A program made the translations under genes and the position numbers. A stretch of 64,000 nt of DNA. Source: Stutzerimonas stutzeri. GTDB taxonomy: Bacteria > Pseudomonadota > Gammaproteobacteria > Pseudomonadales > Pseudomonadaceae. A model generated the notes under the pieces. That model searched no databases and was not told the origin of the DNA. It worked only from the letters and a program-made list of their open reading frames with translations. This document shows, in pieces, positions 1 through 64,000 of the stretch (position 1 is the stretch's first letter; every line of letters begins with the position of its first letter). The DNA lies in NCBI RefSeq assembly GCF_024448985.1, contig NZ_JAMOII010000013.1, positions 34,833-98,832 of the forward strand, in the 5' to 3' direction.

Positions 1-416
1 CGACGCTCGTTAGTGCTCGATCTGCCTGCTCAAGCTCCATTTGTCTGTATTGCCCGGCAGAGCTAGTAGGATTCGCGGCGTTGCAAGATGGGCTCAGCAT
101 TTGCAGCTGACGTCAGGCCACATATTCGCCAGTGTTCTCGCGGGTCTGGCCTGGAAGCAGCAAGCCCAAAAAACGATTTGTTCTTCGCAGCCTTCTGCTA
201 CCGTTTCTCAGCCCCGACTGGCCCTTCGTGCCGCAGCTCCTGATGATGATTCTGACATGGGCTGTGCTGCTGGTGGACAGCCTCGCCGCGCACGGCGCCG
301 CGCGCTGAATCAACCGCAGCAGCGCCGCCCTGTTCGGTGGTCCCGGAACGACATCGTTACTCAGCAGCCGCTAGATCACTCAGCTGCATGAGGGTTGTAC
401 TCCAACCGGCCATCCG
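1..416. other. Left-edge stretch without a supportable gene
   Basis: No recognisable gene was found. An open frame at 41-391 on the plus strand has no family resemblance. A short plus-strand frame at 132-308 (GTG start, 58 codons) encodes one hydrophobic segment, but it has no convincing ribosome binding site. Both could be chance frames in GC-rich DNA or remains of a decayed gene. Confidence 0.4.
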
Positions 417-489
417 ATTCGCGAGCAAGCTCGCACCCACAAGCAGATGGTGCCTCGGTTCTCGTAGAGCGAGCTTACTCGCAACGAAG
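417..489. repeat. REP-type palindromic repeat doublet
   Basis: Two related elements face each other. The first contains the perfect palindrome GCGAGCAAGCTCGC (421-434) and the second GCGAGCTTACTCGC (469-482). The core resembles the extragenic palindromes scattered between genes in many Pseudomonas genomes. The inverted pair could fold into one long hairpin, as in REPIN doublets. It lies beyond the 3' end of uraH, a usual position for such elements. Confidence 0.6.
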
Positions 490-528
490 GGAGGCCTGGG
501 TAGACGCCGGCCATTGAGCGTCAAAGAC

Positions 529-554
529 AAAAAAAACCCGCCATCAAGGCGGGT
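529..554 (-). terminator. Rho-independent terminator of uraH
   Basis: The stem CCCGCC/GGCGGG with a five-base loop is extended by one A-T pair. On the minus strand it is followed by eight T residues (529-536). It lies about 70 bases past the uraH stop codon. Confidence 0.8.
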
Positions 555-624
555 CGATGACTCAGAGAGTCAAGCTTTACGCATGGGAGAGCGTACTGCC
601 GCTGTAGTTGCGGCAGTCAGCCGA

Positions 625-978
625 TCAGCTACCGCGATAAGTGGAGTAGCTGTACGGAGAAATCAGTAGCGGCACGTGGTAATGATCCTGCTCGGCGCTG
701 ATGCCGAAGCGCAACACGACGACATCCAGAAATGCCTGCTCGGGCAGTTGTACGCCGCGACCACGGTAGTAATCGCCGGCACTGAACTGCAGTTGGTAAA
801 CACCGGAACGGTAGTCATCCCCTTCCAGCAGTGGTGAATCGCAACGGCCATCAGCATTGGTCTGGCGCGTAGTGATCAGCTCGAGGCGCTCGCCTTCGAC
901 CCGATAGAGTTCGATGCGGATGTCGCTACCAGGGCAGCCGTGGGCGGCATCCAGTACGTGAGTAGTCAAACGTCCCAT
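625..978 (-). CDS. uraH: 5-hydroxyisourate hydrolase (transthyretin-like)
   Basis: This enzyme hydrolyses 5-hydroxyisourate, the product of urate oxidation, to OHCU, the second step of ureide formation. The 117-residue protein has the family's N-terminal TTHVLD signature and ends in YRGS, the C-terminal tetrapeptide that separates HIU hydrolases from true transthyretins. The start at 978 gives the usual N-terminus MGRLTTHVLD. An in-frame ATG at 990 is possible, and the only strong purine-rich site (AGGAGG, 1015-1020) is too far from either start. The gene is transcribed away from puuE, and a TTGT-NN-ACAA palindrome lies in the shared upstream region. The function follows from family membership; its purine role is reinforced by the neighbouring puuE, uraD and puuD. 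Confidence 0.93.
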   Translation of the reverse strand: MGRLTTHVLDAAHGCPGSDIRIELYRVEGERLELITTRQTNADGRCDSPLLEGDDYRSGVYQLQFSAGDYYRGRGVQLPEQAFLDVVVLRFGISAEQDHYHVPLLISPYSYSTYRGS

Positions 979-1088
979 AGATTCTGGCATCGCGGATAAA
1001 ACCGCTAATGCTCGCCTCCTCTTGTGATTGGTGTGGACTGGATTCGAGCATAGCATGCGCATAGGTTTTTGAAAGACAGTTTCTATAA

Positions 1089-1104
1089 AAATTGTACACA
1101 ATTT
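1089..1104. promoter_or_regulatory. TTGT-NN-ACAA operator before uraH
   Basis: AAATTGT-AC-ACAATTT is a 16-base dyad with perfect seven-base arms. On the minus strand it covers TACAAT (complement of 1091-1096), a good -10 match for uraH. The same core recurs before puuE, the second permease and the TetR gene. The arms resemble the GT-N-N-AC core of GntR-family operators, but the binding protein is unknown. Confidence 0.6.
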
Positions 1105-1229
1105 ATAGAGCTACAATCCTGACTGCCACGCTGCCGCTCTCCGATGCGCTATCCAGAGCGTGCACCTTCATGAAAGAGCGTGGAATCTCTACGACGCCAG
1201 CGACACGCGAGAAAATTTAGGATTGGTGA

Positions 1230-1258
1230 TTTACAAACTGCAAAACGTTTTGTATACA
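1230..1258 (+). promoter_or_regulatory. Sigma-70-type promoter of puuE
   Basis: TTTACA (1230-1235) and TATACA (1253-1258) are separated by 17 bases. Both hexamers are close to consensus. The -10 hexamer lies inside the palindrome at 1250-1259, as expected for a repressor-occluded promoter. Confidence 0.6.
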
Positions 1259-1259
1259 A
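1250..1259. promoter_or_regulatory. TTGTATACAA operator over the puuE -10 element
   Basis: This perfect 10-base palindrome coincides with the -10 hexamer of the predicted puuE promoter. It shares the TTGT-NN-ACAA form of the sites at 1089, 6528, 13804 and 13823. Confidence 0.6.
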
Positions 1260-1322
1260 TTGACCCATGGCGGTCGTACAGTAATTCACGGTGGCGACCC
1301 GTATTCAAATAAGGAATAACAA

Positions 1323-2255
1323 GTGAGCGCCGACTACCCTCGTGACCTTATCGGCTACGCCGAAAACCCACCCCATCCGCAATGGCCGGGCAATGCCCGC
1401 ATCGCCCTCTCCTTCGTGCTCAATTACGAAGAAGGCGGCGAGCGCTGCGTATTGCATGGCGACAAGGAGTCTGAAGCCTTTCTCTCCGAGATGGTTTCTG
1501 CCCAGCCGTTTCAGGGCGTGCGTCACATGAGCATGGAGTCGCTCTACGAATACGGCAGCCGCGCCGGTGTTTGGCGCCTGCTCAAGCTATTCCGCAAGCA
1601 CGATATTCCGCTGACCATTTTTGCCGTGGCCATGGCCGCGCAACGGCATCCGGACGTGATCAAGGCGATGGTCGCCGATGGCCACGAGATCTGCAGCCAC
1701 GGCTATCGCTGGGTCGACTATCAGTACATGGACGAGGCCGAAGAGCGCGAGCATATGCTTGAGGCCATCCGCATCCTGACCGATATCACTGGTGAACGTC
1801 CGCTGGGCTGGTACACCGGCCGCACCGGCCCGAACACACGCCGTCTGGTACGCGAGGAAGGCGGTTTCCTCTATGACTGCGACACCTACGACGACGATCT
1901 GCCCTACTGGGACCCCGAATCCACTCCGGACAAGCCGCATCTGGTGATCCCCTACACGCTGGACACCAACGACATGCGCTTCACCCAGGTGCAGGGCTTC
2001 AACACCGGCGACGACTTCTTCAAGTACCTGAAGGATGCCTTCGATGTGCTCTATGCCGAAGGCACCGAGGGCGCGCCCAAGATGCTGTCCATCGGGATGC
2101 ACTGTCGCCTGCTGGGTCGCCCGGCACGTCTGGCCGCACTGCAGCGCTTCGTCGAGTACGCCAAGAGTCACGAGCAGGTATGGTTCGCCCGCCGTGTCGA
2201 TATCGCACGCCACTGGCACGCCACTCACCCTTTGAAACAGGAACCCGCCGCATGA
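1323..2255 (+). CDS. puuE: Allantoinase PuuE (polysaccharide-deacetylase fold)
   Basis: PuuE hydrolyses allantoin to allantoate. This 310-residue protein belongs to the NodB/polysaccharide-deacetylase fold rather than the amidohydrolase-type AllB. The conserved N-terminal part reads DLIGYAENPPHPQWPGNARI, and a NodB-like GHEICSHGYRW segment supplies a metal/catalytic histidine. The GTG start at 1323 follows AAGGA at 1311-1315. The stop overlaps the uraD start (ATGA), indicating translational coupling. A sigma-70-type promoter with an overlapping TTGTATACAA palindrome lies 65-95 bases upstream. Confidence 0.93.
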   Translation: MSADYPRDLIGYAENPPHPQWPGNARIALSFVLNYEEGGERCVLHGDKESEAFLSEMVSAQPFQGVRHMSMESLYEYGSRAGVWRLLKLFRKHDIPLTIFAVAMAAQRHPDVIKAMVADGHEICSHGYRWVDYQYMDEAEEREHMLEAIRILTDITGERPLGWYTGRTGPNTRRLVREEGGFLYDCDTYDDDLPYWDPESTPDKPHLVIPYTLDTNDMRFTQVQGFNTGDDFFKYLKDAFDVLYAEGTEGAPKMLSIGMHCRLLGRPARLAALQRFVEYAKSHEQVWFARRVDIARHWHATHPLKQEPAA

Positions 2256-2767
2256 GCCGTTTTCAGACTTTGCAGCCTTCCAGCCTCGACCGCGACGCGT
2301 TCGTTGCCGCCTTCGCCGACATTTACGAGCACTCGCCCTGGGTCGCCGAGCAGGCTTATGACAAGGGAGTCGATGCCAGTCTCGACGACATCGAGACGCT
2401 GCATGCACGCATGGCCGACATACTCTTGAGCGCGCCGCGTGAAACGCAGCTGGCGTTGATCAACGCGCACCCGGATCTGGCCGGCAAGGCCGCCGTGCGT
2501 GGCGAGCTGACAGCCTCCAGCACCTCGGAGCAGGCCGGCGCCGGCATCCATGAATGCACCGCTGAGGAATTCGCACGCTTCACCGAGCTGAACGAGGCCT
2601 ACAAGGACAAGTTCGGTTTCATCTTCATCATGGCGGTCAAGGGCAGCAACCGGCACCAGATCCTGGCGGCGTTCGAGGAACGTCTGCACAACACCCCGGA
2701 GCAGGAATTCGACCGGGCAGTGAGCGAGATCAACAAGATCGCGCTGTTCCGTCTGCAGACGATGTGA
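2252..2767 (+). CDS. uraD: OHCU decarboxylase
   Basis: UraD decarboxylates 2-oxo-4-hydroxy-4-carboxy-5-ureidoimidazoline (OHCU) stereospecifically to S-allantoin, completing the conversion begun by urate oxidase and UraH. The 171-residue product has the family motif INAHPDLAGKA with the catalytic histidine at about residue 73, followed by the conserved E-Q-A-G segment and FIMAVKG. The start is fixed by the four-base overlap with the puuE stop. A longer open frame beginning at 2180 runs through puuE and is not the gene. The pair puuE-uraD is one transcription unit. Confidence 0.93.
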   Translation: MSRFQTLQPSSLDRDAFVAAFADIYEHSPWVAEQAYDKGVDASLDDIETLHARMADILLSAPRETQLALINAHPDLAGKAAVRGELTASSTSEQAGAGIHECTAEEFARFTELNEAYKDKFGFIFIMAVKGSNRHQILAAFEERLHNTPEQEFDRAVSEINKIALFRLQTM

Positions 2768-2915
2768 GCAAAGCGTCGGAGGCGAAACCATTGGCTTCGC
2801 GGCAAGCCGCCGCGTAGCCAAGCAACAGAATGAAGCAAGCCTCTGCCATGCGCCGAGGGACGGGGTGAGAGTCTCATCCCACTCGAATAACAACGAACAC
2901 ACGAGTAACCCAGCC

Positions 2916-3428
2916 ATGCGCATACTCAAGATCGAACCGTTGACCAAGGAAGCCTTCGCCCCTTTCGGTGATGTGATCGAAACCGAAGGCAGCGACTACT
3001 TCATGATCAACAACGGTTCCACCCGCCGCTATCACAAGCTGGCGTCGGTAGAGACCGCGCAGCCGGAAGATCAGGCCATCATCAGCATCTTCGCCGCCGA
3101 TGCGTTGGAGATGCCGCTGGCCATTCGCATGCTCGAACGACATCCGCTGGGCAGCCAGGCGTTCATTCCGCTGCTCGGCAACCCCTTTCTGGTCGTGGTC
3201 GCGCCACTTGGCGATGCACCTGTACCGGGACACGTCCGCGCCTTCCGTAGCAACGGCAGGCAGGGCGTCAATTACCACCGCGGCGTCTGGCACCACCCGG
3301 TGCTGACGATCGAAAAGCGGGATGAATTCCTGGTGGTCGATCGCAGCGGTTCTGGCAACAACTGCGACGAGCATTTTTTTACTGAGGATGAGCTGGTTCT
3401 CCTCGACCCCCACCGGGACTCCGAGTAA
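2916..3428 (+). CDS. allA: Ureidoglycolate lyase
   Basis: This enzyme cleaves ureidoglycolate to glyoxylate and urea, the last step of the urea-releasing allantoate route. The 170-residue protein matches the AllA/ureidoglycolate lyase family (N-terminus ILKIEPLTKEAFAPFGDVIE; YHRGVWHHP motif in the C-terminal half). The family fold is a cupin-like barrel. The ATG at 2916 was preferred to the upstream in-frame start at 2865, which adds 17 non-family residues. The ribosome binding site is weak. An allantoicase, needed to make its substrate, is not in this window and must be elsewhere. The gene lies 148 bases after uraD in the same direction. Confidence 0.9.
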   Translation: MRILKIEPLTKEAFAPFGDVIETEGSDYFMINNGSTRRYHKLASVETAQPEDQAIISIFAADALEMPLAIRMLERHPLGSQAFIPLLGNPFLVVVAPLGDAPVPGHVRAFRSNGRQGVNYHRGVWHHPVLTIEKRDEFLVVDRSGSGNNCDEHFFTEDELVLLDPHRDSE

Positions 3429-3578
3429 GCGTCCGATTGTTACCGAGGGCCATCCCGGCGCGGCTGACGTGCACAGCCGACACCGGACATGCGTTTTCAG
3501 AACAAACGAGACACCTGCGACGAGTCGAATAAGAAGAAACATCGGTTGGTACGCCAGCCGTGCAAAGAGGTAATTATC

Positions 3579-4832
3579 GTGGAAGCACATCTGACCGAAT
3601 GGCTGAACCTGAGTATTCGCTGGATTCACATGATCGTCGGCATCGCCTGGATCGGTGCATCGTTCTACTTCGTCTGGCTGGAAAACAACCTTAACCGTGC
3701 CAACCCGCGAGATGGCCTGTCCGGCGATCTTTGGGCGATCCACGGCGGTGGTATTTACCACCTGGAAAAATACAAACTCGCGCCTCCGCAAATGCCGGAG
3801 AATCTGCACTGGTTCAAGTGGGAGGCCTATACCACCTGGCTGTCGGGCGTCGCCCTGCTGATGGTGGTCTACTACCTCAACCCCAGTTTGTACCTGGTCC
3901 TGCCTGGCAGCGGCATGTCCCCTGCTACAGCGGTGGCCATCGGCTTCGGCTCGCTGATCGTCGGCTGGTTCATCTATGACCTGCTTTGCGACTCGCCGCT
4001 GGGCAAGAAGCCAGCGCTGCTCGGCCTCGTCCTGTTCGTTCTGGTGATCGCCGCGTGCTGGGGCTACTCGCAGATCTTCAGCGGTCGCGCTGCCTACATC
4101 CATACCGGTGCACTGATCGGCACCATCATGGTCGGCAACGTGTTCCGCATCATCATGCCGGCCCAGCGCGCGCTGGTCGCCGCCATCGAGCAGAACCGCA
4201 CGCCCGACCCGCTGCTGCCGGCCAAAGGCCTGCTGCGCTCGCGTCACAACAACTACTTCACCCTGCCGGTGCTGTTCATTATGATCAGCAACCACTTCCC
4301 GAGCACCTACGGCAGCCAGTACAACTGGTTGATCCTGGCTGCACTCGGCGCGTTGTCGGTACTGGCTCGCCATTACTTCAACACCCGCCACGACAGCAAC
4401 CGCTTCGCCTGGGCACTACCTGCTGCGGCAGTCGGCATGATTTGCCTGGCCTTCGTGCTGTCGCCGAATCGTCAACCCGCTGCACCCAACCTGGCCGCCA
4501 CCTCCCCGGAGCAAGCGAGCATGTCGGCGCAACAGAGCGGTACTGCCGAGGCCGAGACCGTGGCCGGCAACAGCGAGTTCGCCAAGGTCAAGCAGGTAAT
4601 CGACGAACGCTGCACCGTTTGCCACGCAGCCCAGCCGAGCAGCCCGCTATTCAGCGCGCCACCCGCCGGGGTCATGTTCGACACGCCCGAGCAGATCAAA
4701 CTGCAGGCTGCGAAGATTCATGCGCAGACCGTCGCCAGCCAGATCATGCCGCTGGGTAACATGACCAACATGACCCAGGAAGAGCGCGACCTGCTCGGCG
4801 CCTGGATCGACAAGGGCGCGTCGATCAACTGA
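3579..4832 (+). CDS. puuD: Membrane urate oxidase with C-terminal cytochrome c (PuuD)
   Basis: PuuD oxidises urate to 5-hydroxyisourate and passes electrons to a covalent heme instead of making hydrogen peroxide as soluble uricase does. The 417-residue protein has an N-terminal multi-span membrane domain (DUF989/urate hydroxylase type, about residues 1-290, starting VEAHLTEWLNLSIRWIHMIV), then a linker and a cytochrome c domain. The heme motif is CTVCH (C345, C348, H349), with a plausible methionine ligand in the segment IMPLGNMTNM. The GTG start at 3579 has GAGG eight bases before it; the upstream ATG at 3489 lacks one. A strong terminator follows directly, ending the puuE-uraD-allA-puuD group. 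Confidence 0.9.
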   Translation: MEAHLTEWLNLSIRWIHMIVGIAWIGASFYFVWLENNLNRANPRDGLSGDLWAIHGGGIYHLEKYKLAPPQMPENLHWFKWEAYTTWLSGVALLMVVYYLNPSLYLVLPGSGMSPATAVAIGFGSLIVGWFIYDLLCDSPLGKKPALLGLVLFVLVIAACWGYSQIFSGRAAYIHTGALIGTIMVGNVFRIIMPAQRALVAAIEQNRTPDPLLPAKGLLRSRHNNYFTLPVLFIMISNHFPSTYGSQYNWLILAALGALSVLARHYFNTRHDSNRFAWALPAAAVGMICLAFVLSPNRQPAAPNLAATSPEQASMSAQQSGTAEAETVAGNSEFAKVKQVIDERCTVCHAAQPSSPLFSAPPAGVMFDTPEQIKLQAAKIHAQTVASQIMPLGNMTNMTQEERDLLGAWIDKGASIN

Positions 4833-4845
4833 TCGTGTCCGCAAG

Positions 4846-4871
4846 CCGCGCTTTCGAGCGCGGTTTTTTTT
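4846..4871 (+). terminator. Rho-independent terminator after puuD
   Basis: A perfect seven-base stem CCGCGCT/AGCGCGG with a TTCG tetraloop is followed by eight T residues. It begins 14 bases after the puuD stop codon. Confidence 0.9.
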
Positions 4872-5002
4872 GTTCCCAGCCCTTCACTCACGAATAGCCG
4901 TAACAGGGTTCTGCCCTGCCAGAATCACAGCTCGAAAATCGGCCTCGCACGTTCAGCGGGGCCACGCGACATCCAATAACAAAAGCGTCCGAGGTGTTTT
5001 GC

Positions 5003-6352
5003 ATGAACGATGTAACCCAGCGGGAAACCGCGCCCGTTACAGAAAAGCAGCTGCCTTTGCTGCAGATGCTGCTGGTGAGTTTTCAGCACGTACTGCTGAT
5101 GTATGGCGGGGCCGTCGCCGTGCCCCTGATTGTCGGCCAGGCAGCCGGTCTCTCTCGTGAGGAGATCGCTTTCCTGATCAATGCCGATCTGCTGGTGGCG
5201 GGCATTGCCACGATCGTTCAATCCATGGGGATCGGTCCGGTCGGCATTCGCATGCCGGTAATGATGGGCGCCAGCTTCGCTGCGGTCAGCAGCATGGTTG
5301 TCATGGCCGGCATGCCTGGCGTAGGAATGACAGGTATCTTCGGCGCCACCATCGCTGCCGGCTTCTTCGGACTGCTGATCGCGCCTTTCGTCTCCAAGAT
5401 TGTCCGCCTGTTTCCGCCGCTGGTGACCGGTACGGTGATCACCGCCATTGGCCTATCGCTATTCCCCGTGGCGGTGAACTGGGCCGGCGGCGGCAGCACC
5501 ACTGGCCAATTCGGCGCCCTGCCCTACCTCGGCGTAGCAGCTGCGGTGCTGACCGTGATTCTTCTGATCAATCAGTTTATGCGTGGCTTCTGGGTCAACG
5601 TCTCGGTACTGGTGGGCATGGCGCTGGGTTACGTGCTGGCGGCCAGCCTGGGGATGGTCGATTTGTCGGGCATCAGCTCGGCGCCGGCGTTCCAAGTGGT
5701 CACGCCGAATCACTTCGGCGCGCCGCAATTCCTCCTCGCGCCGATTCTGTCTATGTGTCTGGTGGTGGTGATTATCTTCGTCGAGTCAGCCGGCATGTTC
5801 CTCGCGCTAGGCAAGATCACGGGACAGGACGTCGACCCCAAGCAGCTGCGCCGCGGTCTGCTGTGTGATGCCGGAGCAACTTTCTTTGCCGGCTTCATGA
5901 ACACCTTCACGCATTCGTCCTTCGCGCAGAACATCGGTCTGGTGCAGATGACCGGCGTGCGTAGCCGCTACGTGACTGCGGTTGCGGGACTCTTCCTCAT
6001 CAGCCTGAGCCTGCTGCCAAAGGCCGCGTTCATGGTAGCCTCGATTCCCGCAGCGGTATTGGGCGGTGCAGGCATCGCCATGTTCGGCATGGTCGCAGCC
6101 ACGGGCATCAAGATCCTGCAGGAAGCCGATATCGGTGACCATCGCAACCAGCTATTGGTCGCGGTGAGCATCGGTCTAGGCATGGTGCCGGTGGTTCGCC
6201 CCGAATTCTTCGCGCATCTGCCGCATTGGATGGAGCCCATCACCCACAGCGGAATCGCCGTAGCCACCATCAGCGCTGTGACGCTGAATCTGCTGTTCAA
6301 TGTACTCGGCGGGCCGGAGCGCAATGCGCTGACCGGTGCGACTCAACACTGA
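5003..6352 (+). CDS. NCS2 nucleobase permease (urate/xanthine type)
   Basis: This 449-residue inner-membrane transporter belongs to the nucleobase:cation symporter-2 family, with about 12-14 hydrophobic segments. The NCS2 signature is clear: FAQNIGLVQMTGVRSRY in the C-terminal half and MGIGPVGIRMPVMMGASFA near the N-terminus. The ATG at 5003 follows GAGG with an eight-base spacer; an in-frame GTG at 4994 overlaps that site and is less likely. Its place between the urate oxidase and a second NCS2 gene suggests urate or xanthine as substrate. The family also includes uracil permeases, so the exact substrate is inferred from context. Confidence 0.85.
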   Translation: MNDVTQRETAPVTEKQLPLLQMLLVSFQHVLLMYGGAVAVPLIVGQAAGLSREEIAFLINADLLVAGIATIVQSMGIGPVGIRMPVMMGASFAAVSSMVVMAGMPGVGMTGIFGATIAAGFFGLLIAPFVSKIVRLFPPLVTGTVITAIGLSLFPVAVNWAGGGSTTGQFGALPYLGVAAAVLTVILLINQFMRGFWVNVSVLVGMALGYVLAASLGMVDLSGISSAPAFQVVTPNHFGAPQFLLAPILSMCLVVVIIFVESAGMFLALGKITGQDVDPKQLRRGLLCDAGATFFAGFMNTFTHSSFAQNIGLVQMTGVRSRYVTAVAGLFLISLSLLPKAAFMVASIPAAVLGGAGIAMFGMVAATGIKILQEADIGDHRNQLLVAVSIGLGMVPVVRPEFFAHLPHWMEPITHSGIAVATISAVTLNLLFNVLGGPERNALTGATQH

Positions 6353-6527
6353 TCGATAGTGAGGGCGCCGCGACGGAACGCGGCGCCATACCTATTTCGC
6401 GTCTCCTCAACCATCAACGAAACCTCGCCGCCGACTGCCACCCTGCCGGACACCACGCCACGCGCTAAACCCGGCCGCACTAGCCACCCATACGGCATCA
6501 GTCACGTTCCAGATCGCGCTCGTCGCA

Positions 6528-6539
6528 ATTGTGCACAAT
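6528..6539. promoter_or_regulatory. TTGTGCACAA operator before the second permease
   Basis: ATTGTGCACAAT is a perfect 12-base palindrome of the same form as the sites before puuE, uraH and the TetR gene. It lies just upstream of the predicted -35 element at 6554. Confidence 0.55.
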
Positions 6540-6553
6540 AGTTAAATTAATTG

Positions 6554-6583
6554 TTTAACCTAATGTTCACAGGTTGCTATAGT
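6554..6583 (+). promoter_or_regulatory. Putative promoter of the second permease
   Basis: TTTAAC (6554-6559) and TATAGT (6578-6583) are separated by 18 bases. The -10 is good and the -35 moderate. The inverted repeat GTTAAA/TTTAAC overlaps the -35 region. Confidence 0.45.
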
Positions 6584-6670
6584 CAACTCATCCTGACCGC
6601 CGAAACAACTTTTCTGCGACCAGCGATCGGGGTCCGTGCAACCCCAAAGCCCATGACCGAACAATAACTA

Positions 6671-8185
6671 ATGGCAGGCTTGACCATGACCGCAACCGAA
6701 TCCAGGAGCGGTGACGCTCCCAACCAGGACCTGATCTATCAACTCGAGGATCGCCCGGGTCCGCTTCCCGCCACCTTCGCCGCCGTCCAGCACGTGCTGG
6801 CCAGTTTCGTTGGCGTCATCACTCCAACCCTGATCATCGGCAGCGTGCTTGGCCTGGGCGAGTACGTGCCCTATCTGGTGAGCATGGCGCTGTTCGTGTC
6901 CGGCCTCGGCACCTTCATTCAAGCCAAACGAATTGGCCCAGTCGGCGCTGGCATGCTCTGCCTGCAAGGCACCAGTTTCGGCTTTCTCAGCGTGATCCTA
7001 GCGGCGGGCTTCATCGTCAAGGGTCGCGGTGGCAGCCCGGAAGAAATCCTGGCCACTCTGTTCGGTGTCGGTTTCTGCGCAGCATTCGTCGAAATCGCCG
7101 TCAGTCAATGCATAAATCGACTGCGCAGAATCATCACGCCGGTGGTTACCGGCACCATCATTAGTCTGATGGGTCTGTCGCTGATTAAAGTTTCGATGAC
7201 CGATATTGCTGGGGGGTACGGGGCTGAAAATCCCGGTGCGCTACCGAATCTGATGCTGGCCGGGCTGGTACTCGGCACCATCATCTTGCTGAACCGTTTT
7301 GGTTTCCCCCTGCTGCGGCTATCGGCAGTGATCGTGGCACTGGCCGTCGGTTACTTTGCCGCCTGGATGATGGGCATGGTTGATTTTTCCAGCCTCGCCA
7401 CGCTTCCAGCGGTCAGCGTGCCGCAGCCGTTTAGGTTCGGCTTCGCCTTCGACTGGATGGCGTTCATCCCAATCGCGGTCATCTTTTTGATCACCCCACT
7501 GGAGACGGCCGGCGACCTGACCGCCAACTCGATGATTTCGCGCCAGCCGGTCAAGGGCCCGCTCTATTTGAAGCGAATCAAGGGCGGCATTCTCGGTGAC
7601 GGCTGCAGCTCGCTGTTGGCCGCCACCTTCAACAGCTTGCCGATGACCACATTCAGCCAGAACAACGGCGTGATTCAGCTGACCGGCGTTGCCAGCCGCC
7701 ATGTAGGGCTGTACATCGCTGGCATCCTGATTCTGCTGGCATTGTTTCCTGCGGTTGGTGGCGTGCTGCAGTTGATGCCCAAGCCGGTACTCGGTGGCGC
7801 CACGCTGATCATGTTCGGTACCGTCGCCATCGCTGGGATCAAGATCCTTGCCGAAGCGGGCCTGAACCGTCGCAACATGCTCATCGTCGCCGTCTCACTG
7901 GGTCTCGGACTGGGCGTCGCCGCAGTGCCGGATGTGCTGAGCAACTTGCCTGATGTGTTGAAGAATATCTTCGGCTCGCCGATCACCATCGGTGCCTTCA
8001 GCGCAATCCTGCTCAATTTCTTCCTGCCCCGCGAACCGGAAGAAATGGACGACTATGACCCCGACAACCTGATCGAGGATTCGGTTGGCACCAATACCTT
8101 GGCAGTCAACATCCCGGATTACTCCAAGGACACAAAGAAGGCCACCAGCAACGATACCTCAGCGCACCTGACACCAACGGGCTGA
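6671..8185 (+). CDS. NCS2 xanthine permease-like transporter
   Basis: This 504-residue protein is a second NCS2 symporter, only distantly similar to the one at 5003. It carries the signature FSQNNGVIQLTGVASRHVG, close to that of the XanP/XanQ xanthine permeases. The N-terminal HVLASFVGVITPTLIIGSVL and LQGTSFGF segments also fit the purine branch. A hydrophilic C-terminal tail of about 45 residues is acidic. The start could instead be the ATG at 6686, preceded by GGCAGG with a seven-base spacer; the ATG at 6671 has a poor site. It has its own promoter with a TTGTGCACAA palindrome, and a Tsx-like porin gene follows 74 bases later. Confidence 0.87.
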   Translation: MAGLTMTATESRSGDAPNQDLIYQLEDRPGPLPATFAAVQHVLASFVGVITPTLIIGSVLGLGEYVPYLVSMALFVSGLGTFIQAKRIGPVGAGMLCLQGTSFGFLSVILAAGFIVKGRGGSPEEILATLFGVGFCAAFVEIAVSQCINRLRRIITPVVTGTIISLMGLSLIKVSMTDIAGGYGAENPGALPNLMLAGLVLGTIILLNRFGFPLLRLSAVIVALAVGYFAAWMMGMVDFSSLATLPAVSVPQPFRFGFAFDWMAFIPIAVIFLITPLETAGDLTANSMISRQPVKGPLYLKRIKGGILGDGCSSLLAATFNSLPMTTFSQNNGVIQLTGVASRHVGLYIAGILILLALFPAVGGVLQLMPKPVLGGATLIMFGTVAIAGIKILAEAGLNRRNMLIVAVSLGLGLGVAAVPDVLSNLPDVLKNIFGSPITIGAFSAILLNFFLPREPEEMDDYDPDNLIEDSVGTNTLAVNIPDYSKDTKKATSNDTSAHLTPTG

Positions 8186-8195
8186 TCACCCTTGC

Positions 8196-8219
8196 GCCAG
8201 GGCACAACAGTGCCCTGGC
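8196..8219. other. Strong hairpin between permease and porin genes
   Basis: GCCAGGGCAC and GTGCCCTGGC form a perfect ten-base stem with a four-base loop. No T-tract follows, so it is more likely an RNA-stabilising or partial-attenuation hairpin than a full terminator. Such a structure could set different levels of permease and porin from one transcript. Confidence 0.6.
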
Positions 8220-8259
8220 AGCACTGCATTCACAACAACAAAACCAAAGGGCACTCCGC

Positions 8260-9063
8260 ATGAACTTCAAACTCGCTCCTCTTTCGCTGGCGCTGGCCGG
8301 CAGCCTGCTTGCCGCTCCGGCCTTCGCCGAGATGCATTGGCAGAACAACAGCCTGACGTACCTGTACGGCAAGGATTTCAAGGTCAACCCACCGATCCAG
8401 CAGACGATCACGTTCGAGCATGCCAGCGGCTGGAGTTGGGGCGACATGTTCCTGTTCGTCGACAACATCTGGTACAACGGCGTCAGTGGCGGTGATGGAC
8501 ATACCTACTACGGCGAATTCAGCCCACGCCTATCGCTGGGCAAGATGACCGGTCAGGATATGTCCTTCGGCCCGATCAAGGACGTTCTGATTGCCGCTAC
8601 CTACGAGCGCGGCGAGGACCGCAACCGTAACTACCTGCTCGGGCCGGCCGTCGACCTGTCTGTTCCTGGTTTCGATCGTTTCAATGTCAATGTCTATTAC
8701 CGCAAGCCCGACGGCATTACCGGCAACCCCGGCGGCCAGTGGCAGATCACCCCGACTTGGGCGATGACCATTCCGGTCGGTAAGTCCGATATCCTGTTTG
8801 ACGGCTACATCGACTGGGTAGTCAACGATGCCGGCTCCGAGAGCCGCGGCGATTTCGTCTCGAAACACCTGCACATCAACCCGCAGATCAAATACGACCT
8901 GGGCAAGGCGATGGACGGTGAACCCGGCAAGCTCTACGTGGGTATCGAGTACGACTACTGGGCCAACAAATACGGCATCGAGGACGGCGGGCCTCTGAGC
9001 GAGAACGTCGTCGGCCCAACCGACCAAAACACCTTCAGCCTGCTGGTGAAGGCGCACTTCTGA
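8260..9063 (+). CDS. Tsx-like outer-membrane nucleoside channel
   Basis: This 267-residue protein is a predicted outer-membrane beta-barrel of the nucleoside-specific channel (Tsx) family. It has a clear signal peptide (MNFKLAPLSLALAGSLLAAPAFA), alternating beta-strand-like segments and a terminal phenylalanine. The conserved W-Q-N-N-S and FEHASGWSWGD motifs are typical of the family. An AAGGG site precedes the ATG at 8260. It follows the second permease in the same direction, so it probably lets purines or nucleosides across the outer membrane for that permease. Substrate specificity is inferred from context. Confidence 0.85.
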   Translation: MNFKLAPLSLALAGSLLAAPAFAEMHWQNNSLTYLYGKDFKVNPPIQQTITFEHASGWSWGDMFLFVDNIWYNGVSGGDGHTYYGEFSPRLSLGKMTGQDMSFGPIKDVLIAATYERGEDRNRNYLLGPAVDLSVPGFDRFNVNVYYRKPDGITGNPGGQWQITPTWAMTIPVGKSDILFDGYIDWVVNDAGSESRGDFVSKHLHINPQIKYDLGKAMDGEPGKLYVGIEYDYWANKYGIEDGGPLSENVVGPTDQNTFSLLVKAHF

Positions 9064-9080
9064 TCGCCTGCTGTTACGTA

Positions 9081-9109
9081 GGATGGGGTGATGGGTTATC
9101 ACCCCATCC
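9081..9109. repeat. GTAGGATGGG-type palindromic repeat
   Basis: GGATGGGGTGAT and ATCACCCCATCC form a perfect 12-base stem with a five-base loop, preceded by ACGTA. A related sequence, ACGTAGGATGGGTGAAATCCATC, starts at about 21071, so this is probably a dispersed intergenic repeat. It lies 18 bases past the porin stop codon. Confidence 0.5.
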
Positions 9110-9123
9110 CTCAAACAGCTAAC

Positions 9124-9169
9124 GAACGAAACCCCGCGAATCCAGACTGGAACGCGGGGTTTCGTTTTT
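9124..9169. terminator. Bidirectional terminator between porin and chemoreceptor genes
   Basis: CGAAACCCCGCG and CGCGGGGTTTCG form a 12-base stem around a 14-base loop, with TTTTT after it on the plus strand. The opposite strand ends in a weaker T-rich run. It separates the converging genes at 8260 and 9264. Confidence 0.75.
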
Positions 9170-9263
9170 ACGAGTACTTTTATTTCTGATCGGAGCTAGC
9201 TGTGCCCTGCTTGCCCCTTTCATGATTGAAGGACGCCGGTTTTCACCGGCGCCCTTTCGCTCA

Positions 9264-11195
9264 TCACAACTTGAAGCTTCCCATCTGCCGGCTCAGGTCG
9301 TCCGCCAGGCGACTCAACGCGTGGCAGTCCTCGCGGCAGCCCTGTACATCACTGGCGGTCGCTTGGGCGAGGTCGGCGATGCCCTGGACGTTGCGAGTGA
9401 TTTCTTCGGTCACGCTGCTCTGCTCTTCGGTCGCTGCCGCCACTTGGGCATTCATGTCGCTGATCGCTTCCACCTGCTCGGTGATCGCGTTCAATGATTG
9501 ACCGGTACGCTGGCTGGCCTGCACACCGGTGCCGGTGGCTGCTTGCCCGGCATGCATCGAGCTGACAGCATTGTCCGCACCGCTCTTGAGACCCTGAATC
9601 ATCTGCTGGATCTCATCGGTCGATGCCTGGGTGCGGCTGGCCAGCGTACGCACCTCATCGGCGACAACCGCAAAACCGCGCCCCATCTCTCCGGCACGTG
9701 CCGCTTCGATGGCGGCGTTAAGCGCCAGCAGATTAGTCTGCTCCGAAATGCTGCGGATCACCGCCAACACTTTGTCGATGGATGCAACCTGCTGAGCAAG
9801 GTCGGTCACCGATTCAGCGGCACGACCGATCTCACCGGACATTTTTTCAACGTGCGCGATGGACTCACCGACTACGCTGCCCGCTAGCAGCGCTTCGTCA
9901 CGCGCACCCTGCGACGCCTGTGCCGCACTACTGGCGTTACGAGCGATCTCCTGCACCGTCAGGCCCATTTCGTTGACGGCCGTGGCGACCATGTCGGTCA
10001 TCTCGTTCTGGCGCTCGGCACGGGTTGCGGTGTTGTCGACCACTTCCGCCACCTGCCCCACCGCGGTACGCAACTGCTGGCTGGTACTCAGCACGTCGCC
10101 GATGAGGCCGCGCAGACTGCCAATGAAACGGTTGAAACCACGTGCCAGATCACCCAGCTCATCGGCACGGCTCTCGTCCAGCCGACGGGTCAGGTCGCCG
10201 CCACCGCCACCGATTTCCACCAGCGCCGAGGTCACCTGACGGATAGGCCGAACCAGCCCGCGTGCCAGCAGCACCACCAGCCCTAGGAAGAAGAGCGCGA
10301 TACACGCGGCGATCAGGCTGATGGTCCACAGCGTGCGTCGCGCTTCACCGAAGATCTCCGCCTCGGGAACCTCGCTTACCAATAACCAGCCCAAGCCTTC
10401 GATCGGTTGAGCCACTGCAAGGATGACCTCGCCGTCACGCTCGAAACGTATCGCCTTGTTGCCGCCAGCAAGCAGTTCCTGGGCCGCTTGCGCACTGGTC
10501 AAGGTGCGAAGCTCGGTACGATCATTGTGCTCGGTAGCCGGATGGACCTTGACCCGGCCATCGCTGCCGACCAGATAGACATTCCCACGCTCGCCGAAAC
10601 GGAAATTGCTGATCAGCTCGGACATGCTTTTCAGGCTGTACCCTAGCCCCGCCACGCCGAGCGTCTTGCCGCCGGAACTGATGCGTTGATTGATGAACAG
10701 CGTTGGCTGGCGTGAGGCCTTGTCGATGTCGATCTCGATGCGCTGTTCGATATTGCCGTCGATCAGGCTGTAGAACCAACTGTCGGCAGCAGCACCGCGG
10801 TTGAGCGTACGCGACAGGCCCGTCTCGGAGTAGTAGTTGCCGCTCTCCAGCACCACGACCGAGGTCGTCAGCGCATTCTGCTGCATCTTCACGCCGTCGA
10901 GGTAGCGACTGATCGCGGCCGCCCGGTCCGCACTCTCGCCATCGCGCAACCACTCCTGCACGAAGGTATTACCGGCGATGCCGCCCGTCGCGGTGATAGG
11001 CTCCGCCAGGGTGCGTTGGATATCGTTACGGATCGCGGTGACGTTGGCTGGCAGCGCTTCTCCGATCAGATAGCGTTCTGCCAGACGGTTGACCGCCGAA
11101 GAATAAACGGCGATTACGATCAGAATGCTTGTGAGCAGGGCCGCCCCCATACTTATGATCAACTGCCACTGAATACTGCGTCGCATGAAAGACAT
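9264..11195 (-). CDS. Methyl-accepting chemotaxis protein with periplasmic Cache-like domain
   Basis: This 643-residue chemoreceptor has a first transmembrane helix at about residues 10-32 and a periplasmic ligand-binding region (about 35-285) with double-Cache-like features ([33 protein letters not shown]). A second helix at about 290-315, a HAMP domain and the cytoplasmic signalling region follow. The hairpin tip reads [20 protein letters not shown] and is fully conserved. The first ATG at 11195 has a GCGAGA site. It faces the purine genes across a terminator. Pseudomonas has a known chemoreceptor for metabolisable purines (McpH of P. putida), so a purine-related ligand is possible, but I cannot read ligand specificity from the sequence. 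Confidence 0.9.
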
Positions 11196-11244
11196 GGAGG
11201 TATCTCGCTTTGTTTTTTCTTAACGTACACATTTAATTGCTGAA

Positions 11245-11254
11245 ATGTATACGA
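11245..11254. promoter_or_regulatory. Weak TTGTATACAA-like site between chemoreceptor and cyclase genes
   Basis: ATGTATACGA matches eight of ten positions of the palindrome before puuE. It lies in the divergent promoter region between the genes at 9264 and 11385. It may be chance. Confidence 0.2.
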
Positions 11255-11384
11255 AATATTAGCTTCTAGAGCTTAAATGGCTATCGGCCATGTTTTCGAT
11301 GCCTTTAGATACCGTCCGGCGGCTCGGCAATTGCGCTCGGGCTAAGCGCCTCGCCAGCATTAGTCGGGCTCACAAGGGGAATGG

Positions 11385-12845
11385 ATGTATCAACCGAATC
11401 TGAAGCAGACCACGCTGCTGACGTTGCTTGCCTTCATCATCGGGCTAGGCTTCTTGATCGCGACCATCGCCAATTACTTCGCGTCACGTGACACCATCCG
11501 CCACAGCATCATCGGCACCGAGCTTCCCTTGACGGCAGACGTGATCTCCCTGGAGCTGCAAAAGGAGCTGGTCAAGCTGGTTCAGGTCTCTTCCGCCATG
11601 GCCGACGATCCGTTACTGCTCGACTGGGTGGATCAGGGTGAGCGCAACACGAAGCTGATCACTCGCTACCTTCAAGCCATCAAGAAGCGTTACGACACTT
11701 CAAACGCCTTCTTCGCCTCTGATCGCTCGCAGATCTACTACACCGATGATGCACACCAGCCCATGCGGCCCGATGAGCCGGCGCACCACTGGTTCTACCG
11801 TTTCGAAGGTGCCGGGACGCCTTGGGAAGTCGTCGTGGATGTCCGGCGTCTGACCTTGTTTCTCAATCATCGAATGACAGCAAGTGATGGCTCGTTCCTC
11901 GGTGTGGCCGGGGTTGGTATGAGCCTGGATCGCATGCGTCATTTAATGGATACCTATCAACGGCGCTATCAGCGCACTATCTACTTCGTCGATAGCCAGC
12001 AGAACGTCGTCGTAACCGGTAGCGAAGCCGGCTCGGAAGATATTCCGCGCGGTGCTCATCTGGGCGATATCCCTGCGCTGCACGGCCTCAAGCAGCAATT
12101 GCGCGAACTGCGTACCGGTTCGTTCCTCTACCGGAACGACGGCGAGCAGCATTTCATCAACATCCGCTACATCCCTGAATTGAACTGGTATCTGATGGTG
12201 GACAAGCGCGAAAGCAACGTCATGGCGCCAGTACAGCGCACCTTATGGATCAATCTGCTGATCGGATTCAGCGTCATGGTGATAGTGCTCGGGCTGGTGG
12301 GCTCGATCAGCCGCCGCTATTTGCAACGCATCGAAGCCATGGCCATCCACGATGCGCTAACCGAGTTGCTCAACCGGCGCGGCTTCGGCCTGGTCGCCGA
12401 GCAGGCGATGCTTGAAGCAAAACGCCAGCGTAGCGACCTTTGCGTACTGATCTTGGATCTCGATCATTTCAAGACATTCAACGATACCTACGGCCACCTC
12501 GGCGGCGACTTTCTCTTGCGCAGCTTCGCCAGGCTACTGGCCCGGCAAATACGCCAGAGCGACTTGATATCGCGCTGGGGCGGCGAAGAGTTCGTGATCA
12601 TGTTCAAAGACACCGAACTGGCCACCGCGCTGGCGCTAGCGGAGAAAATCCGTGCAGCCACCGAGGCTGCAACATTCGACTTCGAAGGCACGCCATTGCG
12701 AGTGACGGTCAGCATAGGCGCGGCCCAACTGTTACCGGGCGGTAACCTGGAGTCGCTATTGGGTGACGCCGATCGGGCCCTGTATCGGGCGAAGAACGGC
12801 GGACGCAACCAGGTCTGCAGCGCAGCGGGCACAGCCGACAGGTGA
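11385..12845 (+). CDS. Membrane diguanylate cyclase with Cache sensor
   Basis: This 486-residue protein makes cyclic di-GMP from two GTP. A transmembrane helix (about 12-32), a periplasmic double-Cache-like domain (about 40-275), a second helix (about 282-305) and a C-terminal GGDEF domain are visible. The active site is GGEEF at 399-403 with an inhibitory I-site RQSD at 390-393, at the canonical five-residue spacing, so it should be active and product-inhibited. Its periplasmic domain resembles that of the neighbouring divergent chemoreceptor in layout (LFLNHRMTASDGSFLGVAGVG versus [20 protein letters not shown]), which suggests related ligands. Confidence 0.9.
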   Translation: MYQPNLKQTTLLTLLAFIIGLGFLIATIANYFASRDTIRHSIIGTELPLTADVISLELQKELVKLVQVSSAMADDPLLLDWVDQGERNTKLITRYLQAIKKRYDTSNAFFASDRSQIYYTDDAHQPMRPDEPAHHWFYRFEGAGTPWEVVVDVRRLTLFLNHRMTASDGSFLGVAGVGMSLDRMRHLMDTYQRRYQRTIYFVDSQQNVVVTGSEAGSEDIPRGAHLGDIPALHGLKQQLRELRTGSFLYRNDGEQHFINIRYIPELNWYLMVDKRESNVMAPVQRTLWINLLIGFSVMVIVLGLVGSISRRYLQRIEAMAIHDALTELLNRRGFGLVAEQAMLEAKRQRSDLCVLILDLDHFKTFNDTYGHLGGDFLLRSFARLLARQIRQSDLISRWGGEEFVIMFKDTELATALALAEKIRAATEAATFDFEGTPLRVTVSIGAAQLLPGGNLESLLGDADRALYRAKNGGRNQVCSAAGTADR

Positions 12846-12862
12846 TCATCGCCACCGATGCG

Positions 12863-13681
12863 CTAGTTGCTGGCGGGCTCCTTGGCCTTCTGTCGCTGCA
12901 GAAACTCGATTTTCCACTGCTCCATGCCGATGTATTCCGATGACAGGTTCGCCTCCACCTGATGCTTGGCTTTAAGCGCGGCGACGGCGGGCTGCTGGAT
13001 CTTGAGGTAGCGGTCGAGATGCTCGATCAGTTCGGGATGATCAAGGCTGGATAGGTTGAAGGTGCTTCGTGTGTGCGGCAAATCGGCATCAAAGACCAGC
13101 GCTCCCGGCTTGGCGCGCACGTTGTTCAAGTAATGCGCCGCCACCACCACGTTGTAATAGGCACCATCGCTATCCTTGAGCAGTGCCTGACGCACCATTC
13201 GCGGCAGGTTCTCGCTACTGACCAGCAAAATCTGGTTGGCTGCGACCCGGTCCTCGTAGCCCCAGGGCGTCCAGCCATCGACCACCGCTAACCGCCTGAG
13301 TTCATCGATACCTCGCCCCACGCGCCGCGGCGCCACCATCACACCATCGACATAACTAACGACCGCTTGGCTGTAGTGCAGCCGATGACCAGATTTAGCG
13401 GGTCCGGACCAGTTGGGATTATCGGGATACTTCGCATCGACACGGCCGTCCAGCAGCGCAGGCAACAGCTCATCTGCGGGTAACACCTTGTATGTCAGAC
13501 GCACACCGCTATACGCGGCGAAACTGTCCAATAATTCTCGGGCGAAGCCCCCGTAGTTGCCTTTCGCATCGCCGCTGTAGTGCGGCATGAACGCTGCCTG
13601 CTCGACGCCGATTACGTAGGTTTGCTCGGCGGCTACAGGCACTGAAAGCGCCAGCAAGGCGACCGCAAGAAATTTCTTCAT
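12863..13681 (-). CDS. Orphan periplasmic solute-binding protein (SBP_bac_3 type)
   Basis: This 272-residue secreted protein has a signal peptide (MKKFLAVALLALSVPVAAEQ) and the two-lobe layout of ABC amino-acid-type binding proteins (GGFARELLDSFAAYSG, LPALLDGRVDAKYPDNP). The start at 13681 follows AAGGAG at 13687-13692; a much longer open frame upstream to 14059 overlaps the TetR gene and is rejected. No ABC permease or ATPase gene is nearby, so it may act as an orphan binding protein or sensor partner. It diverges from the TetR regulator, with two TTGT-NN-ACAA palindromes in the gap. It converges with the diguanylate cyclase, 17 bases apart. Confidence 0.8.
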   Translation of the reverse strand: MKKFLAVALLALSVPVAAEQTYVIGVEQAAFMPHYSGDAKGNYGGFARELLDSFAAYSGVRLTYKVLPADELLPALLDGRVDAKYPDNPNWSGPAKSGHRLHYSQAVVSYVDGVMVAPRRVGRGIDELRRLAVVDGWTPWGYEDRVAANQILLVSSENLPRMVRQALLKDSDGAYYNVVVAAHYLNNVRAKPGALVFDADLPHTRSTFNLSSLDHPELIEHLDRYLKIQQPAVAALKAKHQVEANLSSEYIGMEQWKIEFLQRQKAKEPASN

Positions 13682-13803
13682 TTGGAACTCCTTGTAAGTG
13701 GGACGACCCGCTCGGCAGACTCGGGGCGAGCCGGCAGGAAATGCGAAAGGCGATATCCATGACGCTGCACTGACGACAGTAGCGTAGCAGCGTTTTTTTA
13801 GAA

Positions 13804-13813
13804 TTGTGCACAA
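13804..13813. promoter_or_regulatory. TTGTGCACAA operator, first of two, TetR/binding-protein gap
   Basis: A perfect 10-base palindrome, identical in core to the site at 6528. It lies between the divergent genes at 12863 and 13932. Confidence 0.55.
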
Positions 13814-13822
13814 AGACTTAAG

Positions 13823-13838
13823 TATTTGTTCACAAATA
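13823..13838. promoter_or_regulatory. TTTGT-TC-ACAAA operator, second of two
   Basis: TATTTGT-TC-ACAAATA is a 16-base dyad with perfect seven-base arms. Its centre lies 22 bases, about two helical turns, from the palindrome at 13804. This suits cooperative binding of two dimers. Confidence 0.55.
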
Positions 13839-13846
13839 CACGGTTT

Positions 13847-13858
13847 GACGGGCCCGTC
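13847..13858. promoter_or_regulatory. GACGGGCCCGTC palindrome before the TetR gene
   Basis: This perfect 12-base palindrome lies 74 bases before the TetR start codon. It differs from the TTGT-NN-ACAA sites and could be an autoregulatory operator. No function can be shown from sequence alone. Confidence 0.3.
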
Positions 13859-13931
13859 TTGAGACGCTCTTAAGGCCGGTGCTAGCATGCTGCGGCAGGC
13901 CACCAGGGTGGTCGTGAATTGAACAGGCCCT

Positions 13932-14555
13932 ATGTCCAGTATCCGCGAGCGCAACAAAGAATTGATCCTGCGCGCTGCCAGTGAAGAATTCGCCGAAAAG
14001 GGCTTCGCCGCCAGCAAGACCAGCGACATCGCCGACCGCGCCGGGCTGCCCAAGCCCAACGTTTATTACTACTTCAAGAGCAAGGAAAACCTCTATCGCG
14101 AGGTGCTCGACAGCATTGTCGAGCCGCTGCTGCAAGCATCTGCCCCCTTCAATCAGCCCGGCGAACCCGCCGATGTGTTGCGCGCCTATATCCGCACCAA
14201 AATCCGGATTTCACGCGAGCACGCCTGCGCCTCTAAAGTGTTCGCAAGCGAAATCATGCATGGCGCGCCTCATTTGCCAGCCGAGCGGGCGGAGCAGCTC
14301 AACGCCCAGGCCAGCCACAACGTGGCTCGCATTCAGGGCTGGATCGATCAAGGACTGATGGCGAAGGTCGATCCCAATCATCTGTTGTTCAGCATCTGGG
14401 CTGCGACCCAGACCTATGCCGATTTCGACTGGCAGATATCCACCGTGACGGGAAAATCCTCTCTTGACGATGCAGATTACGAAGCCGCTGCCGATACGAT
14501 CATTCGTATGGTCATCAGGGGTTGCGAGGTAAAGGAAACGTCGGCCGTCAGCTGA
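13932..14555 (+). CDS. TetR-family regulator, RutR-like
   Basis: This 207-residue regulator has an N-terminal helix-turn-helix (AASEEFAEKGFAASKTSDIA, then GLPKPNVYYYFKSKENLYREVL). Its C-terminal domain resembles E. coli RutR, the uracil/thymine-sensing regulator of pyrimidine and purine breakdown: compare HLLFSIWAATQTYADFDWQI with QHLIFMIWASTQHYADFAPQV recalled from RutR. A purine or pyrimidine ligand is therefore plausible. It lies divergent to the solute-binding protein, with two TTGT-NN-ACAA palindromes and a GACGGGCCCGTC palindrome in the gap. It is a candidate repressor for the palindromes before the purine genes, but the operator reported for RutR (TTGACCA-type) differs, so an unlinked GntR regulator is an alternative. 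Confidence 0.85.
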   Translation: MSSIRERNKELILRAASEEFAEKGFAASKTSDIADRAGLPKPNVYYYFKSKENLYREVLDSIVEPLLQASAPFNQPGEPADVLRAYIRTKIRISREHACASKVFASEIMHGAPHLPAERAEQLNAQASHNVARIQGWIDQGLMAKVDPNHLLFSIWAATQTYADFDWQISTVTGKSSLDDADYEAAADTIIRMVIRGCEVKETSAVS

Positions 14556-15083
14556 ACCAACTACGCTTTTCGAAGGCTCTGGCATGCCGCTTACGCGGCA
14601 TATCAATAGTTCCTTGGGCGGTCGACGGAAGGTTCGGCGGGGCATCGAGGGTTCTGATAATGTTTTGCCCATACGTATGCCCAGCTTTTGACGTTTCCTT
14701 CATGACTACCAATACTTGCGCCAAGGCCTGTTGACGTATCGTTCACGGCCGCGCCGGAGCTTGTTTTTGCGCGAGACAAGGCCGCGCCCGCTCCCGGCGG
14801 GCTTGCGGCATTCACCCCATCCATGGGGATCGCACGAGGAGTGAAGTTTGGTTGTTCCAAATGAGCGACGAGAAACGCCGCATCGCGCAAAAATAGGCCC
14901 GATCCGAAGGGTTGCGCGGCAAACAGCGCCATGCGGCGTCGCGGGACTCGGCTGGGGAACGACGCGGCCGGCCCGGGCCATGATCTGCGTCCCGCGCCTC
15001 GCCTGGCGTCATTTGGCGCAGCAACGCGGCTCGCGACGAAACGTCAACAGACCCTAGCAACGGCCTGGAAAAAGGAAATTCTT
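14556..15083. other. 528-base intergenic region before the GGDEF-EAL gene
   Basis: No gene was recognised here. A small hairpin ATGCCGC/GCGGCAT (14584-14601) lies shortly after the TetR stop but lacks a T-tract. A promoter-like pair is at 14688-14716. An open frame running from 14931 into the GGDEF-EAL gene is taken as non-coding up to the TTG start at 15084. Confidence 0.4.
14688..14716 (+). promoter_or_regulatory. Putative sigma-70 promoter of the GGDEF-EAL gene
   Basis: TTGACG (14688-14693) and AATACT (14711-14716) are separated by 17 bases. This would give a leader of about 360 bases before the TTG start at 15084, which is long. Confidence 0.35.
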
Positions 15084-17144
15084 TTGACTGCATTGCGCAA
15101 CAGCCTGTCGAGGAAATTGCTCCGTATCGTTCTGCTGTCAGCGCTCGCCGTTGGGCTGGTATTAAGCTGCGCACAGATCGTTTTCGATGCCTATAAGACT
15201 CGCCAACTGATCAATGCAGAGGCCCAGCGAATCCTGCGTATGACTCGCGACCCCTCGGCCCAGGCGATCTACAGCCTGGACCGTGAAATGGGCGCACAGG
15301 TCATGGAAGGGTTGTTTCAGCACGAGTCGATTCATGAGGCATCGATCACCCATCCTGGCGAAGAACCTCTAGCCGACAAATCCCGCCCCCTCATATCCGC
15401 ACCGACACGCTGGTTAACCGACCCGATACTCGGCCGCAGTCAGGCGTTCTCGATTCCGTTGATTGGTCGCCCCCCTTACAACGAGTACTACGGCGACCTG
15501 CGCATCACGCTCGACACCGCTCCCTATGGGGAGGAATTCATCAGTGACTCGATCGTCATCTTCTTCGTCGGCATTCTCCGTGCGCTGGCCTTGGGGCTAT
15601 TGCTTTACCTGATTTACGAATGGCTGTTGACGCGACCGCTGACCAAGCTCACCGAGCACCTATCGCGCATCAATCCCGGCCGTCCCGGCGAGCATTCACT
15701 ACCGATGCCAAAGGGGCACGAGCGAAACGAGTTGGGTCTCTGGGTCGAAACCGCCAACGGCCTGCTCGCCTCCATCCAGCACAACATGCAGCTGCGCCAT
15801 GCCGCGGAAAGCAGCCTCGAACGCATGACCCACTACGACTCGCTCACCGGGCTGCCCAATCGGCAGCAGCTGCAGCAACAGCTCGACAATATTCTCGGCG
15901 AGGCCGCCCGACTACAACGCCGTGTGGCCGTGCTCTGCCTGGGGCTGGACGACTTCAAAGGCGTGAACGAGCAGTTCAGCTACCAGTGCGGCGACCGCAT
16001 GTTGGTCGCGCTGGCCGATCGCCTGCGAAGCCTGAGCGGGCGTGTCGGTGCCCTTGCCCGCCTGGGTGGCGACCAGTTCGTGCTGGTGCTGTTCGGCTGC
16101 GAACAACCCTATGAGGCCGCGGAACTGGCGCAGAAGGTACTCGACGACCTGGAAAGGCCGATCACTCTCGATCAGCAAAGCATCCGCCTGCGCGCCACCA
16201 TCGGCATCACGCTGTACCCGGAAGATGGCGACAGTACCGAGAAGCTGTTGCAGAAAGCCGAACAGACCATGACCTTGGCGAAGAACCGCTCGCGCAACCG
16301 CTACCAGTTTTACGTGGCGAGCATCGACAGCGAAATGCGAACGCGCCGGGAATTGCAGAACGACCTGGCCGAAGCGGTCAAACGCAATGAATTCCATCTG
16401 GTCTACCAGCCGCAGATCGACTACCGACTGAAGCGCATCACCGGCGTCGAAGCCCTGCTGCGCTGGACGCAGCCGGGCGGAAAGATGATTCCGCCGGACA
16501 TTTTCATTCCCCTCGCCGAACAGAACGGCAGCATCATCGCCATCGGCGAATGGGTGCTCGATCAGGCCTGCCAACAGCTGAGCGAATGGCATCGGCAGGG
16601 CTTCAACGACCTGCGCATGGCGGTCAACCTCTCCACGGTCCAGTTACACCATGCCGAACTGCCGACGACGATCAACACCCTGCTCAAAAACCACCGATTG
16701 CCGCCCGAGACCCTGGAGCTTGAGGTAACCGAGACCGGGCTAATGGAAGACATCGCCGCCGCTACACACAACCTGCATAGCCTGCGCCGCTCCGGAGCGC
16801 TGATCGCCATCGACGACTTCGGCACCGGCTATTCCTCGCTCAGCTATCTTAAAAGCCTGCCGCTGGACAAGATCAAGATCGACAAGAGCTTCGTGCGCGA
16901 CATGTCCGCCGACGAAGGCGACACGACCATTGTCAGAGCGATCATCCAGCTGGGCAAAAGTCTCAATATGCTGGTGATCGCCGAGGGCGTGGAAACCGCC
17001 GAGCAAGAGCGCTATCTCATCGATGAAGGCTGCAACGAAGGCCAAGGCTATTACTACAGCAAGCCCCTACCGGGCCCTGAACTGACCGCCCTGCTTCGCC
17101 AATCCAGACGTTTCGAGCGCACGTTCAATTCAGAACCGCTTTAA
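15084..17144 (+). CDS. GGDEF-EAL protein, probable cyclic-di-GMP phosphodiesterase
   Basis: This 686-residue inner-membrane protein has a transmembrane helix near residues 13-35, a periplasmic region of about 110 residues, a second helix (about 150-175), a HAMP-like linker, a GGDEF domain and an EAL domain. The GGDEF motif is GGDQF (328-332), with the catalytic glutamate replaced by glutamine, so cyclase activity is doubtful. The EAL domain looks intact: EALLR from E456, NLSTVQLHH, EVTETGLMED, DDFGTGYSSL and AEGVETAEQ. It should break down cyclic di-GMP, perhaps under GTP control from the GGDEF domain. The start is a TTG at 15084 with AAGGA seven bases upstream; the open frame extends further but without a better site. 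Confidence 0.88.
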   Translation: MTALRNSLSRKLLRIVLLSALAVGLVLSCAQIVFDAYKTRQLINAEAQRILRMTRDPSAQAIYSLDREMGAQVMEGLFQHESIHEASITHPGEEPLADKSRPLISAPTRWLTDPILGRSQAFSIPLIGRPPYNEYYGDLRITLDTAPYGEEFISDSIVIFFVGILRALALGLLLYLIYEWLLTRPLTKLTEHLSRINPGRPGEHSLPMPKGHERNELGLWVETANGLLASIQHNMQLRHAAESSLERMTHYDSLTGLPNRQQLQQQLDNILGEAARLQRRVAVLCLGLDDFKGVNEQFSYQCGDRMLVALADRLRSLSGRVGALARLGGDQFVLVLFGCEQPYEAAELAQKVLDDLERPITLDQQSIRLRATIGITLYPEDGDSTEKLLQKAEQTMTLAKNRSRNRYQFYVASIDSEMRTRRELQNDLAEAVKRNEFHLVYQPQIDYRLKRITGVEALLRWTQPGGKMIPPDIFIPLAEQNGSIIAIGEWVLDQACQQLSEWHRQGFNDLRMAVNLSTVQLHHAELPTTINTLLKNHRLPPETLELEVTETGLMEDIAAATHNLHSLRRSGALIAIDDFGTGYSSLSYLKSLPLDKIKIDKSFVRDMSADEGDTTIVRAIIQLGKSLNMLVIAEGVETAEQERYLIDEGCNEGQGYYYSKPLPGPELTALLRQSRRFERTFNSEPL

Positions 17145-17207
17145 GCTCATTTCTCCATGGTGCAGCCTCTTTCGCTGCGCTTCTTTTCCCCCTTCGATGA
17201 GCCTTGC

Positions 17208-17891
17208 ATGAAGCGTTTCGTATTGATCGACACCGCGGATATCCCCGGCGGCGGCGCCCTCTGCCTGTTCGAGTACGGTGACGATTTCGTCATCAAGATT
17301 CAGGGTGGCAATGGCAACCAGCTGATGAACACCCGCATGCACGGTTCCGAAGATGCCCTTGCGCGAATCCCCTGCGAACGGATCGCCCAGCGCCCACGCC
17401 CCCGCGTGCTGATCGGTGGGCTGGGCATGGGTTTCACTTTGGCCTCGGCGTTGAAACACCTCGGCGAGGATGCCGAAGTACAGGTCGCAGAGCTGGTGCC
17501 CGGCGTGATCGAGTGGAACCGCGGAGCGCTCGGAGAGAAGGCCGGACTGCCGATCAACGATCCGCGCACCCGAGTGCTCAACCATGATGTCGCCGACGTG
17601 CTACGGCGCGAACCTCAAGGCTTCGACGCGATCATGCTGGACGTCGATAACGGACCGGAAGGGCTGACCCAGAAACACAACAGCTGGCTCTATTCAGCAG
17701 CGGGTTTGGATACCTGCGCGCAAGCTCTTCGTCCGAAGGGCCTATTGGCGGTATGGTCAGCGAGCGCGGACCAAGCCTTCTCGCAGCGCTTGGCCAAAGC
17801 GGGCTTCAAGGCCGAAGAGGTCCAGGTATTCGCCCACGGCAACCGCGGCACACGGCATACCATCTGGATAGCTGAGAAAAAATCTCGTTAG
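17208..17891 (+). CDS. Spermidine-synthase-like methyltransferase-fold protein
   Basis: This 227-residue protein has the class I Rossmann fold of spermidine synthase relatives: the nucleotide-binding glycine motif VLIGGLGMGFTLASAL, the acidic strand end AELVPGVIEWN, and FDAIMLDVDNGPEG. It is shorter than SpeE and lacks the N-terminal SpeE beta-domain, so polyamine synthesis is not established. The ATG at 17208 was chosen over the ATG at 17157 because the family N-terminus begins near MKRFVLIDT and GAG lies just upstream. It follows the GGDEF-EAL gene by 63 bases and may share its transcript. Confidence 0.7.
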   Translation: MKRFVLIDTADIPGGGALCLFEYGDDFVIKIQGGNGNQLMNTRMHGSEDALARIPCERIAQRPRPRVLIGGLGMGFTLASALKHLGEDAEVQVAELVPGVIEWNRGALGEKAGLPINDPRTRVLNHDVADVLRREPQGFDAIMLDVDNGPEGLTQKHNSWLYSAAGLDTCAQALRPKGLLAVWSASADQAFSQRLAKAGFKAEEVQVFAHGNRGTRHTIWIAEKKSR

Positions 17892-17962
17892 GCCGGACAA
17901 CCAACAAGCCCGGAATAACCCCAACCAATGACAATGCGCGGCCGAGATCGCCAAGCTGTGGA

Positions 17963-18838
17963 TCAGCTAAACGCCAGCTGCGTTGCTAGCAACCAGGCAC
18001 CGCCAGCGCACAGCACAGCGCCACCGATCGCCTGCCAGCGGTAACGGCGCGCAAGGACTTCCTCGCCATGGCTGGAAAGCACAAATGGCAGCGCTTCGGT
18101 CGGCCGTGCAAGCCGATGCTCCGCCGGGCGACTACTGGCAAGGCGGTGCCGCTGCTCCGCCTCCAGACCAGCAGCGAGTCGAACCCGCGCCCACTCCGCG
18201 TCGTCGAGCTGGCCGTCTCGATTATTATCGAAACGCCGCAGCAAACCGGCGTAATCACCTTTCCACTCGCGCACGACCTGTCCTTGCGCCGCGTTAAGAT
18301 CAAGCCCCTGCCGGCCCCCCGCCGTGGTCCGAAAATCGCCGATGGCGTACAGCGGCTCGCCCGCGTGCAGGCGCTCTTCGGTGTAGCGGTAGCGGCGATT
18401 ACCGCTTAGCCAGGCGAGAAGCCCCGTCGGCGGCAGGCCTCTGGGATGACGCAAGTCGCCGGTCCAGACGTCGCGTCGCGCGGGCAATACCTCGGCACCC
18501 TTTGGGTCGATAAGGCAGTCACCGGTGGCATCGCTCAAACGCAGCGGGCGGTCGCTGCTGCCGTGTTCGACGACCCGCCAGCTGCTGCGCTTGCCCGCGG
18601 CGCGGTACTCCTCGATCCGATACCGCCACCAGAGGCAGGGTTTGGCTGTCAGCGGCGCCAGCATGACCGGCAGGTCCGCAACCTCGCCCAACATACCGGC
18701 GAGTTCGACATAGCCCTGCGCGGCCGAGCGTATTTTCGAGGTCGGCGTGTCCAGCAGATGGCGAACCTTCGACCATCGGCTGACCCAGAGCCAACCGCCG
18801 CCCAGACACATCGCCACGCCAACGCCCGCTAGCAACAC
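17963..18838 (-). CDS. GIDE-domain membrane protein with EF-hand loop
   Basis: This 291-residue protein has hydrophobic helices at each end (about 1-20 and 272-290) flanking a region typical of bacterial GIDE-domain proteins, relatives of the membrane part of mitochondrial MUL1/GIDE E3 ligases (YVELAGMLGEV, PCLWWRYRIEEY). No RING domain is visible, so ligase activity is not implied. A canonical 12-residue EF-hand loop, DNNRDGQLDDAE (D204-E215), predicts calcium binding between the helices. The GTG start at 18838 lies 13 bases after the lemA stop, so the two genes form an operon. The function of the pair is unknown. Confidence 0.7.
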   Translation of the reverse strand: MLLAGVGVAMCLGGGWLWVSRWSKVRHLLDTPTSKIRSAAQGYVELAGMLGEVADLPVMLAPLTAKPCLWWRYRIEEYRAAGKRSSWRVVEHGSSDRPLRLSDATGDCLIDPKGAEVLPARRDVWTGDLRHPRGLPPTGLLAWLSGNRRYRYTEERLHAGEPLYAIGDFRTTAGGRQGLDLNAAQGQVVREWKGDYAGLLRRFDNNRDGQLDDAEWARVRLAAGLEAEQRHRLASSRPAEHRLARPTEALPFVLSSHGEEVLARRYRWQAIGGAVLCAGGAWLLATQLAFS

Positions 18839-18851
18839 TTCGGTAGCCCAC

Positions 18852-19424
18852 TCAGCCGAACAGGGGTTTCAGATCGACGTCCGCCTTTTGCGCCTCGCTG
18901 AACTGCAGCAAGGGCGCCTCGCGGAAACCAAATGCGCGCGCCAGCAGCACGTCGGGGAATTGCTCGATGCGCACGTTGTTCAGATTGACCGACTCGTTGT
19001 ACAGCTCGCGACGATCAGCGATGCCACTTTCCAGCCCGCTGATGCGCTGCTGCAAATGCCGGAAGCTCTCGTTGGCGCGCAGCTCCGGATAGTTCTCAGC
19101 CAGCGCGAACAACCGCCCAAGCCCCGCACGCAGCCCAGTCTCGGCCTGCCCGAGCGCGCCGACATCGCCCTGCTCGCGCGCATCGGACACGGCGTTACGC
19201 GCCCTGATGATCTGCGCCAGAGTGCTGCGCTCGTGCTGCATGTATTGCTTGCAGGTTTCCACCAGTTTGGGCAGCTCTTCGTGCCGCTGGCGCAACAACA
19301 CATCGATGTTCGACCAGGCCTTGCTTACGCCGTGCTTGAGGCGCACCAGACCGTTGTAAAGCACCACCGCATAAGCGACGACAAGAAACAGCACGACCCA
19401 TGTAAGCACGGCGCCCAGGCTCAT
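18852..19424 (-). CDS. lemA: LemA family protein
   Basis: LemA proteins are membrane-anchored helical bundles of unclear function. This 190-residue protein has one N-terminal transmembrane helix (about 4-24) followed by the conserved YNGLVRLKHGVSKAWSNIDVLLRQRHEELPKLV pattern (first part shown as YNGLVRLKHGVSKAWSNIDV). It ends in an RAFGFREAPLLQF segment that is also typical. GGAGAT lies upstream of the ATG. It is the first gene of an operon with the GIDE/EF-hand protein, a pairing seen in other proteobacteria. Confidence 0.88.
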   Translation of the reverse strand: MSLGAVLTWVVLFLVVAYAVVLYNGLVRLKHGVSKAWSNIDVLLRQRHEELPKLVETCKQYMQHERSTLAQIIRARNAVSDAREQGDVGALGQAETGLRAGLGRLFALAENYPELRANESFRHLQQRISGLESGIADRRELYNESVNLNNVRIEQFPDVLLARAFGFREAPLLQFSEAQKADVDLKPLFG

Positions 19425-19518
19425 CGAATATCTCCATAAAGGTCCGGATTCGGAGATGCATTCTAGCTACACAGCCGAATCGCAGACGCGACCTGCTCCA
19501 CGCAATTTCTTTGCACAA

Positions 19519-19537
19519 AATGCAAATCTTTCGCATT
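19519..19537. promoter_or_regulatory. Putative Fur box before the imelysin operon
   Basis: AATGCAAAT-C-TTTCGCATT is a 19-base 9-1-9 inverted repeat, resembling Pseudomonas Fur boxes with GCAAAT arms. It lies 72 bases before the first imelysin gene, where a repressor would cover the promoter. The product family is iron-regulated in other bacteria. Confidence 0.5.
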
Positions 19538-19609
19538 ATGCCCTGCAGCGAATAGCCGCACCTCATCGGTCGGCATTCCCTTTTCTCACTGCAAGCAAAG
19601 GAACCCGCC

Positions 19610-20953
19610 ATGCTACGCACCCCCGTCTGGGCCACCGCCAGCCTTCTCGCTGTCGCCATTTCACTCGCAGGTTGCGGCGAAGACAAAGCACCAGCCGAAC
19701 AGGCCGCCGCGCCGCAAACCACCCAGAGTGAGCCGGCAACTGCGAGCGCGCCAGAAGCGACCCTGAACGAAGAAGCCGCACAGGCGGTGGTCAAGCATTA
19801 CGGGGACATGGCGCACGCCATTTTCAGCGATGCGCACAGCACTGGTTTGAAACTCCAGGAAGCCATCGACGCCCTGCTTGCCGACCCTACCGAGCAAACC
19901 CTGCAGGCCGCCAAGGACGCCTGGCTGGCCGCACGTGTTCCCTACATGCAGACGGAAGTGTTCCGCTTCGGCAACGCCGTGGTCGATGATTGGGAAGGTC
20001 AGCTCAACGCCTGGCCGCTGGACGAAGGCATGATCGACTACGTCGAAGGCGACTACCAGCATGCGCTGGGCAACCCTGGCGCAACCGCCAACATCATTGC
20101 CAACCAGGAATTGCAGATCGGCGAAGACAAGATCGATGTCAGCGAAATCACCGGCGAGAAGCTCGCCAGCCTGAACGAACTGGCCGGCTCGGAAGCCAAC
20201 GTCGCCACCGGTTATCACGCCATCGAATTTCTTCTCTGGGGCCAGGACCTGAACGGTACCGGCCCCGGCGCGGGTAACCGTCCCGTAAGCGACTTCATCG
20301 AGGGTGAAGGTTGCACCGGCGGTAACTGCGACCGCCGCCGCACCTACCTGAAAGCCGCGACCGATCTTCTGGTTACCGATCTCGAAGAGATGGTCAACGA
20401 GTGGAAGCCCGGCGTCGCGGACAACTATCGCGCCAGCCTGGAAGGCGAATCCGCCGAGAACGGTCTGCGCAAGATGTTCTTCGGCATGGGTAGCCTGTCG
20501 CTTGGCGAACTGGCAGGCGAGCGCATGAAAGTCGCACTGGAAGCCAACTCGCCGGAAGACGAGCACGACTGCTTCAGCGACAACACCCATAACTCGCATT
20601 TCTTCAATGCCAAAGGCATCCGTAACGTCTACCTGGGCGAATACACCCGCGTCGATGGCAGCACGCTCAGCGGCCCGAGCCTGGCCTCGCTGGTGGATGG
20701 CGTCGACCCGCAGATCAACACCACGCTGAAGGCCGACCTGGAAACCACCGAAGCCAAGATGCAGATGCTGGTCGTCAGCGCCAATGAGGGTGGGGCGTTC
20801 GATCAACTGATCGCACCTGACAACACCGAAGGGCAGGAAAAAGTTCGCGCCGCGATCGGCGCGCTGGTACAGCAAACCGGCTCGATCGAAAAAGCCGCTG
20901 CCGCACTGGGTATCAGCGATCTGAACCCGGACACTGCCGATCACCAGTTCTGA
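19610..20953 (+). CDS. Imelysin-family lipoprotein (M75, iron-regulated)
   Basis: This 447-residue protein belongs to the imelysin/EfeO-related family of periplasmic, iron-linked proteins. The signal peptide ends in a lipobox (LAGC, cysteine about residue 22), so it is a predicted lipoprotein. An Ala/Glu-rich linker precedes the helical imelysin domain, which carries the family motif GYHAIE (G201, H203, E206), proposed to bind metal. No protease activity is known for most members despite the peptidase family label. It is the first gene of a four-gene operon with a di-heme oxidoreductase, a second imelysin and a DUF1513 protein. A Fur-box-like dyad upstream supports induction under iron limitation. 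Confidence 0.9.
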   Translation: MLRTPVWATASLLAVAISLAGCGEDKAPAEQAAAPQTTQSEPATASAPEATLNEEAAQAVVKHYGDMAHAIFSDAHSTGLKLQEAIDALLADPTEQTLQAAKDAWLAARVPYMQTEVFRFGNAVVDDWEGQLNAWPLDEGMIDYVEGDYQHALGNPGATANIIANQELQIGEDKIDVSEITGEKLASLNELAGSEANVATGYHAIEFLLWGQDLNGTGPGAGNRPVSDFIEGEGCTGGNCDRRRTYLKAATDLLVTDLEEMVNEWKPGVADNYRASLEGESAENGLRKMFFGMGSLSLGELAGERMKVALEANSPEDEHDCFSDNTHNSHFFNAKGIRNVYLGEYTRVDGSTLSGPSLASLVDGVDPQINTTLKADLETTEAKMQMLVVSANEGGAFDQLIAPDNTEGQEKVRAAIGALVQQTGSIEKAAAALGISDLNPDTADHQF

Positions 20954-20961
20954 TCCTATGT

Positions 20962-20992
20962 TTCAGGGAGCGGTGCAACGCCGCTCCCTGAA
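20962..20992. other. Strong hairpin after the first imelysin gene
   Basis: TTCAGGGAGCGG and CCGCTCCCTGAA form a perfect 12-base stem with a seven-base loop, nine bases past the stop codon. There is no T-tract. It may end part of the transcription or protect the upstream mRNA, giving more imelysin than downstream products. Confidence 0.6.
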
Positions 20993-21070
20993 TGCCTGCC
21001 AGGCGCTTTTCCTGTAGCCAGGCCCTTCAGAGTACTCGCCCGGATAGGTCAGCCAACCCGCTCTGACGCC

Positions 21071-21093
21071 ACGTAGGATGGGTGAAATCCATC
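21071..21093. repeat. GTAGGATGGG-type repeat copy
   Basis: ACGTAGGATGGG followed by TGAAATCCATC forms an imperfect hairpin related to the repeat at 9081-9109. It lies in the 232-base gap between the first imelysin and the di-heme oxidoreductase genes. Confidence 0.4.
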
Positions 21094-21185
21094 AGCGACA
21101 TCGCCAGATCAAATGCAAACTGCTCTTATTCACACTCCATTAGCCTGCTAAGATTGCCGCCCTGCCACATGTCCAGGTACACCCG

Positions 21186-22601
21186 ATGCACCCGCTTTTT
21201 CGCTCTGCTATCGCCCTGCTGCTGGCCATGAGCCTTGCCGCATGCGGCGAACAGGCGCCACGTTTCGAGCAGGCCGAGCCAGGCGAAGCGCTTTCCGCCG
21301 GCAGCGCGACCGTAATGAAGTTCGATCAGAACGCCTTCTCGATGCCCTCTGCCAACTTGTCGCCTGTGAGGCGACTGGATTTCAGTGTCGGCAACAGCTT
21401 CTTCCGAAACCCCTGGGTCATTGCGCCGGCTTCGACCACGGCCCGCGACGGCCTCGGCCCCCTGATGAATACCAACGCCTGCCAGAACTGCCACATCAAG
21501 GACGGCCGCGGCCATCCCGCGCAAGCCGAGCGCGGCAATGCCGTTTCCATGCTGGTACGGCTATCGATTCCCGCAAGTGCCGAACACGCCGAGGTCGTCC
21601 GCGAGCGCGGCATCGCACCGGAACCCGTCTACGGTGGTCAGTTGCAGGACATGTCCATTCCCGGCATCGCACCGGAGGGTAAGGTGCGGCTCAGCTACAC
21701 CACCCGGACCGAGCGTTTCGCCGACGGATTCGAAGTCGAACTGCGTGAACCGAAGCTGGCCATCAGCGAACTCGGTTACGGCCCCATGCATCCCGATACG
21801 CAATTTTCCATTCGCATCGCCCCACCAGTGATTGGTCTCGGGCTGCTGGAGGCCATTCCCGACGCGGCGTTACTGGCCAATGTCGACCCGGACGACAGCA
21901 ACGGCGACGGCATTTCCGGCCGTCCCAACCGGGTGTTCGATCAGGTTACGCGCGGCACCGCGATTGGCCGCTTCGGCTGGAAGGCCGGACAACCGAACCT
22001 CAATCAGCAGAATGCCGATGCGTTTTTCAACGACATGGGCCTGACCACGAGCCTGTTCACCGGTAATAGCTGCACCGATCGACAATTGGACTGCCTGGCC
22101 ATGCCCCACGGCGGCGAGCCGGAAGTCAGCGATAACATTCTCGACCTGGTGCTGTTCTACACGCGCAACCTGGGTGTACCGGCGCGCCGCGACGTTGACG
22201 CGCCGCAGGTCCTCCAGGGCAAGACACTGTTCCACCGCGCCGGCTGCCAGAACTGCCACGTGCCAACCTTTACCACGGGCGATGCCGCCGAGCCCGAACT
22301 GGCCAATCAGGTGATCCGACCCTATACCGATCTGCTGCTGCATGACATGGGCGAAGGACTTGCCGATCACCGGCCGGAGTTCGAAGCCAGCGGCAGCGAA
22401 TGGCGCACCCCACCGCTGTGGGGCATCGGCATGACCGAAGCGGTCAGCGGGCACACCCAGTTTCTGCATGACGGACGGGCACGCAACCTGCTCGAAGCCA
22501 TACTCTGGCACGGCGGCGAAGCGGAACGAGCCAAACAGGCCGTACTCGGTTTCGACAGCGATGAACGCAGCGCCTTGCTGGCCTTTCTCGAATCACTTTA
22601 A
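21186..22601 (+). CDS. Di-heme c-type oxidoreductase lipoprotein (DHOR, DUF1111)
   Basis: This 471-residue protein is of the di-heme oxidoreductase (DUF1111, also called thiol oxidoreductase) family, distantly related to di-heme cytochrome c peroxidases. It has a lipobox ending at C20 (LAAC) and two heme-attachment motifs, CQNCH at 99-103 and CQNCH at 354-358. Conserved FSIRIAPPVIGLGLLEAIPD and WRTPPLWGIGMT segments are visible. It lies between the two imelysin genes, so a redox role in periplasmic iron or heme handling is a reasonable inference, not an established one. It starts 232 bases after the first imelysin gene. Confidence 0.88.
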   Translation: MHPLFRSAIALLLAMSLAACGEQAPRFEQAEPGEALSAGSATVMKFDQNAFSMPSANLSPVRRLDFSVGNSFFRNPWVIAPASTTARDGLGPLMNTNACQNCHIKDGRGHPAQAERGNAVSMLVRLSIPASAEHAEVVRERGIAPEPVYGGQLQDMSIPGIAPEGKVRLSYTTRTERFADGFEVELREPKLAISELGYGPMHPDTQFSIRIAPPVIGLGLLEAIPDAALLANVDPDDSNGDGISGRPNRVFDQVTRGTAIGRFGWKAGQPNLNQQNADAFFNDMGLTTSLFTGNSCTDRQLDCLAMPHGGEPEVSDNILDLVLFYTRNLGVPARRDVDAPQVLQGKTLFHRAGCQNCHVPTFTTGDAAEPELANQVIRPYTDLLLHDMGEGLADHRPEFEASGSEWRTPPLWGIGMTEAVSGHTQFLHDGRARNLLEAILWHGGEAERAKQAVLGFDSDERSALLAFLESL

Positions 22602-22640
22602 CGCCGGACCAACCGGTGTCCCGCCTTGCCGAGGAGCAAC

Positions 22641-23714
22641 ATGCATCCAAACCGTTACCTTTCAATCCTTTCCGCCACAGCGCTGGGTCTGATGTTGAGC
22701 GCCTGCGCGCCGTCCGACCCCTTTACCGAAACGAGCAAGAGTCTGGCTGATGAGGTCTTGCTGCCCTCCTATACCCAGTGGGCCGAAACCAACCGGCGCA
22801 TGGCCGCGAGCGGTATCGCTTTTTGCGCGGGCAACGAAGAGTTGGACGACGCGCGCAAGGCGTTCGTGCACGCGCAATTTGCCTGGGCGGGCCTGCAGCC
22901 GCTGCTGATCGGACCGATGGGCGAAGGCAACCGGGCCTGGCAAGTGCAGTTCTGGCCCGACAAGAAAAACCTCGTGGGCCGGCAGATCGCCGCCCTGCTG
23001 AAGAAGAATCCTCAGCTGACCCAGGCCGATCTGGAAAATGCCAGCGTCGTACTGCAGGGCCTTTCGGCGTACGAATACGTGCTGTTCGACAAGGCCGTCG
23101 ACCTGCAGGACGCCGAGGTCAAGGCGCGCCACTGCTCGTTGCTCGTCGCTATCGGCGAACACCAGCAAAAGCTCGCCGCGAACATACTCGAGCAGTGGCA
23201 GGCCGAAGGCGGCATGGTCGCGCAACTCAGCGAGTTTCCCAACGAGCGCTACGCCGAAGCGCAGGAGGCCATCGCCGATCTGTTGCGCGTACAGGTCACC
23301 GCGCTGGACGGTCTGAAGAAAAAGCTCGGCGCCCCGCTGGGCCGTCAGACGAAAGGCTTTCCGCAGCCTTTCCAGGCCGAAGCCTGGCGCAGCGATGCGA
23401 CGCTCGGCAGCATCGACGCTGCCCTCGCCGGCGCACAGCGGTTGTGGCAAGGCGCCGATGACAGTGGCCTTAAACGTCTGGTCCCTGCCGATCAGGCCGA
23501 CCTGGTCAAACGCATCGATGTCGCCTACGCGGCGACCCGCCAACATCTGGCGGATATTAGGCTGCCGTTCAGCGAGCTGATCGCCGACGAGGCCGGTCGC
23601 GAACGGTTGAGCGCGCTGTACCAGGACATCGACGCACTGCACCGCTTGCATCAGAACGAACTGGCCCGCGCGCTGGGTGTGCAGATCGGCTTCAACGCGC
23701 ACGACGGAGACTGA
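22641..23714 (+). CDS. Second imelysin-family lipoprotein
   Basis: This 357-residue protein is a second imelysin-like lipoprotein with a lipobox (LSAC) near residue 20. The predicted helical domain resembles the first imelysin, but the family motif GxHxxE appears as GLSAYE (140-145): the metal-associated histidine is replaced by serine. The ATG at 22641 follows GAGGAG at 22631-22636; the in-frame TTG at 22626 is less likely. It follows the di-heme oxidoreductase by 39 bases and is followed by DUF1513 with one base between, so the three are co-transcribed. Confidence 0.85.
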   Translation: MHPNRYLSILSATALGLMLSACAPSDPFTETSKSLADEVLLPSYTQWAETNRRMAASGIAFCAGNEELDDARKAFVHAQFAWAGLQPLLIGPMGEGNRAWQVQFWPDKKNLVGRQIAALLKKNPQLTQADLENASVVLQGLSAYEYVLFDKAVDLQDAEVKARHCSLLVAIGEHQQKLAANILEQWQAEGGMVAQLSEFPNERYAEAQEAIADLLRVQVTALDGLKKKLGAPLGRQTKGFPQPFQAEAWRSDATLGSIDAALAGAQRLWQGADDSGLKRLVPADQADLVKRIDVAYAATRQHLADIRLPFSELIADEAGRERLSALYQDIDALHRLHQNELARALGVQIGFNAHDGD

Positions 23715-23715
23715 T

Positions 23716-24810
23716 ATGAAACGTAGAGCCTTTCTCGGACTGGGCGGCGCCGTGGTCGCAGCCTCTGCTGTCGGCGGCTGGACACTGACCCGTCACAGCG
23801 AGCAACCGCTGCTGCTCTCCGCGCGCGACGATGCCGATGGCCGTCATTACGCAGTCGGCTATCGGCTCGATGGCAGCCGCGTGTTCGCCACGCCAGCCAA
23901 CGAGCGTTGCCATGACGTGTACGTCCATCCGCATTTGCCGCTGGCGGTGTTCGTCGGGCGCCGGCCGAGCCGCGAGAGCTATCTGATCGACAGCCGGGAC
24001 GGCACCTTGCTGCAGGTCATCGCCTCGCCATCTGACCGTCACTTCTATGGCCACGGCGTGTTCCACGCCAGCGGCGATCTGTTCTACGCCACCGAAAACG
24101 ACACCACCGATGCCGGCCGTGGCGTGCTGGGCATCTACCGCGTCGAGGAGCGCCGGCTGGTTCGCGAAGGCGAACATTCGTCCCACGGCATCGGCCCGCA
24201 TCAGCTGCTCTGGATGCCGGACGGCGAAACCCTGGTGATCGCCAACGGCGGCATCCGCACCGAGGCCGACAGCCGCGAAATGATGAACCTCGACGCCATG
24301 GAGCCGAGCCTGGTGCTGCTCCATCGCGACGGCACGCTGATCAGCAAGGAGCAACTGCCCGAGCAGATGAACAGCGTGCGTCACCTGGCAGTTGCCGCAG
24401 ACGGCACCGTGGTGTCCGGCCAGCAGTACGAAGGCGACCCCATGGACGCGGTCCCGCTGCTGGCGATCAAGCGTCCCGGTCAGGCGTTCCAGGCGTTCCC
24501 GCTGGGTGAGGCGCAGCGCCAGACGATGAACCAGTACACTGCCAGCCTGGCGATCAACGACTCATTGCGCCTGCTGGCCGTGACGGCGCCGCGCGGTAAC
24601 AAGGTGTTCATCTGGGATCTGGACAGCGCTGCGTTGCGCGAAGAAATTCACCTGCCTGACTGCGCCGGCGTCGCAGCGGTCGAACAAGGCTTCGTGGTGA
24701 GTTCGGGGCAGGGTCGTTGCCGACTGGTCGACTGCGGCGGCGAGCGCTTCGTCAGTACCCCGCTGCAGCTTCCCGCAGGGCTCTGGGACAACCATTTGCG
24801 CCTGGCCTGA
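23716..24810 (+). CDS. DUF1513 beta-propeller-like protein
   Basis: This 364-residue exported protein of the DUF1513 family has a twin-arginine-like N-terminus (KRRAFLGLGG) followed by a hydrophobic stretch, suggesting Tat or Sec export. Repeated beta-rich segments suggest a beta-propeller (FYGHGVFHASGDLFYATEND, GIGPHQLLWMPDGETLVIA). The family is repeatedly found beside imelysin and di-heme oxidoreductase genes, and its biochemical role is unknown. The ATG at 23716 lies one base after the stop of the second imelysin gene. A hairpin without a T-tract follows the gene at 24848-24873. Confidence 0.85.
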   Translation: MKRRAFLGLGGAVVAASAVGGWTLTRHSEQPLLLSARDDADGRHYAVGYRLDGSRVFATPANERCHDVYVHPHLPLAVFVGRRPSRESYLIDSRDGTLLQVIASPSDRHFYGHGVFHASGDLFYATENDTTDAGRGVLGIYRVEERRLVREGEHSSHGIGPHQLLWMPDGETLVIANGGIRTEADSREMMNLDAMEPSLVLLHRDGTLISKEQLPEQMNSVRHLAVAADGTVVSGQQYEGDPMDAVPLLAIKRPGQAFQAFPLGEAQRQTMNQYTASLAINDSLRLLAVTAPRGNKVFIWDLDSAALREEIHLPDCAGVAAVEQGFVVSSGQGRCRLVDCGGERFVSTPLQLPAGLWDNHLRLA

Positions 24811-24847
24811 CCCTCAACATTCCGGCCTAGCCGCCGAAAAAACAGAG

Positions 24848-24873
24848 CGAGTGATCGTGCCTATGATCACTCG
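24848..24873. terminator. Possible weak terminator of the imelysin operon
   Basis: CGAGTGATC and GATCACTCG form a perfect nine-base stem with an eight-base loop, but no T-tract follows on the plus strand. Confidence 0.35.
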
Positions 24874-24915
24874 ACGCCTGTCTGCGCCTGACTCCAACAC
24901 TACGAGAGCGCTCCG

Positions 24916-26541
24916 ATGTTTCTGAACAAATCCCTCCGGGCCCTGCTGCTGACGCTCATTGGCGCCGGCTCACTGATGATGCTGTTGATCGCATTCGCCA
25001 GCTTTGCCTTCTTGTCCAAGGATATTTCCGCCTACCAGACGCTGCTCAGAGGTCCGCTCGAGGCATCGCGGCTGATCGACGAAGCCAATCTGGAATTCAA
25101 GATACAGGTGCAGGAATGGAAGAACGTGCTGCTGCGCGGCAAATCGCCTGATGCCATGAACAAGTACTGGCAGAGCTTTGAAAAGCAGGAGCGCAAGGTC
25201 CAAGAATTACTGTCCACGCTGGTGCAACTGAGCAGCCACAAGCCGGACTTGTCGAGCAAGATCGAAAGCCTGCGTGCGGAGCACCGCAGCCTGGGCGTCG
25301 CTTATCGAGCCGGTCGTGATGCCTATATCGCTGCCGGTCACGACCCGCTGGCAGGCGACAAGGCCGTTCAGGGGATCGACCGTGCCACCAGCGAGCAACT
25401 CAGCGCACTGGTCGAACAGCTACGCGAATCCGCGCTGCGCAGCGCCGGTGAAATCAGTCAGGCCGCCGACCAGACCATCCTCGCCGGATCGCTGATCATG
25501 CTGATCGCTGGCGCATTGATTGCCGTGCTTAGCCTGTGGCTGGTCAATCGCAACCTGATCGCGCCCATCGGTCAGCTGGTCGATCAGATCGCCAAGCTCA
25601 GCCAGGGCGATTTCAGCGAGCGGATCGACACCAGGCGTGCCGACGAGCTTGGACGTCTGGCAGTGGCCGCTAACATCCTGCGCGACTTTCTCGCCGATAC
25701 CTTTGCCCGCCTGCAGCGCAGCACCACGGATCTGGACAGCGCCAGCGGCGAGCTCCACGCCATCGCCACGCTGATGGGCCAAGGAACCCGTGAACAGTTC
25801 TCGCGCACCGATCAGGTCGCAACCGCCATGCACGAAATGTCCGCCACGGCACAGGAAGTCGCCCGCCATGCGGCCGAGGCCGCGCGTGCCGCGGATGCTG
25901 CCGACCACTCGGCTCAGCAGGGCGAGTGCATCATGCATTCGACCATCCAGACCATTACTGACATGCGTGGAGAGATCAGCAATACGGCCGAGGTCATTCG
26001 TCGCCTGGAAGCAGACAGCGGTCGAATCGGCAAGGTGCTGGAGGTCATTCGCAGCATCGCCGATCAAACCAACCTGCTGGCCCTGAACGCCGCCATCGAA
26101 GCGGCACGGGCAGGCGATGCGGGCCGTGGATTTGCCGTCGTGGCCGACGAAGTGCGCACACTGGCCCGGCGTACGGCGGACTCCACCACCGAGATTCATC
26201 AGATCATCGATACGGTGCAGACCGGCGCAGTGCAGGCGGTGCGTGCAATCGAAAACGGCCAGAGCCGCAGTGACGAAGGGGTCGAGCGGGTCACGGAAGC
26301 GGGCAGCATGCTTCAGCGCATCACGCAGGAAGTCGAGGCGATTCGCGACATGAATCGTCAGATCGCCACCGCAGCCGAAGAGCAGACATCCGTGGCCGAA
26401 GAGATCTCACGCAATCTCATCGAGATCACCGCAATCGCCACCACCAACCAGAACAACGTCGAACGCACCGAAAAAGCCAGCCAGAACCTGCACGGCCTGT
26501 CGGCACAGCTCTCTGACGTGACTCACCGTCTCGCCGGCTGA
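24916..26541 (+). CDS. Methyl-accepting chemotaxis protein
   Basis: This 541-residue chemoreceptor has transmembrane helices at about 8-32 and 192-212, with a predicted all-helical periplasmic sensor of about 155 residues between them (four-helix-bundle or HBM-like, not Cache). A HAMP domain and the signalling domain follow, with the conserved tip [20 protein letters not shown]. The periplasmic region is rich in charged and leucine residues (EWKNVLLRGKSPDAMNKYW). The ligand cannot be inferred. GAGAG precedes the ATG. No che genes are adjacent, and the hairpin at 26562-26585 follows. Confidence 0.88.
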   Translation: MFLNKSLRALLLTLIGAGSLMMLLIAFASFAFLSKDISAYQTLLRGPLEASRLIDEANLEFKIQVQEWKNVLLRGKSPDAMNKYWQSFEKQERKVQELLSTLVQLSSHKPDLSSKIESLRAEHRSLGVAYRAGRDAYIAAGHDPLAGDKAVQGIDRATSEQLSALVEQLRESALRSAGEISQAADQTILAGSLIMLIAGALIAVLSLWLVNRNLIAPIGQLVDQIAKLSQGDFSERIDTRRADELGRLAVAANILRDFLADTFARLQRSTTDLDSASGELHAIATLMGQGTREQFSRTDQVATAMHEMSATAQEVARHAAEAARAADAADHSAQQGECIMHSTIQTITDMRGEISNTAEVIRRLEADSGRIGKVLEVIRSIADQTNLLALNAAIEAARAGDAGRGFAVVADEVRTLARRTADSTTEIHQIIDTVQTGAVQAVRAIENGQSRSDEGVERVTEAGSMLQRITQEVEAIRDMNRQIATAAEEQTSVAEEISRNLIEITAIATTNQNNVERTEKASQNLHGLSAQLSDVTHRLAG

Positions 26542-26561
26542 CGCAACCTCATCTTGAGAAG

Positions 26562-26585
26562 CCGGCCTGCCGCGAGGCAGGCCGG
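26562..26585. other. GC-rich hairpin after the chemoreceptor gene
   Basis: CCGGCCTGCC and GGCAGGCCGG form a perfect ten-base stem with a GCGA loop. No T-tract follows, so termination would be incomplete. Confidence 0.5.
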
Positions 26586-26650
26586 ACGCGCCGCTCTATC
26601 CCTTCCGGTTGCGCGCCCTGCCACGGCACGTCGAATCCAGCAGCGACTGC

Positions 26651-26679
26651 TTTACATACACTCGATTCAAGACTAATTT
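26651..26679 (+). promoter_or_regulatory. Sigma-70-type promoter of the RND pair
   Basis: TTTACA (26651-26656) and TAATTT (26674-26679) are separated by 17 bases, in the 279-base gap before the adaptor gene. Confidence 0.5.
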
Positions 26680-26687
26680 CGCTATTT

Positions 26688-26704
26688 CCGACCCCACCGG
26701 TCGG
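26688..26704. promoter_or_regulatory. Dyad at the RND transcription start
   Basis: CCGACC-CCACC-GGTCGG has perfect six-base arms. It begins nine bases after the predicted -10 hexamer, so a protein bound there would block initiation. No regulator gene lies nearby. Confidence 0.4.
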
Positions 26705-26820
26705 ACCAATAAAAGGCCGAGCAACCCATCAGGGCGGCATTCGGTCATCGCTGTCTACCCGCACGGCTGCGTCATTCATGGCAGTAGTCAGCCGGCCCAC
26801 CTCTCCAGGGAAAACGGAAA

Positions 26821-27969
26821 ATGTTGCGCCGCATGCTGCTCATGCTGGGCGCGGTGATCGTCGTGGTATTGATTCTCGCCGCCATCAAGTTCAATTCCAT
26901 CTATACGCAGATCCAACAGTTCAAGGCCCCGAAGCCGGCCGTCAACGTCGAGGTCGTGGAGTCGCGCCGACAGCCGTGGCAACGCCAACTGCCGGCGATC
27001 GGCACACTCACGGCGTCCCAGGGCATCGATCTGTCCGTGGAACTCGCCGGCACGGTCAGCGACGTGCAGTTCCGTTCGGGCGAGAAGGTCAGCAAGGGCC
27101 AGCCGATCGTTCTGCTCGACAGCGAGATCGAGCAGGCAAGCCTGGCGGCCGCCGAAGCCGATCTGCATCTGGCAAACGTGGAGTTCAAGCGGGCCCGCAG
27201 CCTGATCGACACTCAGGCCATCTCGCGCAGCGAGTTCGACCGGCTCAACGCCGAGTCACAGAAAGCGGCGGCCACCGTCGAACAGCTGAAGGCCAGCCTG
27301 GCGAAGAAACGCATTCTTGCGCCCTTTTCGGGGACCATCGGCATTCGCCAGGTGGATGTCGGTGACTTCGTCGCCGCCGGCACGCCGATCGCGACGCTAC
27401 AGGATCTGTCGACCCTGTTCGTCGACTTCTATCTGGCCGAACAGCAGGTTCCCCTGCTCGCTATCGGACAATCCGTACGGGTCCAGGTAGCGGCTTTTCC
27501 CGATGAGCATTTCGAGGGCCGGATCGTGGCCGTGAACCCCAAGGTGGAAGCCACGACCCGCAACGTGCAAGTCCGCGCGGAACTGGCCAATCCCGGCGAG
27601 CGCCTGTTGCCTGGCATGTTCGCCGACCTGCAGGTATTGCTGCCGGACGAAGCGCCTCAGGTGGTCGTGCCGGAGACGGCCATCACCTACACGCTGTACG
27701 GTGATTCGGTGCTGCTGGTAAAGGAAAGTCAAGCGCCCGAGCCCGAGGAAGGCGGCGAAGCGCCCGAGCGCAACGAGCCGTATCTGGTGGTGGAACGTCG
27801 CTTCGTCGAAACCGGCGAAAGGCGCAACGGACAGGTCGTGATCCTCGACGGGCTCGATGCCGGCGAACAGGTGGTGATTGCCGGTCAGCTCAAGCTGGAC
27901 ACCGGCACGCACGTGGCCATCGACGACAAGCGCACGCTCGAACCGAACAACGGGGCCGACGCCCGTTGA
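26821..27969 (+). CDS. RND efflux periplasmic adaptor (membrane fusion protein)
   Basis: This 382-residue adaptor links an RND pump to an outer-membrane channel. An N-terminal membrane anchor (about 5-22) precedes the lipoyl-like, alpha-hairpin and beta-barrel regions. Visible family segments include VSDVQFRSGEKVSKGQPIVL, the hairpin EADLHLANVEFKRARSLI and the APFSGTIGIRQVDVGDFV lipoyl half. It has no lipobox, so it is anchored by the helix. The pump gene follows by 27 bases. No outer-membrane factor is in the window, so the pair probably uses a shared TolC/OprM-type channel. The substrate is not predictable. Confidence 0.9.
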   Translation: MLRRMLLMLGAVIVVVLILAAIKFNSIYTQIQQFKAPKPAVNVEVVESRRQPWQRQLPAIGTLTASQGIDLSVELAGTVSDVQFRSGEKVSKGQPIVLLDSEIEQASLAAAEADLHLANVEFKRARSLIDTQAISRSEFDRLNAESQKAAATVEQLKASLAKKRILAPFSGTIGIRQVDVGDFVAAGTPIATLQDLSTLFVDFYLAEQQVPLLAIGQSVRVQVAAFPDEHFEGRIVAVNPKVEATTRNVQVRAELANPGERLLPGMFADLQVLLPDEAPQVVVPETAITYTLYGDSVLLVKESQAPEPEEGGEAPERNEPYLVVERRFVETGERRNGQVVILDGLDAGEQVVIAGQLKLDTGTHVAIDDKRTLEPNNGADAR

Positions 27970-27996
27970 GGCGTCGACCACAGGACAGACATCCTC

Positions 27997-30900
27997 ATGG
28001 CTTTTACCGATCCCTTCATACGCCGCCCCGTGTTGGCCAGCGTGATCAGCCTGCTGATCGTGTTGCTCGGTTTTCAGGCATTCAACAGCCTGGTGATCCG
28101 CCAGTATCCGCAGATGGAAAGCGCGCTGATCACGGTGACCACCGCCTATCCCGGCGCCAACGCCGAGACGATCCAGGGCTATATCACCCAACCGCTGCAA
28201 CAGAGTCTGGCCAGCGCCGAAGGCGTGGACTACATGACTTCGGTGAGCCAGCAGAACCTCTCGGTCATCTCGGTTTACGCGCGTATCGGTGCCGACACCG
28301 ACCGGCTTTACACCGAGCTGTTGAGCCAGGCCAACTCGGTGAAGAACCAGCTGCCGCAGAACGCCGAAGACCCGGTGCTGAACAAACAGGCCGCCGATTC
28401 GACCGCACTTATGTACATCAGCTTCTACAGCGAGCAGTTGAGCAATCCGCAGATCACCGATTACCTGTCGCGGGTCATCCAGCCGAAGCTGGCCACCCTG
28501 CCCGGCATGGCCGAGGCGGAGATTCTCGGTAATCAGGTCTTCGCCATGCGGCTATGGCTGGACCCGGTGAAGCTCGCCGCCCATGGCCTTTCCGCAAGCG
28601 ATGTGAACGAGGCGGTGCGCCGGTACAACTTCCTTTCCGCTGCGGGTGAAGTGAAGGGCCAATATGTGGTCACCAGCATTAACGCCGACACCGACCTGAA
28701 GACGCCGGAAGCCTTCGCTGCGATCCCGCTGAAAACCCAGGGCGACAGCCGCGTACTGCTCAGCGATGTCGCACGGGTCGAAATGGGCGCCGAAAGCTAT
28801 AACGCCATCAGCTCGTTCGATGGCACGCCCTCGGTCTATATCGGCGTCAAGGGCACACCGAGCGCCAACCCGCTGGATGTGATCAGCGAAGTGCGTGCGG
28901 TAATGCCGGAAATCGAGTCGCAATTGCCACCGAATCTGAAGGTGACCATCGCCTATGACGCGACGCGCTTCATCCAGGCGTCGATCGACGAAGTGGTGAA
29001 AACGCTCGCCGAGGCGGTGGTCATCGTCATCGTCGTGGTCTTCCTGTTCCTCGGCTCGCTACGCTCGGTGCTGATTCCGGTGGTGACCATTCCGCTGTCG
29101 ATGATCGGCGTGATGTTCTTTATGCAGACCATGGGGTATTCGATCAACCTGCTGACGCTGCTGGCCATGGTGCTGGCGATCGGCCTGGTGGTGGACGACG
29201 CCATCGTCGTGGTCGAAAACATCCACCGGCACATCGAGCAAGGCAAGACACCCTTCCAGGCGGCTATCGACGGGGCGCGCGAGATCGCCATGCCGGTGGT
29301 CAGCATGACCATTACCCTGGCGGCGGTGTACGCGCCCATCGGCTTTTTGCAGGGGCTGACCGGTGCGCTGTTCCAGGAGTTCGCGCTGACGCTGGCCGGC
29401 GCGGTGCTGATCTCCGGCGTGGTGGCGCTGACCTTGTCGCCCATGATGTGCTCGCGTCTGCTGCGTCACGAAGAGAACCCAACAGGCCTGGCGCACAGGC
29501 TGGATAGGCTGTTCGACCGCCTGAAACTGCGTTACCAGCGCGCCCTGCATGGCACGCTGAATACTCGTCCGGTGGTGCTGGTGTTCGCGGTGATCGTGCT
29601 CGGGCTGATTCCAGTGCTGCTCAAGTTCACCGAAAGCGAACTGGCGCCGGAAGAGGACCAGGGCATCATTTTCATGATGGCCAGCGCACCACAAACGGCC
29701 AACCTCGATTACCTGAACGCGTACACCGACCAGTTCCTGGAAATCTTCAAATCCTTTCCCGAGTACTACTCCTGGTTCCAGATCAACGGGTTCGACGGCG
29801 TACAGAGCGGTATTGGCGGTTTCCTGATGAAACCCTGGGATGAACGCGAGCGTACCCAGATGGAGGTATTGCCGGAGGTACAGGCCAAGCTCGACAGAAT
29901 TCCAGGCCTGCAGATCTTCGGCTTCAACCTGCCGTCGCTGCCCGGCACTGGCGAGGGCCTTCCCTTCCAGTTCGTGATCAACACCGCGAGCGACTACGAG
30001 TCGCTGCTACAGGTCACCGAACGCATCAAGAAAAGAGCCGAGGAGTCCGGCAAGTTCGCCTTCCTCGATGTGGATCTGGCCTTCGACAAACCGGAAATCG
30101 TCGTCGACATCGACCGCGAAAAGGCCGCGCAAATGGGCGTGACGATGGAAGACCTCGGCGTGACGCTGGCCACCCTGCTCGGCGAAAGCGAGATCAATCG
30201 CTTCACCATCGAAGGACGCAGCTACAAGGTGATCGCCCAGGTGGAGCAGGCCTACCGGGACAATCCAGGCTGGCTGCACAACTACTACGTGAAGAACGAC
30301 CAGGGCGAGATGGTGCCGCTGTCGACGCTGATCAAGATCCATGACCGCGCCCGGCCGACACAGTTGAAGCAGTTCCAGCAGCTCAACGCGGCGACGATCC
30401 AGGGCTTTCCCATCGTTAGCATGGGCGAGGCCATCGACACGCTGCTCAGCATCGCCCAGGAAGAAGCGCCGCAGGGGTTCGCCTTCGACTATGCCGGCGC
30501 GTCGCGCCAGTACATACAGGAAGGGAGCGCCCTGTACACGACCTTCGCGCTCGCGCTGGCCGTTATCTTTCTGGTGCTGGCGGCGCAGTTCGAGAGCTTC
30601 CGCGATCCGTTGGTGATTCTGGTCACGGTACCGCTGTCGATCTGCGGCGCGCTGGTGCCGCTCTTCCTCGGCCTGTCGAGCATGAACATCTATACCCAGG
30701 TCGGACTGGTGACGCTGATCGGGCTGATCAGCAAACACGGCATCATGATCGTCGAGTTCGCCAATCAGCTTCGCCGCGAGCAAGGTATGAGCCGCCGCGA
30801 AGCGGTGGAAGAAGCCGCGGCGATTCGCCTGAGACCGGTCCTGATGACGACGGCGGCAACCGTGTTCGGCATGGTTCCGCTGATCCTGGCCAGCGGTGCC

Positions 30901-31026
30901 GGCGCGGTCAGCCGCTTCGACATCGGAACGGTGATCGCCATGGGCATGACGGTCGGCACCCTTTTCACGCTGTTCGTTCTGCCTGCCGTCTATACGGTAT
31001 TGGCCAGTCCCGACAGGAAGGCTTGA
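27997..31026 (+). CDS. RND multidrug efflux pump, HAE-1 type
   Basis: This 1009-residue inner-membrane pump uses the proton gradient to export hydrophobic or amphiphilic compounds. Its length and the segments MAFTDPFIRRPVLASVISLL, LAIGLVVDDAIVVVENI (with the TM4 proton-relay aspartates) and FIRRP... match the AcrB/MexB-type HAE-1 family. From memory it most resembles MexK-type pumps. Two periplasmic loops of about 300 residues lie between helices 1-2 and 7-8. It is co-transcribed with the adaptor upstream. Neither a regulator nor an outer-membrane channel gene lies beside it. Confidence 0.92.
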   Translation: MAFTDPFIRRPVLASVISLLIVLLGFQAFNSLVIRQYPQMESALITVTTAYPGANAETIQGYITQPLQQSLASAEGVDYMTSVSQQNLSVISVYARIGADTDRLYTELLSQANSVKNQLPQNAEDPVLNKQAADSTALMYISFYSEQLSNPQITDYLSRVIQPKLATLPGMAEAEILGNQVFAMRLWLDPVKLAAHGLSASDVNEAVRRYNFLSAAGEVKGQYVVTSINADTDLKTPEAFAAIPLKTQGDSRVLLSDVARVEMGAESYNAISSFDGTPSVYIGVKGTPSANPLDVISEVRAVMPEIESQLPPNLKVTIAYDATRFIQASIDEVVKTLAEAVVIVIVVVFLFLGSLRSVLIPVVTIPLSMIGVMFFMQTMGYSINLLTLLAMVLAIGLVVDDAIVVVENIHRHIEQGKTPFQAAIDGAREIAMPVVSMTITLAAVYAPIGFLQGLTGALFQEFALTLAGAVLISGVVALTLSPMMCSRLLRHEENPTGLAHRLDRLFDRLKLRYQRALHGTLNTRPVVLVFAVIVLGLIPVLLKFTESELAPEEDQGIIFMMASAPQTANLDYLNAYTDQFLEIFKSFPEYYSWFQINGFDGVQSGIGGFLMKPWDERERTQMEVLPEVQAKLDRIPGLQIFGFNLPSLPGTGEGLPFQFVINTASDYESLLQVTERIKKRAEESGKFAFLDVDLAFDKPEIVVDIDREKAAQMGVTMEDLGVTLATLLGESEINRFTIEGRSYKVIAQVEQAYRDNPGWLHNYYVKNDQGEMVPLSTLIKIHDRARPTQLKQFQQLNAATIQGFPIVSMGEAIDTLLSIAQEEAPQGFAFDYAGASRQYIQEGSALYTTFALALAVIFLVLAAQFESFRDPLVILVTVPLSICGALVPLFLGLSSMNIYTQVGLVTLIGLISKHGIMIVEFANQLRREQGMSRREAVEEAAAIRLRPVLMTTAATVFGMVPLILASGAGAVSRFDIGTVIAMGMTVGTLFTLFVLPAVYTVLASPDRKA

Positions 31027-31120
31027 TTGGAAGATGCGGGGCAGGAATTGCGCTGCCACACAGAGTGATAGGTTTTTCAGAGCCAGCTATCGTCAGCGAT
31101 GACTGCGAAAGGATGTCCGA

Positions 31121-31351
31121 TCAGCCTCGCCCGACCAGACTCTGGGATAGACCGTACATGAGCAACAACAGGTCATGATCCGGCCTCACGTCGATCGAGG
31201 AGACTCGAGCGACTCGAGGTACCGGGCAATGATCACTGACATCGTTGCGCGACACGACGCGGGCGTCGGGCTCGCTCCAGGCAGCGGCGCAGAGAGAAGC
31301 AACGCTGAGTGCGCCAACCAAAAACAGTCCTCGAGCAATTTCAAGCTTCAT
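31121..31351 (-). CDS. Small exported protein of unknown function
   Basis: This 76-residue protein begins with a clear signal peptide (MKLEIARGLFLVGALSVASL) ending near a C-A-A-A-W-S segment. The mature part is about 50 residues, with a single cysteine in DHCPVPRV and a hydrophobic LLLLMYGLSQSLVG tail. The ATG at 31351 follows AAGGG with an eight-base spacer, which supports translation. An in-frame ATG at 31393 is an alternative. I do not recognise the family. The flanking gaps (31027-31120 and 31352-31523) hold no other gene. Confidence 0.5.
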   Translation of the reverse strand: MKLEIARGLFLVGALSVASLCAAAWSEPDARVVSRNDVSDHCPVPRVARVSSIDVRPDHDLLLLMYGLSQSLVGRG

Positions 31352-31523
31352 CGCGCAAGCCCTTGTTATTAGGTGAATCGAGAAACTCACCATAGATCAC
31401 AAATTAGCCTGCCGCCCGGCGAATTCGACCAATGGTCGCCGCCGTCCAAAAACAGCATGTGCGGCAAGGCGGCTCACGCTGCCGCAAATACATGACAGCC
31501 TCATGACTGCGGGTTGTAGTAAC

Positions 31524-31554
31524 GAAAAAAGCCCCGCATTAAGCGGGGCCTTTT
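31524..31554 (-). terminator. Rho-independent terminator of groEL
   Basis: GCCCCGC/GCGGGGC with a five-base loop is followed by a run of T residues on the minus strand (31524-31530). A shorter T-tract on the plus side may help the opposite direction. It lies about 30 bases past groEL. Confidence 0.85.
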
Positions 31555-31582
31555 CATACAGCTACAGCGGGAGCCGGTCGGC

Positions 31583-33235
<1,653 letters not shown>

Positions 33236-33280
33236 TCAAATTCTGTTGATGGAGTGCAGTTCGCTAGGCGCGAGCGCTGA

Positions 33281-33574
33281 TCAGGCTTCGACGACGGCGA
33301 GGATTTCGTTCTCGCTCATTACCAGCAGGTCTTCACCGTCGACCTTGACGGTGTTGCTGCCGGAGTAAGGGCCGAATACGACCTGATCGCCAACCTTGAC
33401 GGCCAGCGCACGTACTTCGCCGTTATCCAGAACGCGACCAGTACCAACTGCAACGATTTCGCCACGGTTCGGCTTTTCGGCAGCGGAGCCCGGCAGCACG
33501 ATGCCGCCTGCGGTCTTGGTTTCTTCTTCGCTGCGGCGAATCACGACGCGGTCATGCAGAGGACGAAGCTTCAT
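33281..33574 (-). CDS. groS: Co-chaperonin GroES
   Basis: GroES is the seven-subunit lid of GroEL. The 97-residue protein has the typical start [20 protein letters not shown], the mobile loop ([11 protein letters not shown]) and the conserved [16 protein letters not shown] end. It is the first gene of the groES-groEL operon. A heat-shock promoter lies about 150-170 bases upstream. Confidence 0.98.
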
Positions 33575-33719
33575 TGTCGATCTCTCCTAATACAGTGGTT
33601 TCCATGCCGATGCATGCTCATCGGCGGGTTGGGCAAATCCGGCGACGCCGGTTGCGGCCCGCAATGCGAGCCGCAGAAGACGGACTGTCGAACACGACAG
33701 CGACCTTGCGGTGACCGCT

Positions 33720-33747
33720 ACATGCGGGCGGCAAAAATGATTTCAAG
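33720..33747 (-). promoter_or_regulatory. Sigma-32 (heat-shock) promoter of groESL
   Basis: On the minus strand CTTGAAA (33741-33747) is followed after 12 bases by CCCGCATGT (33720-33728). This matches the sigma-32 consensus CTTGAA/CCCCAT-T, differing by one base in the -10 core. It gives a leader of about 140 bases before groES. Confidence 0.7.
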
Positions 33748-33772
33748 GGCAATGCGCTGATTTTTTGCATTG

Positions 33773-33805
33773 ATAAAAGGAAAGGCATGCTTGCGCATGC
33801 CTTTC
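33773..33805 (-). terminator. Rho-independent terminator of fxsA
   Basis: AAAGGCATGC/GCATGCCTTT forms a ten-base stem with a TTGC loop, extended by one G-C pair. On the minus strand it ends in CCTTTTATCA. It separates fxsA from the groESL promoter. Confidence 0.7.
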
Positions 33806-33821
33806 GCTCGAACTGCATGCA

Positions 33822-34286
33822 TCACTTGTCGCGACGCTCCCATTCGCCCTCGATCACATTCGGGCGCTGTGGCCCAGCGGGCCGCTCCTGCTGCTGGCGC
33901 AGGTCATCGGCAAAGGCGCGACGACGCTGGGCCTGAGCCTCGACACGGCGACCGACAAAACCGAGAAACAGCTTGCGCGACGGCGGAAACAGCACCAGCA
34001 ACGCGACGATGTCACTGAGAAAGCCGGGCAGGAACAGCAAGCCCCCCGCGACGGCCATCATCAGCCCCTGAAGCATTTCGCGCTCCGGCAGCTCGCCACG
34101 GGCCAGCCGCTCGCGTGCACGCCAAGCGGTGGCGAAACCAGCCAGACGCATCAACAGAATGCCGGCCATGCCAGTGATGACCAGCAGCAGGATGGTCGGC
34201 AGCACACCGATCGAGCTGCCGACCTGAATCAGCAATGCCAGCTCGGCCAGCGGGAATAGAAGAAACAGCAGAAAGAAAATACGCAT
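33822..34286 (-). CDS. fxsA: FxsA family membrane protein
   Basis: FxsA is a small inner-membrane protein; in E. coli its overproduction suppresses F-plasmid exclusion of phage T7. This 154-residue protein has three or four hydrophobic helices: the N-terminus (about 1-22), about 26-48, and 72-102, with the conserved segment FLPGFLSDIVALLVLFPPSR. The C-terminal 40 residues are hydrophilic and basic. It lies directly upstream of groES on the same strand, a conserved arrangement in Pseudomonas, but a terminator intervenes. Confidence 0.92.
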   Translation of the reverse strand: MRIFFLLFLLFPLAELALLIQVGSSIGVLPTILLLVITGMAGILLMRLAGFATAWRARERLARGELPEREMLQGLMMAVAGGLLFLPGFLSDIVALLVLFPPSRKLFLGFVGRRVEAQAQRRRAFADDLRQQQERPAGPQRPNVIEGEWERRDK

Positions 34287-34413
34287 CGATAGTCCTTGGC
34301 GGAAGAACGGCTTCCGATCTGGTGTAGATGACGGCAGCTTGTACCGAATTCAACCCGCCCCGATAACAGGCTGTAACCGGATTATTCACCCCCTGCGCTT
34401 ACATCAGGCTGAA

Positions 34414-35118
34414 TCAGCGGCGCGCCATGGCGACCAGGGCCTGGCGCACCGCACCCGGGGTGTCGCAGGTGTCTGGAAACGCCAGCCAGTGAATGGCCTG
34501 ACCGATACGCAGGTGAAAGCCTTCGCTGTCGATTCCCACCATCTGCGCAGCAGGTGCGGACGGCAACCCGGCCCGCTCGACGTAATGGGCGATGGCCGCG
34601 GCATGGTCTCCATTCATATGTTCGAGCATTCCGCTCTCGGCGCCATCGGCACGAGCGAACGGATTGCTCAGCGCCACCTCGTTCAGCCAGTGAATCGCAC
34701 CAAAGCCACCGATGTAGCGCCAGCGCACCGGTCGCAGCACCCAGAAATCGAAGTCGTGCGCCCTGTGATAGTCGCGCGATTCGGGAAAGTAACGGTAATA
34801 GCGCGCTGCAGCTGCGTCGACGGCTGAGGCATCGTCGAGCTGACGCGCCTCGGCCAGCACGGTCAGGCGCCCGTTGGCTTGTACATCTTCGGCGCCGCGC
34901 TCGGCCACCAGCAACGAGCAACGCGGCTCGGCCTTGAGGTTCTTCGTGTGCTGGGCAATCCGGCTGATCAGGATCAGCGGCCAGCCCTCCTCGCTCAAGC
35001 AGTAGGGCACCGACGAACCGAACGGAAATCCGGGCATCGCTGTGGAGTGTGTCGAGAGCACGCCACGGTATTCCGCGAGCAGGAGTTGTCGGGCATGCTT
35101 GACGGCTTCAGCACTCAC
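34414..35118 (-). CDS. HugZ-like protein (FMN-binding split barrel plus DUF2470)
   Basis: This 234-residue protein combines a pyridoxamine-phosphate-oxidase-like split-barrel domain (about 1-150; LSTHSTAMPGFPFGSSVPYC) with a C-terminal DUF2470 domain (about 160-234; MLEHMNGDHAAAIAHYVERA). The combination is that of HugZ heme-utilisation proteins, which bind and may degrade heme. The MNGDH segment holds a conserved histidine used for heme binding in relatives. The function here is inferred. It is transcribed away from the SDR gene. Confidence 0.8.
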   Translation of the reverse strand: MSAEAVKHARQLLLAEYRGVLSTHSTAMPGFPFGSSVPYCLSEEGWPLILISRIAQHTKNLKAEPRCSLLVAERGAEDVQANGRLTVLAEARQLDDASAVDAAAARYYRYFPESRDYHRAHDFDFWVLRPVRWRYIGGFGAIHWLNEVALSNPFARADGAESGMLEHMNGDHAAAIAHYVERAGLPSAPAAQMVGIDSEGFHLRIGQAIHWLAFPDTCDTPGAVRQALVAMARR

Positions 35119-35219
35119 AGGGGCTCCTCGATGGCTTTGTTCGATTCGACGGGGCGCTCAGCATAACGGTTTCACTGGCGGACGTCGTTTCGCGGCAAGT
35201 GTCATAAGAGGAGATTCGC

Positions 35220-35978
35220 ATGCAACTCAAAGACAAAGTCATCATCATTACCGGCGGTGGCCAGGGCCTGGGACGCGCAATGGGCGAATACCTAGCCGGC
35301 AAGGGCGCGCGACTGGCGCTGGTCGACCTCAATCAGGATCGGCTGGACGAAGCGGTAGCGGCCTGCAAGAGCGCTGGCGGCGATGCGCGCGCCTACGTCT
35401 GCAACGTGGCCAATGAAGAGCAGGTCAGCCATATGGTGAGCCAAGTCAGCGATGACTTCGGCGGTCTCGACGGCTTGGTCAACAACGCCGGCATCCTCCG
35501 CGATGGCCTAACCATCAAGGTCAAGGATGGTGAACTGTCGAAAATGAGTCTGGCGCAATGGCAGGCAGTGATCGATGTAAACCTGACCGGCGTGTTTCTC
35601 TGCACCCGTGAAGTAGCCGCGAAGATGATCGAGCTGAAATGTCAGGGCGCGATCGTCAACATTTCTTCCATTTCCCGAGCCGGCAATATGGGACAGGCGA
35701 ACTACTCGGCCGCCAAGGCGGGTGTGGCAGCGGATACGGTGGTCTGGGCCAAGGAATTGGCTCGTTACGGCATCCGCGTCGCGGGCGTTGCGCCCGGATT
35801 CATCGAGACCGAGATGGTCGCCAGCATGAAACCCGAAGCCCTGGAAAAGATGGCCGCCGGCATCCCGCTCAAGCGGCTCGGCAAACCGATGGAAATCGCC
35901 CATTCGGTGGCCTACATCTTCGAGAACGATTACTACACCGGACGCATTCTGGAGCTGGATGGCGGGCTGAGGCTGTAA
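35220..35978 (+). CDS. Short-chain dehydrogenase/reductase (FabG-like)
   Basis: This 252-residue NAD(P)-dependent oxidoreductase has the classical SDR cofactor motif TGGGQGLG (about 11-18), NNAG, the catalytic serine in NISSISRAG and the YSAAK tyrosine-lysine pair. The family includes 3-oxoacyl-ACP reductases and many alcohol dehydrogenases. The sequence does not fix the substrate. GAGGAGA lies just before the ATG. An AGCTGGA heptamer array follows the stop codon at once. Confidence 0.85.
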
Positions 35979-35982
35979 GTAC

Positions 35983-36027
35983 AGCTGGAAGCTGGAAGCT
36001 GGAAGCTGGAAGCTGGAAGCTGGAAGC
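35983..36027. repeat. Heptamer tandem array (AGCTGGA)
   Basis: Six full copies and a partial seventh of AGCTGGA follow the SDR stop by about five bases. About 30 bases later, 36052-36085, the opposite-strand motif appears (GCTTCAAGCTTAAGG, then CTTTAAGCTTCCAGCTTTC), followed by a T-rich run. The two parts can pair and could end both the SDR and the DUF481 transcripts. A second array with the same unit is at 51985. Confidence 0.85.
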
Positions 36028-36089
36028 AACCATGCTCCCGAGACCGAGCTCTGCTTCAAGCTTAAGGCTTTAAGCTTCCAGCTTTCTTT

Positions 36090-37094
36090 TTACCAACCCA
36101 CCCCGAAGCCGATGCTGTAGCGCGTTTCATCCATTTCGCTTTCTGCGCCGCTGACGATGTCCTTTTCAGCCTTCATGTTCAGCGATGCCCAGTCGGTGAC
36201 CTTGTAGCGCAGACCTACCTCGGCATCGAGTTCGTAATCGGCGACATTTTCCAGCGGCTTGCCGATTTCGCCATTGCTGAACAGTTCGAATGTCTTGCCG
36301 ATCAGATAACGATTGTACTTCCACTTCATTGCCAGCGAATAGAAGTCCTCTTTCTCCCCATCGGCAAATTCGTAGTCACTGCGGTTGACCAGCGAAGCCA
36401 GGGAGAAAGCGCCCAGCTCGTTGTCCCAGAACTGGTAACCCGGACCGGTACCCAGCGTGCGCTGACGGCGGACGTCTTCAACCTTGTCGCGCTTGTATTC
36501 GAAGCGTCCTTGCCAGAACCAATGCTCGTCGATGAATCGATCCAGCGCGTATTCGGCATCCCAGTTATCTGTCGCGGTAACGCCGTCGCGGTATTCGCGG
36601 TTGTAATTGGCCGTTCCGTTATGCCGCCAGAGACCGTGACGTGCCGATGTATCGAAGGAAACGTCGTAGTCGTCCGTATCGGTTTCCGCGCGTTTGTAGT
36701 CCAGCGCCACGTCAATATTGCCTTTCCAGGTCAGGTCATGGATCAGCGGTTTCGGATGGATGATCTGGGTGATATTGGCCAGCGGAACCGTACGCGGCAC
36801 ACCACCGTTGCTCAAGGTGACTTTGCCGTCGTCTGCAGCCTGGAGCGACTTGGCCACTTCGCCAGTCACATCGTCCTGCTTGATCAGCAACTGCTGATTG
36901 CTTTCCAGCGTTGCGACCTGACTCCACTGCACTGGAATCGAGCCGCCGTAGTCGGTCTCGATCAGCAACTTACCGCCATCCATCACACTGATCTTGCCGG
37001 TCAGACGATCACCGTTCTTCAACCATACGGTATCGGCGAACAAAGGCAGGGAAAGTACGGAAAGCGACACGCAAAGCAGGGTTCTAGAGAGCAT
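36090..37094 (-). CDS. DUF481 outer-membrane protein
   Basis: This 334-residue protein has a signal peptide (MLSRTLLCVSLSVLSLPLFA), an N-terminal domain of about 100 residues (DTVWLKNGDRLTGKISVMDG) and a C-terminal DUF481 beta-barrel region rich in aromatic, alternating segments ending in tryptophan (FGVGW). It is probably an outer-membrane porin-like protein of unknown function. Its 3' end faces the SDR gene across the AGCTGGA repeat. It diverges from atl. Confidence 0.85.
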   Translation of the reverse strand: MLSRTLLCVSLSVLSLPLFADTVWLKNGDRLTGKISVMDGGKLLIETDYGGSIPVQWSQVATLESNQQLLIKQDDVTGEVAKSLQAADDGKVTLSNGGVPRTVPLANITQIIHPKPLIHDLTWKGNIDVALDYKRAETDTDDYDVSFDTSARHGLWRHNGTANYNREYRDGVTATDNWDAEYALDRFIDEHWFWQGRFEYKRDKVEDVRRQRTLGTGPGYQFWDNELGAFSLASLVNRSDYEFADGEKEDFYSLAMKWKYNRYLIGKTFELFSNGEIGKPLENVADYELDAEVGLRYKVTDWASLNMKAEKDIVSGAESEMDETRYSIGFGVGW

Positions 37095-37236
37095 AGATGA
37101 CTGAAATTCTGGACAGATGCGGTTAAAAGGCAGGCATTATCCCTATGCTTTTGGTCACAGCAAGCACTGACCGCTGAACGGGAAACGAGTTCAGCGCCGC
37201 CCAACCCGGTCACGGCTCACGAAGGAAGCATTCCGC

Positions 37237-37596
37237 ATGATTGACCAGCCGCCTTTATTACCTCCCGGTGCGGACGCCGAAGCGCGCCGCGCCGCCGTTT
37301 ACCTCGTCATGGCCCAGATCCCGTCGGGCAAGGTGGTGAGCTATGGCGAGGTGGCCGCCATGGCCGGACTCGGTCGTGCAGCGCGCTGGGTTGGCCGGCT
37401 AATGTCGCAACTACCGGATGGCACAAGCCTGCCCTGGCACAGAGTGATCGGCGCCGGCGGTCGGCTCAGCCTGCCAGCAGGCAGCGCCGCGGGGCATGAA
37501 CAACGCATGCGGTTACGCGCCGAGGGCGTGACTATCATCAATGACCGGATCGACATACGTCGGCACGGCTGGCATTCGTCTGAGCACAGCGGGTAG
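37237..37596 (+). CDS. atl: Alkyltransferase-like protein
   Basis: This 119-residue protein is of the O6-alkylguanine-DNA alkyltransferase fold, but the active-site PCHR motif is PWHR (66-69), with W67 in place of the catalytic cysteine. Such proteins bind O6-alkylguanine in DNA and mark it for nucleotide-excision repair without removing the alkyl group. The helix-turn-helix region (SYGEVAAMAGLGRAARWVG) with the DNA-flipping arginine is kept. It lies just upstream of ampG in the same direction. Confidence 0.93.
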   Translation: MIDQPPLLPPGADAEARRAAVYLVMAQIPSGKVVSYGEVAAMAGLGRAARWVGRLMSQLPDGTSLPWHRVIGAGGRLSLPAGSAAGHEQRMRLRAEGVTIINDRIDIRRHGWHSSEHSG

Positions 37597-37630
37597 AGTG
37601 CGCGCTTCATGATTTGTGTCCGTCCCGTCT

Positions 37631-39331
37631 ATGTCCCGTGAAACATGGCGCGCCGCGCTCGCCGCCTATGCCAGCCCCGCTTCGCTGACCCTACTGGTGC
37701 TCGGCTTTGCCGCAGGCCTGCCTGCGATACTGGTGTTTTCCACGCTTTCGGTATGGCTGCGGGAAGCAGGCGTATCGCGCGAAACCATTGGCTTTGCCAG
37801 CTGGATCAGCCTGGCGTACGCATTCAAATGGGTCTGGTCGCCGATGCTCGACCAGTGGCGTCTGCCCTGGATCGGCGCGCTGGGACGCCGCCGCTCCTGG
37901 CTGGTTCTGTCACAGGCAGTAATCGCCATTGGGCTAATCGGCATGGCCCTGTGCAATCCCCAGTACAACCTGACCATGTTGATCGCCCTGGCTGTCGCTG
38001 TGGCGTTCGCCTCGGCCACCCAGGACATCGCCATCGACGCCTACCGCTTGGAGATCGCCGAAGACAAGCTGCAGGCGACGCTGGCGGCGAGCTATATGAC
38101 CGGTTACCGCATCGCCATGCTACTGGCCAGCGCCGGCGCGCTATTTCTCGCCGAATGGCTCGGCTCGACCAATCTGGAGTACAGCCAGAGCGCCTGGGCC
38201 ACGACTTATATCGCCTTCGCTCTGCTAATCATTCCGGGGCTGATCACCAGCCTGCTAATTCCAGAGCCGGAGGGCGCCGCGCCGCTGCCCAACGAGCCTT
38301 CGAAGTACAGTTTCAACCATCAGCTGGCGGGCGTCGGCCTGCTATTGGTACTGCTGATATCCGTACCGGCGATGATAAATGCACTGATCGCACAGGCCTG
38401 GCCGCGCGCGACCCTGTATCTGCTGTTCATTATCGGCTCAATGTCTCCATGGGGGCGCACGCTGCTTGTACCGGTGCGACAGATGCTGCAACAGGCCGGT
38501 CAGCGCCAGCGCCCTGCGCGGTTCGACTTTGTACATCAGGCGGTATCGGTGATCGTGCTGATCATCCTGATGGTTTCGACCACCGGCATGTTCCAGTCCT
38601 ACTGGGGTGGCTACTGGCCACGCGGCACCATGTATCTACTGATCTGCTGGGGCTGCCTGTCCGGTCCCGGCCGCATCCTGATGGGACCGGTGCTGACGCC
38701 AATCACCGATTTCATCCTGCGCTATCGCTGGCAGGCATTGCTGCTGTTGGGGCTGATCGCTACATACCGGATGTCCGACACTGTCATGGGCGTCATGGCC
38801 AACGTGTTTTATATCGACCAAGGCTTCAGCAAGGATGAAATCGCCAGCGTCAGCAAGCTTTTCGGACTGATTATGACGCTGCTCGGAGCGGCTTTCGGCG
38901 GGCTGCTGATCGTGCGTTTCAGCATCCTGCCGATCCTGTTCATTGGCGGTGTCGCATCAGCGGCCACCAACCTCATGTTCATGCTGTTGGTGGAGATGGG
39001 CGCCAACCTGAACATGCTGATCGTCACCATCTCTTGCGACAACTTCAGTGGCGGCCTGGCCTCCACGGCGTTCGTCGCTTATCTGTCGAGCCTCACCAAT
39101 CTGAAGTTTTCGGCGACGCAGTATGCGCTGCTGAGCTCGTTGATGCTGTTGTTGCCCCGCCTATTGGGCGGCTATTCAGGGGTCATGGTGGAGCATCTTG
39201 GCTACAGCGACTTCTTTCTTGTCACGGCACTGCTCGGCGTACCTACCCTAGTGCTGATTGCCTGGCAGTGGTTACGAACCCGTCGGCCACCGGAAGCTGC
39301 CGAACCCGTCCCGTCTACAGAGCGAAGCTGA
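37631..39331 (+). CDS. ampG: Muropeptide permease AmpG
   Basis: AmpG imports anhydro-muropeptides released by cell-wall turnover, feeding recycling and AmpR-controlled beta-lactamase induction. This 566-residue major-facilitator protein has about 14 hydrophobic segments and the family start YASPASLTLLVLGFAAGLPA followed by FSTLSVWLREAGV. The ATG at 37631 gives the family N-terminus; a GTG at 37616 adds five residues. Neither has a strong ribosome site. The order atl-ampG-mscS-yajQ follows the Pseudomonas map as I recall it. Confidence 0.9.
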   Translation: MSRETWRAALAAYASPASLTLLVLGFAAGLPAILVFSTLSVWLREAGVSRETIGFASWISLAYAFKWVWSPMLDQWRLPWIGALGRRRSWLVLSQAVIAIGLIGMALCNPQYNLTMLIALAVAVAFASATQDIAIDAYRLEIAEDKLQATLAASYMTGYRIAMLLASAGALFLAEWLGSTNLEYSQSAWATTYIAFALLIIPGLITSLLIPEPEGAAPLPNEPSKYSFNHQLAGVGLLLVLLISVPAMINALIAQAWPRATLYLLFIIGSMSPWGRTLLVPVRQMLQQAGQRQRPARFDFVHQAVSVIVLIILMVSTTGMFQSYWGGYWPRGTMYLLICWGCLSGPGRILMGPVLTPITDFILRYRWQALLLLGLIATYRMSDTVMGVMANVFYIDQGFSKDEIASVSKLFGLIMTLLGAAFGGLLIVRFSILPILFIGGVASAATNLMFMLLVEMGANLNMLIVTISCDNFSGGLASTAFVAYLSSLTNLKFSATQYALLSSLMLLLPRLLGGYSGVMVEHLGYSDFFLVTALLGVPTLVLIAWQWLRTRRPPEAAEPVPSTERS

Positions 39332-39332
39332 A

Positions 39333-39366
39333 AAAAGCGAAGCCGGCAATCACCGGCTTCGCTTTT
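39333..39366. terminator. Bidirectional terminator between ampG and mscS
   Basis: AAAAGCGAAGCCGG and CCGGCTTCGCTTTT form a 14-base perfect stem with a six-base loop. The A and T ends serve both converging genes. Confidence 0.9.
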
Positions 39367-39375
39367 GCCCGAACC

Positions 39376-40200
39376 TTAGCTCTGGACCAGATGCATCACG
39401 CGCTGTGGGTACGGGATACCGATGCCCGCCTCGTCGAAGCGCTCTTTCAGCAGCTCAGTGAAACCGAAAGTCACCGGCCAGAAGTCGCCGGTCGCTACCC
39501 AAACCCGCAGCGACAGATTGACGGAGCTATCGCCCAGCCCTGTCACGAAGACCGCTGGCGCTGGATCGCGCAGTACGCGCTCGTCCTCTGCAATCTCCAA
39601 CAGGATCTTGCGCGCCAGCTTGATGTCCGCGCTGTAGTCGATGCCAACGTTGATATCGGCACGACGCCGCGGCTCGCGAGAATAATTGGTGATGTGACCG
39701 TTGGAAAGGCTGCCGTTGGGCACCACGATGGTCTTGTTGTCGCCCGATTTAAGAATCGTGTGGAAGATCTGGATCGAATGCACGGTGCCAGCCACACCCT
39801 GAGCCTCGATCCACTCGCTGACTCGAAACGGACGGAACAGCAGGATCAATACCCCACCTGCAAAGTTCGCGAGACTGCCCTGCAGTGCCAGACCGATGGC
39901 CAAACCAGCCGCGCCGATCATGGCAATGAAGGAGGTGGTTTCCACCCCGATCATCGACGCCACGCTGACCAATAGCAGCACCTTCAGCACGATGCCCAAC
40001 AGGCTCTCGATAAAGCCGTGCAGTGAAAGGTCTACCTGGCGTCGCTGTAGCAGGCCGCCAAGATTGCTGACGAGTTTGTTGATCAGCCACCAGCCAATCA
40101 GGAAAGTTGCCAGCGCCAGCAATAGCTGAGCACCGTATTGCAGGACGATCGGCAGCCAAGCCTCGGATAGATCGACCAGATAATCGACACTGAAATCCAT
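39376..40200 (-). CDS. Small-conductance mechanosensitive channel (MscS type)
   Basis: This 274-residue protein has the classical MscS layout: three transmembrane helices (about 20-45, 65-85, 90-115) and a soluble beta/alpha domain of about 150 residues. The pore helix shows the glycine/alanine pattern AAGLAIGLALQGSLANFAGG. The following segment (VSEWIEAQGVAGTVHSIQIF, VPNGSLSNG) matches the family core. It opens under membrane tension to release solutes in osmotic downshock. Confidence 0.92.
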   Translation of the reverse strand: MDFSVDYLVDLSEAWLPIVLQYGAQLLLALATFLIGWWLINKLVSNLGGLLQRRQVDLSLHGFIESLLGIVLKVLLLVSVASMIGVETTSFIAMIGAAGLAIGLALQGSLANFAGGVLILLFRPFRVSEWIEAQGVAGTVHSIQIFHTILKSGDNKTIVVPNGSLSNGHITNYSREPRRRADINVGIDYSADIKLARKILLEIAEDERVLRDPAPAVFVTGLGDSSVNLSLRVWVATGDFWPVTFGFTELLKERFDEAGIGIPYPQRVMHLVQS

Positions 40201-40284
40201 CAGTGGAAAACTCCTCAGGGAAACCGAGCGTGCCGTCAGACGGCCGCTCGGCTAAAGCGGAAGGCATCAACGATGCCCGGGGCA

Positions 40285-40764
40285 TCAGTCGCGGAAGTTG
40301 TTGAACTGCAATGGCATGCCAAAATCCTTGGCCCGCAGCAGGGCGATGGCCTCCTGCAGATCATCGCGTTTCTTGCCGGTCACCCGAACCTGCTCGCCCT
40401 GAATGGCCGCCTGCACCTTGAGCTTGGCATCTTTGATATGGGCGACGATTTTCTTCGCCAGCTCCTTGTCGATGCCTTCGCGCAGCACCACGTCCTGCTT
40501 GACCGACTTGCCGGATGGGTACGGATCCTTGAACTCCAGGCACTGAATATCGATCTTGCGCTTGACCAGGCTCAGCTTGAGGATCTCCAGCATCTGCTCC
40601 AATTGGAAGTCAGCATCGGCGGTCAGATGGACCGTCAGCTCCTTGAACTCGAAGGTACCTTTACCGCGCAGATCGTAACGCCGGTCCAGTTCCTTGAGCG
40701 CATTGTCGACGGCGTTAGTAACTTCGTGTTTGTCCAGTTCGGACACCACGTCGAACGAAGGCAT
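40285..40764 (-). CDS. yajQ: YajQ family nucleotide-binding protein
   Basis: YajQ-like proteins (DUF520) bind nucleotides; in Xanthomonas and Pseudomonas a member binds cyclic di-GMP and acts with a regulator. The 159-residue protein starts [20 protein letters not shown], the family signature, and has the two-domain ferredoxin-like layout. The ATG at 40764 follows GGAGG with a good spacer; the open frame extends upstream to 40839 without one. The neighbouring gene encodes a degenerate GGDEF regulator, so a link to cyclic di-GMP is possible. Confidence 0.93.
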
Positions 40765-40909
40765 GGCCTTTCCTCCTATAAAAAGGGCGCTGCGGTGTGA
40801 CCCAGCGCGCTTAGCTTGACGATTCAAATGCGCGATCATTATAACGGTTCAGGCCAATAACGCCCGGCCACCGGCCTGTTACGGCAACCCTTCTTAACCG
40901 AGCGCATGA

Positions 40910-41875
40910 ATGCCCAACCCCCAACTCAGCATCCTGGTGGTCGACGACGCCAAGTTTTCAAGCGTGATGATCGGCCGCGCCCTGTCCAAGGCCGGGTACG
41001 AGGACATTCGCTTCGCCAATAGCGCCAGTGCTGCACTGGAACTCATTGAGCAACGCCCGGCGAATGTTCTGCTCGCCGATTGGCTGATGCCCGAAATGGA
41101 CGGGTTGGAACTGACCACCCAGGTGCGTCAGCAGGACGAAATGTCCCATCACTACACCTATATCATTCTACTGACCGGGCGGGACGGCCAGGACGTGCTG
41201 AGCAAGGCATTCGATCATGGCGTGGATGATTTCATCGGCAAGTCGGTGATGAACGAGCAGTTGGTACCTCGGGTATATGCCGCCGACCGGCTTTGTGGCT
41301 CGCTGCAACGGCTGATGCGGGAAAACCGTCTACTGACCGAGAACATCGCCAGCCTGGAAAATCGCAACTTGATCGACCCGATTACCGGGCTGGGCAACAT
41401 GCGCCATCTTCGTCAGCGGCTCGGCGACAGCCTGAGCCATATCGAGAGCCGTGGCGGCGCGTTGTGCTACCTGGTGATCGGTCTGCCGGAACTCCTCGGT
41501 CAGCGAGAGCGCTACGGCGAGCTTCTTCATCACGAGCTGCTCAGAGGTGTGGCACGGCGACTGGGGCAACTTGTACGGCCGCTGGACACGCTGACCCGCC
41601 TGGATGATCACCACTTCGGCCTGCTCGCCCTGGTCGACGACTTACGCGGCTGCTCGCCGAGCAGCTTCAAACGTTTGCACGAAGGGCTCAACCTCAAAGC
41701 GTTCAAGACCAGCGAAGGGTTCATTTCGATCAAGGCCGGCATCGGTCTGGTCAGCCTCGATGCGAGTGCCCTGCCGGTCGAGCCCCAGACGCTGATCGAA
41801 AGCGCCGCCGCTCTGCTGCCCGACGCGTACACCACAGGACGTATCGTGCCCCTGCGTTACCGGCAGCCAGCCTGA
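40910..41875 (+). CDS. Response regulator with degenerate GGDEF domain
   Basis: This 321-residue protein has an N-terminal receiver domain (about 5-125) with the phospho-acceptor D57 (LLADW), the acidic pair D12/D13 and K111. A GGDEF-like domain follows (about 155-315), but its active-site loop reads LDDHHF (231-236) in place of GGDEF. It is therefore not a cyclase and may bind a nucleotide or a partner instead. Its stop overlaps the panE start by one base, and a sensor kinase follows panE, giving a probable operon and cognate pair. Confidence 0.85.
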   Translation: MPNPQLSILVVDDAKFSSVMIGRALSKAGYEDIRFANSASAALELIEQRPANVLLADWLMPEMDGLELTTQVRQQDEMSHHYTYIILLTGRDGQDVLSKAFDHGVDDFIGKSVMNEQLVPRVYAADRLCGSLQRLMRENRLLTENIASLENRNLIDPITGLGNMRHLRQRLGDSLSHIESRGGALCYLVIGLPELLGQRERYGELLHHELLRGVARRLGQLVRPLDTLTRLDDHHFGLLALVDDLRGCSPSSFKRLHEGLNLKAFKTSEGFISIKAGIGLVSLDASALPVEPQTLIESAAALLPDAYTTGRIVPLRYRQPA

Positions 41876-42792
41876 TGAACGACACCTGGCATGTTCTGGG
41901 CGCTGGTAGCCTCGGCGGGCTCTGGGCGACGCGCCTTTTCCGTGCCGGCGTACCGGTGCAAATCATCCTGCGCAACCCGCAACGCCTCGCTGATTACCGA
42001 GCCGCGGGTGGCCTGAGCCTGACCGAGGCCGGCGTCACCGCTGTCTATCCGGTACCCGTAGAGTTACCCGATGCAGCTACACCGATAAACCGGCTACTGG
42101 TTGCCTGCAAGGCATACGATGCGCAAGACGCAATCGCCGAGGTGGCACCGCGTCTGGTCAAGGGATCGCACATTCTTCTGTTGCAGAACGGCCTGGGCAG
42201 TCAGCAGGCCATTGCGGCACGTTGGCCCGGCAGCCGCTGCATATTCGTTTCAAGTACCGAGGGCGCCTATCGTCAGGCTGACTTCCGAATCGTCCATGCC
42301 GGTCAGGGGCAGAACTGGCTGGGCGAACCCGGCCATCGCAACCAGCCATCCTGGCTCGCCGATCTGGTCACCGCCGGCATTCCGCACGGCTGGACGGAAG
42401 ACATCATGGGCAAACTCTGGCGCAAGTTGGCGATCAACTGCGCCATCAATCCCCTGACCGTCCTGAATGATTGCCGCAACGGCGAGTTGCGCGCGTTCCC
42501 CGAGCAGCTCCACCGACTCTGCAACGAACTTGCGGAAGTGCTCAAGGCCACCAATCAGCGTGATGCGGCTCGTGGACTGGAAGACGAAGTGCTCTCGATC
42601 ATCGAGGCAACGGCCAACAACTATTCGTCGATGCACCAAGATGTACGAAACGGACGCCGGACCGAAGTCAGCTTCCTGCTCGGTCAGGCGTGCCGGACCG
42701 CCGAGCAGCACGATCTGCACGTGCCGGCGCTGTTCAGCCTGCAGCAACAGCTCCAGGCATTCCTGCACGCTCGCAGATTGCCCGCGGACTGA
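41875..42792 (+). CDS. panE: 2-dehydropantoate 2-reductase
   Basis: PanE reduces ketopantoate to pantoate with NADPH in pantothenate/CoA synthesis. The 305-residue protein has the Rossmann motif LGAGSLGG (8-15), the conserved lysine in VACKAYD, and the C-terminal helical domain with GKLWRKLAINCAINPLT, including the catalytic lysine region. The ATG at 41875 overlaps the preceding stop codon (TGATG), indicating translational coupling. Confidence 0.92.
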   Translation: MNDTWHVLGAGSLGGLWATRLFRAGVPVQIILRNPQRLADYRAAGGLSLTEAGVTAVYPVPVELPDAATPINRLLVACKAYDAQDAIAEVAPRLVKGSHILLLQNGLGSQQAIAARWPGSRCIFVSSTEGAYRQADFRIVHAGQGQNWLGEPGHRNQPSWLADLVTAGIPHGWTEDIMGKLWRKLAINCAINPLTVLNDCRNGELRAFPEQLHRLCNELAEVLKATNQRDAARGLEDEVLSIIEATANNYSSMHQDVRNGRRTEVSFLLGQACRTAEQHDLHVPALFSLQQQLQAFLHARRLPAD

Positions 42793-42825
42793 GGCACCGC
42801 TACCCTGCTGAAACACCCTTAGCCA

Positions 42826-44838
42826 GTGCCTGCCATGACCCTGCGCCAGCGCCTTGAAAATCTCCCGGTCGGCCGCAAGCTGCTGATCGCCCTGCTCGTA
42901 CTGCTTGCCGCAGTGCTGCTGGTATCGAATCTCGTCTTCATCAGCGCGGCCTACTGGATCTCCCGCCAGAGCGTCGCGCCGCAGGCCATGCATACCCTTG
43001 GGGCGCTGTTCGCTACGCCCGAGTTGAGTAACCGCGCCCTGGCATCCGAAGCGGCAGCCGACGGGCTCCTGCAGAAGCTGAACGATTATGCCCCGCTGCG
43101 CGCAGCGGCGATCTACGACAGCGAAGGCCAGAGCCTGGCACAGCTGTATCACGGCGATTCGCTGGGCCTGCCGCAGCAGGTAAGCGAGCTACCCGCATGG
43201 CAAAAGACTGAGATGCGCGCCAATTTACTGGTGGAACTACCGCAAGCCGAAGGGCCTCCGGGCCACCTGCTGATCGTGGCCAGTAGCGAATTGCCCGGGG
43301 CCTTCTACACCGGAACCCTGACCGCCAGCGTCGCCATTCTTCTGACCAGCCTGCTGCTTTGGATACTGGTCGCCCGGCAGATCCGGCAGATGATCACCCG
43401 CCCGATCCATGACCTCGAGGCCCTGTCCCGCCAGGTCACGCGCGAAGAAAACTATTCGCTTCGCGCAACACCGAGGAACCGCGACGAAATCGGACATCTG
43501 GCCGATGCCTTCAACACCATGCTGTCGCGCATGGAGGCACGCGAACAACAGCTCAAGCGCGCCCGCGACGATGCCCAGGACGCCTTCGACCATGCCCAGG
43601 GGCTGGCAGAGGAAACCCGGCACACCAACCGCAAGCTGGAACTGGAGGTACAGGTTCGCAGCAAGATCGAGAAGAAGCTCACCGGATTCCAGAGCTACCT
43701 GAACAGCATCATCGACTCGATGCCATCGGTGCTCATCGCCCTGGACGAGCAGCTCTACGTGACCCAATGGAACCAGCAGGCCAGCGAGCTCTCGGGTACC
43801 TCAATCGACGATGCGCTGAACCAGCCCGTGTTCATCGCCTTCGAACCGCTAAGGCCCTTCCTGACCGAGATTCGCCGAGCATCCGAACGGCATCAGGTGG
43901 AAAAGATCGAGCGCGTCACCTGGGCCTTCGACGACGAGCCCCGACATTACGCGCTGACGCTCTACCCCTTGATGGGCGGCGGTGGCGTAGTCATTCGCAT
44001 CGACGACATCACCGAACGCATCAACATGGAAGAGATCATGGTGCAATCGGAAAAGATGCTTTCGGTGGGCGGTCTCGCCGCAGGCATGGCACATGAGATC
44101 AACAACCCCCTCGGGGCGATCCTGCATAACGCACAGAACATCCGTCGACGTCTGTCACCGGACCTGGAGCGAAACCGCGAAGCGGCCGACGACACCGGCG
44201 TTCGACTGGAAGCGGTGAATCAATACCTGCAACGGCGAGAAATCCCGCAGCTGCTCGACGGCATCCAGCAGGCCGGCTCGCGCGCGGCCAAGATCGTCAG
44301 CCACATGCTGAGCTTCAGCCGCATGAGCAACCGGCAACTGGCCGAATGCCAACTGCCCACACTGATCGATCAGGCGCTGGAGATCGCCGGTAACGACTTC
44401 GCGCTGATGGAGGGCTTCGACTTTCGCTCGCTGGAAATTATCCGCGACTTCGATCCACAAGTGGACCGAGTCCCCTGCATCGGCAACGAGCTGGAACAGG
44501 TGCTGCTGAATCTTCTGAAAAACGCGGCCCAGGCCATCCACCAGAAACCGGAGCGAGGCCGTGGGCAGATCACGTTGCGGACGCGCCTGAACCCGCCATG
44601 GGCTGAAATTCATGTGGAAGACAACGGCGGTGGCATCCCCGAACACATCCGCAAGCGAATCTTCGAACCCTTTTTCACCACCAAAGAGGTGGGCCAGGGA
44701 ACCGGGTTGGGTCTTTCCGTTTCGTATTTCATCATCACCAACAATCACAAGGGCCAGATGGAAGTGCAAAGCAAGCCGGACCAGGGAACGACCTTCACCC
44801 TGCGCCTGCCGCTACCATCCGCGTCCGACGCCAACTGA
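42826..44838 (+). CDS. Sensor histidine kinase (HAMP-PAS-HisKA-HATPase)
   Basis: This 670-residue membrane kinase has helices at about 20-45 and 165-185 flanking a periplasmic domain of about 120 residues, then HAMP, a coiled coil (about 235-285), a PAS domain (about 290-405) and the catalytic core. The H-box is GMAHEINNPLGAI with H423 as phospho-acceptor. N-box (NLLKNAAQAI), G1 (DNGGGIP), F (FEPFFTTK) and G2 (GTGLGLSV) motifs are present. The start may be GTG 42826 or ATG 42835. It is likely the partner of the receiver/GGDEF-like protein two genes upstream. Confidence 0.9.
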   Translation: MPAMTLRQRLENLPVGRKLLIALLVLLAAVLLVSNLVFISAAYWISRQSVAPQAMHTLGALFATPELSNRALASEAAADGLLQKLNDYAPLRAAAIYDSEGQSLAQLYHGDSLGLPQQVSELPAWQKTEMRANLLVELPQAEGPPGHLLIVASSELPGAFYTGTLTASVAILLTSLLLWILVARQIRQMITRPIHDLEALSRQVTREENYSLRATPRNRDEIGHLADAFNTMLSRMEAREQQLKRARDDAQDAFDHAQGLAEETRHTNRKLELEVQVRSKIEKKLTGFQSYLNSIIDSMPSVLIALDEQLYVTQWNQQASELSGTSIDDALNQPVFIAFEPLRPFLTEIRRASERHQVEKIERVTWAFDDEPRHYALTLYPLMGGGGVVIRIDDITERINMEEIMVQSEKMLSVGGLAAGMAHEINNPLGAILHNAQNIRRRLSPDLERNREAADDTGVRLEAVNQYLQRREIPQLLDGIQQAGSRAAKIVSHMLSFSRMSNRQLAECQLPTLIDQALEIAGNDFALMEGFDFRSLEIIRDFDPQVDRVPCIGNELEQVLLNLLKNAAQAIHQKPERGRGQITLRTRLNPPWAEIHVEDNGGGIPEHIRKRIFEPFFTTKEVGQGTGLGLSVSYFIITNNHKGQMEVQSKPDQGTTFTLRLPLPSASDAN

Positions 44839-44859
44839 AGCACCACCAGGAACCTACAG

Positions 44860-45450
44860 ATGGGCAATCGACTGTCAAAGATCTATACCCGCACCGGCGA
44901 TGCCGGAGAAACCGGCCTGGCCGATGGCCGCCGCGTCCCCAAGGATCACCCACGGGTCGAAGCCATGGGCGAAATCGATACGCTCAACAGTCAACTGGGC
45001 CTGTTGCTTGCCGAACTGGCCGAAGCACAGGCGCGCTGGCCGGATCTGGCTGAACTTATCGAGGTGCTGAGCCCTTGCCAGCACCGCCTGTTCGATCTGG
45101 GCGGCGAACTGGCGATGCCGGACTATCAAGCGCTGACCCCTACCGAGGTAGCGCGCCTGGAGGCGGCGATCGACCGCTGGAATGCGGAGCTCGGACCGCT
45201 GGAAGATTTCATCATGCCTGGCGGCACCCGGCTGATCGCGCTCGCGCATCTATGCCGCAGCATGGCTCGCACCAGCGAAAGGCGCTGCCAACAGCTCAAT
45301 GCCATCGAACCGCTACGTCCAGTCGGGCTGGCTTACCTCAATCGCCTGTCGGATCTGTTCTTCGTCGTGGCGCGCCTGATCGCACGTCGCCAGGGCTGTG
45401 CCGAAATCCTCTGGCAACCCGCCACCTGTCAGCGCCGATGCCTGAGTTAG
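44860..45450 (+). CDS. Cobalamin adenosyltransferase, PduO type
   Basis: This 196-residue enzyme transfers an adenosyl group from ATP to cob(I)alamin to make adenosylcobalamin. The N-terminal SKIYTRTGDAGETGLADGRR is the ATP-binding signature of PduO/CobA-like trimeric transferases. The bundle helices include FIMPGGT and RRCQQLNAIEPLRPVGLAYL, both conserved. It follows the kinase gene by 21 bases, and its 3' end overlaps the next gene by 13 bases. Confidence 0.93.
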   Translation: MGNRLSKIYTRTGDAGETGLADGRRVPKDHPRVEAMGEIDTLNSQLGLLLAELAEAQARWPDLAELIEVLSPCQHRLFDLGGELAMPDYQALTPTEVARLEAAIDRWNAELGPLEDFIMPGGTRLIALAHLCRSMARTSERRCQQLNAIEPLRPVGLAYLNRLSDLFFVVARLIARRQGCAEILWQPATCQRRCLS

Positions 45451-46466
45451 CCGCAGGCCAGCACGAACGCATGCACGACGGGCTGCACGCAGCCTGGGAA
45501 GCGTTCATCGTCCTGCTGGTGTGCATCAATCTTGGGCTGATCCTGTTCGACAGCCTGTTCATCGTGCAGCCAATCAATCAGGCCCTCGCTGGATGGCTGC
45601 CCGAGCTGCATCAGCGCTACGACACGCTGATCCACCGCAATTTCCAGCTGATCGATCTCGGCTTCGTCGCGGTATTCATTCTCGACGTGCTGCTTGGCTG
45701 GACCGTTGCGTTGTTCGAGCGACGCTACGCACGCTGGTATTACTACCCTTTCGCTCACTGGTACGACGTACTCGGCTGCATTCCCCTGAGCGGTTTCCGC
45801 TGGCTTCGCGTATTGAGGGTCGGCAGTCTGCTGATCCGACTGCAACGGCTGGGCCTTATCGACATGCGCCGGTGGCCGGTCTATGGGCTGGTTCACCGCT
45901 ACTACTCGCTGCTGCTGGAAGAGCTGTCCGATCGCGTCATGGTTCGACTGTTCAGCCGCCTGCAGCAAGAGATCGGTGCCAGCGACGACCTTTCCCGTCG
46001 GCTGCTGCAGGAGGTGGTAAGACCGCGCAAAGAGCGACTGCTCGACGATCTATCGCGACGCCTGAACGCCATGCTGGAGAACGGCTATCGGGACAACCGC
46101 GGCGCCATCGAAGGCTATGTCGACGGGTTGATTCACCAGGCGCTGGCGAATAATCCGGAGGTCACCCGCCTGCGTCGCCTGCCGCTTGGCGACCGGGTCG
46201 TCGATACCCTGGACGATGCACTCACCGATATCGCGGCTCGGCTTCTCCAAGGGGCGGTGGACGGGCTGCAGGGCCCGCAATTCCAGCGTTTGGCTCGGAG
46301 CCTGGCTGACGAGTGCTTCGAGGCCTGGGTGTATCAGGACGAAAACACCGACCTCGCGCTGGAAGAATTGCTGGTCGATGTCATCGAAGTGCTCAAGCAG
46401 CAGGTGCTCGACCGGCGCTGGAGCCGCTTCGTCGGCCCCATCGAGCCGCCGACGCCGCCGGGTTAG
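45438..46466 (+). CDS. Voltage-sensor-like membrane protein, ion-transport family
   Basis: This 342-residue protein has four hydrophobic segments in its first 140 residues: about 21-42, 69-93, 104-119 and 118-140. The fourth has arginines at 121, 124, 127, 134 and 137, resembling the S4 voltage sensor of ion channels (FRWLRVLRVGSLLIRLQR). No pore-loop region with a selectivity filter follows. Instead there is a long hydrophilic, helix-rich C-terminus of about 200 residues. The start at 45438 overlaps the preceding gene by 13 bases; an ATG at 45471 is an alternative. The function is unknown. Its stop overlaps the convergent hydrolase gene end by four bases. Confidence 0.7.
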   Translation: MPELAAGQHERMHDGLHAAWEAFIVLLVCINLGLILFDSLFIVQPINQALAGWLPELHQRYDTLIHRNFQLIDLGFVAVFILDVLLGWTVALFERRYARWYYYPFAHWYDVLGCIPLSGFRWLRVLRVGSLLIRLQRLGLIDMRRWPVYGLVHRYYSLLLEELSDRVMVRLFSRLQQEIGASDDLSRRLLQEVVRPRKERLLDDLSRRLNAMLENGYRDNRGAIEGYVDGLIHQALANNPEVTRLRRLPLGDRVVDTLDDALTDIAARLLQGAVDGLQGPQFQRLARSLADECFEAWVYQDENTDLALEELLVDVIEVLKQQVLDRRWSRFVGPIEPPTPPG

Positions 46467-47236
46467 CCCAACCGCGCGGCAGCTGCGCCGTGCTGCTGGC
46501 CGACACGTCCACCGACCACCATCTCGGTTGCCCATTTGACGAGAATATCGGTGTAGGCCTGCTGGCAATTCTCATGGGTCAGACCATGATCGGCGCCAAG
46601 GATGATGCGGTGAGTCAGCGAATGGGTCTGATGGAATGCCGCCCGGTAACTCATGATCGTGCTGTGCGGGACCAGATGATCGTGCTCGGACTCGACGATC
46701 AATACATCGCCACGAAACTCGGCACAGGCCGCTAACGCCCGATTCTCCTCTGGAACGACCCGCCGACCACGCAGCTCATTGAGCAGATCGCGACTCAACT
46801 GGCGCTTGGGTATCGCCCAGTCATCATCCCTGTACAACGCCGGCACGCGCATCGCCAGCCATTTGACCGGACGCAAGGAAGTAAGCAGCGCAGCCAGATA
46901 ACCGCCGTAACTGGTGCCGACCACGGCGATTGCGGAAGGATCAATGTTCGGATGCTGTACCAGGAGATCGTAGGCCGCCAGCAGGTCACGCAGGTTCTGC
47001 TCGCGCGTGACGGTCTGCTGTTGCGCCAGCGTCTGGGCATGGCCCCGCAGGTCGAACGACAGACAGATGCAGCCTAAACCAGCAATACCGCGAGCGCGGG
47101 TCAGGTCGCGCTCTTGGCTACCGCCCCAACCATGCACGAAGAGCACACCCGGCAATTTCGTCGGGGGCGACAGAAAGGTGCCGGCAATGTGCTCGTCATC
47201 TACGAGGATATCCACGCTTTCACTATGGGTTGCCAT
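46463..47236 (-). CDS. Alpha/beta hydrolase
   Basis: This 257-residue protein is a serine hydrolase of the dienelactone-hydrolase/peptidase-like alpha/beta class. The oxyanion segment VLFVHGWGG, nucleophile elbow GTSYGG (serine in the middle), an acidic segment SEHDHLVP and a terminal histidine in ADHGLT supply the expected triad. The substrate is unknown. Its start overlaps the DUF3182 stop by 14 bases, so the two are coupled. Confidence 0.85.
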   Translation of the reverse strand: MATHSESVDILVDDEHIAGTFLSPPTKLPGVLFVHGWGGSQERDLTRARGIAGLGCICLSFDLRGHAQTLAQQQTVTREQNLRDLLAAYDLLVQHPNIDPSAIAVVGTSYGGYLAALLTSLRPVKWLAMRVPALYRDDDWAIPKRQLSRDLLNELRGRRVVPEENRALAACAEFRGDVLIVESEHDHLVPHSTIMSYRAAFHQTHSLTHRIILGADHGLTHENCQQAYTDILVKWATEMVVGGRVGQQHGAAAARLG

Positions 47237-48347
47237 GAGCCTCCACCACTGCGTATTTGGTTATGAAGCCGACCTCGGCGTCCTCGCCGCGAAACAGCAC
47301 CGTTGCGCCTTCGGGCACGGTTGATTCCCCGTAGACTTCAACCGATGACGCGCGCACCACCGGACCGCCCTCGCCCCGGATAAACGCCTCCAGTGCCGCA
47401 ACCTCGGCACTGCTCGCGCCGCCAATGCGCCAGGATTGCTCCAGCACGCCGGAACAGGCGCGCCCTCGGCCATCGATGCCTTGAGCGATATCGTAGTTGC
47501 GTCGAGAGGCGTAGAAATTGCGAAAGCAGGCCGAGGCGGCAGCGTCGTAGATTTGAGCCTGGGAGATGGCCAGACGGGTCTTTTCGGGCAGATTCAGGTT
47601 TAGCAGGGCATCGAAATCGCCTTCGACGACCAACAGATCCGAGCCGCCATAGACCGTTTCGCCCCCGTTGTCCTGGGTCAGCCGCTGGGTGCCATAGTAA
47701 CTCAGCACCCTGCCCGCGGCACGGGTTTGGCCGACGCTGAACGTCGTCACGTCATCCAGGTGCGTTTCGAGCACCAGCCCGTATTGGGTGAGTTCGGTTG
47801 CGTCCATGTTTTCCAAAGCATGATCGAGCTCCTGTTCGGTCGTCACCCGCTCCTGCCCTCGCCCACCCGTGGCACGCACCGGTTTGATGCGCAGCGCGCC
47901 TTCGTGAAGCAATCGCCGTCCGGCCTCTCGCGCATCGTGCAGGGAAAAAACGCTGTAGCCGGGCAGAACGCCGCCCGTGACGCGCCGGGTGAAACTTCGC
48001 GACCAGCCCAACGGCGAATCGGCATCCGGTCTCACCAGCGGATGGGTGATGGCCTTGGTTTCGATGAAGGCATGCGGTACGACACCGCCAAACAGATCCT
48101 GCTCGCTCTCGAGCCCCAGCTCACGCGCCTGCTCGGTGCCGATCACGGTGCCGGAGGGAACGAAATAAAGCTGGTGTGGATAGCTGACGCTGCGGTCGTA
48201 GTCGCCGAGAAAGACGAAGCCTTGCAACTCGGCCAGGCGTTTGGCGAGCTGCTCGTGCACGACCCGTTCGTGTTGGGGTTCGTTGGAGCGGTTGGCAAAG
48301 GTTACGACAGCGCCTCGGACGTCTTGCGGCGTATCCGCTTTTTTCAT
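47223..48347 (-). CDS. DUF3182 family protein
   Basis: This 374-residue protein belongs to the uncharacterised DUF3182 family. Its middle region has an ATP-grasp-like look (LRIKPVRATGGRGQERV, resembling a lysine-glycine-rich ATP-binding loop), but no enzyme activity is established. There is no signal peptide or membrane segment, so it is probably cytoplasmic. It is the first gene of a two-gene unit with the alpha/beta hydrolase. Its start lies more than 200 bases from the ahpF terminator. Confidence 0.75.
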   Translation of the reverse strand: MKKADTPQDVRGAVVTFANRSNEPQHERVVHEQLAKRLAELQGFVFLGDYDRSVSYPHQLYFVPSGTVIGTEQARELGLESEQDLFGGVVPHAFIETKAITHPLVRPDADSPLGWSRSFTRRVTGGVLPGYSVFSLHDAREAGRRLLHEGALRIKPVRATGGRGQERVTTEQELDHALENMDATELTQYGLVLETHLDDVTTFSVGQTRAAGRVLSYYGTQRLTQDNGGETVYGGSDLLVVEGDFDALLNLNLPEKTRLAISQAQIYDAAASACFRNFYASRRNYDIAQGIDGRGRACSGVLEQSWRIGGASSAEVAALEAFIRGEGGPVVRASSVEVYGESTVPEGATVLFRGEDAEVGFITKYAVVEAHGNP

Positions 48348-48515
48348 AGGTGGATTCGCTCCATGGACGATTGGTACATGTGCGACGAAGCGGCCGCTCA
48401 GACAGCCGCAACTTCGCTCGTTTCCACCCGACCGACGCGATCCGGTGTAATGAAATAGACCCCTTAACGCCGCTATCTATCCTCGTGCAGGCCTGCGTTG
48501 CGGTCCGCAGAAACG

Positions 48516-48552
48516 AAAAGGGGGAGCAGACCTGGATCTGCTCCCCCTTTTT
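48516..48552. terminator. Terminator after ahpF
   Basis: AAAAGGGGGAGCAGA and TCTGCTCCCCCTTTTT form a 15-base perfect stem with a six-base loop. The A and T ends make it work in both directions, but ahpF is the only gene ending nearby. Confidence 0.9.
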
Positions 48553-48565
48553 CGTGCCCTCAGGC

Positions 48566-50131
48566 TCAGTCTTCGACGGAGCTGCGGATCAGGTGGTCGA
48601 ACGCACTCAACGAGGCCTTGGCACCTTCGCCGACCGCGATGACGATCTGCTTGTACGGCACCGTGGTGACGTCGCCCGCGGCAAAGATGCCCGGCAGCGA
48701 GGTCTCGCCGCGCGCATCGACGATGATCTCGCCGCGCGAGGTCAGTTCGACGGTGCCCTTCAGCCAGTCGGAGTTGGGCAGCAGGCCGATCTGCACGAAG
48801 ATGCCTTCCAGCTCCAAGTTGTGGAACTCGCTGGAGTTGCGGTCCTTGTAGGTCAGGCCAGTGACTTTCTGGCCGTCGCCGATGACTTCGCTGGTCAGCG
48901 CGCTGGTGATCACGGTGACGTTGGCCAGGCTGTGCAGCTTTTTCTGCAGCACGGCATCGGCACGCAGCTGACTGTCGAACTCGAGCAGCGTGACGTGAGC
49001 AACGATGCCGGCCAGGTCGATGGCCGCTTCCACGCCGGAGTTGCCGCCACCGATCACCGCCACCCGCTTGCCCTTGAACAGCGGGCCGTCGCAGTGCGGG
49101 CAGTAGGCGACGCCACGGCCGCGGTATTGCTGCTCGCCCGGCACGTTCATTTCACGCCAGCGAGCACCGGTGGCGAGGATCAGTGTCTTTGCTTTGAGCG
49201 AGCCGCCGTTCTCCAGCTTGATTTCATGCAGACCGCCTTCGGTCGAGGCCGGAATCAGTGCCGCGGCACGCTGCAGGTTCATGATGTCGACGTCGTATTC
49301 ACGCACGTGGTTTTCCAGCGCGCGGGCCAGTTTCGGGCCTTCGGTCTCGGTGACCGAGATAAAGTTTTCGATGGCCATGGTGTCCAGCACCTGACCGCCG
49401 AAACGTTCGGCCGCCACACCGGTGCGGATGCCCTTGCGTGCGGCGTAGATGGCCGCTGCGGCACCGGCCGGGCCACCGCCGACGACGAGTACGTCGAAAG
49501 CGTCCTTGGCGCTGAGCTTTTCGGCATCACGCGCCGAGGCACCGGTGTCGAGTTTGGCGAGAATTTCCTCTTCGCCCATGCGGCCTTGGCCGAACAGCTC
49601 ACCGTTGAGGTAGATGCTCGGTACCGACATGATCTGCCGGGCTTCGACTTCGTCCTGGAACAGCGCGCCGTCGATGGCGACATGGCGGATGTTCGGGTTG
49701 AGCACGGCCATCAGGTTCAACGCCTGGACCACGTCCGGGCAGTTCTGGCAGGACAGCGAGAAGTAGGTTTCGAAGCTGTAGTCGCCTTCGATGTTCTTGA
49801 TCTGCTCGATGACTTCCGGTGCGGTCTTCGACGGATGGCCGCCGACCTGCAACAGGGCAAGCACCAGCGAGGTGAACTCATGGCCCATCGGGATGCCGGC
49901 GAAACGCAGGCTGATGTTTCCACCGATGCGGTTGAGTGCGAACGACGGGCCACGGGCATCATCACCATCGGTGCGCAGGGTGATCTGGTCGCTCAGGCTG
50001 GCAATGTCTTCCAGCAGGGCGAGCATTTCCTGGGATTTCTCGCCGTCACCGAGGGACGCGACGATCTCGAACGGCTGAGTGACCTTTTCCAGATAGGTTT
50101 TCAACTGGGTCTTGAGATTGGTGTCCAGCAT
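48566..50131 (-). CDS. ahpF: Alkyl hydroperoxide reductase subunit F
   Basis: AhpF reduces AhpC with NADH through FAD and two disulfide centres. The 521-residue protein has an N-terminal tandem thioredoxin-fold region with SCQNCPD and a C-terminal thioredoxin-reductase-like part with the FAD motif [12 protein letters not shown], the NADH motif [12 protein letters not shown] and the redox pair CPHC. It lies downstream of ahpC on the same strand, with the ahpC terminator in between, so it may have its own promoter or be made by read-through. Confidence 0.96.
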
Positions 50132-50166
50132 GAGCGGCGGTACCCCGTAGTCCGTATTTGAAATGC

Positions 50167-50204
50167 AGAAAATAAAACGCCTGGATAAACCGCATCCAGG
50201 CGTT
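50167..50204 (-). terminator. Rho-independent terminator of ahpC
   Basis: ACGCCTGGAT/ATCCAGGCGT form a ten-base stem with a seven-base loop. The minus strand ends in a TTTTATTTT run. It lies between ahpC and ahpF. Confidence 0.85.
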
Positions 50205-50262
50205 GGGCTAGAGAGGCTGGGTTACAGCCCTATAGCATGCAAGGCAATCGAGCGAATGAACC

Positions 50263-50826
50263 TTAGATCTTGCCGACCAGGTCCAGCGACGGAGCCAGGG
50301 TCTTCTCGCCTTCTTTCCACTTGGCCGGGCAGACTTCGCCCGGATGCGCGGCGGTGTACTGAGCAGCTTTCAGCTTGCGCAGGGTTTCGGATACGTCGCG
50401 AGCGATTTCGTTGGAGTGGATTTCCACGGTCTTGATCACGCCTTCCGGGTTGATCAGGAAAGTGCCACGCAGAGCCAGACCTTCTTCAGCGATATGTACG
50501 CCAAAAGCGTTGGTCAGCTGATGCGTCGGGTCACCGATCAGCGGGAACTGAGCCTTGCCTACTGCCGGGGAAGTCTCGTGCCAGACTTTGTGCGAGAAGT
50601 GGGTATCGGTGGTGACGATGTACACCTCGGTACCAGCCTTCTGGAATTCAGCGTAGCTGTTGGCAGCGTCTTCGATCTCAGTCGGGCAGTTGAAGGTGAA
50701 AGCTGCCGGCATGAAGATCAGCACCGACCACTTGCCCTTCAGGGACTCTTCGGTGACTTCGATGAACTTGCCATTGTGGAAAGCGTTGACTTTGAACGGC
50801 TGAACTTGGGTGTTGATCAGAGACAT
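50263..50826 (-). CDS. ahpC: Alkyl hydroperoxide reductase subunit C (peroxiredoxin)
   Basis: AhpC is a typical two-cysteine peroxiredoxin that reduces hydrogen peroxide and organic peroxides and is recycled by AhpF. The 187-residue protein has the peroxidatic C47 in FTFNCPTE and the resolving C166 in PGEVCPAKW. An AGGAG site precedes the ATG. An OxyR-type motif lies about 90 bases upstream, so it is probably induced by peroxide. Confidence 0.97.
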   Translation of the reverse strand: MSLINTQVQPFKVNAFHNGKFIEVTEESLKGKWSVLIFMPAAFTFNCPTEIEDAANSYAEFQKAGTEVYIVTTDTHFSHKVWHETSPAVGKAQFPLIGDPTHQLTNAFGVHIAEEGLALRGTFLINPEGVIKTVEIHSNEIARDVSETLRKLKAAQYTAAHPGEVCPAKWKEGEKTLAPSLDLVGKI

Positions 50827-50917
50827 CTGCTAACTCCTTTTGGGATTCAGAAATTTAACGGGGCCTACGATAACGCAGCTGGCCGCATACGGTTAATTGA
50901 TTGAGAAAATAGCAGCG

Positions 50918-50932
50918 ATAGGTTTTACCTAT
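50918..50932. promoter_or_regulatory. OxyR-type binding motif before ahpC
   Basis: ATAGGTTTTACCTAT matches the OxyR element ATAG-n-t-nnn-a-n-CTAT exactly at the defined positions. A weaker second element may lie 22 bases closer to the gene (50896-50910), as in full-length OxyR sites. Confidence 0.65.
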
Positions 50933-51030
50933 CACAGCCGTCTCTCGTGCTGCTACGGCATCGGATACGACCACGGTATCGACCCGCAATTCGGACTAGG
51001 CCTGTCGAGGCGGCGTGATCGCACCAATCT

Positions 51031-51972
51031 TCAAATCGGCCAGAATGCTCGGATCGCTGCGACGCCTTGGGCGCCCGTTCGCAGGGCCTGCGCCAGATCG
51101 GCGGGACCGAGCCCGCCCAATAGGTAAGCGGGCTGGCTGAAGCCTACCAGCAATTCAGCGGCGCGTGACCATCCCAAAGGCTGTACCTCCGGATGAGTGG
51201 CGGTAGGTAGTACCGGTGAGAGCGTGACGAAGTCGACTCCCATCGCCATGGCCAATTCCAGTTCAGCGGCATCATGACACGAGGCCGCAAGCCACTGCCT
51301 GAGCGGGACCGGCCTGCCCTGCCCAGCATGATCACGCAGCTGTTCAGCCGTCAGATGCCAGCCGGCCGCGGGAAATTCGCCCGCCCATTCCAGCGGACCC
51401 TTCAGCATCAACTGCGCCCGCCCTGAACACATCACTATGATCTCGGCCGCCAACGCTCGGTAAGCGACGTGAGACAGGGATGGCGCTCGAAACTGGATTT
51501 GCCGGATGCCCGCATCCAGTGCCTGAGCAATGCCGTCCAGCAACTGTTGCGGGGACAAGCCGTCAGGCGTAATCAGGTAGTGATCGGGAAGACGCGCCGC
51601 CGTAATGATCGGCCGGTTCGCCGCAGGAAAACGGTAGTTCGGCAAGTCTGCAGGCTCCACCCAGGCCAGCGGCTGGCCCTCGGCGCCGTGCGGCTCACCC
51701 GAGAATGCGAGCACTTCCCATACATCCAGCAAAACCTGTTTGTCCGGATAATCATGGCGCACCTGTATCAGCGGACGAGCCTCGGTGACTACGATGTTCA
51801 GCTCTTCCTGCAGCTCTCGCATCAGCGCGGCCTCGACGGCTTCATCGGCCTCGACCTTACCGCCGGGAAACTCCCAAAGCCCGCCCTGGTGCTTGTCGAG
51901 CGGACGCTTGGCGATCAGAACGAGGCCGTCAGGGGAGCGGATCACCGCGGCGGCGACATGGGTTCGGTTCAT
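51031..51972 (-). CDS. Nudix hydrolase fused to a ThiE-like domain
   Basis: This 313-residue protein joins an N-terminal MutT-type Nudix domain (about 1-130) to a thiamine-phosphate-synthase-like (TenI/ThiE) barrel domain (about 140-313). The Nudix box is complete: G38-x5-E44-x7-R52-E53-x2-E56-E57. The first part (AAAVIRSPDGLVLIAKRPL) matches 8-oxo-dGTP-cleaving enzymes. The barrel keeps the general pattern (GVDFVTLSPVLPTATHP) but its activity is uncertain. The ATG at 51972 was chosen; the longer open frame reads through the AGCTGGA array. The fusion is common in gammaproteobacteria. Confidence 0.88.
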   Translation of the reverse strand: MNRTHVAAAVIRSPDGLVLIAKRPLDKHQGGLWEFPGGKVEADEAVEAALMRELQEELNIVVTEARPLIQVRHDYPDKQVLLDVWEVLAFSGEPHGAEGQPLAWVEPADLPNYRFPAANRPIITAARLPDHYLITPDGLSPQQLLDGIAQALDAGIRQIQFRAPSLSHVAYRALAAEIIVMCSGRAQLMLKGPLEWAGEFPAAGWHLTAEQLRDHAGQGRPVPLRQWLAASCHDAAELELAMAMGVDFVTLSPVLPTATHPEVQPLGWSRAAELLVGFSQPAYLLGGLGPADLAQALRTGAQGVAAIRAFWPI

Positions 51973-51984
51973 GGATGATCCATA

Positions 51985-52033
51985 AGCTGGAAGCTGGAAG
52001 CTGGAAGCTGGAAGCTGGAAGCTGGAAGCTGGA
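51985..52033. repeat. Heptamer tandem array (AGCTGGA), second copy
   Basis: Seven full copies of AGCTGGA lie 13-61 bases upstream of the Nudix start codon. About 40 bases further, 52072-52097, the complementary motif appears (CTTCAAGCTTCAAGCTTC, AAGCTGC). The pair can fold as a hairpin between argJ and the Nudix gene. The same unit and partner motif are at 35983. Confidence 0.85.
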
Positions 52034-52099
52034 AAGAAGTGTACGGACAGTCCGCACGGCCGCCACGCTCTTTCTTCAAGCTTCAAGCTTCAAGCTGCT

Positions 52100-53317
52100 T
52101 CACGTCCGATATTCGGCATTGATCCGCACGTACTCGTGCGACAGATCGGTGGTCCAAATGGTCTCGCTGCAGCTACCGCGGCCCAGTTCGATACGAATCT
52201 CGATCTCCTCTTCGGCCATCACCGCAGCGCCCTGCTCTTCCGTATAGCTCGGCGACCGGCCACCTTTGCTGGCGATACAGATCGCACCGAGATAAACATC
52301 GATCTTGCTGACATCCAGCTCCGGCACGCCGGCACGGCCAACCGCCGCGAGGATGCGACCCCAGTTCGGATCAGAGGCGAACAGTGCCGTCTTGATCAGC
52401 GGCGAATGAGCAACGGCATAGCCGACATCCAGGCACTCCTGATGGTTCTTGCCGCCGTTGACCGTCACCGTGACGAACTTAGTGGCGCCTTCACCGTCGC
52501 GCACGATGGATTGCGCAACGTCCATGCTCACCTCGAACACGGCCTGCTTGAGCTTGGCGAACAGCTCACCGCTGGCCTCGGTGATGTCCGGCAACGCCGC
52601 CTTTCCGGTTGATACCAACATGCAGCAGTCGTTGGTCGAGGTATCGCCATCGATGGTGATGCGGTTGAAGGATTTATTGGCCGCATCGCGCAACAGGTCC
52701 TGCAACACGGCCTGGCTGACCTTCGCATCGGTGGCGATGTAGCCGAGCATGGTGGCCATGTTCGGGCGGATCATGCCGGCGCCTTTGGAAATGCCGGTAA
52801 CGGTAACGGTAACGCCCTGGTGCTCGAACTGGCGGCTCGCCCCTTTGGGTAAGGTATCGGTGGTCATGATGCCTGTCGCCGCTTCGGCCCAGCGATTCTC
52901 GTCCAGGTCAGCCAGGGCGGCGGGCAATGCCGCCTCGATCTTCTCGACCGGAAGCGGCTCGCCGATCACACCGGTGGAGAATGGCAGAATGGCCGCTTCA
53001 TCGACGCCGGCCAACTTGGCAAGACTGGCGCAGCTACGAATCGCCGCCTGCATTCCCGGCTCACCAGTACCGGCGTTTGCATTCCCGGTATTGGTAAGCA
53101 GATAGCGGACCGTCCCTTGTGCACGTTGCTTGGCCAGGATTACCGGCGCGGCACAGAAAGCGTTGAGTGTGAATACGCCGGCAATGGTCGAGCCTTCCGC
53201 ACAGCGCATCACCACCACATCTTTACGCCCTGGTCGCTTGATACCAGCCGATGCAATGCCGAGCTCGAACCCTGGCACCGGGTGCAATGTAGGTAAAGGA
53301 CCAAGACCGACAGCCAT
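52100..53317 (-). CDS. argJ: Glutamate N-acetyltransferase / amino-acid acetyltransferase
   Basis: ArgJ transfers the acetyl group from N-acetylornithine to glutamate in the cyclic arginine pathway, and some also use acetyl-CoA. The 405-residue precursor cleaves itself before a conserved threonine, here in the [10 protein letters not shown] segment, giving alpha and beta subunits. The conserved start [20 protein letters not shown] and the end [12 protein letters not shown] are present. The ATG at 53317 follows GAGGAG; the open frame reaches 53359. Confidence 0.95.
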
Positions 53318-53370
53318 TGATGCACTCCTCAGGACGAATGGACGGCCTTCGGCCATCACTAAAAAGGGAT

Positions 53371-53404
53371 AAAAACGCCGCGAGCGGCTAAGCCGGTCGC
53401 GGCG
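53371..53404 (-). terminator. Rho-independent terminator of secA
   Basis: On the minus strand CGCCGCGA pairs with TCGCGGCG around a 13-base loop and is followed by TTTTTA. It lies 24 bases past secA. Confidence 0.7.
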
Positions 53405-53427
53405 CGGGTCACAACGAGCGGCTCAGG

Positions 53428-56166
53428 TTATTGAACCTGCCCGTGACAATGCTTGTATTTCTTGCCGGAGCCACAGGGGCACGGCTCGTTGCGCCCGATC
53501 TTCGGTTCGACACGCACCGGAGCGACAGGTGCGGCGACACCACCGGCGGCTTCAGGCTCCTCGTCGGGCTGTTCCAACGCCGAGACTTCGGCATGCTGAA
53601 ACTGCATGCGCTGCGCCAGCTCCTCGGCCTCGCGGCGCAGACGCTGTTCTTCCTCGGCCGGGTCCTCGCGGCGGACCTGGACATGCGAAAGGACGCGAAT
53701 ACTGTCGCGCTTGATCGATTCGAGCAATTCTTGGAACAGCGTGAACGACTCACGCTTGTATTCCTGTTTCGGGTTCTTTTGGGCATAGCCGCGCAGATGG
53801 ATACCGTGACGCAGGTGATCCATGGTCGACAAATGGTCTTTCCACAGATCATCAAGCACACGCAGGACGATTTGCTTCTCGAAGGATCGCAGCGCCTCTG
53901 CGCCAGCCATTTCTTCTTTCTCGTTATAAGCATCGACCAGGGCCTGCAGGATGCGCTCGCGCAGGGTTTCCTCGTAGAGCTTCTCGTCTTCGTCAAGCCA
54001 CTGTTGAACCGGCAAACGAACACCAAAATCGCTATACAGCACCGATTCTAGGCCCGCGATATCCCACTGCTCTGGAAGCGACTGCGGTGGAATGTGCTGG
54101 CTGATAGCGGCATCGAGCGCTTCACGTCGGAACTCGGAGATGGTCTCGCCGATTTCGTCGGCCGCCAGCAAGCTGTTGCGCATGTGGTAAATGACCTTGC
54201 GCTGTTCGTTGGCAACATCATCGTATTCCAGCAACTGCTTACGCATGTCGAAGTTGCGCCCCTCGACTTTGCGCTGCGCTTTCTCGATGGCGTTAGTGAC
54301 CATGCGATGCTCGATGGCCTCGCCGGATTCCATGCCCAGTGCCTTCATGAAGTTCTTCACCCGATCCGAGGCGAAGATGCGCATCAGGCTGTCCTCAAGG
54401 GACAGATAGAACCGGCTGGAACCGGCATCGCCCTGACGACCGGCACGACCGCGCAACTGGTTGTCGATACGACGCGACTCGTGACGTTCGGAAGCGATCA
54501 CATGCAAACCACCGGCTTCGAGAACCGCCTGATGACGTTTCTGCCAGTCGGCCTTCAACTGCGCGACCTGCTCTTCGGTGGGGTTCTCCAGCGCCGCGAC
54601 TTCAACCTCCCAGTTGCCGCCGAGAAGAATGTCGGTACCGCGACCGGCCATGTTGGTGGCGATGGTCACCGCGCCCGGGCGACCGGCCTGCGCAATGATC
54701 TCGGCTTCCTTGTCGTGGTGCTTGGCGTTGAGCACCTTGTGCTCGATGCCTTCCTTTTCCAGCAGCCGCGACACGTACTCGGAACTCTCGATCGTAGCCG
54801 TACCGACCAGAACCGGGCGGCCGTTGTTCTGACAATCCTTGATGTCGGTGATGATCGCAGCGAACTTCTCTTCCTGGGTCAGATAGACCAAGTCGTTGTA
54901 GTCCTTGCGCGCGAGCGGCTTGTTGGTCGGAATGACCATGACCGGCAGGCTGTAGATTTGCATGAACTCGAAGGCTTCGGTATCGGCGGTGCCGGTCATA
55001 CCGGAAAGCTTGCTGTACAGACGGAAGTAATTCTGGAAGGTCGTGGAGGCCAGGGTCTGGCTTTCCGGCTGGATCGGCAGGTTTTCCTTCGCCTCGATGG
55101 CTTGGTGCAGGCCTTCGGAGAGGCGGCGACCCGGCATGGTACGACCGGTGTGCTCGTCGATCAGCAGAACCTGGTTGTTCTGCACGATGTACTCGACGTT
55201 GCGATGGAACAGCTTGTGCGCGCGCAGACTGGAATAGACGTGTGTCAGCAATCCCAGATTATGCGCGGAATAAAGACTTTCACCTTCGGCCAGCAACCCG
55301 GCACGGGTGAGCATCTCCTCGACGAACTGGTGGCCCTGCTCGTTGAGCTCGACCTGGCGGGTCTTTTCATCGATGGAAAAGTGGCCCTCCTGAGTGACGA
55401 CGCCCTCTTCTTCCTCGATGTGCTGCGTAAGCAGCGGAATCAGCTGGTTGATCTGCTGATAAAGCTTGGAGCTGTCCTCGGCTTGCCCGGAAATGATCAG
55501 CGGCGTCCGTGCTTCGTCGATGAGGATCGAGTCCACCTCGTCGATCACCGCGAAGTTGAGTTCGCGCTGGTTCTTGTCCGCAAGGCTGAACGCCATGTTG
55601 TCGCGCAGGTAATCGAAGCCGAATTCGTTGTTGGTGCCGTAGGTGATGTCGGCAGCATAGGCGGCACGCTTTTCTTCCGGTGGCTGGAATGGCGTGACGA
55701 TGCCTACGGAGAGGCCGAGAAACTCGTATAGCGGGCGCATCCAGTTGGCGTCGCGGCGCGCCAGATAGTCGTTCACCGTGACCACGTGAACACCCTTCCC
55801 AGCGAGCGCGTTGAGGTAGACCGCGAGCGTTGCCACCAGGGTCTTGCCTTCACCGGTGCGCATCTCGGCGATCTTGCCCTCGTGCAGGGTCATGCCACCG
55901 ATCAGCTGTACATCGAAGTGACGCATGCCCATCACGCGCTTGCCGGCTTCGCGGCAGACCGCGAAGGCTTCGGGGAGAATCTGGTCGAGGGTCTCGCCTT
56001 GGCCGAGGCGGGCCTTGAACTCTTCGGTCTTGCTTCGCAATTGCTCGTCGGACAGAGATAGCATCTGCTCTTCGAGCGCATTGACGGCTTGTACCGCCTT
56101 GAGCATGCGCTTGACCTCGCGGTCATTCTTGCTACCAAAGAGCTTCTTCATTAAAGGCGCAAACAT
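53428..56166 (-). CDS. secA: Preprotein translocase ATPase SecA
   Basis: SecA drives protein export through SecYEG with ATP. The 912-residue protein has the DEAD motor with Walker A (MRTGEGKT) and DEVDSI, the preprotein cross-linking and helical scaffold regions, and the C-terminal SecB/zinc-binding tail [12 protein letters not shown]. The start at 56166 ([18 protein letters not shown]) is the usual family start; an in-frame ATG at 56184 adds six residues. It is transcribed away from dciA. Confidence 0.97.
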
Positions 56167-56481
56167 ATCGACAAGGACTTCCATGCTGGGGATGGAGGCA
56201 CGGCCGCAGGGCCACCACGGCTGCGTGCAAAGGGGGCATTCTACTCGGAAACGTCCGAGAGGAAAGGTGCCTTACTGCGCAGCCAAGGCAGCCAAGCATG
56301 CGGTAAGTTGCCGACCGCACGGTCACGTCCGAAGACGCAAGGGCTATCTGCCACTACGGGCGGCCCAACTACAGATGGGCCAGTCGCTTATCTGCGTTCC
56401 CCGCCTCGATCGGCCGGCACGGCGATATCCGAGGCTTCTGCTAACATAGCCCGCTCATCCTTACCAGTTCGAGCTTTGACT
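56167..56481. other. Divergent secA/dciA intergenic region
   Basis: This 315-base region has no gene. A small hairpin CTCGGA/TCCGAG (56244-56259) lies in the secA leader and GGCCCA/TGGGCC near 56365. No clear promoter or regulatory protein site was recognised. Confidence 0.4.
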
Positions 56482-56943
56482 ATGTCACTGCGCCCCCTGC
56501 CGGCCCGAGCACCCGTTGCGCTGCTACGCGAGGCGAAGCCACTGAAAGCCTTGTTCGGCGAGGCAAGACGACTCGACCATCTGCAGCGGCTGGTCGAAAG
56601 CCAGTTGCAGCCCGCAGCGCGAGAGTATTGCCGTGTGGCCTCGTGGCGTGAGGGCACTCTTCTTCTCATCGTCACCGACGGCCATTGGGCGACGCGTCTG
56701 CGCTATCAACAACGCCGTTTGCAACGGCAACTGCAAGGTATGAATGAATTCACCGGGCTGAACCGGATCCAGTTCAAGGTCCAACCTCCTGAGGCGCCCC
56801 GATATAAACCCGGGCCGGCACCGCAACTGTCTGCGAGCGCGGCGGATAACATCCAGCAAACGGCGCAGGGCATTACAGACCCGAAACTCAAGGCCGCGCT
56901 CGAGCGACTCGCCAGCCATGCCCAACCGACCACAGACGACTGA
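56482..56943 (+). CDS. dciA: DciA family protein (DUF721), replicative helicase helper
   Basis: DciA proteins assist loading of the DnaB helicase in bacteria lacking DnaC. This 153-residue protein has the N-terminal DUF721 domain (LDHLQRLVESQLQPAAREYC, VASWREGTLLLIVTDGHWAT), which resembles a KH-like nucleic-acid-binding fold, and a disordered, basic C-terminal part. Its place divergent from secA agrees with the Pseudomonas order. The start at 56482 was chosen; the open frame begins upstream at 56308. Confidence 0.8.
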   Translation: MSLRPLPARAPVALLREAKPLKALFGEARRLDHLQRLVESQLQPAAREYCRVASWREGTLLLIVTDGHWATRLRYQQRRLQRQLQGMNEFTGLNRIQFKVQPPEAPRYKPGPAPQLSASAADNIQQTAQGITDPKLKAALERLASHAQPTTDD

Positions 56944-57058
56944 CTAGCGCGTATCTGCGTATGACGCGATCGCAACCCAAGCTAGTCAGGGTTAGGATGT
57001 TCACGAACTCAATCCAAATCGAGGTATCGATGCCTGCCCACTCGAAAGGCGACCGGTC

Positions 57059-57523
57059 GTGCTGATCGGCGCCCTGTTGATCGCCACCTGGGTGATCCTG
57101 CTGATTCGCTACCCCCTTCGAGCGATTCCAATCTCACTGGGAGCACTATTCGGGTTGGGCCTGGTTGCCGCGTGGGTGATCTGGCAAGAACAACGCGAAG
57201 AACACCTGCTTGCTCAGCTCGAACTGCGGCTGGAATACGCACCCACGACCTGTCCGGCGGCACAGCCGCTGCGTATCACGCTCGACAACCAAAGTACGCA
57301 GCCATTGCAAAGCCTGCGTTGGGAGGTCGGCGCCTATCTGCCCGGCTCCAGCCTGGACCTGGTGACCTCGAACTACGACGCTCCTCAATACCGCGGGCCG
57401 GGCGATCTGCAACCCGGCCAAAGCTGGGAATCCTGCTTCCCCTTGCCGCCACTGCGCGCCGGCTATCGCGGCAGTAGCCTGGAGTTTCGGGCCGAGCGGC
57501 TTCAAGGGCACTTCAACCATTGA
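57059..57523 (+). CDS. Small membrane protein of unknown function
   Basis: This 154-residue protein has two hydrophobic segments near its N-terminus (about 2-18 and 22-42) and a soluble domain of about 105 residues that looks beta-rich (LRITLDNQSTQPLQSLRWEV). I do not recognise a characterised family; it may be annotated as a transporter-associated protein in relatives. The GTG at 57059 follows AAAGG with a nine-base spacer. It probably sits in the inner membrane with its C-terminal domain in the periplasm. Confidence 0.6.
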   Translation: MLIGALLIATWVILLIRYPLRAIPISLGALFGLGLVAAWVIWQEQREEHLLAQLELRLEYAPTTCPAAQPLRITLDNQSTQPLQSLRWEVGAYLPGSSLDLVTSNYDAPQYRGPGDLQPGQSWESCFPLPPLRAGYRGSSLEFRAERLQGHFNH

Positions 57524-57574
57524 GATGGCCATAGGACACACAAGCGCTTTTCATTCGTCGCCGGGCGGCATATG

Positions 57575-57590
57575 CTGTATAAAAAACCAG
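57575..57590. promoter_or_regulatory. LexA (SOS) box before yebG
   Basis: CTGTATAAAAAACCAG has the CTG-N10-CAG form with an AT-rich centre, matching 11 or so positions of the gammaproteobacterial LexA box. It lies 26 bases before the yebG start. Confidence 0.6.
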
Positions 57591-57615
57591 TAACTCAATT
57601 TAGCCGAGGTGGTTG

Positions 57616-57876
57616 ATGGCCGTCGAAGTGGTATACCGCAGCAGCCGGGACCTGGAGCGTTTATTCATGGATAAAGCCGAAGCCGATCGTCACGACAAAA
57701 TGCTTGAGCTGGCCGAAGCCCTCGCTGCGGCGTTGCAGAAGGCTTCTCCATCCCTGAGCGAACAACAGGCCGATGACATAGGCATCTTCATGGCCAGACA
57801 TCGTGATCTGTTTGCCAAGGCTTTCAAGAACAATCCAGAAGCACTGACTGAGCTGCCAGCCACGACCGAAGCGTGA
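57616..57876 (+). CDS. yebG: SOS-regulated YebG family protein
   Basis: YebG is a small DNA-damage-inducible protein of unknown biochemical role. This 86-residue protein has the family start MAVEVVYRSSRD and the segment FMDKAEADRHDKMLELAEAL, close to E. coli YebG. The ATG at 57616 is preceded by GAGGTGG; an adjacent in-frame TTG at 57613 is unlikely. A LexA box upstream supports SOS control. Its stop overlaps a frame leading into the next gene. Confidence 0.88.
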   Translation: MAVEVVYRSSRDLERLFMDKAEADRHDKMLELAEALAAALQKASPSLSEQQADDIGIFMARHRDLFAKAFKNNPEALTELPATTEA

Positions 57877-58001
57877 TGGCGGATTCCCTCATCACATCCG
57901 TCTGGTGCTACGTATCGCCGCAGGGAAACACGCTCAACGGGCGAAACTTGTCAATCGATCCACCGGTCCATTGCGTGCAGTCATCCAATCCAGGTAACGG
58001 C

Positions 58002-58271
58002 ATGGACAGTCCATTCAAGAAAATCAGCGATGTGTTTCAGCCTCACTACAACGTCAATTTCAGCATTGAAAAACCTGACGGCAGTATTCTACTGACGCTG
58101 ACCGACGCAGCTGGCGTGGCGGTCAAACGCTTCATTAGCACCAGCCAATGGCGGGACCAGCAGCAGCTCGAACGCTTGATCACTAGCCTGCAGTTCAGCC
58201 TGGCGATAGAGCGTGGTGAGCACGCCAGTTTCTATCAGCCAGCCAAGCATTCAACCTCAGCCACTCAATAA
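58002..58271 (+). CDS. DUF3509 family protein
   Basis: This 89-residue protein resembles DUF3509 proteins, which are common in Pseudomonas and have no known function. It starts MDSPFKKISDVFQPHYNVNF and has no signal peptide or membrane segment. The open frame extends upstream to 57873, overlapping yebG, but the family start at 58002 fits best and is preceded by AGGTAACGGC, a modest ribosome site. The gap of 148 bases to the next gene shows nothing recognisable. Confidence 0.7.
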   Translation: MDSPFKKISDVFQPHYNVNFSIEKPDGSILLTLTDAAGVAVKRFISTSQWRDQQQLERLITSLQFSLAIERGEHASFYQPAKHSTSATQ

Positions 58272-58419
58272 CCAACGTCTGACGCCTGCAGTAGCTGCAA
58301 CCCCGCGCTGTCCTTCCAACAAAAATAAAAAGTTTTCAGGTCATGCTGACGCGATGTTTTGGCACCGCGCGCCACACTACTGCGCCCGTCTCGGTCGTTT
58401 TCGCCTTCATTCGAACCGA

Positions 58420-61041
58420 TCAGAGCCAAGCCAACGCCTTGGCGCGAGCTACAGCCTGCGTACGCCTGGCCACGCCCAGCTTGGTGTTGATACGACGAGC
58501 ATGGGTTTTGACGGTGTGAAGCGAAATAAAGAGTTGTTCGGCAATTTCCTGGTTCGAACACCCTTGGGCGATAAGGCGCAGTACCGTGAGCTCACGATTG
58601 CTCAGAACCACCTCCTCGTTTGACGCAACAGCCTCGTCAGGCTCACGCTCGAACTGCAGAAGCCGATCTCGCAGGCTTTCACCTTTATTGACTGGCAAAA
58701 TTCTGGAGAGCCATTGCGGTTGACGATGCTGCAATTCGTACAACGGCTTGATCAAGTGCTGCCTTGCCGCCTCCCCGAGGGCTTTGCGCAGCTCCACTTC
58801 CGCCTCTTCATGCCGACCATCCAGCTGCAGCGCTTCGGCCAACGTGAACCTGCACTCACAGGCCAGACCTAATCGCTGTGAACGCAAATTCTGCTCGATC
58901 AGCTCGCGCAGCGTGTCGATGGCCAGCGAGCAGCGCCCCGAAAGCAGATCAATCACCGCAAGATAGCGCTGCACCCGTGGCAGCAACTCGTAAAACCCCG
59001 ACGGCGCTAGATAGCTGTGCCCTCTGTAAAGCTCCAGCACCTGCATGAAAACTGCCCTGGCTTTTTTCAGTTGTTCCTGATGAAGCCAGGTCAGACCGGT
59101 TATCAATAGCAGGATGCCGCGGAATCGCGCCTCCGGCACATGCCGCCACTGCGCCAGCCGCTCAGCTTCACGCAACCAATGGTACGCCGTCGGAAATTCC
59201 TGCTTGCGAGCCGCCAGCTCCGCCAACCCGGCATAGCCAAAGAAAACGTAGGAATCTCCGCAGGTTTCGGTCTCGATTCGCCCTTGCTGATAAGCCTCCC
59301 GTGCCAGCTCGTCGAGCCCCTGATATGCCAACAAGTGGCCCTGCAGCAGCTTAAGGCGACCAATGATGGGGCTGTGCCTGACGCTGTCGCGCAGCACCAG
59401 CAGCGATTCGTCCAGCACACCTACCGCGCGCTCGAACTCCCCAGTCAGCTCCAGTAGCTGGATTCGGTCGACGTTGAGCATCGCTTCATACAACACACTG
59501 CCCTTGAGCCGAGCCAGCTTCATTCCTTCGCTGTTGTAGTGCTGCGCGAGCTCAAGCTGGCTTTCAGCCATTGCGTGCTGAGATAACGCCTGATAACAAA
59601 GCACTCGCTGCGCCCAGGCATGATCCGATAATACCTCCAGCGCCTGGAGACAATAACTTCTGGCCTCCGGCTCCCCTCGCAGTCGCGCAAGAAAGCCGCG
59701 TAGCGCTTGCCATTGGGCCAGCAGTTGCGCCTGGCGACGAGCATCGGGCTGAGGGAAGAACTTCGCCAGATCGGCAAGACAATCATCTACCTCATCGAGC
59801 CGGGCGGAGATGATCAGTGCCCAGCCATGCAGCACGATCAGTCGAGTAGTGCTGTTGAACAAATCCTGCGGCAGCTCGCTGCGCCATTTCAGAAAATGCG
59901 AGACGTTGTCACCGATCAGTAATTGCTCCTGCCCGTAACGCTGCAGAAAATTGGCGGCGACCTCGGGCTGTCCCGCCCACAAGGCATGTTCTACTGCCTC
60001 ACGCATCTCGCCGCGGTTGGCAAACCACTGGCACGCACGCAAATGGACCTGAGTCGGCGAAACTGTTTCTGGCATCCGTCGTAGCAACGATGCAAAGGGG
60101 CGCCACAGACGAAACCACTCGCCGCAATTGTCGATCTGCCGAATGAACAGCTGGAAGGTCTTCAGCACATCCAGAATGTCGCTACCGCTTCCGTCGAGCA
60201 CATGTTCGCAGAGCTGCGGTGAAAAACGTGGCATTTGCGCCAGCGCGAACAATGCCCGACAAACGTCTTCGCTCTGCCCTTCGAGCACTTCTCGCTGAAC
60301 GTAATCCCTCAGCAGTGGCGTCCCCGCTCCCAGTCGCTCACGCACCGCCTGCTCATCTGCGTTCAGCAGCAGCAGGCTGACGCCGGCCAACCAGCCTTCG
60401 CTTCCGGTCAATAATTTTTTGAAGGTGTCGTCTGCCAACTCCAGGCGGTGTGCTTCGAGCAACTGCCTGAGCTCGCCAGCAGTGAGCGCCAACGCCTCGG
60501 CTTCCAGTTCGAACAGGTCACCCTGCAGCAAAAGCCGGGGCAATTTCCACGCTGGTTGCCGGCGGCTACTCACCCACCAACTGACGGACTCGGGACCTCT
60601 TTCCAGAAGCAGGTCAAGGCAGGCATCGAACTGTACGGCGGCCTCACGCGGATAGTCATCGAGCATGATCCAGAGCGGCCGCGGAAAATTATTCAGCAGA
60701 TCGACGAGATCCTGCTGCACGTCTCCGCTCGGTGCCGAGGGGAGACCGAGGACCCGACACAGTCGAGCATGCAGCGCCTCGACGGAGAACGGCCGCCCCC
60801 CAAGGTCAAGCCATACGAGATGCGTATCGGCGGGTATACGCCGAGCGCACTGGTTCATCAATACGCTTTTGCCAAAACCCGCTGGTGCGCAGATCAAACG
60901 CAGGCGGCAACGGGCTTCGAGCAGTGCCTCTACCAGTCGCGGTCTGGAAATATGAATGGGAGGTAAACGCGGAATAGTCGCAACTTGAACCTGCGCGGCG
61001 GCCTCTGTGCTAAGTGCACCAGGGTTGAAGCGTACGGACAT
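58420..61041 (-). CDS. MalT-like LuxR-family ATP-binding regulator
   Basis: This 873-residue regulator has an N-terminal STAND-type NTPase (Walker A APAGFGKS at 52-59; IMLDDYP Walker B), a long middle region of TPR-like helical repeats and a C-terminal LuxR helix-turn-helix (about 805-870; LSNRELTVLRLIAQGCSNQE, IAEQLFISLHTVKTH). This layout matches MalT/AlkS-type activators that respond to an inducer. The ATG at 61041 follows a weak site; the open frame reaches 61191. The DUF1329 and DUF1302 genes lie upstream on the same strand behind a terminator and are the obvious candidate targets. Confidence 0.9.
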   Translation of the reverse strand: MSVRFNPGALSTEAAAQVQVATIPRLPPIHISRPRLVEALLEARCRLRLICAPAGFGKSVLMNQCARRIPADTHLVWLDLGGRPFSVEALHARLCRVLGLPSAPSGDVQQDLVDLLNNFPRPLWIMLDDYPREAAVQFDACLDLLLERGPESVSWWVSSRRQPAWKLPRLLLQGDLFELEAEALALTAGELRQLLEAHRLELADDTFKKLLTGSEGWLAGVSLLLLNADEQAVRERLGAGTPLLRDYVQREVLEGQSEDVCRALFALAQMPRFSPQLCEHVLDGSGSDILDVLKTFQLFIRQIDNCGEWFRLWRPFASLLRRMPETVSPTQVHLRACQWFANRGEMREAVEHALWAGQPEVAANFLQRYGQEQLLIGDNVSHFLKWRSELPQDLFNSTTRLIVLHGWALIISARLDEVDDCLADLAKFFPQPDARRQAQLLAQWQALRGFLARLRGEPEARSYCLQALEVLSDHAWAQRVLCYQALSQHAMAESQLELAQHYNSEGMKLARLKGSVLYEAMLNVDRIQLLELTGEFERAVGVLDESLLVLRDSVRHSPIIGRLKLLQGHLLAYQGLDELAREAYQQGRIETETCGDSYVFFGYAGLAELAARKQEFPTAYHWLREAERLAQWRHVPEARFRGILLLITGLTWLHQEQLKKARAVFMQVLELYRGHSYLAPSGFYELLPRVQRYLAVIDLLSGRCSLAIDTLRELIEQNLRSQRLGLACECRFTLAEALQLDGRHEEAEVELRKALGEAARQHLIKPLYELQHRQPQWLSRILPVNKGESLRDRLLQFEREPDEAVASNEEVVLSNRELTVLRLIAQGCSNQEIAEQLFISLHTVKTHARRINTKLGVARRTQAVARAKALAWL

Positions 61042-61261
61042 GGCGAGGTTTCTCTTATTCGTGTCAGTCCATTGAAAACGCGATGAGCGCAGCCAAAGAC
61101 CCTGCTCCGAGGGCCTACAACCTTGAACCGTATCGTTGCGCTTTTGCGGCAATAACCTGCACGATCCCGCTGCTTTTGTCGACTCGAGCAAATTGCTCAG
61201 CCTGCTCTGCGCGACATCCGGTCGACTACTGGCTAAAAAGTATCATCCTCCGCTTCGCAAG

Positions 61262-61290
61262 AAAAAAAAAGGCGGCCAAACGGCCGCCTT
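61262..61290 (-). terminator. Rho-independent terminator of the DUF1302-DUF1329 operon
   Basis: GGCGGCC/GGCCGCC with an AAAC loop is followed on the minus strand by nine T residues. It lies 24 bases past the DUF1329 stop codon. Confidence 0.9.
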
Positions 61291-61314
61291 ATTCATTACG
61301 TGGATTTCTATCGA

Positions 61315-62676
61315 TCAGCGCACCCCGGCATTACGCAGTGCAGCAGGTGTGAAGTCCCGAGCCGACGCCTTGTAGCCGAACTCGTGAGGTTTCTCCTCGT
61401 TGCTCATGCCATTGACGATGTATCTGCCCGATATGAGGTCGTACAGAGCCTCGAATGCAAAAGACGGAATTTTATGCTGATAGTACTGAACCATGTGAGC
61501 CTCACCGACCCGCCATAGCTGGCCACGGCCGTCGTAAAGCTCAGATTGCACAATTGTCCAACTGTCCTCATCGACATAGAACTTCCGCTTTGCGTAAATA
61601 TTACGCTCGCCGGACTTTAGATTCGCCTCAATTTCCCACACACGATGAAGCTCATAGCGTGCGAGATCCTGATTTACGTGGCCTGCACGGATTATATCTG
61701 AATACTTAATGTCGCTAGAGTTAATGTCATAGCTGTTGTATGGGATATATAGTTCTTTTTTGCCAACCAACTTCCAGTCATAACGGTCCGGAGCGCCACT
61801 AAACATGTCGAAGTTATCGGTGGTGCGCATACCATCTGAAGCGGTACCCGGCCCATCGTAGGCGACCTGCGGAGCGCGCCGAACACGGCGTTGGCCGGCA
61901 TTGTAAATCCAGGCCTGCCGCGGCTCTTTTACCTGGTTAAGCGAGTCGTGCACTAGCAACACGTTACCTGCGAGGCGCGACGGCGCCGTTACCCGCTGCT
62001 TGAAGAATAGCAATGCATTCTCGGCGCGCTCTGGCTCCAAATCAGGCATATAGCTTGGATAAGCAGCCTCGTCTTCGAAGTGAACCAGGTTGTAGCTTCC
62101 GTCGGTCTGCGGTGTCGCTTGGACAATATTGCGTCGGCCATTTTGCCCGCGATAGCGCGTAATGTGGTTCCAAACCACTTCCAGACCATCTTTAGGAATC
62201 GGGAATGCGTAGAAACGGCTATCTGTGAAGTTAGCCAAGCCGTTCCCGCCCGCAACCAGCTCAGTATTCAGCGCGCTTTTTTTAGCTGCTTCATAGATTA
62301 CGTCCGGAACAGCCGCTGAACGATGAGTTGGAAACACCCGGATCTTATAACTTTCTGGATACCGCTTGAACATAGCCAGCTGTCCCGCCGTCAGCTTGTC
62401 CTTGTACTGATCAACATTCTGCGCGGTGATTTCGAACTTAGGCTGCTCGTTCTTGAACGGATTTGTTAAATGCCCGTTGTTCAATGGCGCTGCGTCAGCG
62501 GACAGACCACCGGTCCACTCTGGAATACTGCCGTCCGCGTTGCCGGCTTTTTCAGCGCCGAGCGGAGTCAATGAAGCGCCAAGTTTCGCGGCTTCCTCAG
62601 GAGATACGGCGGCCATGACGCTGCTTGTGAGCAGCGAAAGGGCCAAGACACTGAATAGTTTTCTTGTTGTTTTCAT
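61315..62676 (-). CDS. DUF1329 exported protein
   Basis: This 453-residue protein has a signal peptide (MKTTRKLFSVLALSLLTSSV ending in MAA) and the DUF1329 domain, related to LolA/LolB-like lipid-carrying folds. The segment GSIPEWTGGL near the N-terminus is a family mark. DUF1329 proteins are usually encoded beside DUF1302 outer-membrane proteins and are linked with uptake or export of hydrophobic compounds, but no specific substrate is shown. The ATG at 62676 follows GAGGAA; the open frame extends to 62763. Two sampled 60-base stretches (61561-61680) are about 47-48% GC, against about 63% in a sampled stretch of the regulator gene. Confidence 0.85.
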   Translation of the reverse strand: MKTTRKLFSVLALSLLTSSVMAAVSPEEAAKLGASLTPLGAEKAGNADGSIPEWTGGLSADAAPLNNGHLTNPFKNEQPKFEITAQNVDQYKDKLTAGQLAMFKRYPESYKIRVFPTHRSAAVPDVIYEAAKKSALNTELVAGGNGLANFTDSRFYAFPIPKDGLEVVWNHITRYRGQNGRRNIVQATPQTDGSYNLVHFEDEAAYPSYMPDLEPERAENALLFFKQRVTAPSRLAGNVLLVHDSLNQVKEPRQAWIYNAGQRRVRRAPQVAYDGPGTASDGMRTTDNFDMFSGAPDRYDWKLVGKKELYIPYNSYDINSSDIKYSDIIRAGHVNQDLARYELHRVWEIEANLKSGERNIYAKRKFYVDEDSWTIVQSELYDGRGQLWRVGEAHMVQYYQHKIPSFAFEALYDLISGRYIVNGMSNEEKPHEFGYKASARDFTPAALRNAGVR

Positions 62677-62783
62677 ACGCTTCCAGTTCCTCTTGATCTT
62701 GTTTTGGCCGGAGGCCTTGCATGAAGCTAGTCGCGCGGCGGAGCCTTCGCTGGCCCCGCCCAACGACTTTGAAGCGGTCTCCT

Positions 62784-64000
62784 TTAGAAGTTCACACCCA
62801 CGCTCAGTGCGAGGAAATCACGGTCAACCAGAGTGTTGAAGTCGCCACCGAAGAAATCGGTGTACGACAGGCTGGCGGTGTAGGTGTTCTGGTAGACGGC
62901 GTCTACGCCAACGCTTACAGCCTTGGAACCTTCGTTGAACAAGCCGTTAGGGCCGTAGCCGTCGACGTCATGGGAGAAGGAAACGTTCGGCGTCAGGTTC
63001 ACGCCGGCGAATACGTTGCTGTAGTCAGCCAGAGCGCGCAGACGGTAGCCCCAGGAATTAGCGGTTACGAAGCCGTTCCAGCCGTAATCAGCGAGCGCTG
63101 CCGGATCATCGACCGAACCGTAGATGGCGTCGCGACCGTAACGCATATCACTCTTGCTTTCTAGGCCGCCGACGTGCACATAGCCAATTTCGCCTACCAG
63201 CGTCACCCGACCAGCTCCGAGCACCTGATCGATAAAATGAGTGAAGGTGGTCTGGATCTGAGTGATTTCCTTGCGATTGTAGCCGCGGTTATCAGCACCT
63301 TCTGCGCTCGCCACGGGGGAAGCAGCGTCACCCGTCGATGCCTGCGACAGGGGGTTAAGCAAGGCACGCGTTACATCTTGAGTATTAATCTGAACGGGCG
63401 CGTTTGGACGGTAGCTGATTTCGCCCGACCAGGCAGTTCCCGTGGGCAATGTCGTTGAGAAGCTCATGCCGTAAAGGCGGATATCTTCTGGGTATTCTAG
63501 ATAATACCGCCCGTTTCCGAGCGCGGCGCTTTGTAGCAATCCCCCCGCAGTCTCGGTCACTACATCAGCAACACCGGGTGTGGTCAAAGAACATCCCGGA
63601 GCCAGACCAAGCTGACCACAGACAGCGGATTCAACCCCTGGAACAATCCCACCGTTACCTGCAGCCGCCCCTGCCGCAGCCAGAATACCTGACGCCGTAC
63701 CTGTGCTTAAGATAGGCGTGCGGCTGTGGTAGTTCATGAAATAGAAGCCATACTCGGTGGCATCACCCAGCCAGCGCAGTGCCAAACCGAACTGTCCTGA
63801 ATCACGAGCATCGCGATCGCCTGCACGGGGCAGAACAACGCCCTCGCTAGTCACGTCAAAGCCGAGCCCCTGTTCTGCAGCAATACCTTGCAGAGGCGCA
63901 ATGGCACCGCTACCAGCGTTGTAGTTGCTATCACATCCATCTTGAGCAACATCGACAGCAAAAAAAGTACCGCAATTATCAGCGACGCTCTGGTCCCATT
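62784..64000 (-). CDS. DUF1302 outer-membrane protein (5' end beyond the window)
   Basis: The reading frame is open from its stop at 62784 to the window edge, so the N-terminus is missing; about 405 residues are present. The sequence alternates beta-strand-like segments (FGLALRWLGDATEYGFYFMN) and ends LALSVGVNF with the terminal phenylalanine of outer-membrane barrels. It matches the DUF1302 family, typically long porin-like proteins paired with DUF1329. The DUF1329 gene follows by 107 bases on the same strand. A GTG at 63854 is an internal codon, not the start. Confidence 0.85.
   Translation of the reverse strand, partial: WDQSVADNCGTFFAVDVAQDGCDSNYNAGSGAIAPLQGIAAEQGLGFDVTSEGVVLPRAGDRDARDSGQFGLALRWLGDATEYGFYFMNYHSRTPILSTGTASGILAAAGAAAGNGGIVPGVESAVCGQLGLAPGCSLTTPGVADVVTETAGGLLQSAALGNGRYYLEYPEDIRLYGMSFSTTLPTGTAWSGEISYRPNAPVQINTQDVTRALLNPLSQASTGDAASPVASAEGADNRGYNRKEITQIQTTFTHFIDQVLGAGRVTLVGEIGYVHVGGLESKSDMRYGRDAIYGSVDDPAALADYGWNGFVTANSWGYRLRALADYSNVFAGVNLTPNVSFSHDVDGYGPNGLFNEGSKAVSVGVDAVYQNTYTASLSYTDFFGGDFNTLVDRDFLALSVGVNF

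Follow-up and report, generated by a model that had tools for sequence, protein, structure and literature searches.

The DNA analyzed here (the window; a stretch of 64,000 nucleotides) carries a purine catabolism gene cluster and, further along, a TetR regulator gene divergent from a solute-binding-protein gene. Genes were assigned by protein family matches (scores in bits against the family cut-off where one was used), as follows:

625..978, minus strand: uraH, hydroxyisourate hydrolase (TIGR02962, 132.7 vs 87.45)
1323..2255, plus strand: puuE, allantoinase (TIGR03212, 540.9 vs 424.6)
2252..2767, plus strand: uraD, OHCU decarboxylase (TIGR03164, 230.2 vs 96.25)
2916..3428, plus strand: allA, ureidoglycolate lyase (NF002949, 307.2 vs 230; from residue 18 of 2865-3428)
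3489..4832, plus strand: puuD, membrane urate oxidase, start uncertain (PF06181 Urate_ox_N, 432.1)
4994..6352, plus strand: pbuX1, NCS2 permease without a palindrome of its own (TIGR03173, 508.1 vs 414.15)
6671..8185, plus strand: pbuX2, second NCS2 permease (TIGR03173, 430.1 vs 414.15)
12863..13681, minus strand: periplasmic solute-binding protein, family 3, with paired palindromes in its promoter (PF00497, 26.8 vs 26.4)
13859..13888, plus strand: promoter-like element of tetR itself, TTGAGA-18-TAGCAT
13932..14555, plus strand: RutR-like TetR regulator (PF08362, 197.6; TIGR03613 RutR, 171.4, below the cut-off of 368)

All five TTGTNNACAA palindromes reported by the initial annotation were recovered (1092-1101, 1250-1259, 6529-6538, 13804-13813 and 13826-13835), compared with a mean of 0.43 and a maximum of 2 in 100 shuffles of the window, none of which reached five. 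Their arms are perfect, as had been described; of the two arms said to extend to seven bases, one measured 7 and the other 8, and the start of the last palindrome is 13822 rather than 13823. With perfect arms included, the predicted operators (unstranded) are:

1089..1104 (core 1092-1101): AAATTGT-AC-ACAATTT, arms of 7, upstream of uraH
1250..1259: TTGTATACAA, arms of 4, upstream of puuE and, presumably, of the genes that follow it
6528..6539: ATTGTGCACAAT, arms of 5, upstream of pbuX2
13804..13813: TTGTGCACAA, arms of 4, in the gap between the binding-protein gene and tetR
13822..13839: GTATTTGT-TC-ACAAATAC, arms of 8, in the same gap, 22 bp from the first

The intergenic position described for all five holds for the genes as matched to families: the uraH match starts at 978, about 114 bp from its site, and the start of the binding-protein gene is 13681. 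Choosing alternative starts gives longer mechanical ORFs that cover the first site (uraH, from a TTG at 1101) and the last two. The unlinked sites on contigs C8, C16 and C28, described below, likewise fall under such ORFs, and in all of these cases the family-matched starts were judged to be real.

A genome-wide search, which had been proposed as a check for enrichment near purine genes, gave a divided answer. TTGTNNACAA occurs at 17 places in the genome versus 28 for the pattern read backwards, so there is no overall excess, and genome-wide enrichment was dropped as an argument because the reversed control is commoner. Clustering at the purine genes does hold, with 7 of the 17 sites inside 15.7 kb around the window cluster (binomial P ~2e-13); the signal above chance thus lies in clustering and conservation, not in the whole-genome count. 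Two of these seven stand just beyond the left edge of the window (at window coordinates -1899 and -1770), between a divergent purine permease gene and the following gene:

C13:32078-32833 (window coordinates about -2754 to -1999), minus strand: gntR, GntR/FCD regulator (PF00392, 63.6 vs 27; PF07729, 83.7 vs 24.3)

We take the permease to be AzgA; its Pfam match is Xan_ur_permease, and no NCBIfam family matched it. The unlinked sites on C8, C16 and C28 are conserved and precede genes for an allantoin-type (NCS1) permease, a ureidoglycine aminohydrolase and an unstudied glyoxalase-superfamily protein. The copies on C2, C7, C10 (two) and C20 lie inside ORFs of 294-931 amino acids and were treated as chance. 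A copy near sugE (C19) was rejected as a target: among 30 of the 35 genomes with a match, the site was exact in 2 and present with ≤1 mismatch in 10 (reversed control, 0 and 3). A chance origin is likely for this site and for the copies inside genes. The labels sugE and ureC are our assumption and come from no family search.

Conservation was assessed across 80 relative loci. Matches were dropped if <60% of the query was aligned, if the alignment began after residue 25, or if <350 bp of upstream sequence was available; permease matches were dropped if <60% identical or better matched to the other of the two permeases, and a second amidohydrolase was left out of the count. The site precedes gntR in 79/80 loci, the divergent permease in 68/68, uraH in 56/56, puuE in 56/56, and pbuX2 in 10/10 (counting relatives in which pbuX2 is linked and sufficient upstream DNA was available). 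In the same loci it was found upstream of none of xdhA (0/66), xdhB (0/67), xdhC (0/71) and guaD (0/72), and these were rejected as targets; uraD (0/56), allA (0/54), puuD (0/39), pbuX1 (0/24) and tsx (0/27) also have no site. The exact site was absent from the single binding-protein gene and the single TetR gene counted in these loci. The relatives' DNA (1.55 Mb) contains 248 sites, whereas four other palindromes occur 10, 9, 8 and 8 times; the 248 sites have the centers AT (105), GT (105), GC (31), CG (6) and GA (1).

In whole-genome loci, the puuE site is exact in 30/30, own genome included (reversed-DNA control with ≤1 mismatch, 1/30). With ≤1 mismatch, the site is kept at the NCS1 permease in 25/25 (exact 9/25; reversed control 0/25), at the ureidoglycine aminohydrolase in 10/10 (exact 5/10; reversed control 3/10), and at the binding-protein gene in 14/14, own genome included (exact 7/14; reversed control 4/14 with ≤1 mismatch and 0 exact); the second fragment of a split binding-protein gene (L246, G199) was left out. 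A reading of the palindromes as chance or as a functionless repeat could draw on the commoner reversed control and on the five of 17 copies judged to be inside genes, but the failure of any shuffle to reach five and the near-complete conservation at fixed genes refute it for the purine promoters, and we give it practically no weight.

The initial annotation had offered the RutR-like TetR protein as a candidate reader of the palindromes, repressing the purine genes. Two sites do lie in its upstream gap, and a passage of PMC12694930 proposes PA1504, a RutR-type TetR protein encoded close to the allantoin genes of P. aeruginosa, as a possible regulator there. The distribution of the site argues against this candidate. 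Among the best 30 of 40 strong TetR matches in 39 genomes, the site (≤1 mismatch) lies upstream of tetR in 11/11 loci with the divergent binding-protein gene and in 3/19 without it, which also led us to reject the palindrome as TetR's own operator. Paired sites 22-23 bp apart (≤1 mismatch) were found in 4/29 other TetR loci. In one genome (G211), the binding-protein gene is on a different contig from both TetR copies, yet has a one-mismatch site; moreover, the RutR operator differs from this palindrome, and the site stands before gntR in nearly all relatives. We therefore consider it very unlikely that the TetR protein reads the palindromes. Because the site tracks the binding-protein gene and not tetR, the gap sites probably serve the binding-protein gene. 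The tetR gene keeps its own TTGAG..-TAGSAT promoter pattern in 28/30 TetR loci (84.5-100% identical). A RutR-spaced TTGAC-N6-GTC palindrome (about 13847-13862) was also considered as a tetR operator and dropped, as it occurs in the own genome only among the 30 loci.

The other suggestion, an unlinked GntR regulator, was right as to family and wrong as to linkage: the gene sits beside the cluster, about 2 kb beyond the left edge of the window, with its own site, and its product has the GntR helix-turn-helix and the FCD domain. Five FCD regulators were found in the genome, and an exact site adjoins only this gntR and one on C26. Co-distribution was computed on a chosen set of 59 puuE promoters, where the exact site is present in 19/20 with a close GntR orthologue, 24/27 with a homologue of ~40% identity and 0/12 with neither (reversed-DNA control with ≤1 mismatch, 2/20, 10/27 and 1/12); these tiers follow genus boundaries, and common ancestry therefore makes the co-distribution look stronger than it is. 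Some sites could instead be under shared control with another FCD-type GntR protein such as that on C26, which we take to be PrpR-like and whose gene is preceded, at about 75 bp, by ATTGTCGACAAT. TKGT/ACMA cores also recur among FadR-subfamily regulators (PMC4494728). We regard shared control as improbable, since the CG center is rare (6 of the 248 relatives' sites) and the puuE site tracks the window-adjacent GntR gene.

The conserved positions support one shared operator linking urate breakdown, purine uptake and the binding-protein promoter. The earlier proposal of one repressor for these genes and the TetR/binding-protein pair is thus supported for the shared operator and not for the TetR protein as reader; the tetR gene is at most a possible target. 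TTGTNNACAA is very probably the operator of the GntR/FCD repressor, an apparent orthologue of UgmR (PA1520), controlling the genes listed here. UgmR itself has an FCD domain. The apparent orthology is argued from family, neighborhood and function. A palindrome that had no explanation can thereby be placed in a defined regulon, with a named protein as candidate reader, and the TetR assignment is corrected.

The sites, their clustering and conservation and the co-distribution with gntR come from the computation itself; binding, repression and the extent of the puuE operon are inferred, as is, from UgmR, uric acid as inducer. Without inducer, the repressor, presumably a dimer, would occupy the palindromes and block transcription. 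Its targets would be its own gene and those for the divergent purine permease and the binding protein, uraH, puuE and pbuX2, together with the unlinked allantoin-type permease and ureidoglycine aminohydrolase genes. The puuE promoter unit would take in uraD, allA, puuD and pbuX1. Uric acid, the product of xanthine dehydrogenase (no site lies before its genes), would bind the FCD domain and free the repressor, so that the steps after urate could proceed. Judging from where the sites lie, control seems to begin at urate, not at xanthine dehydrogenase.

This appears to be a real regulon, of a type already known, in which some members are possibly undescribed. The binding protein (12863-13681) and the unlinked glyoxalase-superfamily protein (C28:14319-14729), both unstudied, are candidates for a part in the purine catabolism of Stutzerimonas and its relatives. 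Among 40 other genomes of the genus, the binding protein is found in 13, the glyoxalase-superfamily gene in 10 and both in 9. Their shared operator and joint occurrence suggest, tentatively and at somewhat less than even odds, that the urate regulon reaches an undescribed module for purine-derivative uptake or sensing and processing.

In our partial library, no paper paired TTGTATACAA with a GntR protein, and the operator may be published elsewhere. UgmR of P. aeruginosa is described, in passages of PMC12694930, as a GntR regulator whose repression is relieved by uric acid; the regulator here resembles it in standing beside a purine/allantoin cluster and, as predicted, in acting upstream of allantoin genes, with a presumed link to uric acid. 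The predicted sites likewise lie upstream of urate and allantoin genes (uraH and puuE, 56/56 each). A difference concerns gcl, upstream of which P. aeruginosa UgmR binds: the gcl locus here (L164; 4,770 bp) contains neither TTGTNNACAA nor [AT]TGTNNACA[AT], and gcl was ruled out as a target. The sites here mark the binding protein, ureidoglycine aminohydrolase, NCS1 permease and glyoxalase-superfamily genes. The window TetR protein is a distant relative of RutR (PDB 6z1b and 3loc; E ~6e-39) but scores below the RutR cut-off, and the palindrome does not track it. HpxS and other FadR-subfamily regulators recognize a TKGT/ACMA palindrome, with a rarer 2-nt spacing, according to Suvorova et al. 2015 (PMC4494728). 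The sites here share that 2-nt-spaced form (HpxS, PrpR, UxuR and others) as TTGT-NN-ACAA, at 248 sites across the 80 loci.

The window contains exactly five copies of TTGTNNACAA, at 1092, 1250, 6529, 13804 and 13826 (perfect arms of 7, 4, 5, 4 and 8 bases, respectively), against a mean of 0.43 sites per shuffled window with five reached in 0/100 shuffles, which confirms the five palindromes of the initial annotation. The window genes comprise urate breakdown and purine uptake functions (uraH, puuE, uraD, allA, a membrane urate oxidase and two NCS2 permeases, pbuX1 and pbuX2). The features discussed below, in window coordinates or on an extracted locus (L016), are:

12863-13681, minus strand: periplasmic binding protein, diverging from the gap that holds the last sites
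13932-14555, opposite to the binding protein: RutR-like TetR gene, on the other side of the same gap
L016:12079-12834, minus strand: GntR/FCD regulator gene (gntR)
L016:13168-14547: purine permease, divergent from gntR

Across the whole genome (4.23 Mb, 52 contigs), 17 sites were found, each counted once, versus 28 for the reversed control pattern; the motif is therefore without global enrichment. The sites are nevertheless clustered, with 7/17 falling within positions 32933-48667 of the window's own contig (binomial P ~2e-13). Two members of this cluster fall beyond the window edge (window coordinates -1899 and -1770), between gntR and the divergent permease, and the guanine deaminase and xanthine dehydrogenase genes are located farther left. 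Five of the remaining ten sites were judged intragenic (contigs C2, C7 and C20, and two on C10); the others are:

Contig C8: precedes an NCS1 permease adjoining ureC
Contig C16: precedes (S)-ureidoglycine aminohydrolase; another copy, with one mismatch, lies 33 bp farther along
Contig C28: precedes a glyoxalase-superfamily protein gene
Contig C19: precedes sugE
Contig C26: precedes another FCD-type GntR gene

The NCS1 permease matched PF02133 (273.5 bits) and scored below the NCBIfam cut-offs, including that for allantoin permease (240.7 vs 620). The second FCD-type GntR gene (C26:36666-37397, locus L018), which encodes a putative PrpR-like regulator, carries ATTGTCGACAAT with a CG centre ~75 bp upstream of its start, likely a self-operator.

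Conservation was assessed in the best 80 of at least 546 loci retrieved with the GntR protein, nearly all titled Stutzerimonas or Pseudomonas; its nearest named relatives among the matches listed are Stutzerimonas stutzeri (98%). These 80 loci contain 248 sites (centres: AT 105, GT 105, GC 31, CG 6, GA 1); four alternative palindromes built from the same letters occur 10, 9, 8 and 8 times. A site lay ≤350 bp upstream of gntR in 79/80 loci (the miss being L086), of the divergent permease in 68/68, of pbuX2 in 10/10, and of uraH and puuE in 56/56 each, where one site may count for two genes because gntR and the permease have a common gap, as do uraH and puuE. In the same best 80 loci, no site was found upstream of guaD (0/72), xdhA (0/66), xdhB (0/67), xdhC (0/71), uraD (0/56), allA (0/54), puuD (0/39), pbuX1 (0/24), tsx (0/27), or the binding-protein and TetR genes (0/1 each, a single gene of each being counted).

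From 143 family genomes with puuE (198 searched), 59 puuE promoters in 56 genomes were chosen and grouped by best GntR match: a close orthologue (20 loci), a homologue roughly 40% identical (27 loci, 25 genomes), or no match better than ~5e-22 (12 loci, 11 genomes). The exact site preceded puuE in 19/20, 24/27 and 0/12 loci, respectively (reversed control: 0, 1, 0), and a site with ≤1 mismatch in 20/20, 24/27 and 1/12 (control: 2, 10, 1), these samples being dependent because the tiers coincide with genera. Two of the three middle-tier misses are second puuE copies (genomes G035 and G046) whose other copy has the site. The sites, their conservation and their co-distribution with the GntR protein are direct results of the computation.

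The initial annotation had suggested one repressor for the purine genes and the TetR locus, either the TetR protein or an unlinked GntR regulator; the common site for the purine genes and the binding-protein gap held, and the TetR protein as its reader was rejected. The genus yielded 40 strong TetR matches, spread over 39 genomes; among the best 30 of them (own genome included), a site with ≤1 mismatch lay by tetR in 11/11 loci with the binding-protein gene and in 3/19 without it (Fisher P ~7e-6; exact site, 7/11 and 2/19). In genome G211, where the binding-protein gene is on a different contig from both TetR copies, its one-mismatch site is still there. Since the site tracks the binding-protein gene and not tetR, the sites in the 13681-13932 gap probably serve the binding-protein promoter. 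Of these TetR loci, 28/30 retain a TTGAG..-TAGSAT promoter (here at 13859-13888). Separately, the tetR leader (13890-13931) has an inverted repeat, GGCCACC...GGTGGTC, recognised by eye, with a spacer of variable length, in many loci of the 30-locus alignment, which may be a hairpin or a TetR operator.

Targets both unlinked and divergent, and puuE, were scanned in whole-genome loci (own genome included) over 400 bp upstream, or 300 bp for the glyoxalase-superfamily and sugE promoters.

Upstream sites, given as exact matches; matches with ≤1 mismatch; reversed-DNA control for each
puuE: 30/30; 30/30; 0 and 1
NCS1 permease: 9/25; 25/25; 0 and 0
Ureidoglycine aminohydrolase: 5/10; 10/10; 0 and 3
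Binding protein: 7/14; 14/14; 0 and 4
Glyoxalase-superfamily: 9/11; 11/11; 0 and 0
sugE: only 2/30; 10/30; 0 and 3

Of 41 genus genomes, 35 carry sugE, 25 the NCS1 permease, 14 the binding protein, 11 the glyoxalase-superfamily gene and 10 the aminohydrolase. The NCS1 permease site lies at 158-166 bp in 24 of the 25 loci and at 21 bp in one, and the glyoxalase-superfamily gene (C28:14295-14729; L017:4996-5430) has its ATTGTATACA site 21-25 bp upstream of the start codon. This gene and the binding protein have the operator in common and tend to co-occur across 40 other genus genomes (binding protein 13, glyoxalase-superfamily 10, both 9; Fisher P ~2e-5, one of five pairs tested and ignoring relatedness of the genomes), the other four pairs not being significant in these genomes. 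Three genomes (G129, G205 and G201) carry the two genes on a single contig, some 80-100 kb apart. The pair is a possible extension of the regulon.

Two sensory genes also lie in the window. The chemoreceptor at 9264-11195 (minus strand) has a dCache domain matching the purine receptor McpH (PDB 8bmv, E 1e-66); the purine-motif residues reported in PMC11245519, which include Asp169, are kept in the alignment by eye except for Asp169 to Asn, and judging from sequence it is probably a purine chemoreceptor within the purine locus. The diguanylate cyclase at 11385-12845 (plus strand) has a dCache-like sensor (41.3 bits, below the cut-off of 45) with the purine motif kept only in part by eye, and may link purines to c-di-GMP.

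At the sequence level, a regulon of a known kind is well supported. The GntR protein would bind and repress gntR itself together with the genes listed here, and urate would release it, as PMC12694930 reports for UgmR. It is the apparent orthologue of UgmR (PA1520 of P. aeruginosa), from which the system differs in that the gcl locus here is without the site. The site is like the TKGT-NN-ACMA form with 2-nt spacing that PMC4494728 gives for HpxS, PrpR, UxuR and others.
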